Assembly: GCA_947498445.1 (NCBI GenBank)
Contig: CANMLK010000004.1
Location: 1-49,555, forward strand
Reading direction: 5' to 3'
DNA length: 49,555 nucleotides
DNA from: Beijerinckiaceae bacterium
GTDB lineage: Bacteria; Pseudomonadota; Alphaproteobacteria; Rhizobiales; Beijerinckiaceae
In this document: positions 1 through 49,555 of the stretch, one piece after another
Numbering within the stretch: the stretch's first letter is position 1
Layout of the letters: every line of letters begins with the position of its first letter
The notes under the pieces: model-generated
What the model saw: the letters and a program-made list of their open reading frames with translations, nothing else
What the model was told of the DNA's origin: nothing
Database searches by the model: none
Translations under genes and position numbers: made by a program

Positions 1-365
1 ATTTTTCGCTTGCGGGCGGGTTTGCGTCCAACGGCTATGGCGCGCATTCGCCGGGCAAGTATTCGCTGCTGGCCGCGCTCGTTGCAGAGGTGCTGCTGAC
101 GGCGTTCTTCCTTCTGATTATCCTTGGCGCGACAGGCTCGAAAGCGCCGGCGGGCTTCGCGCCCATCGCAATCGGTCTTGCGCTGACGCTGATCCATCTC
201 ATTTCTATCCCGGTGACGAATACGTCGGTCAACCCGGCGCGTTCAACTGGGCCTGCGTTGTTCGTGGGAGGGTGGGCCATTCAGCAACTCTGGCTGTTCT
301 GGCTCGCGCCGATCGCGGGCGCTGCTTTGGGCGCGCTGATCCACACCAAAGTTGCTCAGCCATGA
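1..365 (+). CDS. aqpZ: Aquaporin Z, C-terminal part (cut by window edge)
   Basis: Water-channel protein of the MIP family, inner membrane. The reading frame is open from the window edge (first full codon at position 3) and ends at 365, so only about the last 120 residues are present. The segment starts with a loop typical of AqpZ ([14 protein letters not shown]), continues through two hydrophobic helices, and carries the second Asn-Pro-Ala box in the context NTSVNPARS, where the Arg is the selectivity-filter arginine. A last helix and a short tail follow. Narrow-pore bacterial AqpZ is more likely than the glycerol facilitator GlpF because the NPA box is followed directly by RS rather than RD. 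The start and promoter lie outside the window. Confidence 0.93.
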
Positions 366-404
366 CGATGAGAAGGCGAAAGCCGCAAGCTAGCGGCTCA
401 CATT

Positions 405-436
405 GCGGCGGACGGGTGCTGTTGCCTGTCCGCCGC
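405..436. other. Hairpin after aqpZ
   Basis: In the gap between aqpZ and the next gene, a 9-bp inverted repeat (GCGGCGGAC at 405-413, GTCCGCCGC at 428-436) encloses a 14-nt loop. No T-run follows, so this is at best a weak or Rho-assisted terminator. The rest of 366-516 holds only the ribosome-binding site of the following gene. Confidence 0.4.
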
Positions 437-516
437 CCCCCTGTCATACAGGGCGCAAGCGCGCGTAAGCGTGCATGACATTCGCGCGCGTGCTCGCATT
501 CTCAGGAGATCCGGTC

Positions 517-1095
517 ATGGAGACCACAGTCGCTGGCCCCGGCCACAACAGCGTCAACGACGGCAAGGAAGAGGTTGTGTGGGAGCGCTGGACGCGCAAG
601 CGCGTGTTCGTTCGCGCGCTTGAGGGCACCTATGGCGAACTGGTGCGCGACCTGTTCACGCAGCCGCGCGTCTATTCCACCAAGGACCACAAGTGGAAGG
701 GCGGGCCGGGCCATTACGGCAAGAAGATCATCAACCCGCAGGCCGTGAAGGTGGCGCAATCCATCGAGACGCACATCGAAGTGTTCTCGCCGGGCGGCTA
801 TGGCCAGAAGCACGGCCACATGAACAGCGCGGTGTTCTTTGTGCTCAAGGGCAAGGGCCATGACGTGCACGACGGCACGCGGCTGGACTGGGACGCGGGC
901 GATGCGCTGATTGTCGAGAACGCGTGCGTTCACCAGCATTTCAGCGACGATGAAGACGACGAGTGCATCACGCTGGTGATGAAGGCCAAGCCGCTTTTCC
1001 TGTTCATGCACATGCTGTTTCAGAAAGTGGCTGAGTTTCCGCCCAAGGACGGCACCGCAAAACAGCTCGCCTATTCGCCGCCGGCGGATTTTTGA
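517..1095 (+). CDS. Cupin-domain protein (first of three related cupins)
   Basis: Single-domain cupin of 192 residues, function unknown. The ATG at 517 is chosen because AGGAG lies just upstream; an in-frame start at 475 has no such site. Cupin motif 1 is at about residues 93-114 (GGYGQKHGHMN) and provides His99 and His101. The glutamate usually found three or four residues after the second His is replaced by Ser104/Ala105. Motif 2 contains His139 and His141 in CVHQHF. The C-terminal segment LFLFMHMLFQK closely matches the cupin at 24127, so the two are paralogs. The missing Glu suggests a three-His metal site or a changed function. The gene stands alone between aqpZ and a strong terminator. 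Aromatic-ring dioxygenase or isomerase activity is possible for the fold but cannot be read from the sequence. Confidence 0.85.
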   Translation: METTVAGPGHNSVNDGKEEVVWERWTRKRVFVRALEGTYGELVRDLFTQPRVYSTKDHKWKGGPGHYGKKIINPQAVKVAQSIETHIEVFSPGGYGQKHGHMNSAVFFVLKGKGHDVHDGTRLDWDAGDALIVENACVHQHFSDDEDDECITLVMKAKPLFLFMHMLFQKVAEFPPKDGTAKQLAYSPPADF

Positions 1096-1114
1096 GTCTG
1101 TAGTTGGTGCAAAG

Positions 1115-1142
1115 AAAAGGCGGCCATCGGCCGCCTTTTTTC
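1115..1142. terminator. Rho-independent terminator, probably bidirectional
   Basis: Stem GGCGGCC (1119-1125), loop ATC, stem GGCCGCC (1129-1135), followed by six T residues on the plus strand and preceded by an A-run, so it works in either direction. It separates the plus-strand cupin gene from the convergent SGNH hydrolase gene. Confidence 0.9.
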
Positions 1143-1164
1143 ATTTTCGCGCATAAAGGGTCCG

Positions 1165-1908
1165 CTAAAGGGCCGCGTGTATCTTGTGCGCGACGCGCTC
1201 AAAACCCTTCCGGTTTGGGTGCAACTCGTCGTGCCAATCGTTTCGAACTGTGCCGCGCAGATTGACGTAGGTGACGCGCTTGCGCCCGTTGGCGAGCGCC
1301 TTCAACGCCTTGTTGAATCGATTCATCATCACCTTCGCGATTGACTGTTGCAGGTCGGGATCGTCAATGCCCATGAAACTCATGGGTTCGCCAAGCCAGC
1401 CGAGGTTCATCGGTTTTGCATAGTCGTAACCGTGCACGATGACCTTGGGCTTCAGTTTGTGAATGTCGAGCGCGTCAAAGCAGATCTCGTAGAACTTCAT
1501 TACGCGGTTCAGGACTTCGTCAAAGCTTGGTTTGAGATAATCCTCCGGCTTGCGGTCATCGAGGTACAGCATGAGATGCTTGACCAGTTTTCCCTCGGAC
1601 AAGAGATCGTTGCCGCCGCCGCCGAGAATGAGATGGGATGCGCCCGTTTTTTTCAATGCGCCGATGAAATCGAGGCGCCCGGCGATGTCCTCAATCGTAT
1701 CACCCCAGTAGGCTAGATTGCGGACGTCGTGTCCGAGCGCGGTGAGCGCGCGCTCAAGATCGTAATTGGAGCCGCCGACGATTGGCAGCTTCTTGAGGCC
1801 CCAGTCGGGGAGGCGCTCCCACGAATCCCCCTCCATCACGATGAGGGCGCCATCGCTTACGCCCTGCGTTGATATCTTCGAACTCTTTTTGCCCGCTTTC
1901 TTCGCCAT
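1165..1908 (-). CDS. SGNH/GDSL-type hydrolase family protein
   Basis: Putative serine esterase or lipase of the SGNH fold, 247 residues. Block I appears as EGDSWERLP with the nucleophile Ser in GDS, block III as GGGGNDLLS with the oxyanion-hole Asn, and block V as DELHPNRKG with the catalytic Asp and His, so a complete catalytic set is present. The N-terminus is rich in Lys and Ser (AKKAGKKSSK) and has no signal peptide, which suggests a cytoplasmic enzyme. The start is supported by GGGAGG upstream on the minus strand. It lies convergent with the cupin gene and downstream of the nitronate monooxygenase gene on the same strand. Substrate unknown. Confidence 0.85.
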   Translation of the reverse strand: MAKKAGKKSSKISTQGVSDGALIVMEGDSWERLPDWGLKKLPIVGGSNYDLERALTALGHDVRNLAYWGDTIEDIAGRLDFIGALKKTGASHLILGGGGNDLLSEGKLVKHLMLYLDDRKPEDYLKPSFDEVLNRVMKFYEICFDALDIHKLKPKVIVHGYDYAKPMNLGWLGEPMSFMGIDDPDLQQSIAKVMMNRFNKALKALANGRKRVTYVNLRGTVRNDWHDELHPNRKGFERVAHKIHAAL

Positions 1909-1969
1909 TGCGTCCTCCCAACTCTGAAAGTTGTCGGAGAGATAATTTCACAATCATCTAAAGTGCAGG

Positions 1970-3064
1970 TCAAGATTCGTGTTCTTGCCTGGTGGCCAGT
2001 TGCGACAGCACCTCGCGCGCGCGCGCCGCAAGCTGCCGGGTGAGTTCGCCCGCCGGAAGTTCGTGCGCAAGCGCCGCCGCCTGACCGGACCATAACGGCG
2101 AGAAATCGCCGGAGCCCGCGCTTTCGGCTTTTGCGCGCAGCGGCGCCAACGCGCCGGACGCAAGCGGAAACGCGGGCGCCGACGTCGAGATTGGGCCAGT
2201 CTCTCTCATGAACCTGTTGATGAGCCCGCGCGCTGGCCGGCCGCTGAAGACGTTCGTCAGCGCGGTGGAGTTTGCCCCCGCGCCTTTCAGCGCCGCGCGG
2301 TGAGCCTGACTGATGGTTGATTCAGGGCAGAACAGATAGGCCGTGCCGATTTGAACCGCCGAGGCGCCAAGCGCGAAGGCGGCGGCGATGCCCCTTCCGT
2401 CCGCAATCGCGCCCGATGCGATGACAGGCGCGCGGACCGCGTCGGCAATTTGCGGCGTCAGGGCGAAGACGCCCGCCTGCGTCGCGATGTCGGCAGACTG
2501 GAACATGCCGCGATGTCCGCCAGCCTCAACGCCCTGGGCGATGATGGCGTCGCAGCCTCGCTCTTCCAGCCAGCGCGCTTCCGCGACGCTGGTGGCGCTG
2601 GAAATGATCTTTGCGCCAGTTGCGCGCACGCGTTCCAGCAGGGGCTGCGCGGGCAGGCCAAAATGGAAGCTCACCACCTGCGGTTTGGTGTCCTCCACGA
2701 TGGCGCACATCGTTTCGTCAAATGGCGCGCGGGTTGGGGCCGGCGCTGTGGCGTCCATGTCGATCCCAAGCTCGGCGTAATATCCCGCAAGGCGCTCGCG
2801 CCATGCCGCTTCACGCGCAGGATCGGGCGCCGGGGCGTCGTGGCAGAAGAAATTGAGGTTGATCGGGGCCGAGGTGCTGGCCCGGATGGTTTCGATCTCG
2901 CTGCGCATCTGGGCTGGCGACAGCATTGCGCAGGGGAGCGACCCAAGCCCGCCAGCCTGCGCAACGGCAATGGCCAGCGCAGATCCGTTGGCGCCCGCCA
3001 TGGGCGCCTGGATGATCGGAAGCTCTATGCCAAACAGGTCCTGTATCCGGCTTGAGGGCCACAT
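1970..3064 (-). CDS. Nitronate monooxygenase (2-nitropropane dioxygenase family)
   Basis: FMN-dependent TIM-barrel enzyme of 364 residues that oxidises alkyl nitronates to carbonyl compounds and nitrite. Diagnostic features are the N-terminal FGIELPIIQAPMAG segment, the flavin-phosphate region ending in VIASGAIADGRG, and the motif QGVEAGGHRG, which contains the conserved catalytic His. The start has AGGAA upstream. The gene lies 12 nt downstream of the fumarylacetoacetate-hydrolase-type gene on the same strand, so the two probably form an operon. Many family members act on other substrates such as propionate-3-nitronate or quinones, so the physiological substrate is uncertain. Confidence 0.92.
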   Translation of the reverse strand: MWPSSRIQDLFGIELPIIQAPMAGANGSALAIAVAQAGGLGSLPCAMLSPAQMRSEIETIRASTSAPINLNFFCHDAPAPDPAREAAWRERLAGYYAELGIDMDATAPAPTRAPFDETMCAIVEDTKPQVVSFHFGLPAQPLLERVRATGAKIISSATSVAEARWLEERGCDAIIAQGVEAGGHRGMFQSADIATQAGVFALTPQIADAVRAPVIASGAIADGRGIAAAFALGASAVQIGTAYLFCPESTISQAHRAALKGAGANSTALTNVFSGRPARGLINRFMRETGPISTSAPAFPLASGALAPLRAKAESAGSGDFSPLWSGQAAALAHELPAGELTRQLAARAREVLSQLATRQEHES

Positions 3065-3076
3065 GATTGGGCTTTC

Positions 3077-3823
3077 CTAAAATACGAGGGTGAGTTGAGC
3101 TGTCCCCACGCCGCCCAGCGACAGGTCGATCACGACAGGCGTGCCGATGGGGATGGGCGTGTTCAGCGTGCCGGTTGACAGAAACTGCCCGGCCTTCATG
3201 CCGCCAAGGTAGTCGATCTGTTCGCTCGCCCACGCGACCAGCGGTATCAGCGGGTCGCCGTTCGCGTGGCCGCCTGTAGCCTCATGCCGGGGCACGCCGT
3301 TGAAGGCGATCTTGCAAGGCAAAGCCGAAAAATCGAGTCCGCGAAAATCCCGCAGCCCAGCCCCCGGGCAGTAGGCGAGGTTGGAGAAACTGTCGCCGAT
3401 GCGGGCGAGGAAGGGCGTGTTGGCGCTGTCTGCGAACCGGCTGGCCACTAGTTCGATCCCCGCGAAAACTTCGCCGATGGCGGCGAGCACTTCGTCGCGC
3501 GTGTAGGGCTTGTCCGGACGCACTGGCAGGTCGCGTGCGAAGCGAACGCCAAGCTCGCCTTCCACCTTCACAACCTCGCCGGGGGCCAGTTGGTATGTCT
3601 CCAGCCTGATGTCGCCTGCAAAGATCGGCGCGGCCCATGCGGCGCCGTCGGGCGTGAAGCCGACCTTCCATCCCGCCGGGGTCTCTCCCAGTTCCGCCGC
3701 CACCTCGGCCTGAACGCCCAGCGCCGCGTGCAGACTGGGCGGCGCGAGCGCCGGATCAACGGGCAGGGCGGTGCGGGCGCGCCGCGCCTTGACGATGAGG
3801 GCGGCGAGGGGGCTGACAGGCAT
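3077..3823 (-). CDS. 2-keto-4-pentenoate hydratase-type enzyme (FAH superfamily)
   Basis: 248 residues, related to MhpD/HpcG hydratases and 4-oxalocrotonate decarboxylases that add water to, or decarboxylate, 2-hydroxypenta-dienoate-type products of aromatic meta-cleavage. The metal-binding acidic pair is visible in [15 protein letters not shown], followed by the IELVASRF and SFSNLAY blocks typical of the group. The ATG at 3823 is chosen over an upstream one at 3868 because GGAGA sits at a good distance before it. It is the first gene of a pair with the nitronate monooxygenase. No ring-cleavage dioxygenase gene is adjacent, so the pathway is inferred only. Confidence 0.85.
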
Positions 3824-3956
3824 GTAACAATCTCCGAAAAAGGCGCGCCACGCTCGTCTGCGGTACACAACGTGTCAACTGGCTGGAAAACGCCCGGCGG
3901 CCATTGATCTGCGAACTGAAATGGGGCATACGACACCCACGTTCGGGCGCGCCTAG

Positions 3957-3986
3957 CCCCGATGATCCTTTTCAAAACCTTCGGGG
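3957..3986 (+). promoter_or_regulatory. Leader inverted repeat before rpmJ
   Basis: CCCCGA (3957-3962) and TCGGGG (3981-3986) can pair across an 18-nt loop directly upstream of the rpmJ start at 3994, covering the purine-rich stretch that would serve as ribosome-binding site. This could be a translational control element, but a 6-bp stem can arise by chance in GC-rich DNA. The rest of the divergent gap 3824-3993 shows no clear promoter. Confidence 0.3.
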
Positions 3987-3993
3987 ACGAGAG

Positions 3994-4119
3994 ATGAAAG
4001 TCCGCAACTCTTTGAAGTCACTTCGCACGCGCCATCGGGACAACCAGCTCGTGCGCCGTCGTGGCCGTGTTTACATCATCAACAAGACCCAGAAGCGCTA
4101 CAAGGCGCGTCAGGGCTAG
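3994..4119 (+). CDS. rpmJ: 50S ribosomal protein L36
   Basis: Forty-one-residue basic protein of the large ribosomal subunit. The sequence [18 protein letters not shown] followed by an Arg-rich stretch and [13 protein letters not shown] is the alphaproteobacterial L36 form. It contains no cysteines, so it is the zinc-independent type, lacking the CxxC/CxxxxH zinc ribbon. The gene is monocistronic and ends in a strong terminator. It opens a conserved Hyphomicrobiales block with the TPR protein and pyk. Confidence 0.98.
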
Positions 4120-4146
4120 TCATTCGCCTTAACTGGCGGACTGAGA

Positions 4147-4175
4147 CCCCGGCCTCGCAGCCGGGGTTTTCGTTT
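4147..4175 (+). terminator. Rho-independent terminator of rpmJ
   Basis: Stem CCCCGGC (4147-4153), loop CTCGCA, stem GCCGGGG (4160-4166), then TTTTCGTTTT. A strong GC stem followed by T-rich DNA about 28 nt after the rpmJ stop codon. Confidence 0.92.
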
Positions 4176-4255
4176 TGCGAATTTGTGATCGCGCAAGGCC
4201 GTTTTTGATCGCGCAAAGCTTTGACGCACGGCGGCGGCGGGCCTAGATTTGTCTC

Positions 4256-4921
4256 ATGACGCGCGCGCACCTTCGTCTCGCTCTCCTTCCGCTTCTCGTC
4301 GCAGCAATCGTTGCGCCAGCTCTTGCGCAGGTTCCGCCTGTCTCCGGGCAGGGTGAAATCGTGCAGGCGCAGGCCCGTTCTCCCGCGCGTGGCGCTCAGG
4401 CGCAAAAGCCGGTTGAGAGCGCGCCTGAAGAGAGCGTGCGCAAGCCCGTCTTGAATGAATTGTTTGAGCGTCTCGCCGCTTCGAAAGATCAGGAAGAGGC
4501 CGACGGCATCGCTGGCGCCATCGAGCGCGTCTTCCAGCGCTCGGGTTCAGACACTGCCGACCTGCTCCTGAATCGCGCCCTTACTGCTTTGCATCGCAAG
4601 GAAAGCAAGGCCGCTTTCGACGTTCTCGACAAGCTGGTCGTCGTGGAGCCCGAATGGGCGGAAGCGTGGATGCAGCGCGCCACAGCGCGGTTCATGGATG
4701 GCGACAGATACGGCGCGGTGGATGATCTGGGTCAGGCGTTGTCGCGCGAGCCGCGCCATTTCGGCGCCCTTTCGGGGCTGGGCTCTGTTCTCTACAGCCT
4801 TGGCTTTGAGAAGCGCGCGCTGGAGGTTTACCGCCGCGCGCTCGCCGTGCGTCCGCACCAGACCGACGTCAAACAGATGATCGACAAGCTCGCGCCGGAT
4901 GTAGACGGACGGGATATTTAG
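4256..4921 (+). CDS. Secreted tetratricopeptide-repeat protein
   Basis: 221 residues with an N-terminal signal peptide (basic start, hydrophobic core, ALA-type cleavage site near residue 24, then QVPPVSGQ). The C-terminal half holds about three TPR units, for example LLNRALTALHRKE, WAEAWMQRATARFMDGDRYG and HFGALSGLGSVLYSLGFEKR. It is therefore probably a periplasmic protein-protein interaction factor. In related genomes a TPR protein sits at this place between rpmJ and pyk. No strong ribosome-binding site precedes the ATG at 4256. Partners are unknown. Confidence 0.85.
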   Translation: MTRAHLRLALLPLLVAAIVAPALAQVPPVSGQGEIVQAQARSPARGAQAQKPVESAPEESVRKPVLNELFERLAASKDQEEADGIAGAIERVFQRSGSDTADLLLNRALTALHRKESKAAFDVLDKLVVVEPEWAEAWMQRATARFMDGDRYGAVDDLGQALSREPRHFGALSGLGSVLYSLGFEKRALEVYRRALAVRPHQTDVKQMIDKLAPDVDGRDI

Positions 4922-4929
4922 TTTCTGCC

Positions 4930-5047
4930 GTCATGCGCTCTCTTGACCCGCGCATCCAGACGCTCTTGAGAAACACCGTATTGCGAAAAACCTTGCGCGC
5001 TTGGATACGCGGGTGATCCCCGGATCAAGTCCGGGGACGCGTATGAC
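4930..5047. repeat. Palindromic intergenic repeat, copy A
   Basis: REP-like element between the convergent TPR and pyk genes. Its left arm runs from GTCATGCGC through TTGACCCGCGCATCC, its right arm from GGATACGCGGG to GCGTATGAC, so the ends are inverted relative to each other. The right arm carries an inner palindrome, ATCCCCGGATC...TCCGGGGA. Copies B (8702) and C (9398) share the same arms. Such elements, found in many alphaproteobacterial genomes, tend to sit between 3' ends and may act as bidirectional terminators. Confidence 0.85.
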
Positions 5048-5064
5048 GGGCCGAATGGCCGCGA

Positions 5065-6489
5065 TTAGCTCTCGTTCCCCGTGAAAGAAATGCGCAGCAT
5101 GTTGGTTGCGCCCGGCGTGCCGAACGGCAGTCCCGCCACGACGACGATGCGATCGCCTTCCTTTGAAAACGTCACGCGGTTCGAGAATTTGCCGGCTCGT
5201 TTGGCCATGTCCTCAATATCGCTGGCGTCGTTCGTCACCATCGGCTGAACGCCCCACACAAGCGTGAGGCGCCGCGCCGTGTCGCGTCTTGGCGTCAGCG
5301 CCAGCACGGGGGGGCGCGGGCGCTCGCGGGCGATGCGCAGCGCTGTGGAGCCCGAGGACGTCCACGCGCAGATGGCTTTCAAATCCAGCGTTTCAGCGAC
5401 ATGGCGCGCAGCTTCCGCGATGGCGTCGGCGCCGGTGGGCTCGGGTTCGCTGCGCTGCGAGTTGATGATCGAGCGGTAATTCACATCGCTCTCTGTTTCA
5501 ACGGCGATGCGATTCATCGTCTCCACTGCCTCGACGGGGAATTGGCCTGACGCGCTTTCCGCCGACAGCATGATGGCGTCCGCGCCTTCGTAGACGGCGG
5601 TGGCGACGTCGGAGACTTCCGCGCGCGTGGGCACGGGCGAGGTGATCATCGATTCCAGCATTTGCGTGGCGACCACGACGGGCTTGCCGAAACGGCGGGC
5701 GAGACGCGTGATTCGCTTTTGCAGGCCGGGCACTTTTTCAACCGGCATCTCGACGCCAAGATCGCCGCGCGCCACCATCAGCGCATCGGAAATCTCGATA
5801 ATCTCATCAAGCCGCGCGATGGCCTGGGGCTTTTCGATCTTCGCCAGAACACCCGCGCGGCCGCGCACGATCTTGCGCACTTCCGCCATGTCTTCGGGCC
5901 GCTGTACGAAGGACACCGCGATCCAGTCGACGCCGACATCAAGCGCGGCTTCCAGATCGGAGCGATCCTTCTCCGTCATGGCGGAAACGGGGATGATCGT
6001 GTCGGGCAGGCTCACGCCCTTGCGGTTCATGATACGGCCGGGCACGTCGACCTCGGCGATGGCGCGATCGGGATGCGCCTCCACGATGTGCAGGCGAATC
6101 TTGCCATCGTCGATCAGCACGGCGTGGCCGGGCTCAAGCGCCCGCAGGATTTCGGGATGGGGCATGCGAACGCGCGTGGCGTCGCCGGGCGTCTTGTCGC
6201 TGTCGAGCGTGAAGCGGTCGCCCTTTTTCAGGTCTGCGCCGCCGTCCACGAATTCTCCAACGCGCAGTTTAGGGCCCTGCAGATCGACGAGCACGCCGAC
6301 GGCGCGATTATGCTTGTGCTCGATATCGCGGATCATCTTTATTCGCTGGCGCATCCCATCGTGGGTCGAATGACTCATGTTGATGCGGAAGACGTCAACG
6401 CCCGCCAGATACAGCCTCTCGATCATCTCGGGCGTCTCTGACGCGGGACCGAGCGTGGCGAGAATTTTTACTTTGCGGTGCCGTCTCAT
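5065..6489 (-). CDS. pyk: Pyruvate kinase
   Basis: Cytoplasmic glycolytic enzyme converting phosphoenolpyruvate and ADP to pyruvate and ATP. At 474 residues it has the normal family length. The N-terminus RRHRKVKILATLGPAS contains the substrate-binding region, RINMSH follows, and the active-site stretch LAKIEKPQAIARLDEI with the catalytic Lys-Glu pair precedes MVARGDLGVEMP, which supplies metal ligands. The B-domain and the C-terminal allosteric domain are present. The gene starts 32 nt after the DUF1036 gene on the same strand, a pairing seen in other Hyphomicrobiales, and ends against repeat copy A. Confidence 0.97.
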   Translation of the reverse strand: MRRHRKVKILATLGPASETPEMIERLYLAGVDVFRINMSHSTHDGMRQRIKMIRDIEHKHNRAVGVLVDLQGPKLRVGEFVDGGADLKKGDRFTLDSDKTPGDATRVRMPHPEILRALEPGHAVLIDDGKIRLHIVEAHPDRAIAEVDVPGRIMNRKGVSLPDTIIPVSAMTEKDRSDLEAALDVGVDWIAVSFVQRPEDMAEVRKIVRGRAGVLAKIEKPQAIARLDEIIEISDALMVARGDLGVEMPVEKVPGLQKRITRLARRFGKPVVVATQMLESMITSPVPTRAEVSDVATAVYEGADAIMLSAESASGQFPVEAVETMNRIAVETESDVNYRSIINSQRSEPEPTGADAIAEAARHVAETLDLKAICAWTSSGSTALRIARERPRPPVLALTPRRDTARRLTLVWGVQPMVTNDASDIEDMAKRAGKFSNRVTFSKEGDRIVVVAGLPFGTPGATNMLRISFTGNES

Positions 6490-6521
6490 TTCGCCTCAAT
6501 CGTAAGTGTTTGCAGGCCAGA

Positions 6522-6959
6522 TCAGCGCGCGGCTTGCGGCTGGTTGGCGTCGGTCAATTGAACAGTCCAGTTCTTTGCGTCGCGCCCGGTGTCCACTTCA
6601 AAGAAGCCGGTGCGTTCAAAGCCGCGCACGAGACAATTCTCGCGCCCCTCGATGCGGAATTCGCGGTCGCGCGTGCACATGAAGGACTTGCCCTTCCACT
6701 CGCCGCCGCGCTCATCCATCGCGTAGACATAATAAAACTGAGCTGCGAGGGGCCCGCGCAGCAGGACTTCGCAGGCGCCAGCCGTGAGGTTCCACCAGCC
6801 CTCGGTCACCCAGGCGCGCCCGTCCGTGTAGGACACGGAGACGCTCACGCGGGTCGACGCGTTGTTGCAGAGGCGGAAGTCGGCCATCGCGGTCGCCGAC
6901 CAGAGGCAACCCAGCGCGGCAAGCGCGAGAGATGCGGTGCGGATCGTTCGGTTTGGCAT
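6522..6959 (-). CDS. DUF1036 family secreted protein
   Basis: 145 residues with a signal peptide (SLALAALGCLWSATAMA) followed by the DUF1036 domain. Typical features are DFRLCNNASTRVSVSVSY, GWWNLTAGACEVLL, YYVYAMDE and paired cysteines that could form disulfides in the periplasm. The function of the family is unknown. The start at 6959 places the signal peptide at the N-terminus. A longer form from 7070 has a better ribosome-binding site (AGGAAGG) and would add 37 mostly polar residues, so the start is not settled. The gene lies upstream of pyk and divergent from the amidohydrolase gene at 7104. Confidence 0.87.
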   Translation of the reverse strand: MPNRTIRTASLALAALGCLWSATAMADFRLCNNASTRVSVSVSYTDGRAWVTEGWWNLTAGACEVLLRGPLAAQFYYVYAMDERGGEWKGKSFMCTRDREFRIEGRENCLVRGFERTGFFEVDTGRDAKNWTVQLTDANQPQAAR

Positions 6960-7103
6960 CGTCGATACAGGTCTCTCGTGCGAATCAGCGCCCGTCGGCG
7001 CTTCGAGTGATTGATCGGAGCGTGGCGCCCGGGTGTCAACGCGCGCGCCGGTCGAGTTTGACGTCGTCATCACCCCTTCCTGAACGCGGAAGCTGGCGAC
7101 AGC

Positions 7104-7985
7104 ATGACATTGTGCGTCGCTTTGGTTAATTTGCATCCCGTGAACAGCTCTCCCGATACAAATTTGCACGATTCTGCCGCCTTCGAGCCCGTGGAGATCA
7201 TCCCCGGCGCGCTGGATGGCGGGCTTATCCTGTTGTGCGACCACGCCTCCAATGCGCTGCCGCCCGAATATGGCTCGCTGGGCCTGCCGCCCGAACAGTT
7301 CGCCCGGCATATCGCGTGGGACATTGGCGCCGCGATGGTGACGCGGGCGCTCGCCGCCCGGTTTGGGGCGCCCGCGGTGCTGACGCGCTATTCCCGGCTG
7401 CTGATTGATCCCAATCGCGGGGCGGATGATCCCACGCTCGTGATGAAAATCTCCGATGGGGCCATTATTCCGGGCAATGTCGGCGCGGACGCCGCTGAAA
7501 TCGAGAACCGGCGGGCGCGCTTCTGGCGACCCTATCGGGAGGCGGCGGCCGGGCTGATCGACGCCATGACCGCCCGCCAGCCGCCCGCAATCCTTTCGAT
7601 TCATTCGTTCACGCCCGTCTGGAAGGGCGCCGTGCGGCCGTGGGAAGTCGGCCTGTTGTGGGACGCCGATCCCCGTCTGGCGCAGGGCCTCCTGGCGGGC
7701 TTTGAGGGCGCTCTCACGTCGCCCGTGGGCGATAACGAGCCCTACGACGGCGCGCTGATTGGCGACACGCTGTATGATCTTGGCACCGCGCGAGGCCTTG
7801 CCCATGTAATCGTGGAGCTTCGTCAGGATCTGATCGGGACAGAGCAGGGCGCCGCCCATTGGGCGGGCGTTGTCGGCGATGCGCTGGCCCCTGTATTGAT
7901 GCAGCCCGATCTCCATATCATCCAGCATCACCCCAGCCGCGCCGGCGCGCGGGTGGCCATTCCCAAGCTCAGGAGGATTTCATGA
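7104..7985 (+). CDS. N-formylglutamate amidohydrolase family protein
   Basis: 293 residues, related to HutG-type enzymes that split N-formyl-L-glutamate to formate and glutamate, the last step of one histidine degradation route. The family signature CDHASNALP, the helix region HIAWDIGA, the block YSRLLIDPNR and ILSIHSFTP are all visible. No other hut gene is nearby. This stand-alone version next to DUF1244 and DUF2312 is common in Hyphomicrobiales, so the true substrate may differ. Its stop overlaps the next start (ATGA), indicating translational coupling. Confidence 0.88.
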   Translation: MTLCVALVNLHPVNSSPDTNLHDSAAFEPVEIIPGALDGGLILLCDHASNALPPEYGSLGLPPEQFARHIAWDIGAAMVTRALAARFGAPAVLTRYSRLLIDPNRGADDPTLVMKISDGAIIPGNVGADAAEIENRRARFWRPYREAAAGLIDAMTARQPPAILSIHSFTPVWKGAVRPWEVGLLWDADPRLAQGLLAGFEGALTSPVGDNEPYDGALIGDTLYDLGTARGLAHVIVELRQDLIGTEQGAAHWAGVVGDALAPVLMQPDLHIIQHHPSRAGARVAIPKLRRIS

Positions 7986-8296
7986 ACATCGACGACGCCA
8001 CCCGCACGGAGCTGGAAGCCGCCGCATTTCGCCGCCTGCTCAACCATTTGCGCGACCGGCCCGGCGTGCAGAACATCGACATGATGAATCTGGCCGGCTT
8101 CTGCCGCAATTGCCTGTCGAACTGGCTGAAGGACGCCTCCGACGAGCGCAATCTGGGGCTGGGCAAGGAAGACCTGCGCACCTTCGTCTACGGCATGCCC
8201 TACGACGAGTGGAAGGCGAAGCACCAGACCGAAGCAACGCCCGAACAGGCCGCGAAATTCGCCCAGACGCCCGTCGGCCAGGGCAAGCCCGGCTGA
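7982..8296 (+). CDS. DUF1244 domain-containing protein
   Basis: Small soluble protein of 104 residues. The domain is recognised by FRRLLNHLRDRPGVQNIDMM and LAGFCRNCLSNWLKDA, with the CRNC cysteine pair, and by VYGMPYDEWKAKHQ. The family has solved structures but no assigned function. The start follows AGGAGG at 8 nt and overlaps the preceding stop codon, so the two are one operon. Confidence 0.93.
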   Translation: MNIDDATRTELEAAAFRRLLNHLRDRPGVQNIDMMNLAGFCRNCLSNWLKDASDERNLGLGKEDLRTFVYGMPYDEWKAKHQTEATPEQAAKFAQTPVGQGKPG

Positions 8297-8394
8297 TTAC
8301 CGGCCAAAGAAACTTCAAATTGCGCTGAATAGTGGGGACAGCGGGTCAGGTTTCCTTGATCCGCCGCCCGGCTTGACGCAAGCCTGCGTTAGAA

Positions 8395-8419
8395 GCGGGC
8401 CACGCCCGCGCATTTTTTT
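8395..8419 (+). terminator. Rho-independent terminator after DUF1244 gene
   Basis: Stem GCGGGC (8395-8400), loop CAC, stem GCCCGC (8404-8409), then GCA and seven T residues (8413-8419). It ends the amidohydrolase-DUF1244 transcript, or attenuates read-through into the DUF2312 gene 18 nt downstream. Confidence 0.75.
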
Positions 8420-8436
8420 GAACCGGACCGACGCTC

Positions 8437-8682
8437 ATGGATTCCGCCGCCGTCAACGCCAGCCATTTGCGCGCTTTCATCGAGCGCATCGAAAAGCTTG
8501 AAGAAGAAAAGCGCGCCATCGCCGACGACATCAAGGATGTCTACGCCGAGGCGAAGGGCACCGGCTTCGACGCCAAGATTTTGCGCAAGATCGTCTCCAT
8601 GCGCCGCATGGACCGCGAGAAGCGCCGCGAAGAGGAAGAGATTCTCGATCTCTACCTCACCGCGCTGGGCATGGTGGATTAA
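8437..8682 (+). CDS. DUF2312 (UPF0335) family protein
   Basis: 81-residue, highly charged, probably coiled-coil protein. The family pattern is clear: [41 protein letters not shown]-like helix and a Glu-rich end [14 protein letters not shown]. It is conserved across alphaproteobacteria and often found near this chromosomal block. Cell function unknown; DNA binding and cell-cycle links have been suggested for relatives (GapR belongs to the same family). Confidence 0.93.
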
Positions 8683-8701
8683 GGCGGCCAGTCCTCACGC
8701 C

Positions 8702-8804
8702 GTCATGCGCGGGCTTGACCCGCGCATCCAGAAGTGAATTTGCAGACGGAACTTGCGGGTAAAAACCCGCTCGCCTGGATACGCGGGTCAAGCCCGCGTA
8801 TGAC
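8702..8804. repeat. Palindromic intergenic repeat, copy B
   Basis: Most regular copy of the repeat also found at 4930 and 9398. The left arm (GTCATGCGCGGGCTTGACC and on to CATCC) and the right arm (GGATACGCGGGTCAAGCCCG to ATGAC) are near-perfect inverse complements of about 28 nt. Inside lies a second small hairpin, GCGGGTAAAAACCCGC. It sits between the DUF2312 gene and the WD40 gene remnant, which face each other. Confidence 0.88.
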
Positions 8805-8814
8805 GTGCGTGCGT

Positions 8815-8903
8815 GTTACCGCCTTGGCGTAACCGGCGGGATGGTGAGCATTCCGGCTTCGCCATCCTGCAACCAATAGAGCAGGCGGCGGCCGTTTTCA
8901 TGG
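8815..8903 (-). pseudogene. Remnant of a WD40-protein gene 3' end
   Basis: Read on the minus strand, this piece encodes about 28 residues ending in LQDGEAGMLTIPPVTPRR and a TAA stop. The end of the complete WD40 gene at 9512 reads MQDGEAGMLTLPPVPPKR. About 20 of 28 residues are identical, so it is a diverged paralog fragment rather than a fresh duplication. Nothing of the gene remains upstream. Together with repeat copy B it duplicates the arrangement seen at 9398-9600, and the A+T-rich gene at 8937 lies between the two. Confidence 0.75.
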
Positions 8904-8936
8904 GTTTAAACAAACTGAGATTCGGAGCTGTCCGAG

Positions 8937-9302
8937 ATGAAAACGTTCGCGCACGTTCGAAAATCTATTCTATCTCGTAATGCGGAAGAAGTTTGGAAGT
9001 TATGCGCCAATGAAGATGTCTACCAAAAAGCGCTTACCTCACCGAGAGAAATGATCGAAGAGATAATATCTATAGTCCATCAGTGCGATGAAGATATGTT
9101 GACGGCTATTGGAACATGCCTCCTTGAGCATATGCTGGAGGTCGATTTTTTATATATCTTTGATAAAATAGAGACTTCTATAGACTCGGGATGCTTGGCT
9201 ATGGCGTCATGCTTTTCGGTATGCTCCAAGTTTGGCCAATCGAACGAGCCACAAAATTCTATAAATTTTGACAAACTAAAAGAAAAAATCCAACGCGCTT
9301 GA
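8937..9302 (+). CDS. A+T-rich orphan protein of unknown function
   Basis: 121 residues, soluble, acidic, no signal peptide. Composition is visibly richer in A and T than the surroundings, and codons such as ATA, TTA and AGA are frequent, which suggests horizontal transfer. The sequence is mostly helical in appearance (EEIISIVHQCDEDMLTAIG, CLLEHMLEVDFLYIFDKIE) and contains several cysteines. It weakly resembles helical DUF6869-like or immunity-type proteins, but I cannot assign it. A GGAG lies upstream of the ATG. It is framed by two copies of a repeat-plus-WD40-end unit, marking an insertion. Confidence 0.65.
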   Translation: MKTFAHVRKSILSRNAEEVWKLCANEDVYQKALTSPREMIEEIISIVHQCDEDMLTAIGTCLLEHMLEVDFLYIFDKIETSIDSGCLAMASCFSVCSKFGQSNEPQNSINFDKLKEKIQRA

Positions 9303-9397
9303 GCGCTTAAGGTCGCCGGAAAACTAAATATCTTGAGGGATCAGGTTTATCGGACCTCTCCGCGCGAGAGTGAGGCTAACGGACCCAAACGGGCGCA

Positions 9398-9490
9398 GTC
9401 ATGCGCGGGCTTGACCCGCGCATCCAAAAGTAAACCCTCTCGCTTGGATACGCGGGTCATCCCCGGATCAAGTCCGGGGATGCGTATGAC
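9398..9490. repeat. Palindromic intergenic repeat, copy C
   Basis: Third copy, with the same left arm as copy B and a right arm containing the inner palindrome ATCCCCGGATCAAGTCCGGG also found in copy A. It lies between the A+T-rich gene and the convergent WD40 gene. The remaining bases of 9303-9511 show nothing else recognisable. Confidence 0.86.
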
Positions 9491-9511
9491 GTGTGGTGGT
9501 TTGACGAGCCC

Positions 9512-10549
9512 TTACCGCTTTGGCGGAACCGGCGGCAGGGTGAGCATTCCCGCTTCGCCGTCCTGCATCCCGTACATCAGGCGGCGGCCGTGTTCGTCCC
9601 ACGACAGCGCCGACACTATGGGCTTGTCGCGGGGTGGCGTCTCGCCTTCGTCCAGCCCCTTCCGCACCAACAATTCTGCGCCGTCGTCGAGGCGGATCAT
9701 CAAAATCCAGCCGTCCTCGTAGCCGACAGCCAGCACCAGCGCGCGCGGGTGAAAAGCGACCTGCGAAACCTTGGCGGGCCGCACGCCACATTCGCGGGGC
9801 GGTTTGCCCATGGGGCCGTCCTTGGACTGGAAGGGCCACACCACGCAGGCTTCCGCGCCCGATGTCGCCATCCATTGCCCATCGTGGGAAAATGAAAAAG
9901 ACCGCGTCTTGGCGGGATAACCCGTCATGCGCATGTCTTTCTTGTCGGCGATGCGCCAGCCGTGCAGCGCGTTTTCCTGCATGGCGGTGATGCAGAAATT
10001 GCCGTCCGGCGACAGCGTGAGATCAAGATGCGAGCCGGGCCATTTGAGAAGGTCGGGCTCTGCGTCGAGATTGGGAAACCACAGGCTCACGCCATTGTAG
10101 TGCGAGGCGGCGAGGCGATAGCCTTTGGGCAAAAACGCCAATCCCCGAGCGCTTGATGGGGCGGCCCAGCCTCGCAAGGCGCCCTTGGTGTCGCGGGCGC
10201 GCACTTGTTTGCCAGCCGACCATGCGGTTGCGCCATCTTCGCGAATGGCGATCGCGTCGATCCATTTGCCGGGCTCTTCGCCCAGTGTGGCCGTGCGCCC
10301 GTCCGGCGTCATCTCCACGATCTTGCCGTTGTCGCCGCCTGCGACGATGCGCCTGGCGTCCGCGCGGGCGCAGAGGATCGCAGCGTCGGGGAAGGCCTGC
10401 ACGCGTTCGCCCGTTTCAACGAACAGGAACGAGCCGTCGCTGAGCGCGAGGATCGGCTTGTCAGCGAGGAAGGCCGGGAGAATGGTTTCGCTGCCCGCTG
10501 CAACAGTCTTCACGAATGGAGTCAGCGACTCGTCATACTCTTCCATCAT
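9512..10549 (-). CDS. WD40-repeat beta-propeller protein
   Basis: 345 residues with about seven repeats of WD40 type. Examples are IAIREDGATAWSAGKQVRARD, HLDLTLSPDGNFCITAMQ, FSFSHDGQWMATSGAEACVVW, VAFHPRALVLAVGYEDGWI and VSALSWDEHGRRLMYGMQDG. There is no signal peptide, so a cytoplasmic scaffold or sensor role is likely. It starts 9 nt after the COG0523 GTPase gene and is the last gene of the zinc-uptake operon, which suggests a role in zinc homeostasis, for example as partner of the GTPase. That is inference from position. A partial second copy of its 3' end lies at 8815. Confidence 0.85.
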   Translation of the reverse strand: MMEEYDESLTPFVKTVAAGSETILPAFLADKPILALSDGSFLFVETGERVQAFPDAAILCARADARRIVAGGDNGKIVEMTPDGRTATLGEEPGKWIDAIAIREDGATAWSAGKQVRARDTKGALRGWAAPSSARGLAFLPKGYRLAASHYNGVSLWFPNLDAEPDLLKWPGSHLDLTLSPDGNFCITAMQENALHGWRIADKKDMRMTGYPAKTRSFSFSHDGQWMATSGAEACVVWPFQSKDGPMGKPPRECGVRPAKVSQVAFHPRALVLAVGYEDGWILMIRLDDGAELLVRKGLDEGETPPRDKPIVSALSWDEHGRRLMYGMQDGEAGMLTLPPVPPKR

Positions 10550-10558
10550 GGCGCCCGC

Positions 10559-11599
10559 TTACGACTGCGGCTGGTTGACTGCGCAGGCCATGAAGCCCGA
10601 TCGCAGGTCAGCTTCGTTCAGTTCGCGGCCGATGAAGACGAGTTTGCATCCGCGCTTTTCGTCTTCGCGCCACTCGCGCTGAAGATCGCCGTCGAGAATC
10701 ATGTGGACGCCCTGGAAAACGAAGCGCTTGGGCTCATCCTTGAAAGCCAGGATACCCTTGGAGCGCAGGATCTTTGGCCCCTCGCGCTGGGCGATGAGAT
10801 TGATCCACGGCATGAAGCGAACGGGATCTACATCACCGTCGATCTGGATGGCGACGGACTGCATCTCCTCGTCGTGGAAATGCTTGAGGCCGTGGTCAAT
10901 GCCGTGATCATGGCCGTGATGATCGTGTCCATGATCGTGATGGTCATGGTCGTCCACCTCAAGGAAGGCGGGCTCGATTTCGAGAATGCGGTCGAGATCG
11001 AACGCGTTCTTGCCGAGCACGGCGTCGAGCGGCACCTGACACTTGGTCGTCTTGTGCAGCGTCGCGTAAGGATTGATGGCGCGGATGCGGGCTTCGACCT
11101 CGCGCAGCTCTTCGGGCGTCACGAGATCCTGCTTGTTGAGGATGATGACGTCGGCGAAGGCGATCTGGTTTTTTGCTTCGGGGGCATCCTTGAGGCGGGC
11201 CGACAGCCATTTGGCGTCCGCCACTGTCACCACAGCGTCGAGGCGCGCTGTATCCTGCACTTCCTGATCGACGAAAAACGTCTGCGCCACAGGCGCTGGG
11301 TCAGCAAGGCCCGTCGTCTCGACGATGATTGCGTCAAACTTGCCCTTGCGCTTCATCAAGCCTTCGATGATGCGAATGAGATCGCCGCGGACGGTGCAGC
11401 AGATGCAGCCGTTGTTCATCTCAAAGACTTCTTCGTCAGCGCCGACGACAAGATCGTTGTCGATGCCGATCTCGCCGAACTCGTTCACGATCACCGCGAA
11501 CTTGTAGCCGTGTTCTTCGGAAAGAATGCGGTTGAGCAATGTCGTCTTGCCCGCGCCCAGATAGCCGGTGAGCACGGTGACGGGAATCTTGTCTGACAT
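10559..11599 (-). CDS. COG0523 family zinc-chaperone GTPase
   Basis: 346-residue G3E-family P-loop GTPase (CobW/ZNG1/ZigA type) that hands zinc to target proteins. Walker A is GYLGAGKTTLLN at residues 12-23. The metal-binding CxCC motif is GCICC (Cys65, Cys67, Cys68). The guanine-specificity motif NKQD is at 155-158. A long His/Asp stretch at residues 217-242 contains more than ten histidines, typical of zinc-responsive members. The CobW C-terminal domain follows. Its place directly behind znuA, and the Zur-like box upstream of the operon, argue for a zinc role rather than cobalamin synthesis. AGAGG precedes the ATG. Confidence 0.93.
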   Translation of the reverse strand: MSDKIPVTVLTGYLGAGKTTLLNRILSEEHGYKFAVIVNEFGEIGIDNDLVVGADEEVFEMNNGCICCTVRGDLIRIIEGLMKRKGKFDAIIVETTGLADPAPVAQTFFVDQEVQDTARLDAVVTVADAKWLSARLKDAPEAKNQIAFADVIILNKQDLVTPEELREVEARIRAINPYATLHKTTKCQVPLDAVLGKNAFDLDRILEIEPAFLEVDDHDHHDHGHDHHGHDHGIDHGLKHFHDEEMQSVAIQIDGDVDPVRFMPWINLIAQREGPKILRSKGILAFKDEPKRFVFQGVHMILDGDLQREWREDEKRGCKLVFIGRELNEADLRSGFMACAVNQPQS

Positions 11600-11661
11600 A
11601 TCTACCTCTGCGAATTCGGACCGGTGGGCGCGCTGAAGCGCCCACCGTGGCGCGCCGGACC

Positions 11662-12573
11662 TTAACCGCCCAGCGCCGCCGTCAGCTCCCTTATATTGTG
11701 ACGGACCATGTCGATGTAAGTCCCCGCAGGGCCGCCAGCTGGGGAAAGCTGATCGGAAAAGAGCGTGCCGCCGAGCTTGGCGCCGCTTTCCTTGGCTATC
11801 CGTTCCGCCAGCCGGGTGTCCGCGACGTTTTCCACGAAGACGGCGGGAATCTTCTCCTGCCGGATTTGGCGAATGATGCGGGCGACCGATTGCGCCGAGG
11901 GGGCGGCGTCGGTCGAAATGCCCTGCGGCGCGATGAAGCGCAGACCATATGCGGCGCCCATATAGGCGAACGCCTCGTGATTGGTGATCACCTTACGATT
12001 CGCTTGCGGGATTTTGGCGATTGCGTCGCGCACGTCCTTCTCCAGCGCGTCGAGCTTGCCGAGGTAGGCCGCTGCGTTTGCTGAATAGGCCTCCTTGCCA
12101 GCGGGATCGACAGCGATCAGGCCGTCGCGGATATTGGTGATGTAGACTTTGGCGTTGGCGACGTTCTGCCAGGCGTGGGGGTCGTTTTCGTCGTGATGAT
12201 GGCCGTGGTCAGCGCCATGGGGCGCCTTGATCGGCTTTACGCCGCGGGTCGCCACAACGATGCGCGCCTTGGTGTTGGACGCCTTGATGAGGCGCCCAAT
12301 CCAGCCCTCAAAACCCAGTCCGTTCTGGACGACGAGTTTTGCGGCTGCGAGCTTTTTGGCGTCGCCGGGCGCGGGGGCATAAACGTGCGCGTCCGAGCCC
12401 GGGCCAACAAGAAGCGACAGGTCGATGCGGTCACCGCCTACTTCGCGGACGAAATCGCCGAGGATCGAGAAGGTCGCCACCACGGGGATTTTGCTGTCTT
12501 GCGCGTTGGCCGGGACCGCGAGGCAGAGCGCGGCAGCTGCGGTTGATGTTATAAAGTTACGACGATTGAGCAT
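11662..12573 (-). CDS. znuA: Zinc ABC transporter, substrate-binding protein
   Basis: Periplasmic cluster A-I binding protein, 303 residues. A signal peptide ends near PANAQ (residue 24). Metal ligands are visible: His63 in DAHVYAP, a His-rich loop at 119-133 (HGADHGHHHDENDPH), His133 in DPHAWQN, and a later NHEAFAYM. The mobile His/Asp loop is characteristic of zinc rather than manganese transporters. The start has AGGAG upstream. It follows znuB after 29 nt and precedes the GTPase gene. Confidence 0.95.
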   Translation of the reverse strand: MLNRRNFITSTAAAALCLAVPANAQDSKIPVVATFSILGDFVREVGGDRIDLSLLVGPGSDAHVYAPAPGDAKKLAAAKLVVQNGLGFEGWIGRLIKASNTKARIVVATRGVKPIKAPHGADHGHHHDENDPHAWQNVANAKVYITNIRDGLIAVDPAGKEAYSANAAAYLGKLDALEKDVRDAIAKIPQANRKVITNHEAFAYMGAAYGLRFIAPQGISTDAAPSAQSVARIIRQIRQEKIPAVFVENVADTRLAERIAKESGAKLGGTLFSDQLSPAGGPAGTYIDMVRHNIRELTAALGG

Positions 12574-12602
12574 GATTGATTCTCCTTGGAAGGTGCGAAA
12601 CG

Positions 12603-13472
12603 TCAGGCTTCGAGGTGAATCCGGCGGTGGATGCGGCGCAGCCAGCCACCCGCGCGGCCAAACAGCATCGACACGATGTGGAACATGCCGGCCATAAGAA
12701 TAATCACAGGGCCGGGCGGCAGATTGTGGCTGAAGCTGATGAGCAGTCCGAACCAGCTCGACACGAGGCCGACAACAATCGCAATGATGGTCATGCGTGT
12801 GATGTCAGCGGTCCACAACCGCGCGGAGGCGGCGGGCAGGATCATCAGGCCCACCGCCAGCAATGTGCCCAGCGCATGAAAGCCCGCCACGAGGTTGAGC
12901 ACGATAAGGCCCATGAACAGCGCCTGCGCATAGCCGCCCGCGCGGCTCACCGACGAGACAAAGCTTGGATCGAGCGTCTCCAATGCAAGCGCGCGATAGA
13001 AGATCGCCAGCGCGACCAGCGTCAGGCTCGCAACCGAGGCGATCAGCGTGAGGCCGTTGTCCTCCAGCGCAAGCACATTGCCAAAGAGCACATGCAGAAG
13101 ATCCACACTGGACCCGCGCAGCGAGACGATGGTGACGCCCAGAGCCAGCGACATCAGATAGAAGCCCGCCAGCGATGCGTCTTCGCGCAAGGCCGTGACA
13201 CGCGCGACAAGACCGGCCAGCAGCGCAACGGAAAGTCCTGCGACGAGGCCGCCAATGGTCATGGCCGGAAGCGACAAGCCAGCGACGAGATAGCCGAGCG
13301 CTGCGCCGGGCAAAATGGCGTGCGCCATGGCGTCGCCGGTCAGGCTCATGCGGCGCAGCAAGAGAAAAACGCCAAGCGGCGCACCGGCGATGGCGAGCGC
13401 GCAGGCGCCGACAAGCGCACGGCGCATGAATTCAAATTCGCTGAACGGCGCGATGAAGAACTCGTAAAACAT
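12603..13472 (-). CDS. znuB: Zinc ABC transporter, permease
   Basis: 289-residue inner-membrane permease of the ABC-3 family with about eight to nine hydrophobic segments. Recognisable parts are FMRRALVGACALAIAGAPLG, RRMSLTGDAMAHAILPG (the conserved cytoplasmic stretch contacting the ATPase), GSSVDLLHVLFGNVLAL and AVGLMILPAASARLW. The ATG at 13472 overlaps the znuC stop as ATGA, so translation is coupled. A slightly longer form from 13490 is less likely. Confidence 0.95.
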   Translation of the reverse strand: MFYEFFIAPFSEFEFMRRALVGACALAIAGAPLGVFLLLRRMSLTGDAMAHAILPGAALGYLVAGLSLPAMTIGGLVAGLSVALLAGLVARVTALREDASLAGFYLMSLALGVTIVSLRGSSVDLLHVLFGNVLALEDNGLTLIASVASLTLVALAIFYRALALETLDPSFVSSVSRAGGYAQALFMGLIVLNLVAGFHALGTLLAVGLMILPAASARLWTADITRMTIIAIVVGLVSSWFGLLISFSHNLPPGPVIILMAGMFHIVSMLFGRAGGWLRRIHRRIHLEA

Positions 13473-14212
13473 CACGCCACCCTGTCGCATTCGTGCGCTT
13501 CGCGATCAAACGCTTCCACCATGCGCCGCGCCGAGAGAAGGTTTTCCGGCTTCAGCACAGCGTCCGTATCGCCCCACGCAATCGTCTCACGCGCCAGCAG
13601 AAGCGTTTGCGGAAAGGTGCGCCGAACGACGTCGAGATCGTGGAGAACCGCTATCACCGTGCGTTTCTCATCGCTCCAGCGTTTCACAAGCGCGAGCAAC
13701 TCGCTGGTTGTGCGCTGGTCGATGCCGTTGAACGGCTCGTCGAGAAGGATGACGGGCGCGTCCTGCAGCAACACCCGCGCGAAGAGGATGCGTTGCATCT
13801 GGCCACCCGACAACGTGCCAATGTGGCGATCCTCAAAACCCGTGAGCCCCACAGATGCGATGGCGTCGAACGTCTTCTCGCGATCTTGCTTGATCAACCC
13901 GCCGAACCATCCGGTGGCGCGGAAATTGCCCATCGCCACCATGTCAAACACGTTCACGGGAAACGTGCGATCGATCTCGTGGGCCTGCGGCAGGTACGCA
14001 ATGCGATTGGTGGGGCAGGTAATACGTTCGACGGCCCCGCCGATGGGCGGCAGCACGCCCATAATGCCCTTGAGGAGCGTCGACTTGCCGCCCCCGTTAG
14101 GGCCGCACACAGCCAGCAGCGCGCCTTGCGCAATCTCGCCATCGAGATGATGCACGGCGGGATGTCGGTCATAGCCGAGGGTCAGATTGTGAAAACGCAA
14201 CGCGGTGGTCAT
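13472..14212 (-). CDS. znuC: Zinc ABC transporter, ATP-binding protein
   Basis: 246-residue ABC ATPase. Walker A is GPNGGGKST (37-45), the Q-loop is in YLPQAHEID, the signature is LSGGQMQR, Walker B is VILLDEPFNG and the H-loop His is in AVLHDLD. The start at 14212 is chosen because GAGG lies upstream and the protein then begins at the ABC core; an open frame continues much further upstream but overlaps the small gene at 14227. It provides energy for ZnuB-dependent zinc import. Confidence 0.95.
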   Translation of the reverse strand: MTTALRFHNLTLGYDRHPAVHHLDGEIAQGALLAVCGPNGGGKSTLLKGIMGVLPPIGGAVERITCPTNRIAYLPQAHEIDRTFPVNVFDMVAMGNFRATGWFGGLIKQDREKTFDAIASVGLTGFEDRHIGTLSGGQMQRILFARVLLQDAPVILLDEPFNGIDQRTTSELLALVKRWSDEKRTVIAVLHDLDVVRRTFPQTLLLARETIAWGDTDAVLKPENLLSARRMVEAFDREAHECDRVA

Positions 14213-14226
14213 GGCTTCACCCTCGC

Positions 14227-14430
14227 TCAGGCCCATGCCCAGAAAACACTGAGCCAGATCGCCGCGACAAGGGTGAGCGCCAGCGCGAGGCGTTGAAGCG
14301 AAGACATGCGCAGCAGGGAAAAGCCGGGGTGTGCGCGGCGTGGCGCGTGGGCATGGCCGTCCGGCGCGTGGGCGTGTATGGCATGGCCCCGGTGCGAATG
14401 CGTTTGTTCGTGGTCGTGACTGAGTGACAT
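14227..14430 (-). CDS. His-rich single-pass small membrane protein, first gene of zinc operon
   Basis: 67 residues, starting MSLSHDHEQTHSH. The first 34 residues contain ten histidines in HxH and HxHx patterns, followed by a basic patch and one C-terminal hydrophobic helix (about residues 46-67). Its stop lies 14 nt before the znuC start, so it is co-transcribed. The layout suggests a membrane-anchored zinc-binding tail working with ZnuBC, or a metal sensor peptide. The family is not one I recognise. An ATG with GGATGGG upstream and the even spacing of histidines make a chance reading frame unlikely. Confidence 0.65.
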   Translation of the reverse strand: MSLSHDHEQTHSHRGHAIHAHAPDGHAHAPRRAHPGFSLLRMSSLQRLALALTLVAAIWLSVFWAWA

Positions 14431-14446
14431 CGATACCCATCCGTTA

Positions 14447-14461
14447 CGTAATACTATAACA
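14447..14461 (-). promoter_or_regulatory. Zur-like operator before the zinc operon
   Basis: On the minus strand the sequence TGTTATAGTATTACG resembles the alphaproteobacterial Zur box (TGTTATA-N-TATAACA): the first half site is perfect, the second matches five of seven. It lies 16 bp upstream of the first gene of the operon, where repressor binding would block transcription. The assignment rests on motif similarity and on gene content. Confidence 0.6.
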
Positions 14462-14630
14462 TGGGATGTCTCTAACGCCAATTCGTTGGTTCTTGTTTCT
14501 CAGAGGGCACATGAAGTGGGCTGCAGAATAGACTTAGTGGTCTGCCCGGATGCCATGCTCAGGCCATGCTTCGGTATTCAAATTGTCTGGCGGGTCGCCA
14601 GATTCCACCGCTAAATTATTGAGGCCGTTC

Positions 14631-14963
14631 ATGCTGATCGTCTCACACGCCCTTTCCTTGAAAACCGGCGACACGGTCTCCGTCGTCGCAATCCGTATCT
14701 ATCAGCCAGAACGCAGCGAGACGTTTTGGGTTTGTCGTTACGAAATCGATTGGCCGGAGGGGCTCCGAGCGTTCAAATCGAGCGGCATTGATGCCCTTCA
14801 GTCCCTGGTTTTGGCGCTTCAGATGATCGGGGCGGAGATTTATTCGAGCGCTTATCATCGCGAGGGTCGTTTGCGCGCATACGGCGCTGAAGCGGGTTAT
14901 GGTTTTCCGGTGGCGAATTCCCTGCGCGACCTTCTTGTGGGCGCCGACAAGGTTGCAATGTAA
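14631..14963 (+). CDS. Small conserved protein, DUF6968-like
   Basis: 110 residues, soluble, no signal peptide. Visible pattern: short beta-strand-rich N-terminus (VVAIRIYQPERS), FWVCRYEIDWPEGL, and a helix DALQSLVLALQMIGAEIYSS, which fits the small DUF6968 group common in Hyphomicrobiales and related bacteria. The start at 14631 has GAGG upstream. The gene is divergent from the zinc operon and ends at a strong terminator. Function unknown. Confidence 0.7.
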   Translation: MLIVSHALSLKTGDTVSVVAIRIYQPERSETFWVCRYEIDWPEGLRAFKSSGIDALQSLVLALQMIGAEIYSSAYHREGRLRAYGAEAGYGFPVANSLRDLLVGADKVAM

Positions 14964-14974
14964 CTGTAATGAAA

Positions 14975-14998
14975 AAGGGAGCCCGCAGGCTCCCTTCC
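14975..14998. terminator. Rho-independent terminator, bidirectional
   Basis: Inverted repeat AAGGGAGCC (14975-14983), loop CGCA, GGCTCCCTT (14988-14996). It separates the plus-strand DUF6968-like gene from the minus-strand BA14K gene, and each side shows a run of A or T. Confidence 0.8.
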
Positions 14999-15019
14999 GC
15001 AACGATCTCTAGCCTGGGC

Positions 15020-15604
15020 TCAGGAGTAAGGCGAAACGCACGCCTGACGCGGGCCCTGGTAAGGCTGGAAGGAATTGTTCTGCGGGCTATAGGAAACATA
15101 GCTCTGCTGGCACCAGGAATAATGCTGGGCGCTCAGTCCGCCGCCGCCGCCATAAACCGTCTGGGGCGCATCGTAATAAGACTGGTTCGCAATGACGCCG
15201 CCAAGGATAGCTCCAGTCGCGAGCGCCGCTGCGGGGAACCACCAGCCGTTAGAGTATCGGTAGCCGGGACGCGCGTAGGAATAGCCACGGTAACCGCCCC
15301 TGTAGGCGTAGCCGCCACGGTTTAGGGACCGTTGCTGACGTATGCCGGGCCTTCCGCCTAAGCCTCCACGATTGACCCCGGCTATGCCGCTGCGATTGAC
15401 GCCGCCGCGGTTGAACGCGCGTCCGCCATTAACCGCGCGCCCGCCGCGAAAGACGCGCTGCTGCACTTCAATCAGGTTTGAATTTTCGGCGCCCAGCTGG
15501 CCAACCGCCGGTGCGGCGACGCCAAGCGGAACGGCTTGCGCGGCCAGCGGCAAAGCCAGAGCGGCGCCTAACGCGCCGAGTGCTGCAATATATTACTTTT
15601 TCAT
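15020..15604 (-). pseudogene. BA14K-family secreted protein with TAA at codon 4
   Basis: The gene would begin at the ATG at 15604, which has GGGAG upstream. Its first codons read ATG AAA AAG TAA, and the same frame then continues as a normal signal peptide (YIAALGALGAALALPLAAQA) and an intact protein to 15020. Read this way the product would be 194 residues with one internal stop. The mature part is rich in Gly, Arg and Asn (RGGRAVNGGRAFNRGG), has a central hydrophobic stretch, and ends with the BA14K pattern (SYVSYSPQNNSFQPYQG). A TTG at 15553 is open downstream but would remove most of the signal peptide. The lesion is either a real nonsense mutation (AAA or CAA to TAA), a rare ATT start, or a sequence error. 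Confidence 0.7.
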
Positions 15605-15683
15605 ACAAGAACTCCCAGTGAACTTGTTCACTCGGAAGTAGAACGCGGGGGGCAGCCCCGCGTTCCAGAATCAACGCTGAAGC

Positions 15684-16457
15684 TCAGCCGGTCGGGTCAG
15701 TCTTGGAGAATCCCGGTCCCATTTCCCATGCGGCCGGGAAGTAGGGGCGATCCACCAGGCGGCACCAGTTTTCCCAGCCACGCTCATAGGTGAAGCCGGC
15801 GCGGCCCTTGGTGTTGGCTGCGACCTCGCCGTCGCTCAATGGCGTAATGTCGTTTCCGCCAAGCGCGTAGGCCTTGATGAGCATGTCGGCGTTGATCTCC
15901 ATGTAGATGGAGGTGAACACCACATCGCGCAGCGACTTGCCAACCACAACCGAGCCGTGGCCGCGCATGAGCGACACTGTGCGGGACGCCAGCGTCTTGG
16001 CGAGATCGCGGCCCATGTCCATGGAGGTCACGAGCAGGTTAGTCTCGCCGAATTTGTGCGCGATGTCCCATGTCGGGATGTCCGTGCCGATTGGCGCGCA
16101 CATGTGCATGATCGGGCGAAATTTCCTTTTGCCCTGCACGGTGAAGGGCACGACGTTCGGGCTGTGGTTGTGCACCACCGCCATGACATCGGGGCGGGCT
16201 TCATAGATGGCGCCGTGAATGAAGCGTTCCGAATATGGCTTGCCGGGGTTGTGTCCGACAATGTCGCCTTCTTGCGTGAATTCGGTGATGTCGATCACTT
16301 CCACGCAATTGGGTGCGCGGGCGCGCGACATGAGGAAGTGGTTCGGGTTGCTCGGATGACGGATCGACACATGGCCGAAGGAATCCACCACATGATGATA
16401 GGCGAGCACCTTGTTCGCCGTGACGAGGTCTTCCTTGATTTGTTCGAGTTCGGTCAT
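15684..16457 (-). CDS. Class II aldolase/adducin family protein
   Basis: 257-residue enzyme related to L-fuculose-phosphate aldolase and ribulose-phosphate epimerase AraD, zinc dependent. The metal ligands appear in VVHNHSPNVVP (the HxH pair) and in the later LMRGHGSVVVG, with SFGHVSIRHP near the N-terminus and the acidic catalytic residue expected in PYSERFIHGAIYEARPD. The start at 16457 has GGGAGG at 6 nt. It follows the flavin monooxygenase gene by 92 nt on the same strand. Some relatives in aromatic clusters act on hydroxy-keto acids or decarboxylate; the substrate here is open. Confidence 0.88.
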   Translation of the reverse strand: MTELEQIKEDLVTANKVLAYHHVVDSFGHVSIRHPSNPNHFLMSRARAPNCVEVIDITEFTQEGDIVGHNPGKPYSERFIHGAIYEARPDVMAVVHNHSPNVVPFTVQGKRKFRPIMHMCAPIGTDIPTWDIAHKFGETNLLVTSMDMGRDLAKTLASRTVSLMRGHGSVVVGKSLRDVVFTSIYMEINADMLIKAYALGGNDITPLSDGEVAANTKGRAGFTYERGWENWCRLVDRPYFPAAWEMGPGFSKTDPTG

Positions 16458-16549
16458 GCGCATCCTCCCGGATATTGATAAGCGTTCTCTACCATGTTTC
16501 AGCACGCGGGGAAGAGGGGCCAATGCGCCCGCGCATGACGGAGCTTTTG

Positions 16550-18181
16550 TTACCTCTCGCCGTGCCCCGTTGCGATGGCGGCGACTTCAGCGGGATATTC
16601 GGGCGGCGTGTTGCCGCGCCAGACGATGTGCAGATCGGGCCGCAGCAGGATGAGGTCGAAACCGTATACTTCGCGCGCCACACGGTCGGGAATTTCCAGC
16701 GTTGATATGGGAGCGCCGCGTGCGGCGAAGGCCTTGGCGAGGCCGGATGAATCCGCCTTCGTGTTGCCCAGCCGCAAGATCGTGTAGCCCTCGGGAATAC
16801 GATCCTGAATGGGCGAGCCGTCGCCCACCCACACGTTGGGCAGGCGCGAACCCGGCCATGTGTTGGGAATGTATTCGCGGAAGAGATGCTCCGGCCCGCC
16901 GGGAATATCCATGATGATTGGCGAGTCGACGTAGCGATAGCCCAGTTCCGCGCCAATCATTTCGTTGGTCTTGCGCTGTTCAATGTCGGCGATCATCGTC
17001 AGCACTTCGCGCGTCTGCTGTCCCGCAGGCGTATCCTCGTCGATGTTGGGCTTCCACATGGAGCGCCACTTGCGCCGGCCCTGCGATGCGTAGCGCGAGG
17101 CGCCGACGTTGCGGTCGCCTATCTGGCGGCGCTCAAATTCATAGGATGGCAACAGTTTTGGCCCGCCCCAGCCCTTGATGACGGCTTCAAGCTTCCACGA
17201 CAAATCTATCGCGTCGCCGCAGCCCGAATTCATGCCAAGCCCGCCCGTGGGGATGACGAGATGCACGGCGTCGCCCGCAAGGAACACGCGGTCCTGTTGG
17301 TATTTGTCCGCGACAAGCAGGTTCTGGCGCCACGGATTGCAGGACAGCATTTCGTATTTCACGGGGATACCGACGGTCTTCTCAAACTGGCGCTTCATTT
17401 CCTCGTCTGAATCGACAGTGGCGTGCAGGGTCCAATGCTTTGTCGAGTCCTGCATGATGAGGAACGTCGCCTTGTCGTCGGCCACATGATAGTGGCGGCC
17501 GCGCGTGGGGCCGTTGCCAATCGGCAGCCTGTCGAACAATTCGTCGCAGCGATAAAGCGCTTGCCGCAGGCCCAGAAGTCCCGCCTCGCCGCGCAGTTTG
17601 ATGTTGATGGCGTGACGCACCGGGCTGACGCCGCCGTCGCAACCCACAACATAGCGGGCGCGGATGCTGGACGTCGCGCCGTCCTTGGCGCGCACCTGCA
17701 CACTGACGCCTTCTGGGTCTTGCGCGAGCGACACAAATTCGGTGGACCAGTGCAGGGTCACGTCGCTCTGCCGTTCGCAAAACTTCGCGAGCAGCGGCTC
17801 CAGCGAATATTGCGAAATAAGTTGATAGGGCTCGCAGGGCGCCGTGCCATCGTTGGTGGCGCGCGCATCGAGTTTGGCTTCCTTCACGGACGGATAGGGC
17901 AGGCGCAGCAGCGGTGGCCGGTCGAGCGAAAGCACGACGAACACGTCCATCGGCACGTCTTCGCGCAGACCCGCCTTGCGCACGTCATCGACGATGCCGA
18001 GGCGGCGGAAAATCTCCATCGTGCGCGCGTTGCAACGCTCCATTTTCGGCAGGAAGGCGGGCTCCGCCCTCTGCTCGATGATGGTCGTCTTCACGCCGCG
18101 GCGGCCAAGATCGAACGCCAGCGTGAGGCCAACGGGCCCCGCGCCCACGATGAGGACGTCGGTGTTCAGATGAGCGTCCAT
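16550..18181 (-). CDS. FAD-dependent aromatic monooxygenase (PheA/TfdB type)
   Basis: 543-residue class A flavoprotein hydroxylase, related to phenol 2-monooxygenase, 2,4-dichlorophenol hydroxylase and MhpA. The N-terminal FAD site is LIVGAGPVGLTLAFDLGRRG, the middle DG motif is CDGG, and the second FAD motif is VFLAGDAVHLVIPTGGLGMN. A C-terminal thioredoxin-like domain ends with FDLILLRPDLHIVWRG. The start at 18181 is chosen for its 8-nt distance from GGAGG; the ATG at 18187 is too close. It lies downstream of an IclR regulator and upstream of a class II aldolase, suggesting an inducible aromatic pathway. Exact substrate unknown. Confidence 0.92.
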   Translation of the reverse strand: MDAHLNTDVLIVGAGPVGLTLAFDLGRRGVKTTIIEQRAEPAFLPKMERCNARTMEIFRRLGIVDDVRKAGLREDVPMDVFVVLSLDRPPLLRLPYPSVKEAKLDARATNDGTAPCEPYQLISQYSLEPLLAKFCERQSDVTLHWSTEFVSLAQDPEGVSVQVRAKDGATSSIRARYVVGCDGGVSPVRHAINIKLRGEAGLLGLRQALYRCDELFDRLPIGNGPTRGRHYHVADDKATFLIMQDSTKHWTLHATVDSDEEMKRQFEKTVGIPVKYEMLSCNPWRQNLLVADKYQQDRVFLAGDAVHLVIPTGGLGMNSGCGDAIDLSWKLEAVIKGWGGPKLLPSYEFERRQIGDRNVGASRYASQGRRKWRSMWKPNIDEDTPAGQQTREVLTMIADIEQRKTNEMIGAELGYRYVDSPIIMDIPGGPEHLFREYIPNTWPGSRLPNVWVGDGSPIQDRIPEGYTILRLGNTKADSSGLAKAFAARGAPISTLEIPDRVAREVYGFDLILLRPDLHIVWRGNTPPEYPAEVAAIATGHGER

Positions 18182-18233
18182 GTGCATGTCCTCCGCAAGG
18201 CGGCGCCCACATTTTTGGACGGCCGCTCATACA

Positions 18234-18265
18234 GAGATAATATCTCAATCCCGTATTACAGGATT
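18234..18265. promoter_or_regulatory. Paired inverted repeats upstream of the monooxygenase gene
   Basis: Two palindromes lie next to each other in an A+T-rich stretch 53-84 bp upstream of the monooxygenase start: GAGATA-A-TATCTC (18234-18246) and AATCC-N9-GGATT (18247-18265). Their place and the IclR gene upstream make them candidate operator sites. No biochemical inference beyond symmetry and position is possible. Confidence 0.45.
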
Positions 18266-18364
18266 TAATATCAAACAAATATGCCCGGAAATTCCAGAAA
18301 TAGCCGTGCTGACGCCGGGTAACGTGGGCGAACGTATCGCGAAGTTTCTATGAAAACAGAGGTT

Positions 18365-19123
18365 TTAGACGGGCTCTTCTTCCCGGCGCATTGTCGCGCG
18401 GGTCAGGATTCGCGCGCAAAAAACCACGCGGCTGGCGATCTGCGCTTGCCGTTCAGGCGGCAGCCTGGGTTGGCCGACGGTTACGCTGAGGCTGCCGAGA
18501 ACTACCCCGTTCTGGTCAAAAACGGGGGCTGCGACACCGGTGACGCCGGGCGTGACGTTGCCCATGGTGCAATCCCAACCACGATGCCGGATCTGGCGGA
18601 GGATGAGACGGGCGGCGTCAATGTCTTTGCCCAGGCCCGCCGCTTCCAGATCGTTTCTGCGCGTCTCCAGCGTCGTCTTGATGATGGCGCGGGACAGGTT
18701 CGCTAGGATGACTCGGGAGGCCGCGCCGCGCAGCAACGGGCGGGCGAGGCCCCTCTCATAATTTGAGACAAAGCCTGGTGAATTCTGCTCCTGATGGACG
18801 CAGAGCACCGTGTCGCGATAGCGACGGCAGAGCAGGGCGACGCCGGGTAATTCGGCGGCGAGTTCCGCCATCATCGGCTTGCCCGCGACGATGAGGGGAT
18901 CGCGGCTGCGCATGAGATAATCGAGTTCGGCGACGCGCGGGCCCAGCGTATAGCCAAACCCCGGCAACGAGGTGAGAAGCCCCGCTTCCACCAGCGCTTT
19001 CAGGTAGCGATAAAGGGTCGAGCGGCTGTAACCCAGATTGGCGGCCATGGCGTCGCCGGACCATTCCATCGTGCGGCCGTCGAACAGGTCGAGAATGGCG
19101 AGCATGCGCTCGGGCGAATTCAC
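18365..19123 (-). CDS. IclR-family transcriptional regulator
   Basis: 252 residues. An N-terminal winged helix (about 1-60, with MAANLGYSRSTLYRYLKALV as recognition region) is followed by an IclR effector domain (GRGL-like segment YERGLARPLLRGAASRVILA, then GVAAPVFDQNGVVLGSLSV). The start is GTG at 19123 with GGGAG at 8 nt. It probably controls the monooxygenase-aldolase pair downstream on the same strand, and itself. The N-terminal domain is shorter than in many IclR proteins. The effector is unknown. Confidence 0.93.
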   Translation of the reverse strand: MNSPERMLAILDLFDGRTMEWSGDAMAANLGYSRSTLYRYLKALVEAGLLTSLPGFGYTLGPRVAELDYLMRSRDPLIVAGKPMMAELAAELPGVALLCRRYRDTVLCVHQEQNSPGFVSNYERGLARPLLRGAASRVILANLSRAIIKTTLETRRNDLEAAGLGKDIDAARLILRQIRHRGWDCTMGNVTPGVTGVAAPVFDQNGVVLGSLSVTVGQPRLPPERQAQIASRVVFCARILTRATMRREEEPV

Positions 19124-19156
19124 CGCAGCGTCTCCCGATTGGTTTACCGCTTAGTT

Positions 19157-19174
19157 ATAGCGCAGTCCCGCTAT
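19157..19174. promoter_or_regulatory. Inverted repeat upstream of the IclR gene
   Basis: ATAGCG-CAGTCC-CGCTAT, a perfect 6+6+6 palindrome 34 bp upstream of the IclR start and overlapping the stop codon of the flavoprotein gene. It could be the autoregulatory operator or a short terminator hairpin of the upstream gene; no T-run follows on the minus strand, which favours the operator. Confidence 0.4.
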
Positions 19175-20403
19175 TCAGGAAATATCCCAAGGTACGACAG
19201 CGCGCCGCGTCCTGCAGTCCGTCCCGTCGCGAAACAGGCCTGCAGGAGATAGCCGCCCGTGGGGGCTTCCCAATCGAGCATTTCTCCGGCGGCGAAAACG
19301 CCGGGAAGGCGCTTCACCATGAGATTTTCATCCAGTTCGCCAAACGTGACGCCGCCTGCTGTCGAGATGGCGCGGGCGATGGGGCGCACGCCGGTGAGCT
19401 GGACGGGCACGCCTTTGATGCGCTTGGCCAGATCGTCGGCGGTTTTGGGCAAGGGGCCCGGCTCGCGCACCAATCCGGCGCCGGCCGGCGTCAGCCCCGC
19501 CGCCTTGCGAAGGACATTCGCAGTCGATTGCCCGGTCTTGGCTTCCAGAAGGCGCAAGGCGAGTTCGCGCTGGGTCATGTCGGGCCGCAGATCGAACCAA
19601 AGCGTCGCGAAGCCTTGCGATTCAATCGCGTCGCGGATGGGGCCGGAGAGCGCGTAAACCCCGCTGCCTTCCAGGCCCGTGGTGGAGATCATCGCCTCGC
19701 CACGGATGCGGGTTCGTCCAAACGTGAGCGCGACGTTTTTCAGCGGCTGGCCGGCGCATTTCTCGCGCATGAAGGGCGACCACGTGACGTCAAAGCCGCA
19801 ATTGGCGGCGCGCAAGGGGGCCACGGTCACGCCCTTGCCCTGCAGCGTGTCCACCCATGAACCGTCCGAGCCAAGACGCGGCCACGACGCGCCGCCGAGC
19901 GCAAGAATCGTCGCGTCGGCGTCCACGCTTGCGGGCGAGCCTTCGGGCCCCTGAAAAATCGGCTTGTTGTGCGCGTCAAAGCCCACAAGGGCGTGGCGCA
20001 GCCGCACCTCGACGCCCTGGCTCTCAAGCCGTCGCAGCCAGCGCCGCAACAGTGGCGAGGCCTTGAAGCTTTTTGGGAACACGCGTCCGCTTGTGCCCAC
20101 GAACGTCTCTTCGCCCAGCGCCTCGCACCATTTGATCAGCGCGCTGGGCGGGAAGGCCTCGAGCATGGGCAGCAGCGGCCCTTGCGCGGAGCCATACTTC
20201 TCGGTGAAAAGCTCGAAGGGGTCTGAATGGGTGAGGTTGAGCCCGCCGCGCCCGGCCAGCAGAAACTTGCGCGCCAGCGAAGGCATCCGGTCGTAGATGA
20301 TGACCTTCACGCCGGCCTGAGCCAGCGTTTCGGCGGCCATTAGGCCTGCGGGGCCTCCACCGACGATGGCGACAGTTTTTCTGGTTGATGCGGGTGTGGT
20401 CAT
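19171..20403 (-). CDS. NAD(P)/FAD-dependent oxidoreductase, TIGR03862-type flavoprotein
   Basis: 410 residues, HI0933/BaiN-like flavoprotein group. The dinucleotide site is IVGGGPAGLMAAETLAQAG, followed by KFLLAGRGGLNLTHSD, which is typical of the family, ATILALGGASWPRLGSDGSW, and a C-terminal FAGEMLDWEAPTGGYLLQ with the second FAD contact. Members are widespread and of unknown physiological reaction. The gene is divergent from the pseudouridine synthase gene at 20570. Confidence 0.9.
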   Translation of the reverse strand: MTTPASTRKTVAIVGGGPAGLMAAETLAQAGVKVIIYDRMPSLARKFLLAGRGGLNLTHSDPFELFTEKYGSAQGPLLPMLEAFPPSALIKWCEALGEETFVGTSGRVFPKSFKASPLLRRWLRRLESQGVEVRLRHALVGFDAHNKPIFQGPEGSPASVDADATILALGGASWPRLGSDGSWVDTLQGKGVTVAPLRAANCGFDVTWSPFMREKCAGQPLKNVALTFGRTRIRGEAMISTTGLEGSGVYALSGPIRDAIESQGFATLWFDLRPDMTQRELALRLLEAKTGQSTANVLRKAAGLTPAGAGLVREPGPLPKTADDLAKRIKGVPVQLTGVRPIARAISTAGGVTFGELDENLMVKRLPGVFAAGEMLDWEAPTGGYLLQACFATGRTAGRGALSYLGIFPE

Positions 20404-20569
20404 GGCGCCGCGTATAGCACAGCGGGGCCGAACCGAAGCTCAAAGCTGCAAAATCCCGTGGTGTGCTCTTCGCGGATGGTCTGCCTTCGCAGACCATGAC
20501 GCGCGGCGGGGCTTGTAACCATCAACGACAGGCAGCACCAAATTTTGCGAAAGGTGCTATACGCCCGCC

Positions 20570-21694
20570 ATGAACAGACGCGCCAAAGACCGACACCAGC
20601 GGGGCTGGACCGAAGAAGAGATCGAGGCCGAAGCCAAGGAGCTCGCCATCGCGAGCCTTCGTCCGGCCGCTCGGCTCGCCACGCCCGAATCAGGGTTTCG
20701 CTCCCACACGGTAAGCGAGGAGGAGGGCGGCTCGCGGCTCGACCGCTTTCTTGCTTTGCAGGCGGACGCTGCGGCCGAAGCGCTTTCGCGCACGCGCATC
20801 CGCGCCCTGATTGATGACGGCAAGGTCACCGTCGATGGCCGCAAGGCCGATGACGCAGGCCGCAAGGTGCGCGCCGGTCAGGTCGTCATTATTGAGGTGC
20901 CCGAGGCAGCGGCCGCCGAGCCCATTGGCGAGGATATTCCGCTCACGGTGGCCTATGAGGACGAGCATCTCATCGTCATCGACAAGCCCGCCGGGCTCGT
21001 CGTGCATCCAGCCGCCGGCCATGAGAACGGCACGCTCGTCAATGCGCTCATCGGCCATTGCGGCGACTCGCTGTCGGGCATTGGCGGTGTGAAGCGGCCG
21101 GGCATCGTGCATCGGCTCGACAAGGATACGTCCGGCCTGCTGGTCGTCGCCAAGACGGACACGGCCCATCAAGGGCTGGCGGCGCTGTTCGCCGATCATG
21201 GCCGCACGCTGCCGCTGATCCGCGAATATCGCGCCCTCGTCTGGGGCGTGCCGCAGCGCATGAAGGGCACAGTGGACGCGCCGATTGGCCGTCACGCCAC
21301 CCATCGTGAGCGACAGGCGGTGGTGCGCGGCGAACGCGGCCGGGAGGCCATCACCCATTGGCAGGTTGAGGCGACGTTCAAAGGCAAGGAAGGCGAGCCC
21401 GTGGCCTCGCTGGTCGCCTGCCAGCTGGAGACAGGCCGCACGCACCAGATCCGCGTGCACATGGCCCATACCGGCCATCCGGTGATGGGCGATCCGGTTT
21501 ACGCAGGCGGGTTTCGCACCAAGGCCGCGCGGTTGTCAGACGAGGCCCGCGCGGCGCTGGATGCGCTTGGGCGGCAGGCGTTGCACGCGGCGCGGCTCGG
21601 GTTCGAGCATCCGGCGAGCGGCGAAGAACTTGAGTTCGAAAGCGCGCTGCCAGCGGACATGCAGGCGCTGCTGGACGCATTGCGGAAGGGGTGA
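20570..21694 (+). CDS. RluA-family 23S rRNA pseudouridine synthase
   Basis: 374 residues. An N-terminal basic extension (about 1-45) leads into an S4 RNA-binding domain (about 48-110, with RLDRFLALQ and RIRALIDDGKVTVDG) and the pseudouridine synthase core. The catalytic motif HRLDKDTSGLLVV places the nucleophile at Asp184. Late motifs such as LETGRTHQIRVHMAHTGHPV and GDPVYAGG are present. The domain order is that of RluD, which modifies helix 69 of 23S rRNA, but RluC cannot be excluded from sequence alone. Confidence 0.93.
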   Translation: MNRRAKDRHQRGWTEEEIEAEAKELAIASLRPAARLATPESGFRSHTVSEEEGGSRLDRFLALQADAAAEALSRTRIRALIDDGKVTVDGRKADDAGRKVRAGQVVIIEVPEAAAAEPIGEDIPLTVAYEDEHLIVIDKPAGLVVHPAAGHENGTLVNALIGHCGDSLSGIGGVKRPGIVHRLDKDTSGLLVVAKTDTAHQGLAALFADHGRTLPLIREYRALVWGVPQRMKGTVDAPIGRHATHRERQAVVRGERGREAITHWQVEATFKGKEGEPVASLVACQLETGRTHQIRVHMAHTGHPVMGDPVYAGGFRTKAARLSDEARAALDALGRQALHAARLGFEHPASGEELEFESALPADMQALLDALRKG

Positions 21695-21752
21695 GGTCTT
21701 TGAATTTTGATCGTTCCTTGACGCGCACGCGGCGTCCAGGCACGCTCGTCTC

Positions 21753-22661
21753 ATGGCGAACGCCGTATTCACGACCAAACTCTCGCCCTCCTACGATGAT
21801 GTGCCGGAGGAGCGCTATCATTTCCCGAAGCGTTATTTGGCGACAGCGCAGACGACGGTGGGTGACTGGATCGTCTACTATGAGCCACGGCGAGCCAACG
21901 CCGTGGATAATCGCACAGGCGGCCGGCAACGGTACTTTGCTATGGCGCGCGTCGCTGCCGTCGTTCCCGATTTCATAAAAACTGATCACTTCCACGCACT
22001 GATCGAACCGGGCTCCTACATCAACTTTGTTTCGCCCGTCCCATTTCAGATCGGCGGTGATTACTTCGAAAGCCGCGCGCGCCGTGAGGATGGCGGTACA
22101 AGCAAAGGCTGGTTTGGCTGGTCCGTTCGTCCCATTCCTTCCAAGGAATTCGAACGAATCGTTCAATCTGGGATGGCGATGCAATTGCGGCCATATGAGA
22201 GGCCGGATGTTCCTGCTTACGGGTTTGCCGAAGACGCCGCGCCCTATGAAGCCGAACGACAAATCATCGAGCAAACGATTTCACGTCCCTACCGCGATCA
22301 GGCGTTTCGGCGGGTCGTGCGTGATGCTTATGACAACCGTTGTGCGATCTCGGGATTACGCTTACTCAACGGAGGCGGGCGTCCCGAGGTTCAGGCGGCG
22401 CATATAAAGGCCGTTGAAGATCGAGGGCCAGATTCCGTTCGGAATGGACTAGCTCTTTCGGGAACCTTCCACTGGCTTTTCGACAGGGGTCTTATCTCGG
22501 TCGACAAGGACTTCAAAATACTGCGAGCGAAGGGGCAAATTCCGGAGGAGTTGCTTCCGTTGTTCCCGCGTGACGGAATGCTGCGATTGCCGGACGATCA
22601 GCGATTGTGGCCACACGACCAGTTTATGAGTCATCATCGCGAGAATCGCTTCAAAGGTTAG
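21753..22661 (+). CDS. HNH endonuclease with N-terminal EVE/ASCH-like region
   Basis: 302 residues. The C-terminal part is a COG3440-type HNH nuclease: Cys197 in CAISGLRL, His217 in VQAAHIKAVEDRGPDS, then NGLALSGTFHWLFDRGLISV with His240. The N-terminal 130 residues include GDWIVYYEPRRAN, RYFAMARVAAVVPD and INFVSPVPF, a strand pattern like the EVE/ASCH domains that read modified bases in type IV restriction enzymes. A role in cutting modified foreign DNA is therefore plausible but unproven. No methyltransferase gene adjoins it. Confidence 0.8.
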   Translation: MANAVFTTKLSPSYDDVPEERYHFPKRYLATAQTTVGDWIVYYEPRRANAVDNRTGGRQRYFAMARVAAVVPDFIKTDHFHALIEPGSYINFVSPVPFQIGGDYFESRARREDGGTSKGWFGWSVRPIPSKEFERIVQSGMAMQLRPYERPDVPAYGFAEDAAPYEAERQIIEQTISRPYRDQAFRRVVRDAYDNRCAISGLRLLNGGGRPEVQAAHIKAVEDRGPDSVRNGLALSGTFHWLFDRGLISVDKDFKILRAKGQIPEELLPLFPRDGMLRLPDDQRLWPHDQFMSHHRENRFKG

Positions 22662-22674
22662 CCCTCTGCGGTGT

Positions 22675-22805
22675 CGCGAATCCCTCTCCCGCGCGCGGGA
22701 GAGGGTGGCAGGCGGAGCCTGACGGGTGAGGGGCTCTCCGCAGCCTTTCCCTCATCCGACCCCCGCTGCGCGGAGGCCACCTTTTCCCGCCTGCGGGAGA
22801 AGGGG
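22675..22805. repeat. GC-rich intergenic palindromic repeat
   Basis: A mosaic of inverted repeats between two convergent genes: CCCTCTCCCGC-GC-GCGGGAGAGGG, then a GGTGAGGGG/CCCTCATCC pair, and finally TTTTCCCGCCTGCGGGAGAAGG. This composite is a type seen dispersed in many proteobacterial genomes and differs from the repeat at 4930, 8702 and 9398. It may act as transcription stop for both neighbours. The remainder up to 22887 holds a short A-run and nothing else. Confidence 0.8.
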
Positions 22806-22887
22806 TCGCCACCAATCAAAGCAGCGTCAAAACAAAAAAACGCCCGGCGTTTCCACCGTGCGTTCTGATCTTTAATCGCAAACCCGC

Positions 22888-23904
22888 TTACTTGATCTTG
22901 AGCAGCTGCTGCGCGTTCTTGTAGCAGATCTTCTCGCGGTCTTCCTGGCTCATCTCGAGGGATTCGAGAATCGCGATCGTCTCGCGGATGTAGGCGGGGC
23001 CCTTTTCCGGGTCGAACGGGCAGTCGGACGCGAAGAGCACGCGGTCGGCGCCGTAGAACGCGAGGCCGCACTCGGTCGCGGGCTTGGAGCCGAAGACGGC
23101 GCTGTCGGCGTAGAAGTCCTTGAAGTAGTCGAGCGGGCGCTTCTTCATGTTCTTGAGAAGCGTCTTGTAGTCCTCGTCCGTCGTGCGGTTGCCAAGCTGA
23201 TCCCAGCCCGGGCCGACGCGGCCTTCAAAGAACGGCACCATGGCGCCAAGGTGATGGGCCAGAACCTTCAGGTTCGGGAACTGGTCCATGACGCCGCCGA
23301 ACACGAGGCGGGCCATCGCGGCCGACGTCTCGTAGGGCCAGCCGAACGTCCACCAGATTTCGTACTTCGACTTGTTCTCGGTCTTGTAGTCCGGCAGGTC
23401 GAAAGCGCCGCGCGAGGGATGCAGAAACACCGGGTTCTGGGTCTGCTCCGAGATCTGGAAGATCGGGCGGAACTGCTCATCGTCCAGCGGGATGCCGTTG
23501 ATGTTGGTGTGGAGCTGCAGGCCGTTTGCGCCGATCGAGATCGCGCGCTCGTATTCCTTCTCGCGGTTGGTCGAATTCATCGGCAAGGAGGCCAGGAATC
23601 CGCAGAAGTAATCGGGGTTCTTGGCGACGAGTTCGGCCATGCCATCGTTGGCGAGCTTGGCGAAGTCATCGACCTGTTCGGGCGTGCCCAGCGCTTCGAG
23701 CGGGGGCATGCCGAGCGAGATGACCTGCGTGTAATTGTGCTTGGTGCGGAACATGTCCACGACGCGCTTGCGCTCATCGAGATCGTAAATGCACGGAATG
23801 CCGCGCATGCGCGCGCCGATGTCGGCGGACGCGCCCGGCGTCGCCAGCATCTTATCCCAGAGAGCCTTGGGGAAAAAGTGATTGAAACAATCGATATAGC
23901 GCAC
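22888..23904 (-). CDS. Amidohydrolase-2 (ACMSD-like) family protein
   Basis: 338-residue TIM-barrel protein of the group that includes aminocarboxymuconate-semialdehyde decarboxylase and gamma-resorcylate decarboxylase. Metal-site residues are visible as His162 (VFLHPSRG), His217/His218 (VLAHHLGAM) and Asp294 (FASDCPFDP). The first motif reads IDCFNHFFP, so the first His of the usual HxH is Phe7 and only His9 remains. The start is GTG at 23904 behind AGGAGG. It is divergent from two cupin genes, which suggests a shared pathway. Decarboxylase or hydrolase activity on an aromatic or ring-cleaved acid is inferred from family only. Confidence 0.85.
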   Translation of the reverse strand: MRYIDCFNHFFPKALWDKMLATPGASADIGARMRGIPCIYDLDERKRVVDMFRTKHNYTQVISLGMPPLEALGTPEQVDDFAKLANDGMAELVAKNPDYFCGFLASLPMNSTNREKEYERAISIGANGLQLHTNINGIPLDDEQFRPIFQISEQTQNPVFLHPSRGAFDLPDYKTENKSKYEIWWTFGWPYETSAAMARLVFGGVMDQFPNLKVLAHHLGAMVPFFEGRVGPGWDQLGNRTTDEDYKTLLKNMKKRPLDYFKDFYADSAVFGSKPATECGLAFYGADRVLFASDCPFDPEKGPAYIRETIAILESLEMSQEDREKICYKNAQQLLKIK

Positions 23905-24126
23905 GGGTTTCCTCCTGCGGGGAGCCTGGCGCTGTGGCCCGGGCCCTGTCTAAGATGGGGCTCACATAGCCTTACCCGCCTGTTCTGGCCAAGCGTTTTT
24001 TGCATCGCGCGCGCTGCGCCACGCTGAAGCCAGGCAGGGGTGACAGGGTAGGGGGGAGGGTGTTATCAAGGCTTCAGGCTCCGCCGCCCAAGAAGCGGCG
24101 GCTTCACCTATTTTGCGGAGGACTGC
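23905..24126. promoter_or_regulatory. Divergent promoter region, amidohydrolase/cupin
   Basis: 222-bp gap between divergently transcribed genes. It contains a hairpin CCGCCGC (24081-24087) / GCGGCGG (24095-24101) in the likely leader of the cupin transcript, just upstream of the GGAGG at 24117-24121. No clear -35/-10 pair could be picked by eye. Confidence 0.35.
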
Positions 24127-24765
24127 ATGAACCTCGATCCGAGAGTCCAGAAGGGCGGCGCTGCGGCGGCCGAGGTCGGACACAATTCGGCGTCGCTTGA
24201 TGAATTGCGCGCCAATCTCTTTCACAACAAGAAGGACCGCGTTTTCGTGCGCGGCATCCAGGGCGAATACAACGTCACGGCGGAACTCGACCGTCTGCGC
24301 GCTGTGCCCCGGGTTCGCAAGGCCAAGGAAACCGGCTTCATCGACGGGCCGCTGTGCTTCAGCCGCCATTATGTCGAGCCGAAGGATGGCATCACCCAGA
24401 CCTTCCACATGCATCTGGAAGAATATGCGCCCGGCGCGTTTTCGCAGAAGCATGGCCACGTGAACGAAGCCGCCTTCTACATTCTGGACGGCAAGGGCTA
24501 CGAGATCCACGACGGCATCCGCTACGATTGGGAAGCGGGCGACATCGCCATCGTGCACAACAATTGCGTGCACCAGCACTTCAACGCGCAGACCGACAAG
24601 CCCGCCCGTGCGCTCGTCATCAAGACGAAGCCGATGTACCTCTTCCTCAACATGCTGTTCCAGAAGCAGGTTAAGGAGCGTCCGGTCGAAATGACGCCGG
24701 AGGCCGAAGGCTTCACCGCGCGCGAAATCGAAGAAGATTACAACCATCCCAAGGGAGGTTATTGA
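24127..24765 (+). CDS. Cupin-domain protein, first of tandem pair
   Basis: 212 residues, single cupin barrel. Motif 1 (FSQKHGHVNEAAFYIL) supplies His109, His111 and Glu114; motif 2 (NNCVHQHFN) supplies His149 and His151. It is a paralog of the cupin at 517: both share an N-terminal GHNS, an RVFVR block and the ending LFxxMLFQK, but here the motif-1 Glu is present. The stop overlaps the next start (TGATG). The pair may form a hetero-oligomeric metal enzyme, for example a dioxygenase acting before the divergent amidohydrolase. The reaction is unknown. Confidence 0.85.
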   Translation: MNLDPRVQKGGAAAAEVGHNSASLDELRANLFHNKKDRVFVRGIQGEYNVTAELDRLRAVPRVRKAKETGFIDGPLCFSRHYVEPKDGITQTFHMHLEEYAPGAFSQKHGHVNEAAFYILDGKGYEIHDGIRYDWEAGDIAIVHNNCVHQHFNAQTDKPARALVIKTKPMYLFLNMLFQKQVKERPVEMTPEAEGFTAREIEEDYNHPKGGY

Positions 24766-25376
24766 TGGCTTGGGGTGAAGTCGGAGCGTGGCTTGAAGGC
24801 AAGAACAATGAGCGGCTCTATCAGCGCCTGCTCGACGAGGCGCAGGATGCGCCCTCGCGTAACGCCCGCCGCAAGAAGGTCGTCAAGCCTGCGGACATGC
24901 CGTGGGAAATGTCGCGTCAGGGCTTGCTCAAGCACCTGATGAACGAGGCGATGAACACGCGCATCGAGACGGTTGACGCCTATATGCAGATCATCCCGCC
25001 GGGCTCGCGCTCGGGCAAGCACAGCCACCTTGCGGAAGAGTGCGTCTACGTACTCGAAGGCAAGGGCTACGACCTGCATCAGGATTGCGACGCCGAGATC
25101 ACCGACACGTTCGTTTGGAAGCCGCGCGAAGAGATCAAGCGGCTCGAGTGGGAAGCTGGCGATTACATCTACGTTCCGCCGGCGACGATCCATCAGCATT
25201 TCAACGCTGATCCCACCAAGCCGGTTCGCCTGATCTCGTCCACGGCGCGCATCTTCCGCCAGATGGGCCTGAACACGCTGGACCAGTTGGAAGATTGCCC
25301 CGAGTTCGATCCCAAGGTCGTGCTCAACGCCGATATCGTGCGCGAATACCTGCGCGGCGAGCGCAAGGGCAAGTAA
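24765..25376 (+). CDS. Cupin-domain protein, second of tandem pair
   Basis: 203 residues. Metal-site residues are His86, His88 and Glu91/Glu92 in SGKHSHLAEECVYVLEG, then His143 and His145 in ATIHQHFNADP. Between the two motifs lies an insertion (QDCDAEITDTFVWKPREEIK) absent from its partner. The ATG at 24765 follows AAGGGAGG and overlaps the preceding TGA, so expression is coupled. The pattern is closer to gentisate-dioxygenase-like cupins than to 3-hydroxyanthranilate dioxygenase. A terminator follows. Confidence 0.85.
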   Translation: MAWGEVGAWLEGKNNERLYQRLLDEAQDAPSRNARRKKVVKPADMPWEMSRQGLLKHLMNEAMNTRIETVDAYMQIIPPGSRSGKHSHLAEECVYVLEGKGYDLHQDCDAEITDTFVWKPREEIKRLEWEAGDYIYVPPATIHQHFNADPTKPVRLISSTARIFRQMGLNTLDQLEDCPEFDPKVVLNADIVREYLRGERKGK

Positions 25377-25400
25377 GCAGCCTTGAACTGATAAACACAA

Positions 25401-25427
25401 ACGCCCTCGCGAAAGCGGGGGCGTTTT
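25401..25427 (+). terminator. Rho-independent terminator of the cupin pair
   Basis: ACGCCCTCGC (25401-25410), GAAA tetraloop, GCGGGGGCGT (25415-25424) with one G-T wobble pair, ending in TTTT. It lies 24 nt after the second cupin stop. Confidence 0.88.
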
Positions 25428-25460
25428 GCTTTGCGGGTGGGGATTTCCTACATAAGAGCC

Positions 25461-27047
25461 ATGTCCGCAGATCAGCCCGAGAAGCCCGCCCACTCCCTCT
25501 ACGATCACGCCTTTGGCGCGTTCTCCACCCATGCGCATGCGCCGGGCGAAGAGGCGGACCATGTGCACGACGCGGATGACAACCTCGTGCTGGATCCGCG
25601 CGAGAACACTGATGTGCCGCTGATCAGCATCGGGATCGACATCGGCTCTTCGGGCACGCAGGTCGTCTTCTCACGTCTGTTGATGCGGGGCCCAGGCGAG
25701 CCGCTCGCCATGCGCCGACAGACGAAAGCGCGCGAGACGCTGTTCATGTCGCCGGTGTCGATGACGCCGTTCAACGACGACGGGGCGACGATCAACGGCG
25801 TGCGCCTGCGAGGCATCGTGGATCGCGCCTACGTCATGGCCGGGATTACGCCCGATGATGTGGAGACAGGCGCCGTCATCATGACGGGCGCTGCTGCGCG
25901 GCGCGAAAACGCAGCCGCCATCATGGACGCGCTGGCGGAAGGGGGCGGCGAACTCGTCGCCGCCGCTGCGGGCGATCATCTGGAGGCCATGCTGGCCGCC
26001 TATGGTTCGGGCGCGGTCGAGGTTTCGCGGCGCGACATGCGCCGTATTCTCAATGTTGATATCGGCGGCGGCACGACAAAGTTTGCGTTGCTGGACTGCG
26101 GGCGCATTGAAGAAACAGCGGCGCTGCGCGTGGGCGGGCGCCTCGTTGCGTTTGATCTGAACAACGCCATCGTGCGGCTGGAAGGCGACGGCGCCGAACA
26201 TGCCCGGCGTGTGGGTATAAACTGGCAGGGCGGCGCCATCGCCAACAAGGCGGAGATGCAGCAGGTCGCCGAAGCGATGGCCGCGATGGTCATCGCGACG
26301 CTGACGCAACACCCTTTGCCGGACGATGTGGCGGGCGCCTTCATCACGCAGCCGCTGGGGCCGCTTGGCGCGCTGGACGGCGTGATGTTCTCGGGCGGCG
26401 TCGCTGAATATGTGTATCTGCGTGAGACGCGCGATTTTGGCGATCTAGGCTGGCGGCTTGGCCGCGCCATCCGCCGCGCGTTTGACGACGGGCGCGTTCC
26501 CTTCACGCTGTTACCGCCGGGCGAATGCATGCGGGCCACAGCGCTGGGCGCATCGCAATACAGCGTGCAGATGAGCGGCGCCACATCGTGCATCACCTCG
26601 CACGCGCTGCTGCTGCCGCGCCGCAATTTGCCTGTGCTGATGCCGACCTATGATTTTTCCGGCGCGCTCGACGCCAAGGCCATTGCGCAGGCCATTCGCC
26701 GCCATCGCGTGTTGTTCGACGATGGCGATCCGGCGCGCGAAGTCGCCTTCGCCTTTCGCTGGCGCGGCCTACCCGAGTATGAGCGCGTGCGCGCACTGGC
26801 CGAGGGATTGCGCGTCGGCCTTGCCGACCGCGTCGCGGCGGGGACAAATCTCTACGTGATGCTGGAGGGCGACGCCGCGCTGACGCTGGGCGCCATTCTC
26901 AAGCAGGAGCTGGGGCTGGCCAATGAGATTTTGGTGCTCGACGGGATCACGCTGCGGGACTTCGACTACGTGGATATCGGCCGCATCCGCATGCCGTCCG
27001 CGATGGTGCCGGTGACGGTGAAGAGCCTGGTGTTTGGCGGGGTGTGA
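25461..27047 (+). CDS. EutA-family protein (ethanolamine ammonia-lyase reactivase type), orphan
   Basis: 528-residue ASKHA-fold ATPase. It follows EutA along its length: GIDIGSSGTQVVFSRL (phosphate 1), RILNVDIGGGTTKFALLDCG (phosphate 2), MFSGGVAEYVY, ATALGASQYSVQMSG (adenosine region), LPRRNLPVL, and the end DYVDIGRIRMPSAMVPVTVKS. The first 50 residues form an extra His/Asp-rich tail (FSTHAHAPGEEADHVHDADD). EutA normally exchanges damaged adenosylcobalamin on EutBC, but neither eutB nor eutC is in this window. The gene lies between the cupin pair and the fds operon, 72 nt before fdsG. The start at 25461 is chosen as the first ATG. The actual client enzyme is unknown. Confidence 0.85.
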   Translation: MSADQPEKPAHSLYDHAFGAFSTHAHAPGEEADHVHDADDNLVLDPRENTDVPLISIGIDIGSSGTQVVFSRLLMRGPGEPLAMRRQTKARETLFMSPVSMTPFNDDGATINGVRLRGIVDRAYVMAGITPDDVETGAVIMTGAAARRENAAAIMDALAEGGGELVAAAAGDHLEAMLAAYGSGAVEVSRRDMRRILNVDIGGGTTKFALLDCGRIEETAALRVGGRLVAFDLNNAIVRLEGDGAEHARRVGINWQGGAIANKAEMQQVAEAMAAMVIATLTQHPLPDDVAGAFITQPLGPLGALDGVMFSGGVAEYVYLRETRDFGDLGWRLGRAIRRAFDDGRVPFTLLPPGECMRATALGASQYSVQMSGATSCITSHALLLPRRNLPVLMPTYDFSGALDAKAIAQAIRRHRVLFDDGDPAREVAFAFRWRGLPEYERVRALAEGLRVGLADRVAAGTNLYVMLEGDAALTLGAILKQELGLANEILVLDGITLRDFDYVDIGRIRMPSAMVPVTVKSLVFGGV

Positions 27048-27119
27048 GCGCTCTGAGCGCGCCTCGATTTTGCGGCGCTCTCGTGCGACACTAGATGCGT
27101 GGAGGGGACGAAAGAAGAT

Positions 27120-27623
27120 ATGAGCGCAGACGTTTTCAACGCAGATGACGCCGAGCGGATCATCGCCGCCCAGATGGAGCAGGCGCGGGTTTTCTATGGC
27201 GAGGACGCGAAAGGCGCCGCGCCGCTGCTGCCCATTCTTCACGCGTTGCAACATGCCTTTGGCCATGTGCCCCCGCAGGCGCAGCCGATCATCGCCCATG
27301 CGCTCAACATTTCGCAGGCCGAAGTGCGCGGCGTCGTTTCATTCTACCATGACTTCAAGACAGAACCTGCCGCGCGGGCGGTGATCAAATTGTGTCGCGC
27401 GGAAGCCTGTCAGGCGCGCGGCTGCGAGCGCATCGCCGCGCACCTTGAGTCCGCGTACGGCCTGAAAACGGGCGCGCGTTCGCATGACGGACATATCTCG
27501 CTAGAGAGCGTTTATTGCCTCGGCAATTGCGCGCTCGGCCCCACCGCGCTTTTGGGCGACGATCTCATCGGCATGATTGATGAAGCGCGCGCAGATGCGC
27601 TTGTGGCGCAGGCGCGCCGATGA
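27120..27623 (+). CDS. fdsG: NAD-dependent formate dehydrogenase, gamma subunit
   Basis: 167-residue NuoE-like subunit carrying a [2Fe-2S] cluster on a thioredoxin-like fold. The four ligands are Cys92, Cys97, Cys133 and Cys137 (LCRAEAC and YCLGNC). With FdsB it forms the NADH-producing diaphorase part of the soluble, oxygen-tolerant molybdenum formate dehydrogenase. First gene of the fds set; its stop overlaps the fdsB start. Confidence 0.95.
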   Translation: MSADVFNADDAERIIAAQMEQARVFYGEDAKGAAPLLPILHALQHAFGHVPPQAQPIIAHALNISQAEVRGVVSFYHDFKTEPAARAVIKLCRAEACQARGCERIAAHLESAYGLKTGARSHDGHISLESVYCLGNCALGPTALLGDDLIGMIDEARADALVAQARR

Positions 27624-29155
27624 GCGTGCGCGTTTACATCCCCGCCGATGCGGCCGCCAAATCTATTGGCGCAGACGCTGTCGCCGCGGCTGTGCGCGAT
27701 GAGGCAATGCGTCTCGGGCTTGCCATCGAGATTGTTCGAACAGGCTCGCGCGGCTTGCTCTGGCTTGAGCCGATGGTTGAGATTGAGACGGCGCGCGGGC
27801 GCGTGGCCTATGGCGTCGTGCGCGTCAGCGATGTCGCGAACCTTTTTGCTGCAGGCTTTCTCGATGGCGCCGAGCATCCGCTGTCGCTGGGGTTAGTGGA
27901 TGATATCTTGTATCTGCGCGCGCAAACGCGCCTCACCTTCGCGCGCGTTGGCGTCAACGATCCGCTGTCGTTTGAGGCCTATGTCGCAAGCGGCGGCATG
28001 ATGGGGCTCGCTCGTGCGCAGGCGATCAGCACGGACGCTATCCTTGACGAGATGACCATATCAGGTCTGCGCGGGCGCGGCGGCGCGGGCTTTCCCGCCG
28101 CCATCAAATGGCGCACCGTGCGCGATGCGCAATCGGCGCGCAAATACGTCGTCATCAATGCAGACGAAGGCGACAGCGGCACGTTCGCTGACCGGATGTT
28201 GATGGAGGGCGATCCCTTTCTCATCATCGAAGGCATGGCGATTGGCGCGCTTGCCGTGGGCGCTGATCGCGGCGTTATTTATATCCGCTCGGAATATCCG
28301 CACGCCATCCATGTGATGAATGAGGCGCTGCGCATCGCGCGACGTGAAAAGCTGCTGGGTGCGCATTTCGATGTTGAGGTGCGCGTGGGCGCGGGCGCCT
28401 ATGTTTGCGGCGAGGAAACCGCGCTGCTGGAAAGCATCGAAGGCAAGCGCGGACAAGTGCGCGCCAAGCCGCCGCTGCCAGCGCATCGCGGCTTGTTTGG
28501 CAGGCCTACACTGGTTCACAATGTGCTCACCATCGCTGCTGCGCCAACAATTCTTGCCAACGGCGGCAAGGCTTATGGCGACCTTGGCGTGGGTCGCTCG
28601 CGCGGCACAAAGCCGGTGCAACTTGCAGGCAATGTGAAACGCGGCGGGCTTTATGAACTGCCCTTTGGCGTCACCCTGCGCGAACTTGTGTATGACATCG
28701 GCGGGGGAACCGCGAGCGGGCGGCCGTTGCGCGCCGTGCAGGTTGGCGGTCCGCTCGGCGCTTATTTTCCTGAACATCTGCTAGATACGCCGCTTGACTA
28801 CGAAGCAATGGCGAAGGCTGGCGGCCTCCTTGGCCACGGCGGCGTTGTTGTCTTCGATGACGGCGTGGACATGGCGCGCCAAGCGCGGTTCGCGTTTGAG
28901 TTTTGCGCAACGGAAAGTTGCGGCAAGTGCACGCCCTGCCGTATCGGCTCCACGCGCGGCGCAGAGACACTCGACAAGATTGTCGCGGGCGTTGAGGTTG
29001 AAAAAAACATGGCGCTTGTGGATGATCTGCTAACGCTGATGACGGATGCTTCGCTCTGCGCTCTTGGCGGGCTGACGCCATTGCCGGTGGGTAGCGCACT
29101 GAAACATTTCCCTGAAGATTTCATTCGTGCGCCAAAATGCGCTGCGGCAGAATAG
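27620..29155 (+). CDS. fdsB: NAD-dependent formate dehydrogenase, beta subunit
   Basis: 511-residue NuoF-like subunit binding FMN, NAD and one [4Fe-4S] cluster. An N-terminal thioredoxin-like segment of about 110 residues precedes the flavin/NAD region (SGLRGRGGAGFPAAIKW, NADEGDSGTFADR, YICGEE-like AYVCGEETALLESIEG). The cluster ligands are in ESCGKCTPCRIG with a fourth Cys in SLCALGG. The start overlaps the fdsG stop (ATGA). Confidence 0.96.
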   Translation: MSVRVYIPADAAAKSIGADAVAAAVRDEAMRLGLAIEIVRTGSRGLLWLEPMVEIETARGRVAYGVVRVSDVANLFAAGFLDGAEHPLSLGLVDDILYLRAQTRLTFARVGVNDPLSFEAYVASGGMMGLARAQAISTDAILDEMTISGLRGRGGAGFPAAIKWRTVRDAQSARKYVVINADEGDSGTFADRMLMEGDPFLIIEGMAIGALAVGADRGVIYIRSEYPHAIHVMNEALRIARREKLLGAHFDVEVRVGAGAYVCGEETALLESIEGKRGQVRAKPPLPAHRGLFGRPTLVHNVLTIAAAPTILANGGKAYGDLGVGRSRGTKPVQLAGNVKRGGLYELPFGVTLRELVYDIGGGTASGRPLRAVQVGGPLGAYFPEHLLDTPLDYEAMAKAGGLLGHGGVVVFDDGVDMARQARFAFEFCATESCGKCTPCRIGSTRGAETLDKIVAGVEVEKNMALVDDLLTLMTDASLCALGGLTPLPVGSALKHFPEDFIRAPKCAAAE

Positions 29156-29162
29156 GAGAACG

Positions 29163-32009
29163 ATGATGTCGCTCTCTCGTGAAAAAGATTTCGGAACGCC
29201 GCTGCGCACTGGCTCCACGATGGTGACATTGAGCATTGATGGCGTGCAAACGCGCGTTCCGGCGGGCACGTCCGTGATGGCGGCTGCCGCAAAAATGGGA
29301 ACGCAAATACCAAAGCTCTGCGCCACGGATACGCTGGAAGCGTTTGGTTCGTGTCGGCTTTGTCTTGTTGAAATTGAAGGACGTCGTGGAACGCCCGCGT
29401 CATGCACGACGCCTGTGGAAGACGGCATGGTCGTGCGCACGCAGACCAAGCGCGTTGCGGATCTGCGCCGTGGCGTGATGGAGCTTTACATTTCCGATCA
29501 TCCGCTTGACTGTCTGACATGCTCGGCCAATGGCGATTGCGAATTGCAGGATATGGCTGGGGTAGTGGGCTTGCGGGATGTGCGCTATGGTCAGGATGGC
29601 GAGCAGCATCGTACGATTGCAGCCGACGACAGCAACCCCTATTTCACGTTCGATTCATCCAAGTGCATCGTGTGTTCGCGCTGCGTGCGCGCGTGCGAAG
29701 ATGTGCAGGGCACATTCGCATTGACCATTGATGGGCGGGGCCTTGGCTCGCTCGTGGCGACAGGCGGGCCTGATTTTCTCGGTTCAGAATGCGTGTCCTG
29801 CGGCGCTTGCGTGCAGGCGTGCCCCACGGCGACGTTGAACGAGAAAAGCATCATCGAGATGGGCGCGCCGACCCGTTCCATCGACACGACATGCGCCTAT
29901 TGCGGCGTGGGCTGCGGCTTTCGCGCCGAGATGCAGGGCGACAAGGTCGTGCGCATGGTCCCCTCCAAGGCGGGCAAGGCGAATGAAGGCCATTCGTGCG
30001 TGAAGGGCCGCTTCGCGTGGGGTTACGCGACGCACAAGGATCGCATTACAAAACCGATGGTCCGCGCGAAGATTACCGATCCATGGCGCGAGGTGACATG
30101 GGACGAGGCGTTTGCGCACGCCGCGTCCGAGTTCCGGCGCATTCAAGGCGCGTATGGAGTGGATTCCATCGGCGCGATCACGTCATCGCGTTGCACAAAT
30201 GAAGAAACGTTTCTCGTGCAGAAGCTGGTGCGCGCGGGCTTTGGCAACAACAACGTCGATACGTGCGCGCGTGTCTGCCATTCGCCCACCGGCTATGGAC
30301 TGAAGACCACGTTCGGCACGTCGGCCGGTACGCAGGATTTCAAGTCCGTCGCGCTGTCGGATGTGATTTTGGTTATCGGCGCCAATCCCACGGACGCGCA
30401 TCCTGTCTTTGCGTCGCGCATGAAAAAGCGCCTGCGCAAGAGCGCTAAGCTTATTGTCATCGATCCCCGCCGCATTGATCTTTTTCGCACAGCGCATATC
30501 GAGGCTGATCATCATCTCGCATTGAAACCCGGCACGAATGTCGCGATCATCAACGCGCTGGCGCATGTGATCATCACGGAAGGACTTGTGAATGAGGCGT
30601 TCGTTCGCGAGCGCTGCGACTTGGGCGATTTTGAAAGTTGGGCGCGCTTTATCGCGCGCGACGAAAACGCGCCTGAGGCGGTGGAGAAGGTTTCTGGCGT
30701 CGCTACAAGTGAAATCCGCGCCGCAGCGCGCCTTTTTGCTACGGGCGGGAACGGCGCGATTTATTACGGCCTTGGCGTGACCGAACATTCGCAAGGCTCG
30801 ACCATGGTCATGGGCATGGCCAACCTCGCCATGGCGACCGGAAACCTCGGGCGCGCTGGCGTGGGCGTCAACCCGCTGCGCGGGCAGAACAACGTGCAGG
30901 GGGCGTGCGACATGGGCTCGTTTCCGCACGAGTTCTCTGGCTATCGTCATGTGTCGGACGATGCGACGCGCGACATGTTTGAAGGGCTGTGGGGCGTCAG
31001 CCTTTCGCCAGAGCCGGGCCTGCGCATTCCCAACATGCTCGATGAAGCCGTCGAGGGCCGCTTCAAGGGGCTCTACATTCAGGGCGAAGACATTGCGCAA
31101 TCTGATCCTGATACGCAGCATGTCACGCGCGGGCTGCGCAACATGGAATGCGTCATTGTGCAGGATCTGTTCCTGAACGAAACTGCTAAATACGCGCATG
31201 TGTTTTTTCCCGGTTCGTCGTTTCTTGAAAAGGATGGCACGTTTACGAACGCGGAGCGGCGTATCAGCCGCGTGCGCAAGGCGATGGCGCCGCAGGCGGG
31301 ACTTGCAGACTGGGAAACTACGCTGGGTTTCGCCAAGGCGCTTGGGTGTGTTTTCTCGTATGCTCATCCTTCGCAGATCATGGACGAGATCGCCGCGCTG
31401 ACGCCGACGTTTGCGGGCGTAAGTTACGCGAAGCTCGATGAGCTTGGCTCAATCCAGTGGCCGTGCAACGACTCTGCTCCACAAGGCACGCCGATCATGC
31501 ATGTCGAGCGGTTTGTGCGCGGCAAGGGCAAGTTCATGATCACGGATTTTGTGCCGACGGACGAACGCACGACGCAGCGGTTTCCGCTGATCCTCACGAC
31601 CGGGCGCATCCTCTCGCAATACAATGTCGGCGTGCAGACGCAGCGCACCGCCAACACTATCTGGCATGATGAGGACGTGCTGGAAATCCACGCGTTCGAC
31701 GCTGAAAACCGCGGCATTCGCGATGGCGATCTCGTCGCGATCCAGAGCCGCTCTGGCGAGGTTGCGCTGCACGCGCGCATTTCAGAGCGCATGCAGCCGG
31801 GCGTCGTCTACACGACGTTCCATCACGCAAAGTCTGGCGCCAATGTCATCACCACCGATTACTCGGACTGGGCGACCAATTGCCCTGAGTACAAGGTGAC
31901 GGCGGTGCAGGTGCAGCGCACGAACCGCTGGTCGGACTGGCAGGAAGAAGATCGCGCAAGCGGTGACTTGTTGCGCATCATTGAACGGAAAGCCGATGCC
32001 GCCGAATAA
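29163..32009 (+). CDS. fdsA: NAD-dependent formate dehydrogenase, catalytic alpha subunit
   Basis: 948 residues. The order is: N-terminal [2Fe-2S] ferredoxin domain (CATDTLEAFGSCRLCLVE); His-Cys cluster region (HPLDCLTCSANGDCELQ); two [4Fe-4S] sites (CIVCSRCVRAC and CVSCGACVQACP); another cluster motif at the start of the molybdopterin region (CAYCGVGCGF); then the bis-MGD domains. The active-site residue is Cys372 followed by His373 in CARVCHSPTG, so it is a cysteine, not a selenocysteine, enzyme. Start at 29163 after AGGAG. It oxidises formate to CO2 and passes electrons to NAD+ via FdsBG. Confidence 0.97.
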   Translation: MMSLSREKDFGTPLRTGSTMVTLSIDGVQTRVPAGTSVMAAAAKMGTQIPKLCATDTLEAFGSCRLCLVEIEGRRGTPASCTTPVEDGMVVRTQTKRVADLRRGVMELYISDHPLDCLTCSANGDCELQDMAGVVGLRDVRYGQDGEQHRTIAADDSNPYFTFDSSKCIVCSRCVRACEDVQGTFALTIDGRGLGSLVATGGPDFLGSECVSCGACVQACPTATLNEKSIIEMGAPTRSIDTTCAYCGVGCGFRAEMQGDKVVRMVPSKAGKANEGHSCVKGRFAWGYATHKDRITKPMVRAKITDPWREVTWDEAFAHAASEFRRIQGAYGVDSIGAITSSRCTNEETFLVQKLVRAGFGNNNVDTCARVCHSPTGYGLKTTFGTSAGTQDFKSVALSDVILVIGANPTDAHPVFASRMKKRLRKSAKLIVIDPRRIDLFRTAHIEADHHLALKPGTNVAIINALAHVIITEGLVNEAFVRERCDLGDFESWARFIARDENAPEAVEKVSGVATSEIRAAARLFATGGNGAIYYGLGVTEHSQGSTMVMGMANLAMATGNLGRAGVGVNPLRGQNNVQGACDMGSFPHEFSGYRHVSDDATRDMFEGLWGVSLSPEPGLRIPNMLDEAVEGRFKGLYIQGEDIAQSDPDTQHVTRGLRNMECVIVQDLFLNETAKYAHVFFPGSSFLEKDGTFTNAERRISRVRKAMAPQAGLADWETTLGFAKALGCVFSYAHPSQIMDEIAALTPTFAGVSYAKLDELGSIQWPCNDSAPQGTPIMHVERFVRGKGKFMITDFVPTDERTTQRFPLILTTGRILSQYNVGVQTQRTANTIWHDEDVLEIHAFDAENRGIRDGDLVAIQSRSGEVALHARISERMQPGVVYTTFHHAKSGANVITTDYSDWATNCPEYKVTAVQVQRTNRWSDWQEEDRASGDLLRIIERKADAAE

Positions 32010-32829
32010 GCCCGCGCCCACCGTCACCGTTGAAGTCGAGCGGATCGGCCTGTCCGACGGCATGCGCGAGGCTGGCCTGCGCGAAGCGCCGACGGAAACG
32101 CCGGTCAATATCGTCTATGCGCCTATCCCTTTCGCAGTGATGATGTGCACGCCGCAGGATCTGGAAGACTTTGCAATCGGGTTTTCATTCACGGAAGGCA
32201 TCATCGATTCCATCGCCGACATTCGCTCTGTCGTTGTTGAGGAGGACGAAGAGCAGCGGGGGTTGCGGCTTGTCGTTTCGCTGGCGTCGGAGAAGATGCA
32301 GCGCCACCTGGCGCGCGCGCGCAACATTTCGGGACGCACCGGGTGCGGTGTGTGCGGCATTGAAGACCTTGGCGCCATGCCGTGTGCACGCGCGATTACT
32401 GCTGCGCCCTTTGAGTTGACAACGACGTCGATGAGCCGCTCGCTTGACGAAATCGTCGCCGGGCAGAAGCTCAATGAAGCCACAGGAGCGGTTCATGCGG
32501 CGGCGTGGTGTACGCCGCAGGGCGAGGTGCTGGCGATCCGCGAGGACGTTGGCCGCCACAACGCGCTCGACAAGTTGATTGGGCATTTGCTCAGGGGCAG
32601 CGTTGACCCCGGGTCGGGATATTTTGTCATCACGAGTCGCTGTTCGTTCGAGATGCTGGAGAAGGTGGCGGCGTTTGGCGCGCGGGCTGTCGTTGCTATT
32701 TCCGCGCCCACCGCGCTGGCGATTGAGCGCGCGCGTCTGCATGGCGTGACGCTGGTTGCGCAGGCGCGCAACGGGCGTGCGCTTGTGTTTTGCGGCGGCC
32801 AGCATGTTCGCGTGGAGGCGTCGTCGTGA
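31996..32829 (+). CDS. fdhD: Formate dehydrogenase accessory sulfurtransferase
   Basis: 277-residue FdhD/FdsC protein that binds bis-MGD and passes sulfur to the molybdenum site before insertion into FdsA. The CxxC motif is Cys117 and Cys120 in GRTGCGVCG. Other conserved blocks are ILREDVGRHNA-like AIREDVGRHNALDKLIG, VITSRCSFEML and ISAPTALAIE. The ATG at 31996 overlaps the end of fdsA by 14 nt, showing tight coupling. Confidence 0.96.
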   Translation: MPPNKPAPTVTVEVERIGLSDGMREAGLREAPTETPVNIVYAPIPFAVMMCTPQDLEDFAIGFSFTEGIIDSIADIRSVVVEEDEEQRGLRLVVSLASEKMQRHLARARNISGRTGCGVCGIEDLGAMPCARAITAAPFELTTTSMSRSLDEIVAGQKLNEATGAVHAAAWCTPQGEVLAIREDVGRHNALDKLIGHLLRGSVDPGSGYFVITSRCSFEMLEKVAAFGARAVVAISAPTALAIERARLHGVTLVAQARNGRALVFCGGQHVRVEASS

Positions 32830-33068
32830 GCGCAGTTAAGCTCGTTCGCATGGCGAACCAGATCGCAATCTTCTTTCGCACGCAGCCTGATGAGGCGGGC
32901 GCGACCGCTGTCGCCGATCACATCAAGAGCTTCTGGAATCCGGTCATGCGCCGTGAAATCTATGCGCATCTTCGTGCAGGCGGCGAGGGGCTTGAGCCTC
33001 TGGCGCGCGCTGGCCTGGAAGCGCTGATGGCGCGCGACCCTGTCGCGCATGAGAGTGTTACAAAGTAA
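32826..33068 (+). CDS. fdsD: Formate dehydrogenase, delta subunit
   Basis: 80-residue small subunit needed for assembly or stability of the Fds complex. It starts with GTG at 32826, placed 7 nt after GGAGG and overlapping the fdhD stop. Conserved features are LVRMANQIAIFFRTQP, ADHIKSFWNPVMRREIYAHL and a final helix LARAGLEAL. Confidence 0.93.
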   Translation: MSAVKLVRMANQIAIFFRTQPDEAGATAVADHIKSFWNPVMRREIYAHLRAGGEGLEPLARAGLEALMARDPVAHESVTK

Positions 33069-33179
33069 CAGTAAATAGCGTTGCGTTTGTCCTCGTGTCC
33101 TCGCGCTTTCGTGACCTCTTCGGCCAGAATTTGCGCCCGGACGCGCTTGTCCCACGCACAGCACCGGTTCATTCTGGAT

Positions 33180-33202
33180 GCGCTGAACATCTTCAGCGCG
33201 TT
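33180..33202 (+). terminator. Possible terminator after the fds operon
   Basis: Perfect 8-bp stem GCGCTGAA/TTCAGCGC with loop CATC, followed by only three T residues after G. A modest terminator or attenuator between fdsD and the lectin-like gene. Confidence 0.45.
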
Positions 33203-33237
33203 TCGGCTTGCCGGATCGAGAAAATCGGAGGGAAGGC

Positions 33238-33927
33238 ATGAGAGCGTCACGAATCGGCTCCGTTGGAGCAGCCCTACTGGGCATGGCGGTACTCGCAACA
33301 TCAGCGCTCGCGCAGCAGGCGCCGCAACCGCCGCAATTTCCAAACATGACATTTTTCATCTTAGGCGCGCCTGGCCCAGACGGCGCCAATCTCGGCGGGC
33401 TTGAGGGCGCGGACAAACATTGCCAGACGCTTGGCGCGCGTGCAGGGGCAGGGGCCAAGACCTGGCGCGCTTATCTCAGCACGCAGGCTGCCGACGGAAG
33501 GCCCGCCGTCAACGCGCGCGAGCGCATTGGCAAGGGGCCGTGGGTGAATGCGACCGGCGTCCAGGTCGCGTCCGATGTGGATGCGCTGCACGATCCTGAT
33601 CGCAACGTCATCAACACCGATACTGGCCTGACTGAGTCCGGCCGCAAGGTGCCGAGCCGTGTGTTCATAGTGAACCAGCACGACGTTCTCACCGGGTCGA
33701 ACACCGATGGGCGCGCCTTTTCTCCGGGCAAGGATATGACGTGCGGCAATTGGACGAAGGGCGGTGCGGAAGGGGCGGCCATGGTTGGTCATCACGATCG
33801 CATGGGTTTGCGGGATGATGCGCCTTCGCGTTCGTGGAACACGGCCCACCCTTCGCGCGGCTGTGACATGCCTTCGTTGCGCAGCTCCGGCGGCGGCGGC
33901 CTGATTTACTGCTTCGCTGCGAATTAA
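33238..33927 (+). CDS. Secreted lectin-like protein
   Basis: 229 residues with a clear signal peptide (VGAALLGMAVLATSALAQQ). The mature part resembles the C-type-lectin-like or endostatin-like fold proteins annotated as lectins in Hyphomicrobiales: FFILGAPGPDGANLGGLEGAD near the start, KHCQTLG, TWRAYLST, GPWVNATG, CGNWTKGG and a closing GGGLIYCFAAN. Cysteines are spaced so that two disulfides are possible. The start at 33238 has GGAGGGAAGG upstream. Ligand unknown; no clear link to the fds genes. Confidence 0.75.
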   Translation: MRASRIGSVGAALLGMAVLATSALAQQAPQPPQFPNMTFFILGAPGPDGANLGGLEGADKHCQTLGARAGAGAKTWRAYLSTQAADGRPAVNARERIGKGPWVNATGVQVASDVDALHDPDRNVINTDTGLTESGRKVPSRVFIVNQHDVLTGSNTDGRAFSPGKDMTCGNWTKGGAEGAAMVGHHDRMGLRDDAPSRSWNTAHPSRGCDMPSLRSSGGGGLIYCFAAN

Positions 33928-33940
33928 GTTTACGCAAATT

Positions 33941-33966
33941 AGGCCGCGCTCAAGGGCGCGGCCTTG
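33941..33966 (+). terminator. Terminator after the lectin-like gene
   Basis: AGGCCGCGC (33941-33949), loop TCAAGG, GCGCGGCCT (33956-33964), then T. A strong 9-bp stem with a short T-run, 14 nt after the stop codon. Confidence 0.65.
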
Positions 33967-34015
33967 ACGCCCTTCCTGCCGTGCGCTTTCCTGCCCCAAC
34001 AAAGGGGAAGCGTTC

Positions 34016-34885
34016 ATGGAAGCCATTCAGGGGTCGGGCCCTGCGCAAGCGTCGCGCGCAACGATCATTCAGACACGGCCGCTGGCGCCGCGCATTGGCG
34101 CTGAAATTCTCGGGCTCGACCTTCGCGACGATCTCAGCGCGCAGGTGCTGGAGGCCATTCGCGACACGTGGCATCGCAATGGCGTCATCCTGATCCGCGG
34201 CCAGTCGCTTGATGAAGCCGCGCAGGTAAAATTCGCCCAGCGGTTCGGCGATCTGGGCAAGGTTTTGCACGCGCACGAGGGCCGTTCCAGCCTGCCGGGC
34301 GTCATGTACATCTCCAACGTGCGCGAAAACGGAAAACTGATCGGCGCCTTGCCGGACGGCGAAATGTATTTCCACTCGGACCAGTGCTACATCGAAACTC
34401 CAAGTGTTGGCACGATGCTTTACGCGATGGAAGTGCCCTCCAAGGGCGGCGACACGATCTTCGCCAGCATGTTCGCCGCCTATGATGAATTGCCCGACGA
34501 TCTGAAAAGCAAGATCGAGGGTTGCAAGGCCCTCAACGTCTATGATTACCAGAACGCGGCGACTGTGCGTGGGTCTGAAGTGAAGGCCGGCGTGCCGTCC
34601 TTTGCGCATCCCATGGTGAAGGCGCATTCGGCGACAGGGCGCAAGGCGCTCTATTTCAACCGGCTGATGACCGACCATATCGTGGGGATGGACAAGTCTG
34701 AGAGCGACGCTTTGCTGGAGCGCCTGTTTGATCATCAGGAGCAGGAGCGCTTCCTCTATCGCCACGTCTGGAAGCCGGGCGATCTTCTCTTGTGGGACAA
34801 TCGCAGCACGCTTCATGCGCGGTCCGATTTTGACGCGTCGGAACGTCGCAAGATGAGGCGCACGGTGGTTGTGCGCGAACACTAA
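34016..34885 (+). CDS. TauD/TfdA-family 2-oxoglutarate-dependent dioxygenase
   Basis: 289-residue Fe(II)/2-oxoglutarate enzyme. The iron ligands are His120 and Asp122 (MYFHSDQCY) and His267 (STLHARSDF); the 2-oxoglutarate Arg lies in the ERRKMRRT block. Such enzymes hydroxylate taurine, sulfonates, aryloxyacetates or other carboxylates. A TAXI-TRAP transporter follows after about 100 nt on the same strand, so the substrate is probably an imported organic acid. GGGGAAG lies upstream of the ATG. Confidence 0.92.
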   Translation: MEAIQGSGPAQASRATIIQTRPLAPRIGAEILGLDLRDDLSAQVLEAIRDTWHRNGVILIRGQSLDEAAQVKFAQRFGDLGKVLHAHEGRSSLPGVMYISNVRENGKLIGALPDGEMYFHSDQCYIETPSVGTMLYAMEVPSKGGDTIFASMFAAYDELPDDLKSKIEGCKALNVYDYQNAATVRGSEVKAGVPSFAHPMVKAHSATGRKALYFNRLMTDHIVGMDKSESDALLERLFDHQEQERFLYRHVWKPGDLLLWDNRSTLHARSDFDASERRKMRRTVVVREH

Positions 34886-34894
34886 AATCTGGAC

Positions 34895-34914
34895 GGCGGC
34901 ATTGACTTGCCGCC
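34895..34914 (+). other. Hairpin between dioxygenase and transporter genes
   Basis: GGCGGCA-TTGACT-TGCCGCC, a 7-bp stem directly after the dioxygenase stop, without a T-run. It could stabilise the upstream mRNA 3' end or partially terminate. Confidence 0.4.
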
Positions 34915-34989
34915 CTGTTCGATCAATCTCGCTGTCTCAAAAAATAGTCGCAGGCGCTTCTGCAAGGGGCGCTGCAAGGAGGGGAAACG

Positions 34990-36009
34990 ATGTTCAAAAT
35001 GATCACCAGACTGGGCGCCGCCGCGGCGGGAGCCACTCTCGCGGCCTCAGCCGCCATGGCGCAGTTCAACGACAACAAGGCGATCAGCTATTCGGTCGAT
35101 GGCGCAACGGCTACGGGCTATTTCAAGGTCGTCACCGAATCGATCAACGGCATTGTGCGCGAGGCCTATCCGGGCACCGACGCCACCTACAAGCCGGGCT
35201 CGCCCGCAGGCGGCATTCTCAATCTTTCAACCGGGCGCTCGGACTTCGCGTTTAACGCTTCGCCGGTTGAAATCGCCTACGCCAACGAGGGCAAGGCGCC
35301 CTTCAAGGAAGCCTACAAGGGCAAGTTTCATTTCGTGATGATGCTGCACGAGGGCCTCATCGTCCATAACCTGATGACGAAGGAATGGGCGGACCGCAAT
35401 GGCATTGTATCCTTCGATGATATTGCGGCCAAAAAGCCGCCGATGCGCATAACGGTCAACCTTGCGGCGAACCTGCAGTCCACTGTCACGATGTACCAAA
35501 TGTTCTTCGGCGCCTTCGGCATCAACGAAGCGCAGGCGACGGACAACGGCAAGAGCATGATCCGCGGCAATTCCGCGACAGGCTTCGACGCCCTTCGGGA
35601 CGGCAAGGTGGACGTGTTCATCAACGGCGGCTTTGTGCCGACGGCGGAAGTGACCGACGTGGCGAGGGGCCGCGCGCTGCAATGGATTTCGGCTGATCCG
35701 GCGAAGTTGAAGAAGGAGGCCGACAAGTGGGGCCTCAAGCTTGCGACCATCCCTAAGTCCGCCTATCCGTTCCTCACGAAGGATGAAACCACTGTCGCGA
35801 TCTGGAACGCCATCGTGGCGGGTGACCATGTCTCGGAAGAGACTGTGTACAAGTTCACGAAGGCGCTGATGGAAAATGAGCCGCGGATGCGCACGATCCA
35901 TCCGACGCTGGCGCAATTCTCACGCACGGAGGCCGCCAAAAACATCACCGGGCTGTCGGTGCACAAGGGCGCCGAGCGCTATCATCGCGAAGCGGGGCTG
36001 ATCAAGTAG
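34990..36009 (+). CDS. TAXI-family TRAP transporter solute-binding protein
   Basis: 339-residue periplasmic binding protein with signal peptide (LGAAAAGATLAASAAMAQ). TAXI features include a TGGTGGTY-like early ligand region (here SINGIVREAYPGTDATYKPG), then LNLSTGRSDFAFN, and QAQATDNG-type segments. AAGGAGGGGAAACG precedes the ATG, one of the strongest ribosome-binding sites in the window. It delivers a small carboxylate or similar solute to the fused TRAP permease encoded next. Confidence 0.88.
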   Translation: MFKMITRLGAAAAGATLAASAAMAQFNDNKAISYSVDGATATGYFKVVTESINGIVREAYPGTDATYKPGSPAGGILNLSTGRSDFAFNASPVEIAYANEGKAPFKEAYKGKFHFVMMLHEGLIVHNLMTKEWADRNGIVSFDDIAAKKPPMRITVNLAANLQSTVTMYQMFFGAFGINEAQATDNGKSMIRGNSATGFDALRDGKVDVFINGGFVPTAEVTDVARGRALQWISADPAKLKKEADKWGLKLATIPKSAYPFLTKDETTVAIWNAIVAGDHVSEETVYKFTKALMENEPRMRTIHPTLAQFSRTEAAKNITGLSVHKGAERYHREAGLIK

Positions 36010-36012
36010 GCC

Positions 36013-37992
36013 ATGTCCATGTTGCACGGGGACACACCGACCGCTCGCATGCGGGCGAGATCGACTTTCATGCATGCCATGGAGCTGACGGGCGAGACGC
36101 AACGCGTCAAGCCCTCTGGTTTCTCTAGCGTCCTGATTGCAGTTTTTTCGGTCGTCGCGACTCTCGTCATCGCCTGGTATGCGTTGTTCGCCTTCGCGAA
36201 CCAGCACTACCAGTCGTCGGTGTTCCTCGCGCTCATCTTGCCTATCTGCTTCATCACCACCACGCTTCATCCGCGCATCGACATTGTGACGCCGGTTGAC
36301 TGGTTTCTCGGGCTTGCGGGCAGCGCGGCGGCGATCTGGTTCGCCATGAGCGACGCGCGCATTTCCAACTGGATGGCGGGTTTTTCCGAACTCGAGACCG
36401 GCGATTATATTGCAGGGACGGCGCTGGTCCTTCTGACGATCGAGATATGCCGGCGCACCGTGGGCGCTGGCCTCACCGTCGTTGTTTATTTGCTGCTGGC
36501 ATATGTTGCTTTCGGGCATTTGATGAGCGGCAGCTTCCGCCATCCCGGCATTACATACGCTTACTTTCTCGAAAATCAGGTCATCACGACGGACGGGATC
36601 TTCGGCTCGCCGCTGTATGTCACGGCGAGTTACGCCTTTCTTTTTGTTCTCTTCGGCAATTTCTTTGTGCTCAGCGGCGGCGGGCAATTGTTCTTCGATC
36701 TGGGCGCTGCGCTGACGGGCCGCATGATCGGCGGCCCGGCCAAAGCGTGCGTTCTGTCGAGCGGGCTTTATGGCTCCATTTCGGGAAGTCCGGTCGCCGA
36801 CGTTGCTACGACAGGGCCTATCAGCATTCCGATCATGAAGCGCCTTGGCCTGTCGCCCGAGCGCGCTGCCGCTATTGAGGCCACGTCATCAACGGGGGGC
36901 TCGATGCTGCCGCCGGTGATGGGCGCGGTCGCGTTCATCATGGCCGACTTCACCGGCATCTCGTACGCCATGATATGCCTGTACGCGACGCTTCCGGCGC
37001 TCGGATATTATTTTGGCATCTATCTTCTCGTGCATTTCGAGTCGACGCGGCTCAATCTCCCGCGGCTCGAGGAGAGTCAGATCGTCGGCCTCAAGGTCGC
37101 GCTCAAGAACAATTGGCAAAGCCTTGTTCCGCTCGCGGTGATGATCTGGCTGCTGGTGAAAGGCTATTCGCCAGCCTATGTCGCCGCGGGCTCCACGCTT
37201 GCGGTCATTGTCGGAAGCTGGCTGTCAGGCGCGGATAAGCGCGTTGGTCCACGCCGGTTTGTGGAAGGGTGTGTCGACACCTGCATGTCGTCTGTGCCTC
37301 TGGCTGCGGCGGTTGCGGCGGCGGGTATCGTCATCGGATGCATCGAACTGACAGGGCTTTCCGGCAAGTTCACGCTGTTGCTCTTCCAATTGTCGGGCGG
37401 CATGATGATCCCCTCGCTGATCCTGGCGGGCATCATCCTTATTTTGCTCGGGCTCGGAATGCCGACGACGGGCGTGTACATTATGGGCGTGGCGTTGCTG
37501 GCGCCCGTGCTGATCGGCAAATTCGGTCTGCCGACAATGCCGGTGCACATGTTCCTGTTGTTCTACGCCTGTCTGTCCGCCATTTCGCCGCCCGTGGCGG
37601 TCGCAAGTTTTGCTGCGGCGTCTATCGCGGGCGCCAATCCGTCGGCAATTGGCTGGTACGCGATGAAACTCGCGGTGGCCGGAATCCTCCTGCCCTTCTT
37701 CTTCATCTTCAACATGGGGATTTTGTACGTGGGGCCGTGGAGCAGCGTGGGCTGGGATACGCTCATGGGAGGTATCCTCATCTTCCTCGCGGCCGTGTCG
37801 CTGCACGGTTTCGTGCGGCGGATGCCAATCTCCGTGGCCACAAGGACGCTCTTCATGGCTCTGGCGCTTGGGATGATCTATCCGGACGCCCTTGCGCAGG
37901 CTGCTTGCGCGGTGGTGGGCCTTGGCTGTTTTGCTCTTTTGTACCGCTCTGCCCGTAGCGGCGAGACCAGCCAGCAACTTGCGGCGGCCTGA
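36013..37992 (+). CDS. TRAP transporter permease, 4TM/12TM fusion
   Basis: 659-residue inner-membrane protein combining small (DctQ-like) and large (DctM-like) subunits, as is usual for TAXI systems. The N-terminal 4TM section has WYALFAFANQHYQSSVFLA and DWFLGLAGS. The large section has the conserved GGPAKACVLSSGLYGSISGS, ATTGPISIPIMKRLG, SSTGGSMLPPVMGAVAF and LLGLGMPTTGVYIM. It starts 3 nt after the binding-protein gene. Solute/sodium symport driven by the ion gradient is the family mechanism. Confidence 0.94.
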   Translation: MSMLHGDTPTARMRARSTFMHAMELTGETQRVKPSGFSSVLIAVFSVVATLVIAWYALFAFANQHYQSSVFLALILPICFITTTLHPRIDIVTPVDWFLGLAGSAAAIWFAMSDARISNWMAGFSELETGDYIAGTALVLLTIEICRRTVGAGLTVVVYLLLAYVAFGHLMSGSFRHPGITYAYFLENQVITTDGIFGSPLYVTASYAFLFVLFGNFFVLSGGGQLFFDLGAALTGRMIGGPAKACVLSSGLYGSISGSPVADVATTGPISIPIMKRLGLSPERAAAIEATSSTGGSMLPPVMGAVAFIMADFTGISYAMICLYATLPALGYYFGIYLLVHFESTRLNLPRLEESQIVGLKVALKNNWQSLVPLAVMIWLLVKGYSPAYVAAGSTLAVIVGSWLSGADKRVGPRRFVEGCVDTCMSSVPLAAAVAAAGIVIGCIELTGLSGKFTLLLFQLSGGMMIPSLILAGIILILLGLGMPTTGVYIMGVALLAPVLIGKFGLPTMPVHMFLLFYACLSAISPPVAVASFAAASIAGANPSAIGWYAMKLAVAGILLPFFFIFNMGILYVGPWSSVGWDTLMGGILIFLAAVSLHGFVRRMPISVATRTLFMALALGMIYPDALAQAACAVVGLGCFALLYRSARSGETSQQLAAA

Positions 37993-38004
37993 GTCGGCCG
38001 CCGC
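37981..38004. terminator. Bidirectional hairpin between TRAP permease and DoxX genes
   Basis: GCGGCGGCC (37981-37989), loop TGAGTC, GGCCGCCGC (37996-38004): a perfect 9-bp stem whose loop begins within the TRAP permease stop codon. It sits between two convergent genes. Confidence 0.6.
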
Positions 38005-38019
38005 CAGCGCGTGTTCCGC

Positions 38020-38496
38020 CTATTTGCGGCGTATCAGCCAGTCGACCGAATAGCGCCCGCCAGCGGTGACGAACAGCAGGACGAGCCCGCCTTTCATCGT
38101 CATGTTCTTCCAGAATTGCGAGTGCTGCATGGCGCGCTGCGCTTCGGGGAACGTCCAGTAGGCGTGGGAGCTGAAGCTGGCGACGATGGTGAAGATGAGG
38201 ATGACGAGCGCCGAGTAACGCGTGGCGAATCCGATCACCAGAAACAGGCCGACGAACAACTCAATCGGCGTGGCGACATAGGCCATGTATTCCGGCAGGC
38301 CGCGCGCCGGGTAGGACTTGGCGACGGCGGCCATGTCCCAGATTTTGCGGAAGCCGCTCTGCATATAGATCCAGCCGACAGCAACGCGCCCGGCGAGGAT
38401 CAGCAGGTCAGTCCAGGTAGCGGCGATTCCATCGGCATACGACAGCAGGGGGTGCGATGAGGGCGTTCTGGCTTGCTCGCCGGGATTGAAGGTCAT
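38020..38496 (-). CDS. DoxX family membrane protein
   Basis: 158 residues with four hydrophobic segments. DoxX features: LILAGRVAVGWIYMQSGFRK, MAYVATPIELFVGLFLVIGF, ALVILIFTIVASFSSHAYW, QFWKNMTMKGGLVLLF. The start at 38496 has AGGAGA upstream; the frame stays open far beyond but without a coding signal. The family includes thiosulfate:quinone oxidoreductase subunits and redox-stress proteins; this one is a general DoxX. It is convergent with the TRAP genes. Confidence 0.9.
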   Translation of the reverse strand: MTFNPGEQARTPSSHPLLSYADGIAATWTDLLILAGRVAVGWIYMQSGFRKIWDMAAVAKSYPARGLPEYMAYVATPIELFVGLFLVIGFATRYSALVILIFTIVASFSSHAYWTFPEAQRAMQHSQFWKNMTMKGGLVLLFVTAGGRYSVDWLIRRK

Positions 38497-38856
38497 GTTC
38501 GCGTCTCCTCGTGGCATTGGCCCGATTTTTGGCAGACTCGGGCGCCGTTGACCTAAACGGGCGTAAACCATGCCCGGCGAGGCGCAAATCACAATCCGGT
38601 CAGGCACAGCTTCGCCCCCCGCGTGCGGGCTGTTGCGAATGTGTTGCGGGCGCCTTGACAAAAAGCATTTTGAGCGCCTTTGTATAATGGTGCGGACGCT
38701 TTTGCGTGCGTGCGATTCACAGGAACTTTCAACCCCATGCCAAGCGACAGTGACAGTCGATTGACCTTGCCGTTTTTGGCCAGCGTGGGCGCGTGATCTC
38801 CTGATCTGCTCCCCCGCGACCTGGCCGAAAGCGGCAGGTCGTTCCGGAGGTGAGCT
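38497..38856. other. 360-bp intergenic region with promoter and leader
   Basis: Between the divergent DoxX gene and the small gene at 38857. It holds a sigma70-like promoter candidate (TTGACA at 38655, TATAAT at 38683) and a leader of about 160 nt. The leader ends in the hairpin CGACCTG...CAGGTCG just before the CGGAGG ribosome-binding site. No additional protein-coding signal was found. Confidence 0.6.
38655..38688 (+). promoter_or_regulatory. Sigma70-like promoter elements
   Basis: A perfect TTGACA (38655-38660) and a perfect TATAAT (38683-38688) lie in the same direction, but the spacer is 22 bp instead of 16-18. The -10 box may act with another -35, or the two boxes may belong to different sites. 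Transcription would run toward the 57-residue gene. Confidence 0.45.
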
Positions 38857-39030
38857 ATGACCATCAATACCCGACGCCTTCGCGCGTCGCTGCCCGCCGT
38901 AACCAGCGGACAGCAAGGCGACCCCAAGGGAGGCCGTGAGCGTTCGTACGCTCTGTGGCTGCTTGCGCTGCTGCCAGTGGCGGCGCTCTTCGCGTTCCAC
39001 TTCGTGTCGGACTTTCTCGCGCGAAGCTGA
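38857..39030 (+). CDS. 57-residue single-pass membrane protein
   Basis: Starts with MTINTRRLRASLPAVTSG, a basic and polar N-terminus, and ends with one hydrophobic helix (YALWLLALLPVAALFAFHF, about residues 31-49) and a short tail VSDFLARS. The ATG follows CGGAGG at a good distance, and a strong terminator begins 28 nt after the stop. With the upstream promoter this is a complete small transcription unit. I do not recognise the family. Confidence 0.65.
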   Translation: MTINTRRLRASLPAVTSGQQGDPKGGRERSYALWLLALLPVAALFAFHFVSDFLARS

Positions 39031-39057
39031 ACTTGGAAGTGGCTCGACCCATATGCG

Positions 39058-39087
39058 AACGCCTCCGGTCCTGCCGGAGGCGTTTTG
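39058..39087 (+). terminator. Rho-independent terminator of the small-protein gene
   Basis: AACGCCTCCGG (39058-39068), loop TCCTG, CCGGAGGCGTT (39074-39084), then TT. An 11-bp perfect stem with T-run. Confidence 0.93.
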
Positions 39088-39226
39088 CGTTCAGCTCGCC
39101 GGGATAAGCGTGTGGCCGTGTCGTCGACTGGCTTGCCCTGCGCCGGTTGATTGGGGGAGGCCATGTATTCATGATAGGAATCCGAGACATTGTATCGGAC
39201 GGGTTCGACCAGACCGGGAGATGTAT

Positions 39227-40510
39227 GTGGCTCAGACCAGGGTCTTGATGGCGGTCCCCCGGTTTTCATCGGGATCATTCTGGAACTACGGCAAGACTTG
39301 CGACCTTCTGGGCGCCAAATATCCAGCAGCTCCGCTGGGGCTCATCACTGTCGCCGCCATGCTGCCGAAGGATTGGGATATCCGTTTTATCGACGGCAAC
39401 ACCGGCGATCTGACCGATGCGGACATCGCCTGGGCCGACATGGTGATGACGGGTGGCATGCTGCCGCAGCAATTCGATACCGTGACCATAATGGAGCGAG
39501 TGCAGAAGGTGGGGCGGCCGGTCGTTATCGGCGGGCCGGACGCCACTTCCAGCCCGGACGTCTACGCAGCCGCGGACTTTCTGGTGCTTGGCGAGGCCGA
39601 GGGCATTCTCGACAGCTTTGTCGCCGCCTGGCTGGCGGGCGAGCGAAAGGGGCGTTTTGAGGCCGAAAAATTCCAGGCCGATGTGACGACGACGCCGACG
39701 CCGCGCTTCGACCTCCTGAACCTCAAGGACTACTTGCATGTCGGCGTGCAGTTCTCGCGCGGGTGTCCGTTCACATGTGAGTTCTGCGATATCATCGAGC
39801 TTTATGGCCGAAAGCCGCGGACCAAGATGAACGGGCAGATGCTGGCCGAGCTCGATGCGGTGCTGAGGCTCGGCTATCGTGGCCATGTGGATTTTGTCGA
39901 CGACAATCTTGTTGGAAACAAGAAGGCGCTGAAAGCCTTCCTGCCCGACCTCATCGCCTGGCAGAAACGCAACGGTTATCCCTTCGAGTTCTCGACCGAG
40001 GCCTCAATCAACCTCGCCGACGATGCAGATCTGCTTGAGATGATGCGTCAGGCCAATTTCTTTGCGTTGTTTGTCGGGATCGAAAGCCCGGACCCCGAGA
40101 CACTGCGGCAAATGCAGAAGAAGCAGAACACGCGTCGCAGCATCCCCGAAAGCATCCACAAGCTCTACCGCGCCGGGATGTTCGTCACGGCCGGCTTCAT
40201 TGTCGGCTTCGACAACGAGAAGGATGGCGTCGGCGATGGCATCGTCCAGCTGATCGAGGATTCGGCGATTCCGGTCGCCATGGTGGGGCTGCTTTATGCG
40301 CTGCCCAACACGCAGCTCACCCGACGGCTCGAGAAGGAGGGCCGTCTGCATCCCACCCATGACGTTGATTCTGGCGGCGTCGAAGCTGACCAGTGCACGG
40401 CGGGTCTGAACTTCGACACGATCCGTCCGCGTCGTGACGCTCTGGTCGACTTTCTTGAGGTGGTTGATCGATCTTACGCGCCCGAGGCTTATTTCGGCCG
40501 GGTGAGGTAG
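39227..40510 (+). CDS. B12-binding radical SAM protein, cut by an in-frame TAG
   Basis: 427 residues before a TAG. The N-terminal cobalamin-binding-type region (VLMAVPRFSSGSFWN, AAPLGLITVAAMLP, VIGGPDATSSPD) is followed by a radical SAM core with the [4Fe-4S] ligands Cys180, Cys184 and Cys187 in SRGCPFTCEFCDI, then FSTEASINLADD and FVGIESPDPETLRQMQKKQN, and the beginning of a DUF4070 domain. The start is taken as GTG at 39227 because GGGAG lies 6 nt upstream; ATG at 39221 is possible. The reading frame continues after the TAG (40508-40510) without shift into the next entry, so the gene is split. The reaction is unknown; the family is linked to hopanoid and other lipid or cofactor modifications. 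Confidence 0.85.
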   Translation: MAQTRVLMAVPRFSSGSFWNYGKTCDLLGAKYPAAPLGLITVAAMLPKDWDIRFIDGNTGDLTDADIAWADMVMTGGMLPQQFDTVTIMERVQKVGRPVVIGGPDATSSPDVYAAADFLVLGEAEGILDSFVAAWLAGERKGRFEAEKFQADVTTTPTPRFDLLNLKDYLHVGVQFSRGCPFTCEFCDIIELYGRKPRTKMNGQMLAELDAVLRLGYRGHVDFVDDNLVGNKKALKAFLPDLIAWQKRNGYPFEFSTEASINLADDADLLEMMRQANFFALFVGIESPDPETLRQMQKKQNTRRSIPESIHKLYRAGMFVTAGFIVGFDNEKDGVGDGIVQLIEDSAIPVAMVGLLYALPNTQLTRRLEKEGRLHPTHDVDSGGVEADQCTAGLNFDTIRPRRDALVDFLEVVDRSYAPEAYFGRVR

Positions 40511-40870
40511 GTTGGTCGTGCGCTTGTGATCAAGGCCCCCGGCGGCAGAATCGCCCTGCGGGACCTGCCGCGCGATCTTGGTCGTTTACTCTGGCTGGCG
40601 ATTGGACTCTCGCGCGGGTCATCGCAGGTCCGTTGGCAGTTCTGGAAAACATTGCTCGATACGGCGCTTCATAATCCCAACGCGGTGAAGCCGGTGATCT
40701 CGATGATGGCCTTCTATGCTCATCTTGGACCGTTTTCGCAGTTTGTCCGTGAACGTATCAGCCTGCAGATCGCCGATATCGACGAAGGCCGATGGGAGCG
40801 GCCGCCGCCGCTCGATGCCGAATATCTGGCGACGCCTTCTGCAGGGGTTCTATCAGGCGGCCCCGTTTAA
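40511..40870 (+). pseudogene. Detached DUF4070 C-terminal part of the radical SAM gene
   Basis: Directly after the TAG the same frame continues for 119 codons: VGRALVIKAPGGRIALRDLP, then WLAIGLSRGSSQVRWQFWK and PVISMMAFYAHLGPFSQFVR, ending at 40870. This is the C-terminal half of DUF4070 as found fused in intact family members. A GTG at 40526 could start it alone, but there is no clear ribosome-binding site and no known independent function. A single change (GAG to TAG, or a misread base) would explain the split. Confidence 0.75.
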
Positions 40871-41151
40871 CCTGTTCGTGCATGACGGGTCTGAACGCTG
40901 AGGAGGGTCGCGAAGGCCGCCTGCGGGCTGCGCGATGCAATTGGTGGCGGAGGTGCGCTGCGAATGCTTACCCCGGCTGATCTTCTGCCTTACGGCGGCA
41001 CGCTGATGAACGACGAGTTCGTCAAGCCATGCTGGCCGGACTCAAACTCAGGCACAGCCGCAAGGGCTGACCCAAGTCGAAGTCGATTCCGGACATGCCC
41101 GGAATGCAGAAGATATGACCCGGGGGCCGTATCCCTGGCGGTACGGTCTGG
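40871..41151. other. Intergenic stretch with no supported gene
   Basis: 281 bp between the radical SAM remnant and the convergent hydratase-lyase gene. A short open frame from 40964 runs into the next gene antisense and has neither a ribosome-binding site nor a recognisable sequence. I see nothing else of note. Confidence 0.5.
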
Positions 41152-41988
41152 CTACTTCTGCTTGCGCTTGAAGTGGCCGAGGCCGGGACGGTAGGACTTC
41201 TCGTCCAGGAACTGGCGCATGCCTTCCTGACGGCCGTTCTCCTTGTCCACGTACTTGAGCGCGTCGCTCTTGGCGTTGAGGTAGTCCTCGGCCTGCGGGG
41301 CGTTCATGAAGCGCACCGCCCGGATGGCTTCCTTGGTGTAACGCACCGCGGCGGGGCTCTTTTCCATGAGCTTTTTCGCCATCTTGATCGTCTCCTCGCG
41401 AAGGGCGTCCAGCGGGTAGGAGAAGTTGACCACGCCCATCTGCGTCGCCTTGCGTCCGTCGAAGGTGTCGCCCGACGTGGCGTAGTAGAGCGCGTCGCGG
41501 TAGTTCATTACCTGGACGACGTTCCAGCTCACGATGCCGCCGGGCAGGATGCCCCAGTTGACTTCCGAAAGACCGAAGATCGCATCATCGGCCGCGATCG
41601 CGTAGTCGCAGGCGCATACCTGAGTAAATGCGCCGCCGAAGCAGAAGCCGTTGACCATTGCAATCGTCGGCTTGGGGAAGGTGTTCAGCTTGTCCCAGCG
41701 CCATTGTGCCGACGCCTGACGGTTGCGGCGGATGTCGGCGGGAGAGGCGGACTCGCGGCCGCGGAACGTCAGCGCGATATCCTGGCCGGCGCAGAAGGCC
41801 GCGCCGGCGCCGGTGATGACCAGCACGAGCGTCTCCGGATCCGTTGCAAGCTCGTCGATGGCTGCTTCCATCTCGCGATGGAGCGTGGGGCTCATGGCGT
41901 TGCGCTTTTCCGGACGGTTCATGATCAGCCAGGTGATGCCGTTTTCTTTCTCGATCTTGATGGTTTCGCGCGTGATTGTGGCGGCCAT
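41152..41988 (-). CDS. p-Hydroxycinnamoyl-CoA hydratase/lyase
   Basis: 278-residue crotonase-fold enzyme. It matches hydroxycinnamoyl-CoA hydratase-lyase (HCHL, FerB type), which converts feruloyl- or p-coumaroyl-CoA to vanillin or 4-hydroxybenzaldehyde plus acetyl-CoA. Evidence: NRPEKRNAMSPTLHREM, oxyanion regions FCAGQDIAL and NGFCFGGAF, and GLSEVNWGILPGG with Glu142 at the position of the HCHL acid/base Glu143. The C-terminal EGMRQFLDEKSYRPGL is also HCHL-like. AGAGGAA precedes the ATG. It is divergent from a Bug-type binding protein and close to an NDP-forming acyl-CoA synthetase, which supplies the CoA thioester. Confidence 0.88.
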   Translation of the reverse strand: MAATITRETIKIEKENGITWLIMNRPEKRNAMSPTLHREMEAAIDELATDPETLVLVITGAGAAFCAGQDIALTFRGRESASPADIRRNRQASAQWRWDKLNTFPKPTIAMVNGFCFGGAFTQVCACDYAIAADDAIFGLSEVNWGILPGGIVSWNVVQVMNYRDALYYATSGDTFDGRKATQMGVVNFSYPLDALREETIKMAKKLMEKSPAAVRYTKEAIRAVRFMNAPQAEDYLNAKSDALKYVDKENGRQEGMRQFLDEKSYRPGLGHFKRKQK

Positions 41989-42027
41989 GGTTTCCTCTCC
42001 CTGTTGTGGCGCGGTGCGTTCCGGTGG

Positions 42028-42062
42028 TTGACGTCCACAGCCGATGGGCCTGTTATAGCCCA
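42028..42062 (+). promoter_or_regulatory. Promoter with palindrome over the -10 box
   Basis: TTGACG (42028-42033), 17-bp spacer and TGTTAT (42051-42056) form a sigma70-like promoter toward the binding-protein gene at 42107. The inverted repeat TGGGC-N8-GCCCA (42045-42062) covers the -10 box, a typical arrangement for a repressor site in this divergent control region. Confidence 0.5.
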
Positions 42063-42106
42063 CGACCGACAGAATCCAACGTCGGCGCTCCACGGGAGGA
42101 GTTGTC

Positions 42107-43132
42107 ATGAGCCAGAAGACTCGCTGCGCGTTCGCGTGGCTTTCGGCGATTTTTCTCGCAAGCCTTGCAACTCAGTCCCAGGCACAGACCAGCGCGGAGT
42201 TCTTCAAGGGAAAATCGATCGAATTTATCGTTCCGGCGGCCACGGGGGGTGGCTTTGACGCCTATGCCCGCGCGGCTGCGCCCTATCTGAAAAAGCACAT
42301 GCCCGGAAATCCGACGATCAATATCGCCAACATGCCGGGCGCGGGCGGTATCGCGATGCTGCGACGCATGTATGACGTGTCGCCGAAGGACGGCACCGTT
42401 CTGGCGATGCTCAATCGTGTTGCGCTCACCCTCGCCAAACTCGATCCGCCAAAGGTGGGGGTCGACCTCAAGCGCATGGAGCTGATTGGCGGGATGGTGG
42501 CCGAAACCGGGGCCTGCTACGCTTGGAGCGCATCGGGTGTGAAGAGCCTTGAGGATCTGCGCACGCGCAAGGTCGTATTCGCCGATACGTCCGTGGGCGG
42601 CGTGGGCTATATCTATTCGTCCATCCTCGCAGCACTTTACAACAACAACGTCACGCACGTGCTGGGCTATCTCAACAGCGCCGACGCCTGGCTGGCGATG
42701 GAGCGCGGCGAGGCCGAGGCGAATTGCGTCGGCTGGAATGCGGTGCTGGCGCAGCGCCCGGCCTGGGTGGCGGAGAAAAAGATCAATGTGCTCGTGCAGT
42801 TCGGCGAAAAGTCCCTGCCGGGACTCGAACACGTTCCGCTGATCTACGATCTGAAGATGACCCCGCAGCAGCGGCAGGCGATCGCATTCCTTATTCGCAA
42901 CGACGGCGTGTCGCGGACCATCATCGCGCCGCCCGGCACAATGCCCGAGCGGCTGGAGGCGTGGCGGACGGCTTTCACCAAGACCATGGAAGATCCCGAG
43001 TTCCTTGCCTATGCGGCGTCGCTCAAACTCGAGATTGACGTGACCGACCATCGCAAGCTGCGGGAAATCATCGACAGCATTCTGGACACGCCGCAGGACG
43101 CTGTCGATCTGGCCAAACAGATCGTCAAATAA
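42107..43132 (+). CDS. Tripartite tricarboxylate transporter (Bug family) substrate-binding protein
   Basis: 341-residue periplasmic binding protein with a signal peptide (residues 1-27, ending SQAQ). Bug signature segments: FFKGKSIEFIVPAATGGGFD, YLKKHMPGNPTINIANMPG, GAGGIAMLRRMYDV, DTSVGGVGYIYSS. GGGAGGAG precedes the ATG. The membrane subunits TctA and TctB are not adjacent, as is common for orphan Bug proteins. Its position between a hydroxycinnamoyl-CoA lyase and an acyl-CoA synthetase suggests it binds an aromatic acid. Confidence 0.9.
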   Translation: MSQKTRCAFAWLSAIFLASLATQSQAQTSAEFFKGKSIEFIVPAATGGGFDAYARAAAPYLKKHMPGNPTINIANMPGAGGIAMLRRMYDVSPKDGTVLAMLNRVALTLAKLDPPKVGVDLKRMELIGGMVAETGACYAWSASGVKSLEDLRTRKVVFADTSVGGVGYIYSSILAALYNNNVTHVLGYLNSADAWLAMERGEAEANCVGWNAVLAQRPAWVAEKKINVLVQFGEKSLPGLEHVPLIYDLKMTPQQRQAIAFLIRNDGVSRTIIAPPGTMPERLEAWRTAFTKTMEDPEFLAYAASLKLEIDVTDHRKLREIIDSILDTPQDAVDLAKQIVK

Positions 43133-43156
43133 CGAGCCGGAGCGGCGGCTTGAAAA

Positions 43157-43175
43157 TTGCGCAGCAATCGCGCAA
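43157..43175. promoter_or_regulatory. Inverted repeat upstream of the acyl-CoA synthetase gene
   Basis: TTGCGC-AGCAATC-GCGCAA, a perfect 6+7+6 palindrome 25 bp after the binding-protein stop. There is no T-run, so an operator (for example of a MarR-type ferulate regulator) is as likely as a weak terminator. The rest of the 264-bp gap to 43396 shows no gene. Confidence 0.35.
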
Positions 43176-43396
43176 GGAAGACGCCGTTGCAAAACTTCGT
43201 GCGCGTATGGCGGTTAGTCTCAAACCCGCGCAGGCTTTGTCGACTGCAGGATGTGTCGCGGTCTGTCGATGAAGCGGAGATGCTTCTCAACGCGCCCCTT
43301 CTCGCCCTTTCAGAAAAGCAAAGAGACACGCGGTCTGGCGGGGATTATGCTCGCGCACCGGCGCAACGATGTCGGGGCCACACATGAGGAAACGCC

Positions 43397-45568
43397 ATGG
43401 ACTTTGCGGCTGCGAAAGCAAGGGTCGGCGCGCTCGTTGCGCCGAAGAACGTCGTGCTCGTCGGCGCGAGCGACAAGCCCGGCAGCTGGGCGGCGCGCGT
43501 CTGGCGCAATCTCAACCGATACGCATTTCCGTGCCCGATCTATCCGATGAACCCGGGCCGGACGGAGATCTGGGGCCGCCCGTGCTATTCCGATTTCGCC
43601 GCGCTGCCGGAGAAGCCCGACCATCTCGTGATCCTCGCGCCTGCGCCCCATGTCCCGGGCATCATCCGCAAGGGCGCTGCGGCGGGGGCGCGCAGCGCGA
43701 CGATCTTCTCGGCGGGCTTTGGTGAAGGGGCGGGCGGCGGCGGCGCCCTTGACGACGACCTGCGCGCGGCCCTTGCCGAGACCGGTATCGGCGCCTCGGG
43801 ACCCAATTGCATGGGCAACATCTGCGCGCCGGCCCGGTTCGTGACGCTGACCGAAGACCGCGCTCTCAACCTGACTGGCGGACCCGTTGCGCTCGTCGGG
43901 CAGAGCGGCGGGGTGATGATTTTCGTCAACCAGGCGCTCGAGGAGCGCGGCGTCTTCGCCGAATATCTCATCACGAGCGGCAACGAGGCCGGCCTCACCG
44001 CCGCCGATTACATCGCCTATTTCGCGGACCAGCCGCGCATCAAGGTCATCGTCGTGTACATCGAGGCGCTCAAGCGCGCCGGGAATTTCCTTGCCGCCTG
44101 CCTTGCTGCGCGCGCTGCGGGCAAGTCCGTCATCGCCCTCAAGCTCGGCGGATCGGAAGCTGGCCGTTCCGCCGCCATGGCGCATACGGGATCGCTCGCA
44201 GGATCGCTCGAAGCCTTCGATGCGCTCGCCGCCGATTGCGGCGTGATCCGCGCGGAGACGATCGACGACGCCGTCGAGATCGCTGAATATCTCGCGCATG
44301 CGCCGCCGCCGTCGGGCCCCCGCCTTGGCGCAGTCACGATGTCGGGCGCCTATCGCGGGCTTCTGCTTGACGCCGCCGCGAAGTGCGGCCTGTCCTTCCC
44401 GGCGCTCGCGCCTGATACGACGGCCCGGCTCGAGAAGTCGCTCGGCGTCGGGTCGCTTGTCAGCAACCCCATCGACGGCGGCTTCAGCATTCTCACGAGC
44501 GAGGCCGCCTATCGCGAATGCATCGAGGCCATGCGCGCCGATCCCAATATCGACATGGTCCTGCTGCAGGGGGCGCTGCCGCGCGGACCGGGCTCGCAGC
44601 GCGCTGAAAACTACATCCGCATCGCGGAGGAGTACGCTGCGGCTGGCGGCAAGCCGATCGCCTTGGTCACGCTCGCCTCCCACGGCCAGACCGACTACAG
44701 CCGCGCACTGCGGGTGGATGTGCCGCACATGCCTTTCCTGCAGGAGGCCAACAAGGCGTTGCGCGCGATCCAGCGAACCCATGAGCGAGAGCTGCGATAC
44801 GCGCTGGCCGGCGCGGATGCGCCCTCGATTGCGTCGCCCGCCCGGACCGCCGCGCGCAAGCGCCTTCGCGCGGCCGCCGAGGCCGGCGAGACGGCGCTCA
44901 GCGAACACGCCTCAAAGGAAATCCTCGCCGCCTATGGCCTGCCGCTGCCGCGCGAAACGTTCGCCGCGAGCCAGGAGGCCGCGGTCTCGGCCGCGAACGC
45001 GATCGGCTATCCCGTCGTGCTCAAGGGCGTGCTCGCCGCCGTGCAGCACAAGACGGAAGCTGGCGCCGTGATGCTTGGCCTGCGCGACGAGGCGGCGGTG
45101 CGCGCGGCGTGGGACAAGATCGCCGCCAACGTGCGCGCCGCCGGTTTCGATACGCCGCTTGATGGCGTCATCGTCGCCGAACAGGTGGGCGAAGGCGTCG
45201 AGCTCGTCATCGGCCTCCATCGCGATCCCGAATGCGGGCTCACGTTCATGGCGGGCGCCGGGGGCGTGCTGCTCGAACTCGTCAAGGACGTGGCGTTCGC
45301 CGCCGCGCCGATGAACCAGGCCAAGGCGCGGGATATGCTTGCGCGCACCCGGGCGGCGCGCCTCATCGAAGGCTTTCGCGGCTCGGCCGCGCTCGACGCC
45401 ACGCCCGCGCACGAGGCCATCCTCGCGCTTGGCGCGCTCGTTAGCGACGCGGGCGAGTACATCGAGTCGGTCGACATCAATCCATTCCGGCTGCTTCCTT
45501 CAGGCGGGCGGGCGCTCGACGCGCTAATCGTCCTACGCCAGCACGCCTCCTCGCTGCGTCCCGGCTAA
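43397..45568 (+). CDS. NDP-forming acyl-CoA synthetase, probable feruloyl-CoA synthetase
   Basis: 723 residues, fusion of alpha and beta parts of the acetate-CoA ligase (ADP-forming) family. An N-terminal CoA-binding domain (VLVGASDKPGSWAARVWRN) is followed by the succinyl-CoA-synthetase-like domain (GPVALVGQSGGVMIF) with the phosphorylatable His263 in MAHTGSLAGS, and a C-terminal ATP-grasp domain (from about residue 490: HASKEILAAYGLPLPRE, VVLKGVLAAVQHKTEAGAV). Sphingobium FerA is of this NDP-forming type and activates ferulate. Together with the HCHL gene it suggests a complete hydroxycinnamate side-chain pathway. GAGG precedes the ATG. Confidence 0.87.
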   Translation: MDFAAAKARVGALVAPKNVVLVGASDKPGSWAARVWRNLNRYAFPCPIYPMNPGRTEIWGRPCYSDFAALPEKPDHLVILAPAPHVPGIIRKGAAAGARSATIFSAGFGEGAGGGGALDDDLRAALAETGIGASGPNCMGNICAPARFVTLTEDRALNLTGGPVALVGQSGGVMIFVNQALEERGVFAEYLITSGNEAGLTAADYIAYFADQPRIKVIVVYIEALKRAGNFLAACLAARAAGKSVIALKLGGSEAGRSAAMAHTGSLAGSLEAFDALAADCGVIRAETIDDAVEIAEYLAHAPPPSGPRLGAVTMSGAYRGLLLDAAAKCGLSFPALAPDTTARLEKSLGVGSLVSNPIDGGFSILTSEAAYRECIEAMRADPNIDMVLLQGALPRGPGSQRAENYIRIAEEYAAAGGKPIALVTLASHGQTDYSRALRVDVPHMPFLQEANKALRAIQRTHERELRYALAGADAPSIASPARTAARKRLRAAAEAGETALSEHASKEILAAYGLPLPRETFAASQEAAVSAANAIGYPVVLKGVLAAVQHKTEAGAVMLGLRDEAAVRAAWDKIAANVRAAGFDTPLDGVIVAEQVGEGVELVIGLHRDPECGLTFMAGAGGVLLELVKDVAFAAAPMNQAKARDMLARTRAARLIEGFRGSAALDATPAHEAILALGALVSDAGEYIESVDINPFRLLPSGGRALDALIVLRQHASSLRPG

Positions 45569-45589
45569 AAACAGCACTGGGGGGAGTGA

Positions 45590-45666
45590 TGGTAGCGGAG
45601 GAGGGACTCGAACCCCCGACACGAGGATTATGATTCCTCTGCTCTAGCCAGCTGAGCTACTCCGCC
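45590..45666 (-). tRNA. tRNA-Met (CAT)
   Basis: 77-nt cloverleaf on the minus strand including an encoded CCA end. Acceptor stem GGCGGAG/CTCCGCT, D-arm AGCTCAGCTGGCTAGAGC, anticodon stem GAGGA/TCCTC with loop ATCATAA giving anticodon CAT, T-arm with GTTCGAGTC. The overall sequence matches alphaproteobacterial elongator tRNA-Met; the lysidine-modified tRNA-Ile2, also CAT, is less likely. Confidence 0.95.
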
Positions 45667-45696
45667 CCGTTCGCGCTATTGGCGCGAGACGAGCGG

Positions 45697-45726
45697 CATA
45701 TAGGAGGGCCGCTCGCAGCGTGTCAA
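45697..45726 (-). promoter_or_regulatory. Promoter of tRNA-Met
   Basis: On the minus strand TTGACA (45726-45721) is followed after 18 bp by TATATG (45702-45697), about 30 bp upstream of the mature tRNA 5' end. Confidence 0.75.
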
Positions 45727-45775
45727 GGAAGGGGCTGGGGGGATTTGCGCGCGCGCGCGGATTTTCCAAATTTCT

Positions 45776-46091
45776 GTGCTCCCGCATTCGAACGACGACA
45801 GGGAAGTGATGCGCTGCAGCGGCAACGTGTTTGCTGACTTTGGCGACGCCGACGCTGAAACGAATAAAATGAAGGCTGACATAGCCGTCGAAATCATCCT
45901 CACCCTCAACAAGCGGGGACTGACGGCCCGTGCAGGGGCGAAGGTGGCCAAAGTGGACGCCAACATTCAGCGCATCCGCAATGCCGACTTTGTCCCGATT
46001 CACCATCGACCGCCTTGTGCGGATTGTCTGCCGCCTTGGCCGCTCGGCTGAAATGAAGGTTTTGCCCGAGCGGTCAGGTGTGGCGGCGTAA
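45776..46091 (+). pseudogene. Frameshifted XRE-type antitoxin (HigA-like)
   Basis: The sequence SGNVFADFGDADAETNKMKA is the start of the small HTH antitoxin group often called HigA2/XRE. The frame continues to NADF (near 45991), after which one extra base breaks it. If the G after GACTTT is ignored, the protein goes on as SRFTIDRLVRIVCRLGRS and EMKVLPERSGVAA to a TAA at 46091. As it stands, translation stops at 46051 with an unrelated tail. Start is GTG 45776 or ATG 45809, the latter with AGGGAAG upstream. No HigB-type toxin gene is adjacent, so this is a decayed or misread orphan antitoxin. Confidence 0.75.
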
Positions 46092-46153
46092 GATCGAAAG
46101 CGCCCCATTCCTTTGCTCCGACGATCGGAGCCCCTCGTGCAAGTTCAGTGTTT

Positions 46154-46972
46154 TCAAACAGCACCGTGGCAGCGCTTAAAGCGAAGACCCGAGCGACATG
46201 GGCAGGGAGCATTCCTACGAGGCTTTAATTGCGGGTCTGTTTGCGGCGGCGATGGCCACGGTGGGGAAATAAGATCGCCGATCTGTATACCAACACCACA
46301 GTGGGATGTGCGGCCTCCCCGCAATGTGGCGTTTGGTAGGTTCGTTTCTTCCTTGCCGAGTATGATTTTCTGCTCTCCCAACCAAATCTTACCCACGATA
46401 ATGGCTTCGGGCTGACGGAAATCCATCCGCAGTGCAATGTCGCGAGATCCGTAGCGGGCAATCGCCAGATTGTGTGCGTATTCAAAGTCCCAGAAGTCAT
46501 CTATTCTAAACGTAATTTCGTTATTTACTACTTTAAGAAGCGACCTGCCGGAGGGGTCGAGTAAGTCCAGAGAAACCTTTGCTTGGCCTTCTTCAATTGA
46601 GCAGGCGATGATTGGCTTGTTAAAAAATTGCAAGATGACTGGTGTGTTGTCGTACCAGTTCCCGCCCACTTTAAAAACCAAATCGCGTTTGTCGAATTCG
46701 AGGGCTCCAGAAAACATACCATTGGAGATATTGAACGGTTTTCTTTTAACTTCGTACTGCCGATCGCGTTGCCATTTGGCGACCATGGGGTGACATTGAC
46801 CACACAGCGCCACCATGTCTTCCGGGCGGAAATGCTCATCTTCGCTAAATGGCACTATATGATGATATTCGACATACGGATGCCCACATTTCGCACAGCC
46901 GAAGCCAGCCTCTTGTCGAAGTTGGCGTTCAACGGATAATGGAGTTGCTTGACGGCTGTAGCCTTTAGACAT
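46154..46972 (-). CDS. HNH nuclease-domain protein with C-terminal SEC-C motif
   Basis: 272 residues. The N-terminal zinc-bound HNH domain has Cys26/Cys29 and Cys57/Cys60 with YHHIVPFSEDEHFRPEDMVA and CGQCH. The middle 150 residues are beta-rich and unassigned. The end is a SEC-C zinc motif (CPCRSGLRFKRCH) like that of SecA. Composition is more A+T-rich than neighbours. The ATG at 46972 overlaps the end of pmtA by 8 bp; no clear ribosome-binding site, so coupling is likely. It may be a defence-type nuclease. Confidence 0.8.
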   Translation of the reverse strand: MSKGYSRQATPLSVERQLRQEAGFGCAKCGHPYVEYHHIVPFSEDEHFRPEDMVALCGQCHPMVAKWQRDRQYEVKRKPFNISNGMFSGALEFDKRDLVFKVGGNWYDNTPVILQFFNKPIIACSIEEGQAKVSLDLLDPSGRSLLKVVNNEITFRIDDFWDFEYAHNLAIARYGSRDIALRMDFRQPEAIIVGKIWLGEQKIILGKEETNLPNATLRGGRTSHCGVGIQIGDLISPPWPSPPQTDPQLKPRRNAPCPCRSGLRFKRCHGAV

Positions 46973-47660
46973 TGTGAGATACAGTAGGCTCGCCCGCATC
47001 CTTGCGGATGCGCGCGATTGTGAACAGGCCTAGCGGGTTCAGCCGCCGCCTTTCCACAAGTTCCAGATTGGGTCGTGAATCGATCCAGTCGCCGATGATC
47101 GCCCACGGAAATTGCGGGCGCCAGCCGAGTTTTTCGGCGCGCTTTTCCATGAAGCGTTCGATCATCGCGATGGGGCCGCTGTCGGCGCCGATGTGGTTGA
47201 CGATGATGATCTCGCCGCCCGGGCGCACGACGCGCGCCATCTCGTCCATGGTGCGCACGGGATCGGGCACGGTGGTGATGACGTAGGGCGCCACCGCGCC
47301 GTCGAAACTGTCGTTGGCGTATTCAAGGTCCATGGCGTCCATGACGCGCAGATCCTCAACGTTGCTGAGTTTCAGATCCGCCACACGCTTGCGCGCGATC
47401 TCCAGCATCGGGTTGGACAGATCGACGCCGGTGATCTTTACGGCGGTCGATAACATCGGCAATTCAAGGCCGGTGCCGACCCCTACGTCGAGCACGCGCC
47501 CGCCCAGCCGGTTTACGGCCTCCGCCGCCGCCATCCGCCCCGGTTTCAAGACCAGCCTGAACACTTTGTCGTAGATTGGCGCCCAGCGGGCGTATGCGGC
47601 TTCCACGTTTTCGTTGGTTATCGCCGCCAGATTTTGCCCGCTTCCCCTCTGATCGCTCAC
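46965..47660 (-). CDS. pmtA: Phosphatidylethanolamine N-methyltransferase, Rhodobacter type
   Basis: 231-residue class I SAM-dependent methyltransferase that converts phosphatidylethanolamine stepwise to phosphatidylcholine. Key parts: AAYARWAPIYDKVFRLVLKP, motif I VLDVGVGTGLELPML, GVDLSNPMLEIARKRV, LRVMDAMDLEYANDSFDGAV, PYVITTVPDPVRTMDEMARV and IIIVNHIGA. This pattern is closer to R. sphaeroides PmtA than to UbiE. The start is GTG at 47660, 6 nt after a GGGGGGA purine run. Cytoplasmic, acting at the inner membrane. Confidence 0.87.
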   Translation of the reverse strand: MSDQRGSGQNLAAITNENVEAAYARWAPIYDKVFRLVLKPGRMAAAEAVNRLGGRVLDVGVGTGLELPMLSTAVKITGVDLSNPMLEIARKRVADLKLSNVEDLRVMDAMDLEYANDSFDGAVAPYVITTVPDPVRTMDEMARVVRPGGEIIIVNHIGADSGPIAMIERFMEKRAEKLGWRPQFPWAIIGDWIDSRPNLELVERRRLNPLGLFTIARIRKDAGEPTVSHNV

Positions 47661-47685
47661 GCAAATCCCCCCGTTGCGATGCGCC

Positions 47686-48858
47686 TTACGCGGCCCCTCG
47701 CGCCGGTTCGGTCGCACGAATAAACCCTCCGCCTAGCACCCGTGCGCGGGGGCCGGCATTCTCGTAGACGACACAGGCCTGTCCCGGAGACACGCCGTCC
47801 TCGCCGTTCAGCAGTTCGACGAGCGCGCCGTCTGGCGTCACGAACAGGGTCGCGGGAGCAGGCGGGCGGGTCGAGCGCAGGCGCACGCTCACCTCAAGGC
47901 CCGTCTGCGGAATGTCGGTGAAGTCGCCTTCGCCAATCCAGTTTACGTCGCGCAGGCGAACGAGACGGGTCGCGAGCGCCTCTCGGGGCCCGACGATGAC
48001 CCGGCGGGCGGCTGCTTCCAGCCGCACCACAAACAGCGGCTCGCCGCCGGTGACTGCGGAATCGCTCAGGCCCAGACCGCGCCTCTGGCCGATTGTGTAA
48101 TGCATGATGCCGGCATGGCGGCCAAGAACGCGCCCATCGACATGGACGATGTCGCCCGGATCGGCGGCGTCGGGCCGCAGCTTCGCGATGACGTCCGTGT
48201 AGCGGCCCTGGGGCACAAAGCAGATGTCCTGACTGTCGGGCTTGTCGGCGATGGTGAGGCCGAACTCGCGGGCGATCTCGCGCACCTGCGCCTTGGGCAG
48301 ATCGCCGAGCGGAAAGCGCAGCAGATCGAGCTGATCCCTGGTGGTCGCGAACAGGAAGTAGCTCTGGTCCCGGTCGCTGTCGGTCGCGCGGTAAAGTCCG
48401 CGTCTGCCGCCGGGTAGGGCGGACGAGGAAATGTAATGGCCCGTCGCCAACGCGTCCGCGCCAAGATCCCGGGCGGTGTCAAACAGGTCGGCGAATTTGA
48501 TGTGCTGGTTGCAGGCGACGCAGGGAATGGGCGTCTCGCCCGCCGCGTAGGAGCGGGCGAAGGGGTCCATCACCTTTTCACGAAAGCGGCTCTCATAATC
48601 GAGCACGTAGTGAGGAAAGCCGACGCTTTCGGCCACGCGCCGCGCGTCGAGGATGTCCTGACCCGCGCAGCAGGCGCCTTTGCGCTTCACCGCCGCGCCG
48701 TGGTCGTAAAGCTGCAAGGTGACGCCAACGACGTCATACCCCTCGCGGGCAAGCAGCGTGGCGACGACGGAGGAATCCACACCGCCTGACATGGCGACGA
48801 CCACGCGCGTGTCTGCAGGCGCGCGGGCAAAGCCCAGGCTGTTCAGCCCGGTGGCCAT
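47686..48858 (-). CDS. mnmA: tRNA-specific 2-thiouridylase MnmA
   Basis: 390 residues. It thiolates U34 of tRNA for Lys, Glu and Gln. PP-loop is [12 protein letters not shown]. The catalytic cysteines are in [12 protein letters not shown] and [13 protein letters not shown]. Central tRNA-binding and C-terminal beta-barrel domains are present ([15 protein letters not shown] and later blocks). Start taken as ATG 48858, although no ribosome-binding site is seen; the frame is open to 48987 and a start at a TTG with AAGG upstream would add about 13 residues. Confidence 0.95.
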
Positions 48859-49229
48859 TGCGCGGGGCGCGGCGTCGATATGGATGGCGTCGGTCGGCAA
48901 ATTGATAACCTTGGGGGTGTTCGCAGAAATTTCCGCGAGAGCAGGCGGAAGACGGGTGAACAAAAGCACGATGCTGCGAAATTGCAACCTCCGACGAGGC
49001 CATGGCGAATTTGAGGCGTCGTTACAGGCTCGGCTCGCAGCATGGTTAACGGCGTATGCATAGTCGTGCCGAAATGAGGCGACCTCGAGTAGTTTGCTAA
49101 CGCGATGGTAATAAACAGCTCAATTCAAACGCATTTTTCGTATTTTTTGCGGTGATTGCTTAGGCGTTTTTTAAATCCGCGTCCGTATTGTCATCCTGAG
49201 TTTGGTCGTACGGGAGTTGAGTAAATCAC
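48859..49229. other. 371-bp divergent region between mnmA and sciP
   Basis: The mnmA-proximal 130 bp remain open in the mnmA frame and may encode an N-terminal extension. The sciP-proximal part is A+T-rich, with runs of T, as expected for a promoter. A CtrA-like pair of half sites lies at 49097. No other gene was found. Confidence 0.55.
49097..49111. promoter_or_regulatory. CtrA-like half-site pair
   Basis: CTAA-N7-GTAA resembles the CtrA box TTAA-N7-TTAA, with one mismatch in each half. It lies upstream of sciP, a gene controlled by CtrA in Caulobacter. The match is imperfect, so this is a weak candidate. Confidence 0.3.
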
Positions 49230-49505
49230 ATGACTGAGCCCTATCGAACACGGGCAAAATACGTCATCGGCCCGGATGGGAGCCCGCTTACTATAGCGGA
49301 TCTGCCGCCAGCCAACACGAAGCGCTGGGTCATACGCCGGAAGGCCGAGGTCGTAGCCGCTGTCCGCGGGGGGCTCTTGTCCCTCGAAGAAGCGTGCAAC
49401 CGCTATACGCTGACGGTGGATGAATTTCTCAGTTGGCAGATCTCCATCGATCAGCATGGCCTTGCCGGCCTACGGACGACCCGTATCCAGCAATATCGTC
49501 AGTAA
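49230..49505 (+). CDS. sciP: SciP-type CtrA inhibitor (DUF1153)
   Basis: 91 residues. It contains the DUF1153 core: KYVIGPDGSPLTIADLPP, RWVIRRKAEVVAAVRGGLLS, LEEACNRYTLTVDEFLSWQ, and an end HGLAGLRTTRIQQYR. The basic helical middle forms the helix-turn-helix. In Caulobacter SciP binds the master regulator CtrA and blocks activation of its promoters after cell division. It is the best single indicator that this is an alphaproteobacterium with the CtrA cell-cycle network. Confidence 0.94.
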   Translation: MTEPYRTRAKYVIGPDGSPLTIADLPPANTKRWVIRRKAEVVAAVRGGLLSLEEACNRYTLTVDEFLSWQISIDQHGLAGLRTTRIQQYRQ

Positions 49506-49532
49506 TTTTTCCGCTGCCCCCCGGAGACGGAC

Positions 49533-49555
49533 AAGCCGATCGCAAGACCGGCTTT
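49533..49555 (+). terminator. Probable terminator after sciP (cut by window edge)
   Basis: AAGCCG (49533-49538) pairs with CGGCTT (49549-49554) and a T follows at the window end. The T-run, if any, lies outside. Confidence 0.5.

Follow-up and report, generated by a model that had tools for sequence, protein, structure and literature searches.

The ATPase EutA is the reactivase of ethanolamine ammonia-lyase, on which it swaps spent cobalamin for adenosylcobalamin (excerpt of PMC9426561). Canonical eut operons also contain a cupin, EutQ (excerpt of PMC12487888), so that a neighbourhood of EutA and a cupin is not in itself unique to the cupin-paired branch described below. Among cupin dioxygenases, the quercetinase QueD requires nickel, cobalt or manganese, has a 3His/1Glu site and tolerates a 4His site (excerpt of PMC4416304). 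By this description it resembles the cupins of the present system, whose metal sites are of the 3His/1Glu and 4His kinds; unlike them, it is not linked to a dedicated ATPase in that excerpt. Bicupin ring-cleaving dioxygenases, such as gentisate 1,2-, salicylate 1,2- and 5-aminosalicylate dioxygenases, have the cupin fold and the histidine ligands in common with the proteins studied here. The nickel maturation NTPases HypB, UreG and CooC deliver metal in a nucleotide-driven manner and have metal-binding stretches. HypB is a G3E P-loop GTPase, and the excerpt of PMC7055735 that deals with HypB and UreG nowhere mentions EutA, cupins or dioxygenases. A literature search yielded no description of a EutA–cupin system such as the one presented here.

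The window, that is, the whole stretch of DNA analysed, comprises 49,555 nt of contig CANMLK010000004.1 (assembly GCA_947498445.1) from a Beijerinckiaceae bacterium, and the locus occupies positions 22888-27047 (Table 1). The original prediction described an amidohydrolase-2 gene, two cupins and a EutA-family ATPase, and all four genes were found at the coordinates claimed. The translational coupling proposed for the cupins is borne out as well: the cup2 ATG lies inside a TGATG overlap with the cup1 stop codon, and the methionine at position 2 of the cup2 ORF is conserved. For the EutA-like gene, the point at which the alignment of relatives starts makes the ATG a more likely start than the upstream TTG. 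The hairpin between cup2 and the EutA-like gene is conserved and may reduce read-through into the latter; the terminator scan lists this gap on the minus strand only. Formate dehydrogenase genes lie directly downstream. These genes, the hairpin and four further EutA-like genes of the same genome had not been mentioned in the prediction. On the other side of the locus, three neighbours recur near the cup1-cup2-EutA genes of relatives to different extents: the class II aldolase/adducin-family gene in some (e.g. loci L129, L135, L136, L139, L155), the FAD monooxygenase gene in a few (L129, L153, L164), and the IclR-family regulator in some (L129, L139, L155, L156, L159, L162).

Table 1. Features of the locus and its surroundings, in window coordinates.
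Feature	Coordinates	Strand	Remarks
Class II aldolase/adducin-family gene	15684..16523	-	PF00596
FAD monooxygenase	16550..18187	-	PF01494
IclR-family regulator, PcaR-like	18365..19123	-	PF01614
Amidohydrolase-2 family gene	22888..23904	-	Divergent from cupins; PF04909, 107 bits
Cupin 1 (cup1)	24127..24765	+	PF07883, 46.3 bits
Cupin 2 (cup2)	ORF 24762..25376, start ATG 24765	+	PF07883, 43.7 bits
Terminator-like hairpin, 12 pairs	25399..25426	+	RNAfold of cup2/EutA-like gap
EutA-like ASKHA ATPase	25461..27047 (ORF from TTG 25431)	+	PF06277, 359.5 bits
His/Asp-rich N-terminal extension of EutA-like protein	25491..25583	+	H11-N41, counted from ATG 25461
NAD-dependent formate dehydrogenase gamma subunit, FdsG-like	27099..27623	+	PF01257, 130 bits
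Formate dehydrogenase beta subunit, FdsB-like	27620..29155	+	PF01512, PF10589
Formate dehydrogenase alpha subunit, FdsA-like, molybdopterin	29127..32009	+	PF00384 (231 bits) and others
FdhD sulfurtransferase	31963..32829	+	TIGR00129, over its cut-off

In common with canonical EutA, the EutA-like protein matches PF06277 over nearly the full profile (positions 3-474 of 475, E 4e-107) and retains the ASKHA ATP-binding motifs, in which G58, D60, G62, D200, G202, G203 and T205 are invariant among 81 sequences. Its structure model (pLDDT 85) has the predicted ASKHA fold, with Ppx/GppA, HgdC, EutJ and DnaK among its fold neighbours, which include the 2-hydroxyglutaryl-CoA dehydratase activator; HypB, UreG and CooC, in contrast, are P-loop NTPases, and the G3E/SIMIBI fold is not found here. 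The protein nevertheless differs from canonical EutA. It scores below all four listed NCBIfam EutA equivalog cut-offs (best 290 bits vs a cut-off of 598), and the five EutA-like proteins of its genome are 30-35% identical to five canonical EutA proteins (E. coli, L040-L043) and 25% identical to a sixth (L044). It also falls outside the canonical clade, with the six canonical proteins on one side of a branch with SH-aLRT 100, in a quick tree whose long-branch warning names a canonical row. Family membership and intact ATP motifs would also suit a protein that continues to reactivate an adenosylcobalamin enzyme from another part of the genome, its proximity to cupins reflecting a shared pathway. 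This reading is highly improbable, as neither EutB nor EutC, the adenosylcobalamin enzymes searched for, has a match anywhere in the 98% complete genome, and canonical EutA, in its own clade, adjoins EutB in 5/5 other Pseudomonadota genomes. The absence of eutBC noted originally for the locus is thus genome-wide, and no EutB was detected in the EutA-like loci scanned.

What accompanies these ATPases instead is a cupin. All five EutA-like genes of the genome have a cupin gene within 1 kb, while its double cupins on contigs C36 and C54 have no EutA neighbour. Among 386 alphaproteobacterial genomes, unselected for EutA or double cupin and including the genome itself, EutA occurs in 11 and the double cupin in 12, including every one of the EutA carriers (Fisher p 2e-20, or 6e-19 when the own genome is removed). 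Outside the own genome, a double cupin lies no more than 500 bp from at least 17 of the 27 EutA genes in this set, on the same strand in 16 of the 17, with up to five cupin candidates scored per genome. A broader set of 120 non-identical EutA-like genes, most of them from loci fetched on EutA alone and excluding both loci chosen on cup1 and 20 hand-picked class loci, includes 77 with a cupin within 1 kb and 91 with one within 5 kb; for genes flanked by 5 kb or more of sequence in each direction, the counts are 42/65 and 52/65. Four of 72,556 plasmid records carry a double cupin, and these are the same four that carry a 37-38% EutA.

Every EutA subclade is paired with a cupin type of its own, and partner type changes five times on the EutA tree, the minimum being four for five states (95 labelled genes). 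A chance meeting of two gene families that each occur often in mobile catabolic clusters, with no functional link, could be argued from the richness and variability of such clusters and from the 9 of 33 window-type EutA genes that lack an adjacent cup1/cup2, some of which sit at contig ends and others of which adjoin TRAP or formate dehydrogenase genes. It has hardly any probability against the 11/11 co-occurrence, the spacing within 500 bp, the partner-specific clades and the adjacency in lineages as distant as Pseudomonadota, Actinomycetota (e.g. L058), Cohnella (L117) and a Deferrisomatales MAG (L121). The EutA–cupin partnership is strongly supported. Neither of the two outcomes that the original prediction named as refuting it was observed: the neighbourhood in relatives is far more frequent than chance, and eutBC is missing from the genome. 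Its proposal that the ATPase assists a metalloenzyme from the same gene cluster rather than a B12 enzyme gains from this; as a whole, that interpretation is partly supported, the dioxygenase activity of the cupins, their feeding of the amidohydrolase and a repair by the ATPase being putative.

Not every cupin has a EutA gene beside it. Loci picked on cup1 have EutA within 3 kb for 9 of 20 cup1 orthologues and lack it there for 11, five of these loci having been chosen because EutA was known to lie elsewhere, and a large number of double cupins likewise lack a neighbouring EutA gene. This bears on the possibility that the ATPase acts on the substrate, phosphorylating or otherwise activating an enolic acid before its conversion by the cupin; the two would then form one enzyme system. 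ASKHA proteins of the HyuA type do belong to acetone or acetophenone carboxylases, and tight co-occurrence with cognate pairing fits an obligate two-component enzyme equally well. Such a subunit should, however, adjoin every cupin, and the sequence family is that of EutA, with the fold neighbours listed above; substrate activation is accordingly rated as improbable.

The cupins themselves have the full His/His/Glu/His sites originally predicted. In alignments of 42 rows, the cup1 ligands H109, H111 and H149 are conserved in all rows and E114 in 38, and the cup2 ligands H87, H89 and H144 are conserved in 41 and E93 in all 42. In hhalign comparisons, cup2 aligns with domain 1 of the double cupin that neighbours further copies of EutA (dcupA 79-161) and cup1 with domain 2 (dcupA 237-316). 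The suggested two-subunit cupin has gained support from this mapping, and together with the ligands and the dcupA model it indicates a pair of cupin domains whose metal site is built on His. Kinship with described enzymes is distant. Cup1 matches gentisate 1,2-dioxygenase 3bu7 (E 6e-9), a weak sequence match to the gentisate and 5-aminosalicylate dioxygenases, and the modelled double cupin resembles the fold of bicupin ring-cleaving enzymes. Unlike these, cup1 and cup2 are split genes, and in dcupA the site of domain 1 is lost while domain 2 holds four histidines. The cupins also remain far below equivalog cut-offs: cup1 reaches 32.1 of 650 and 22.4 of 442.1 bits with named dioxygenase models, cup2 has no match, NCBIfam gives no family for dcupA or dcupB at E <= 1e-10, and no named dioxygenase model is passed by any of these four.

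The PF04909 match of the amidohydrolase and its homology to solved members relate it to the amidohydrolase-2 aromatic decarboxylases (ACMSD, LigW, gamma-resorcylate decarboxylase), and it may be a decarboxylase, a hydrolase or a hydratase. The best PDB sequence match is an uncharacterised hydrolase, 3ij6; solved relatives include 5-carboxyvanillate (E 6e-26), ACMS (E 3e-22) and gamma-resorcylate decarboxylases. The divergent amidohydrolase gene lies within 3 kb of 21/34 cup1 orthologues. Cup1 and cup2 are most likely separate halves of one bicupin oxygenase that most likely acts in an aromatic-acid catabolic pathway. This pathway would yield formate, which the downstream formate dehydrogenase would oxidise.

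The role of the ATPase may be approached through its N-terminus, which contains 6 His and 12 Asp/Glu in 59 residues. The window protein was compared with 84 others, including four canonical EutA rows that have no such extension (0-1 His). His/Asp-rich N-termini characterize two EutA subtypes, the window type and the dcupA-associated type; the dcupC type has 0-3 His in this stretch. Both the canonical protein and its cupin-paired relative should have their client enzyme encoded in the same gene cluster, and the latter is set apart by its clade, cupin partners, lack of EutBC and, in these two subtypes, the extension. A general assembly or disassembly chaperone for the cupins, helping oligomer or heterodimer formation or the release of tightly bound product without any metal role, would agree with the same pairing evidence, with DnaK among the fold neighbours and with the dcupB-associated EutA subtype, which has no His-rich N-terminus. 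The His/Asp-rich stretches of both remaining main subtypes and the recurrent nickel genes speak against it, and it is regarded as unlikely, if less so than substrate activation.

The favoured explanation, considered reasonably probable, is that the EutA-like protein specifically serves cupin oxygenases, loading their metal or reactivating them with the help of ATP, and that the locus supplies both a metal-dependent cupin enzyme and its own helper. Most likely, the ATPase would bind the cupins, and ATP binding and hydrolysis would open the enzyme, as EutA does with ethanolamine ammonia-lyase. A metal ion, not adenosylcobalamin, would then be inserted into the opened cupin, or a spoiled one replaced, and in the window subtype the His/Asp-rich N-terminus may hold the metal for delivery. 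This would be analogous to delivery by HypB, UreG and CooC. Weighing against this explanation are the conserved hairpin between cup2 and the EutA-like gene, the EutA genes and cupins that lack each other as neighbours, the subtypes with few or no N-terminal histidines, the absence of nickel genes from the window, the rarity of NikR outside the genus, the low scores of the cupins with dioxygenase models, and the occurrence of EutQ in canonical operons.

The strongest candidate for this metal is nickel, or cobalt, since other lineages repeatedly have nickel transporter genes and NikR next to EutA. In 15/147 loci, a gene of the NicO/NixA (nickel/cobalt-transporter) family is found roughly 3 kb or less from EutA, and NikR occurs in 5/147. 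The window contains no nickel genes, and the 3.9 Mb genome has one NicO gene; 5/14 control genomes were positive. NikR is present in 11/21 genomes searched, never adjacent to EutA; it is not next to EutA in 10 genomes of the genus, and it is found in 1/11 alphaproteobacterial genomes outside the genus that have a double cupin, being missing from the other 10. A bolder extension, which can be offered only tentatively, is that the whole EutA branch consists of ATP-driven nickel (or cobalt) insertases and reactivases for hitherto unrecognised nickel-dependent cupin dioxygenases of aromatic-acid breakdown, with subclades that diverged in step with the cupins they serve (split pair, dcupA, dcupB, dcupC and monocupin). 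To our knowledge, no ASKHA ATPase with such a role for a bare metal ion has been described.

Both Phyllobacterium zundukense copies of such proteins are annotated as ethanolamine ammonia-lyase reactivating factors. If the proposed role is correct, such names would be wrong for the whole cupin-paired EutA branch, and the range of cofactor reactivases would reach from B12 enzymes to mononuclear metal oxygenases. An oxygenase family that may fail in standard expression, where the activator is missing and the metal is wrong, would then become accessible.

The four genes of the original prediction, an amidohydrolase-2 gene, cupin 1 (cup1), cupin 2 (cup2) and a EutA-like ASKHA ATPase (PF06277), were confirmed in both coordinates and family assignment. 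The start of cup2 lies inside a TGATG overlap with cup1. Beyond fdhD, two small or family-less frames are followed by TauD-family and TRAP/TAXI transporter genes. The Beijerinckiaceae genome as a whole (3.9 Mb in 332 contigs, 98% complete, the window being contig C4) contains five full-length PF06277 genes, and a cupin is found within 1 kb of all five. By rough reasoning, this would not be expected by chance, because the 3.9 Mb hold 46 Cupin_2 matches. According to gene calls, the other four EutA-like genes are accompanied by long double cupins (about 400 aa), one short cupin, reductases and a LigXa-type Rieske oxygenase (LigXa_C 487 bits, contig C23). A protein resembling 4,5-dihydroxyphthalate decarboxylase also lies near EutA-like genes of this genome. 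Contigs C36 and C54 carry double cupins but no EutA. The client of canonical EutA, the ethanolamine ammonia-lyase EutBC, could be encoded elsewhere in the genome; this is ruled out here, as neither EutB nor EutC was found in the 98% complete assembly.

Features of the window and of loci fetched for comparison (L-numbers)
Feature	Sequence	Coordinates	Strand	Remarks
Formate dehydrogenase subunit genes and fdhD	window	27099..32829		directly downstream of EutA-like gene
Second cupin gene	window	475..1095	+	left end; 40% identical to cup1, similar HQHF signature, without EutA nearby
Zinc-uptake group in one row	window	9512..14440	-	ABC ATPase, ABC-3 permease, ZnuA, CobW-family GTPase, WD40-repeat protein
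Small protein near cupin/EutA genes	L007	4135-4632	-	relatives in L053, L082, L100, L109, L212
4,5-Dihydroxyphthalate-decarboxylase-like protein	L007	3007-3993	+	9jp7, E 3e-84; recurs in many related loci
ABC importer, often after or close to EutA	L064	16103-18998		also L051, L054, others; ~580-aa permease, TOBE-type ATPase, SBP_bac_6 binding protein

The association with cupins extends well beyond this genome. Among 386 alphaproteobacterial genomes, including the present one and sampled blind to EutA and double cupins, double cupins (E ≤ 1e-30) occur in 12, EutA in 11 and both in 11 (Fisher p 2e-20; 6e-19 without the present genome). The sole carrier of a double cupin without EutA, G655, is 70% complete. 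In the same set, a double cupin lies within 500 bp of 17 of the 27 EutA genes outside the present genome, on the same strand in 16 of the 17. Across 72,556 plasmid records, the four that carry a double cupin are the same four that carry a 37-38% identical EutA. The canonical arrangement was also encountered: EutA occurs in 6 of 397 Pseudomonadota genomes, with EutB immediately adjacent in all five besides the present genome, and two haloarchaeal EutA genes from the plasmid search, the two examined among its ten non-rhizobial EutA records, lie together with eutBC. No EutB turned up in the scanned loci around EutA-like genes. A named-genome scan with the five EutA-like proteins of the present genome as queries yielded 463 relatives, the best 80 of which form the named set; record titles among these 80 include Alpha-, Beta- and Gammaproteobacteria, Streptomyces and other Actinomycetota, Cohnella, Acidobacteria and others.

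The main adjacency count covers 120 non-identical EutA-like genes; a cupin lies within 1 kb of 77 of them and within 5 kb of 91. For genes with at least 5 kb of flank on both sides, the values are 42/65 and 52/65, respectively. By set, a cupin lies within 1 kb in 5/5 cases in the present genome, 3/3 on plasmids, 12/17 in the genus and 57/95 in the named set. This count leaves out loci fetched on cupin 1 (L146-L165; L163 on a cup1-like gene) and 20 class loci (L204-L223), which were hand-chosen from 27 EutA places after the co-occurrence result was known and show a cupin within 1 kb in 19/20. With the class loci included, the figure is 96/140; among the 59 close pairs that have long flanks, 54 share a strand. 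Judging by length, three pairs of loci (L046/L131, L098/L140, L049/L143) represent the same contigs, so that the EutB-scan, cupin-distance, nickel-gene and window-type counts contain a few repeats. Gene calling in the comparison missed 18 of 261 known genes. In some cases a small monocupin replaces the double cupin (L207, L211, L217), and the remaining cupin-less EutA-like genes examined have TRAP, tricarboxylate-transporter or unrelated genes as neighbours. In L214, L220 and L221, one EutA-like gene follows a run of two or three double cupin genes.

A tree of 153 EutA rows was built with a quick method that gave long-branch warnings, three identical rows being dropped and the unlabelled fragment L067 omitted. 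The six canonical EutA proteins form one clade (SH-aLRT 100). When 95 genes were labelled by the type of cupin lying in the same direction no more than 1.5 kb away (split pair cup1+cup2, monocupin, or double cupin of type dcupA, dcupB or dcupC), the cupin type required 5 changes, the minimum being 4. Counting unlabelled and canonical rows as groups gave 27 changes, compared with a shuffled mean of 86. Chance neighbourhood is very unlikely given the genome-level co-occurrence and these partner-specific clades, and there is strong support for a partnership between this branch of EutA and cupins. For many double cupin genes, no EutA lies next door. This would be expected if a single ATPase can serve several cupins, but it also limits the argument.

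For the split pair of the window, 34 cup1 orthologues were compared, with a few duplicates: cup2 is adjacent in 32, and within 3 kb lie EutA in 23, an amidohydrolase in 21 and both in 20. Fourteen of the 34 come from the window or from loci fetched on EutA, where EutA is present in 14/14 by choice; in the 20 from cup1-fetched loci, EutA lies within 3 kb of 9. The amidohydrolase side repeatedly carries genes for an aldolase, an FAD monooxygenase and an IclR protein. Conversely, among 33 window-type EutA genes (a few duplicates), cupins are adjacent to 24, formate dehydrogenase to 8 and neither to 6. Adjacency is not obligatory, because few-contig genomes such as G022 and G024 have their cupin pair hundreds of kb away from EutA, though on the same contig. 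The gap between cup2 and EutA in the window folds into a strong hairpin, which, judged by eye, is clear in 6 of 8 relatives (L047, L126-L129, L136), absent from L156 and complex in L153. It is kept despite sequence differing between species. One tight operon is thus a weakened explanation, and the hairpin suggests that the cupins and EutA are not simply one transcript. It would be consistent with a helper that is required in lower quantity than the enzyme it serves.

Profile comparison (hhalign) matches domain 1 of dcupA to cup2 and domain 2 to cup1, so the two window proteins look like a split bicupin. The complete ligand site is kept in both. In dcupA, domain 2 carries four histidines (H254, H256, H261, H299) in 51-52 of 52 rows, and two ligands of domain 1 are mostly replaced by Gln. 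The dcupA protein is 73-91% identical to the copy of the present genome in 49 other rows, and shows stronger conservation than the neighbouring EutA. Its model (pLDDT 90) has structural similarity (TM-scores near 0.48) to oxalate decarboxylase, to seed storage proteins and to the gentisate and salicylate dioxygenases. The quercetinase QueD is described in PMC4416304 as a nickel cupin functional with 3His/1Glu or 4His.

Nickel or cobalt is the leading, unproven candidate for the metal. On an annotated Phyllobacterium zundukense plasmid, the gene order is cupin, EutA, NixA-family Ni/Co transporter and nikR; a second copy reads cupin, EutA, LysR and YjbE metal transporter. NicO/NixA-family genes occur in 15 of 147 loci and NikR in 5 (2.48 Mb, with some overlap). 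Each of the 15 transporter genes is located no farther than about 3 kb from EutA; five are within 25 bp or overlap it. Eight are divergent and above the Pfam NicO cut-off, two are full-length and above TIGR00802, one falls just below it, and four were found by phmmer only. The independent events are fewer than 15, because many of the loci are related betaproteobacterial ones; we estimate perhaps five or six. The window contains no NicO/NixA-family or NikR gene, and the single NicO and NikR genes of the genome are on contigs other than those with EutA. NikR is ruled out as a constant companion, since a search of 21 genomes recovered it in 11: 10/10 in the genus, never adjacent to EutA, and 1/11 in other alphaproteobacterial carriers. 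Its rarity in the latter and the lack of such genes in the window speak against a fixed link to nickel. The small protein of L007 and its relatives showed no Pfam match in three copies scanned and has a His-rich C-terminus in the two copies read (L007, L212); it is possibly a metal store or chaperone. The ABC importer near EutA may carry an acid or a metal.

Related clusters carry genes for LigXa-type Rieske oxygenases, 4,5-dihydroxyphthalate-decarboxylase-like proteins, RraA/aldolase and tricarboxylate transporters. These neighbours suggest aromatic acids as the substrate class, and no more; the decarboxylase-like protein may be a second general cluster member. No published account of EutA with these cupins was recognised in the available parts of the open-licence literature, which is weak evidence of absence. 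Within those parts, EutA is the ectoine EutA in PMC4334477 and an ectoine enzyme in PMC4996985, PMC3483176 deals with the C. difficile eut operon, PMC12487888 with the EutQ cupin, and PMC12746152 with a Rieske oxygenase and the cupin LumY, without EutA.

The EutA-like model (pLDDT 85, with a low-confidence N-terminal tail) adopts the ASKHA fold, and its structural neighbours include Ppx/GppA, the 2-hydroxyglutaryl-CoA dehydratase activator (1hux), EutJ and DnaK. The nucleotide motifs are invariant across 81 sequences. A His/Asp-rich N-terminal stretch (HxxxDHxxG...HxH...DHDHD) is present in nearly all rows of the window and dcupA-associated types; it is absent from dcupB-type EutA and four canonical proteins, and dcupC-type proteins carry 0-3 His there. 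Compared with EutA proper, this branch has no EutBC, scores below the equivalog cut-offs and forms a separate clade, although the two are proposed to work alike. The most likely, inferred role of the EutA-like protein is that of an ATP-driven metal-loading or reactivation factor.
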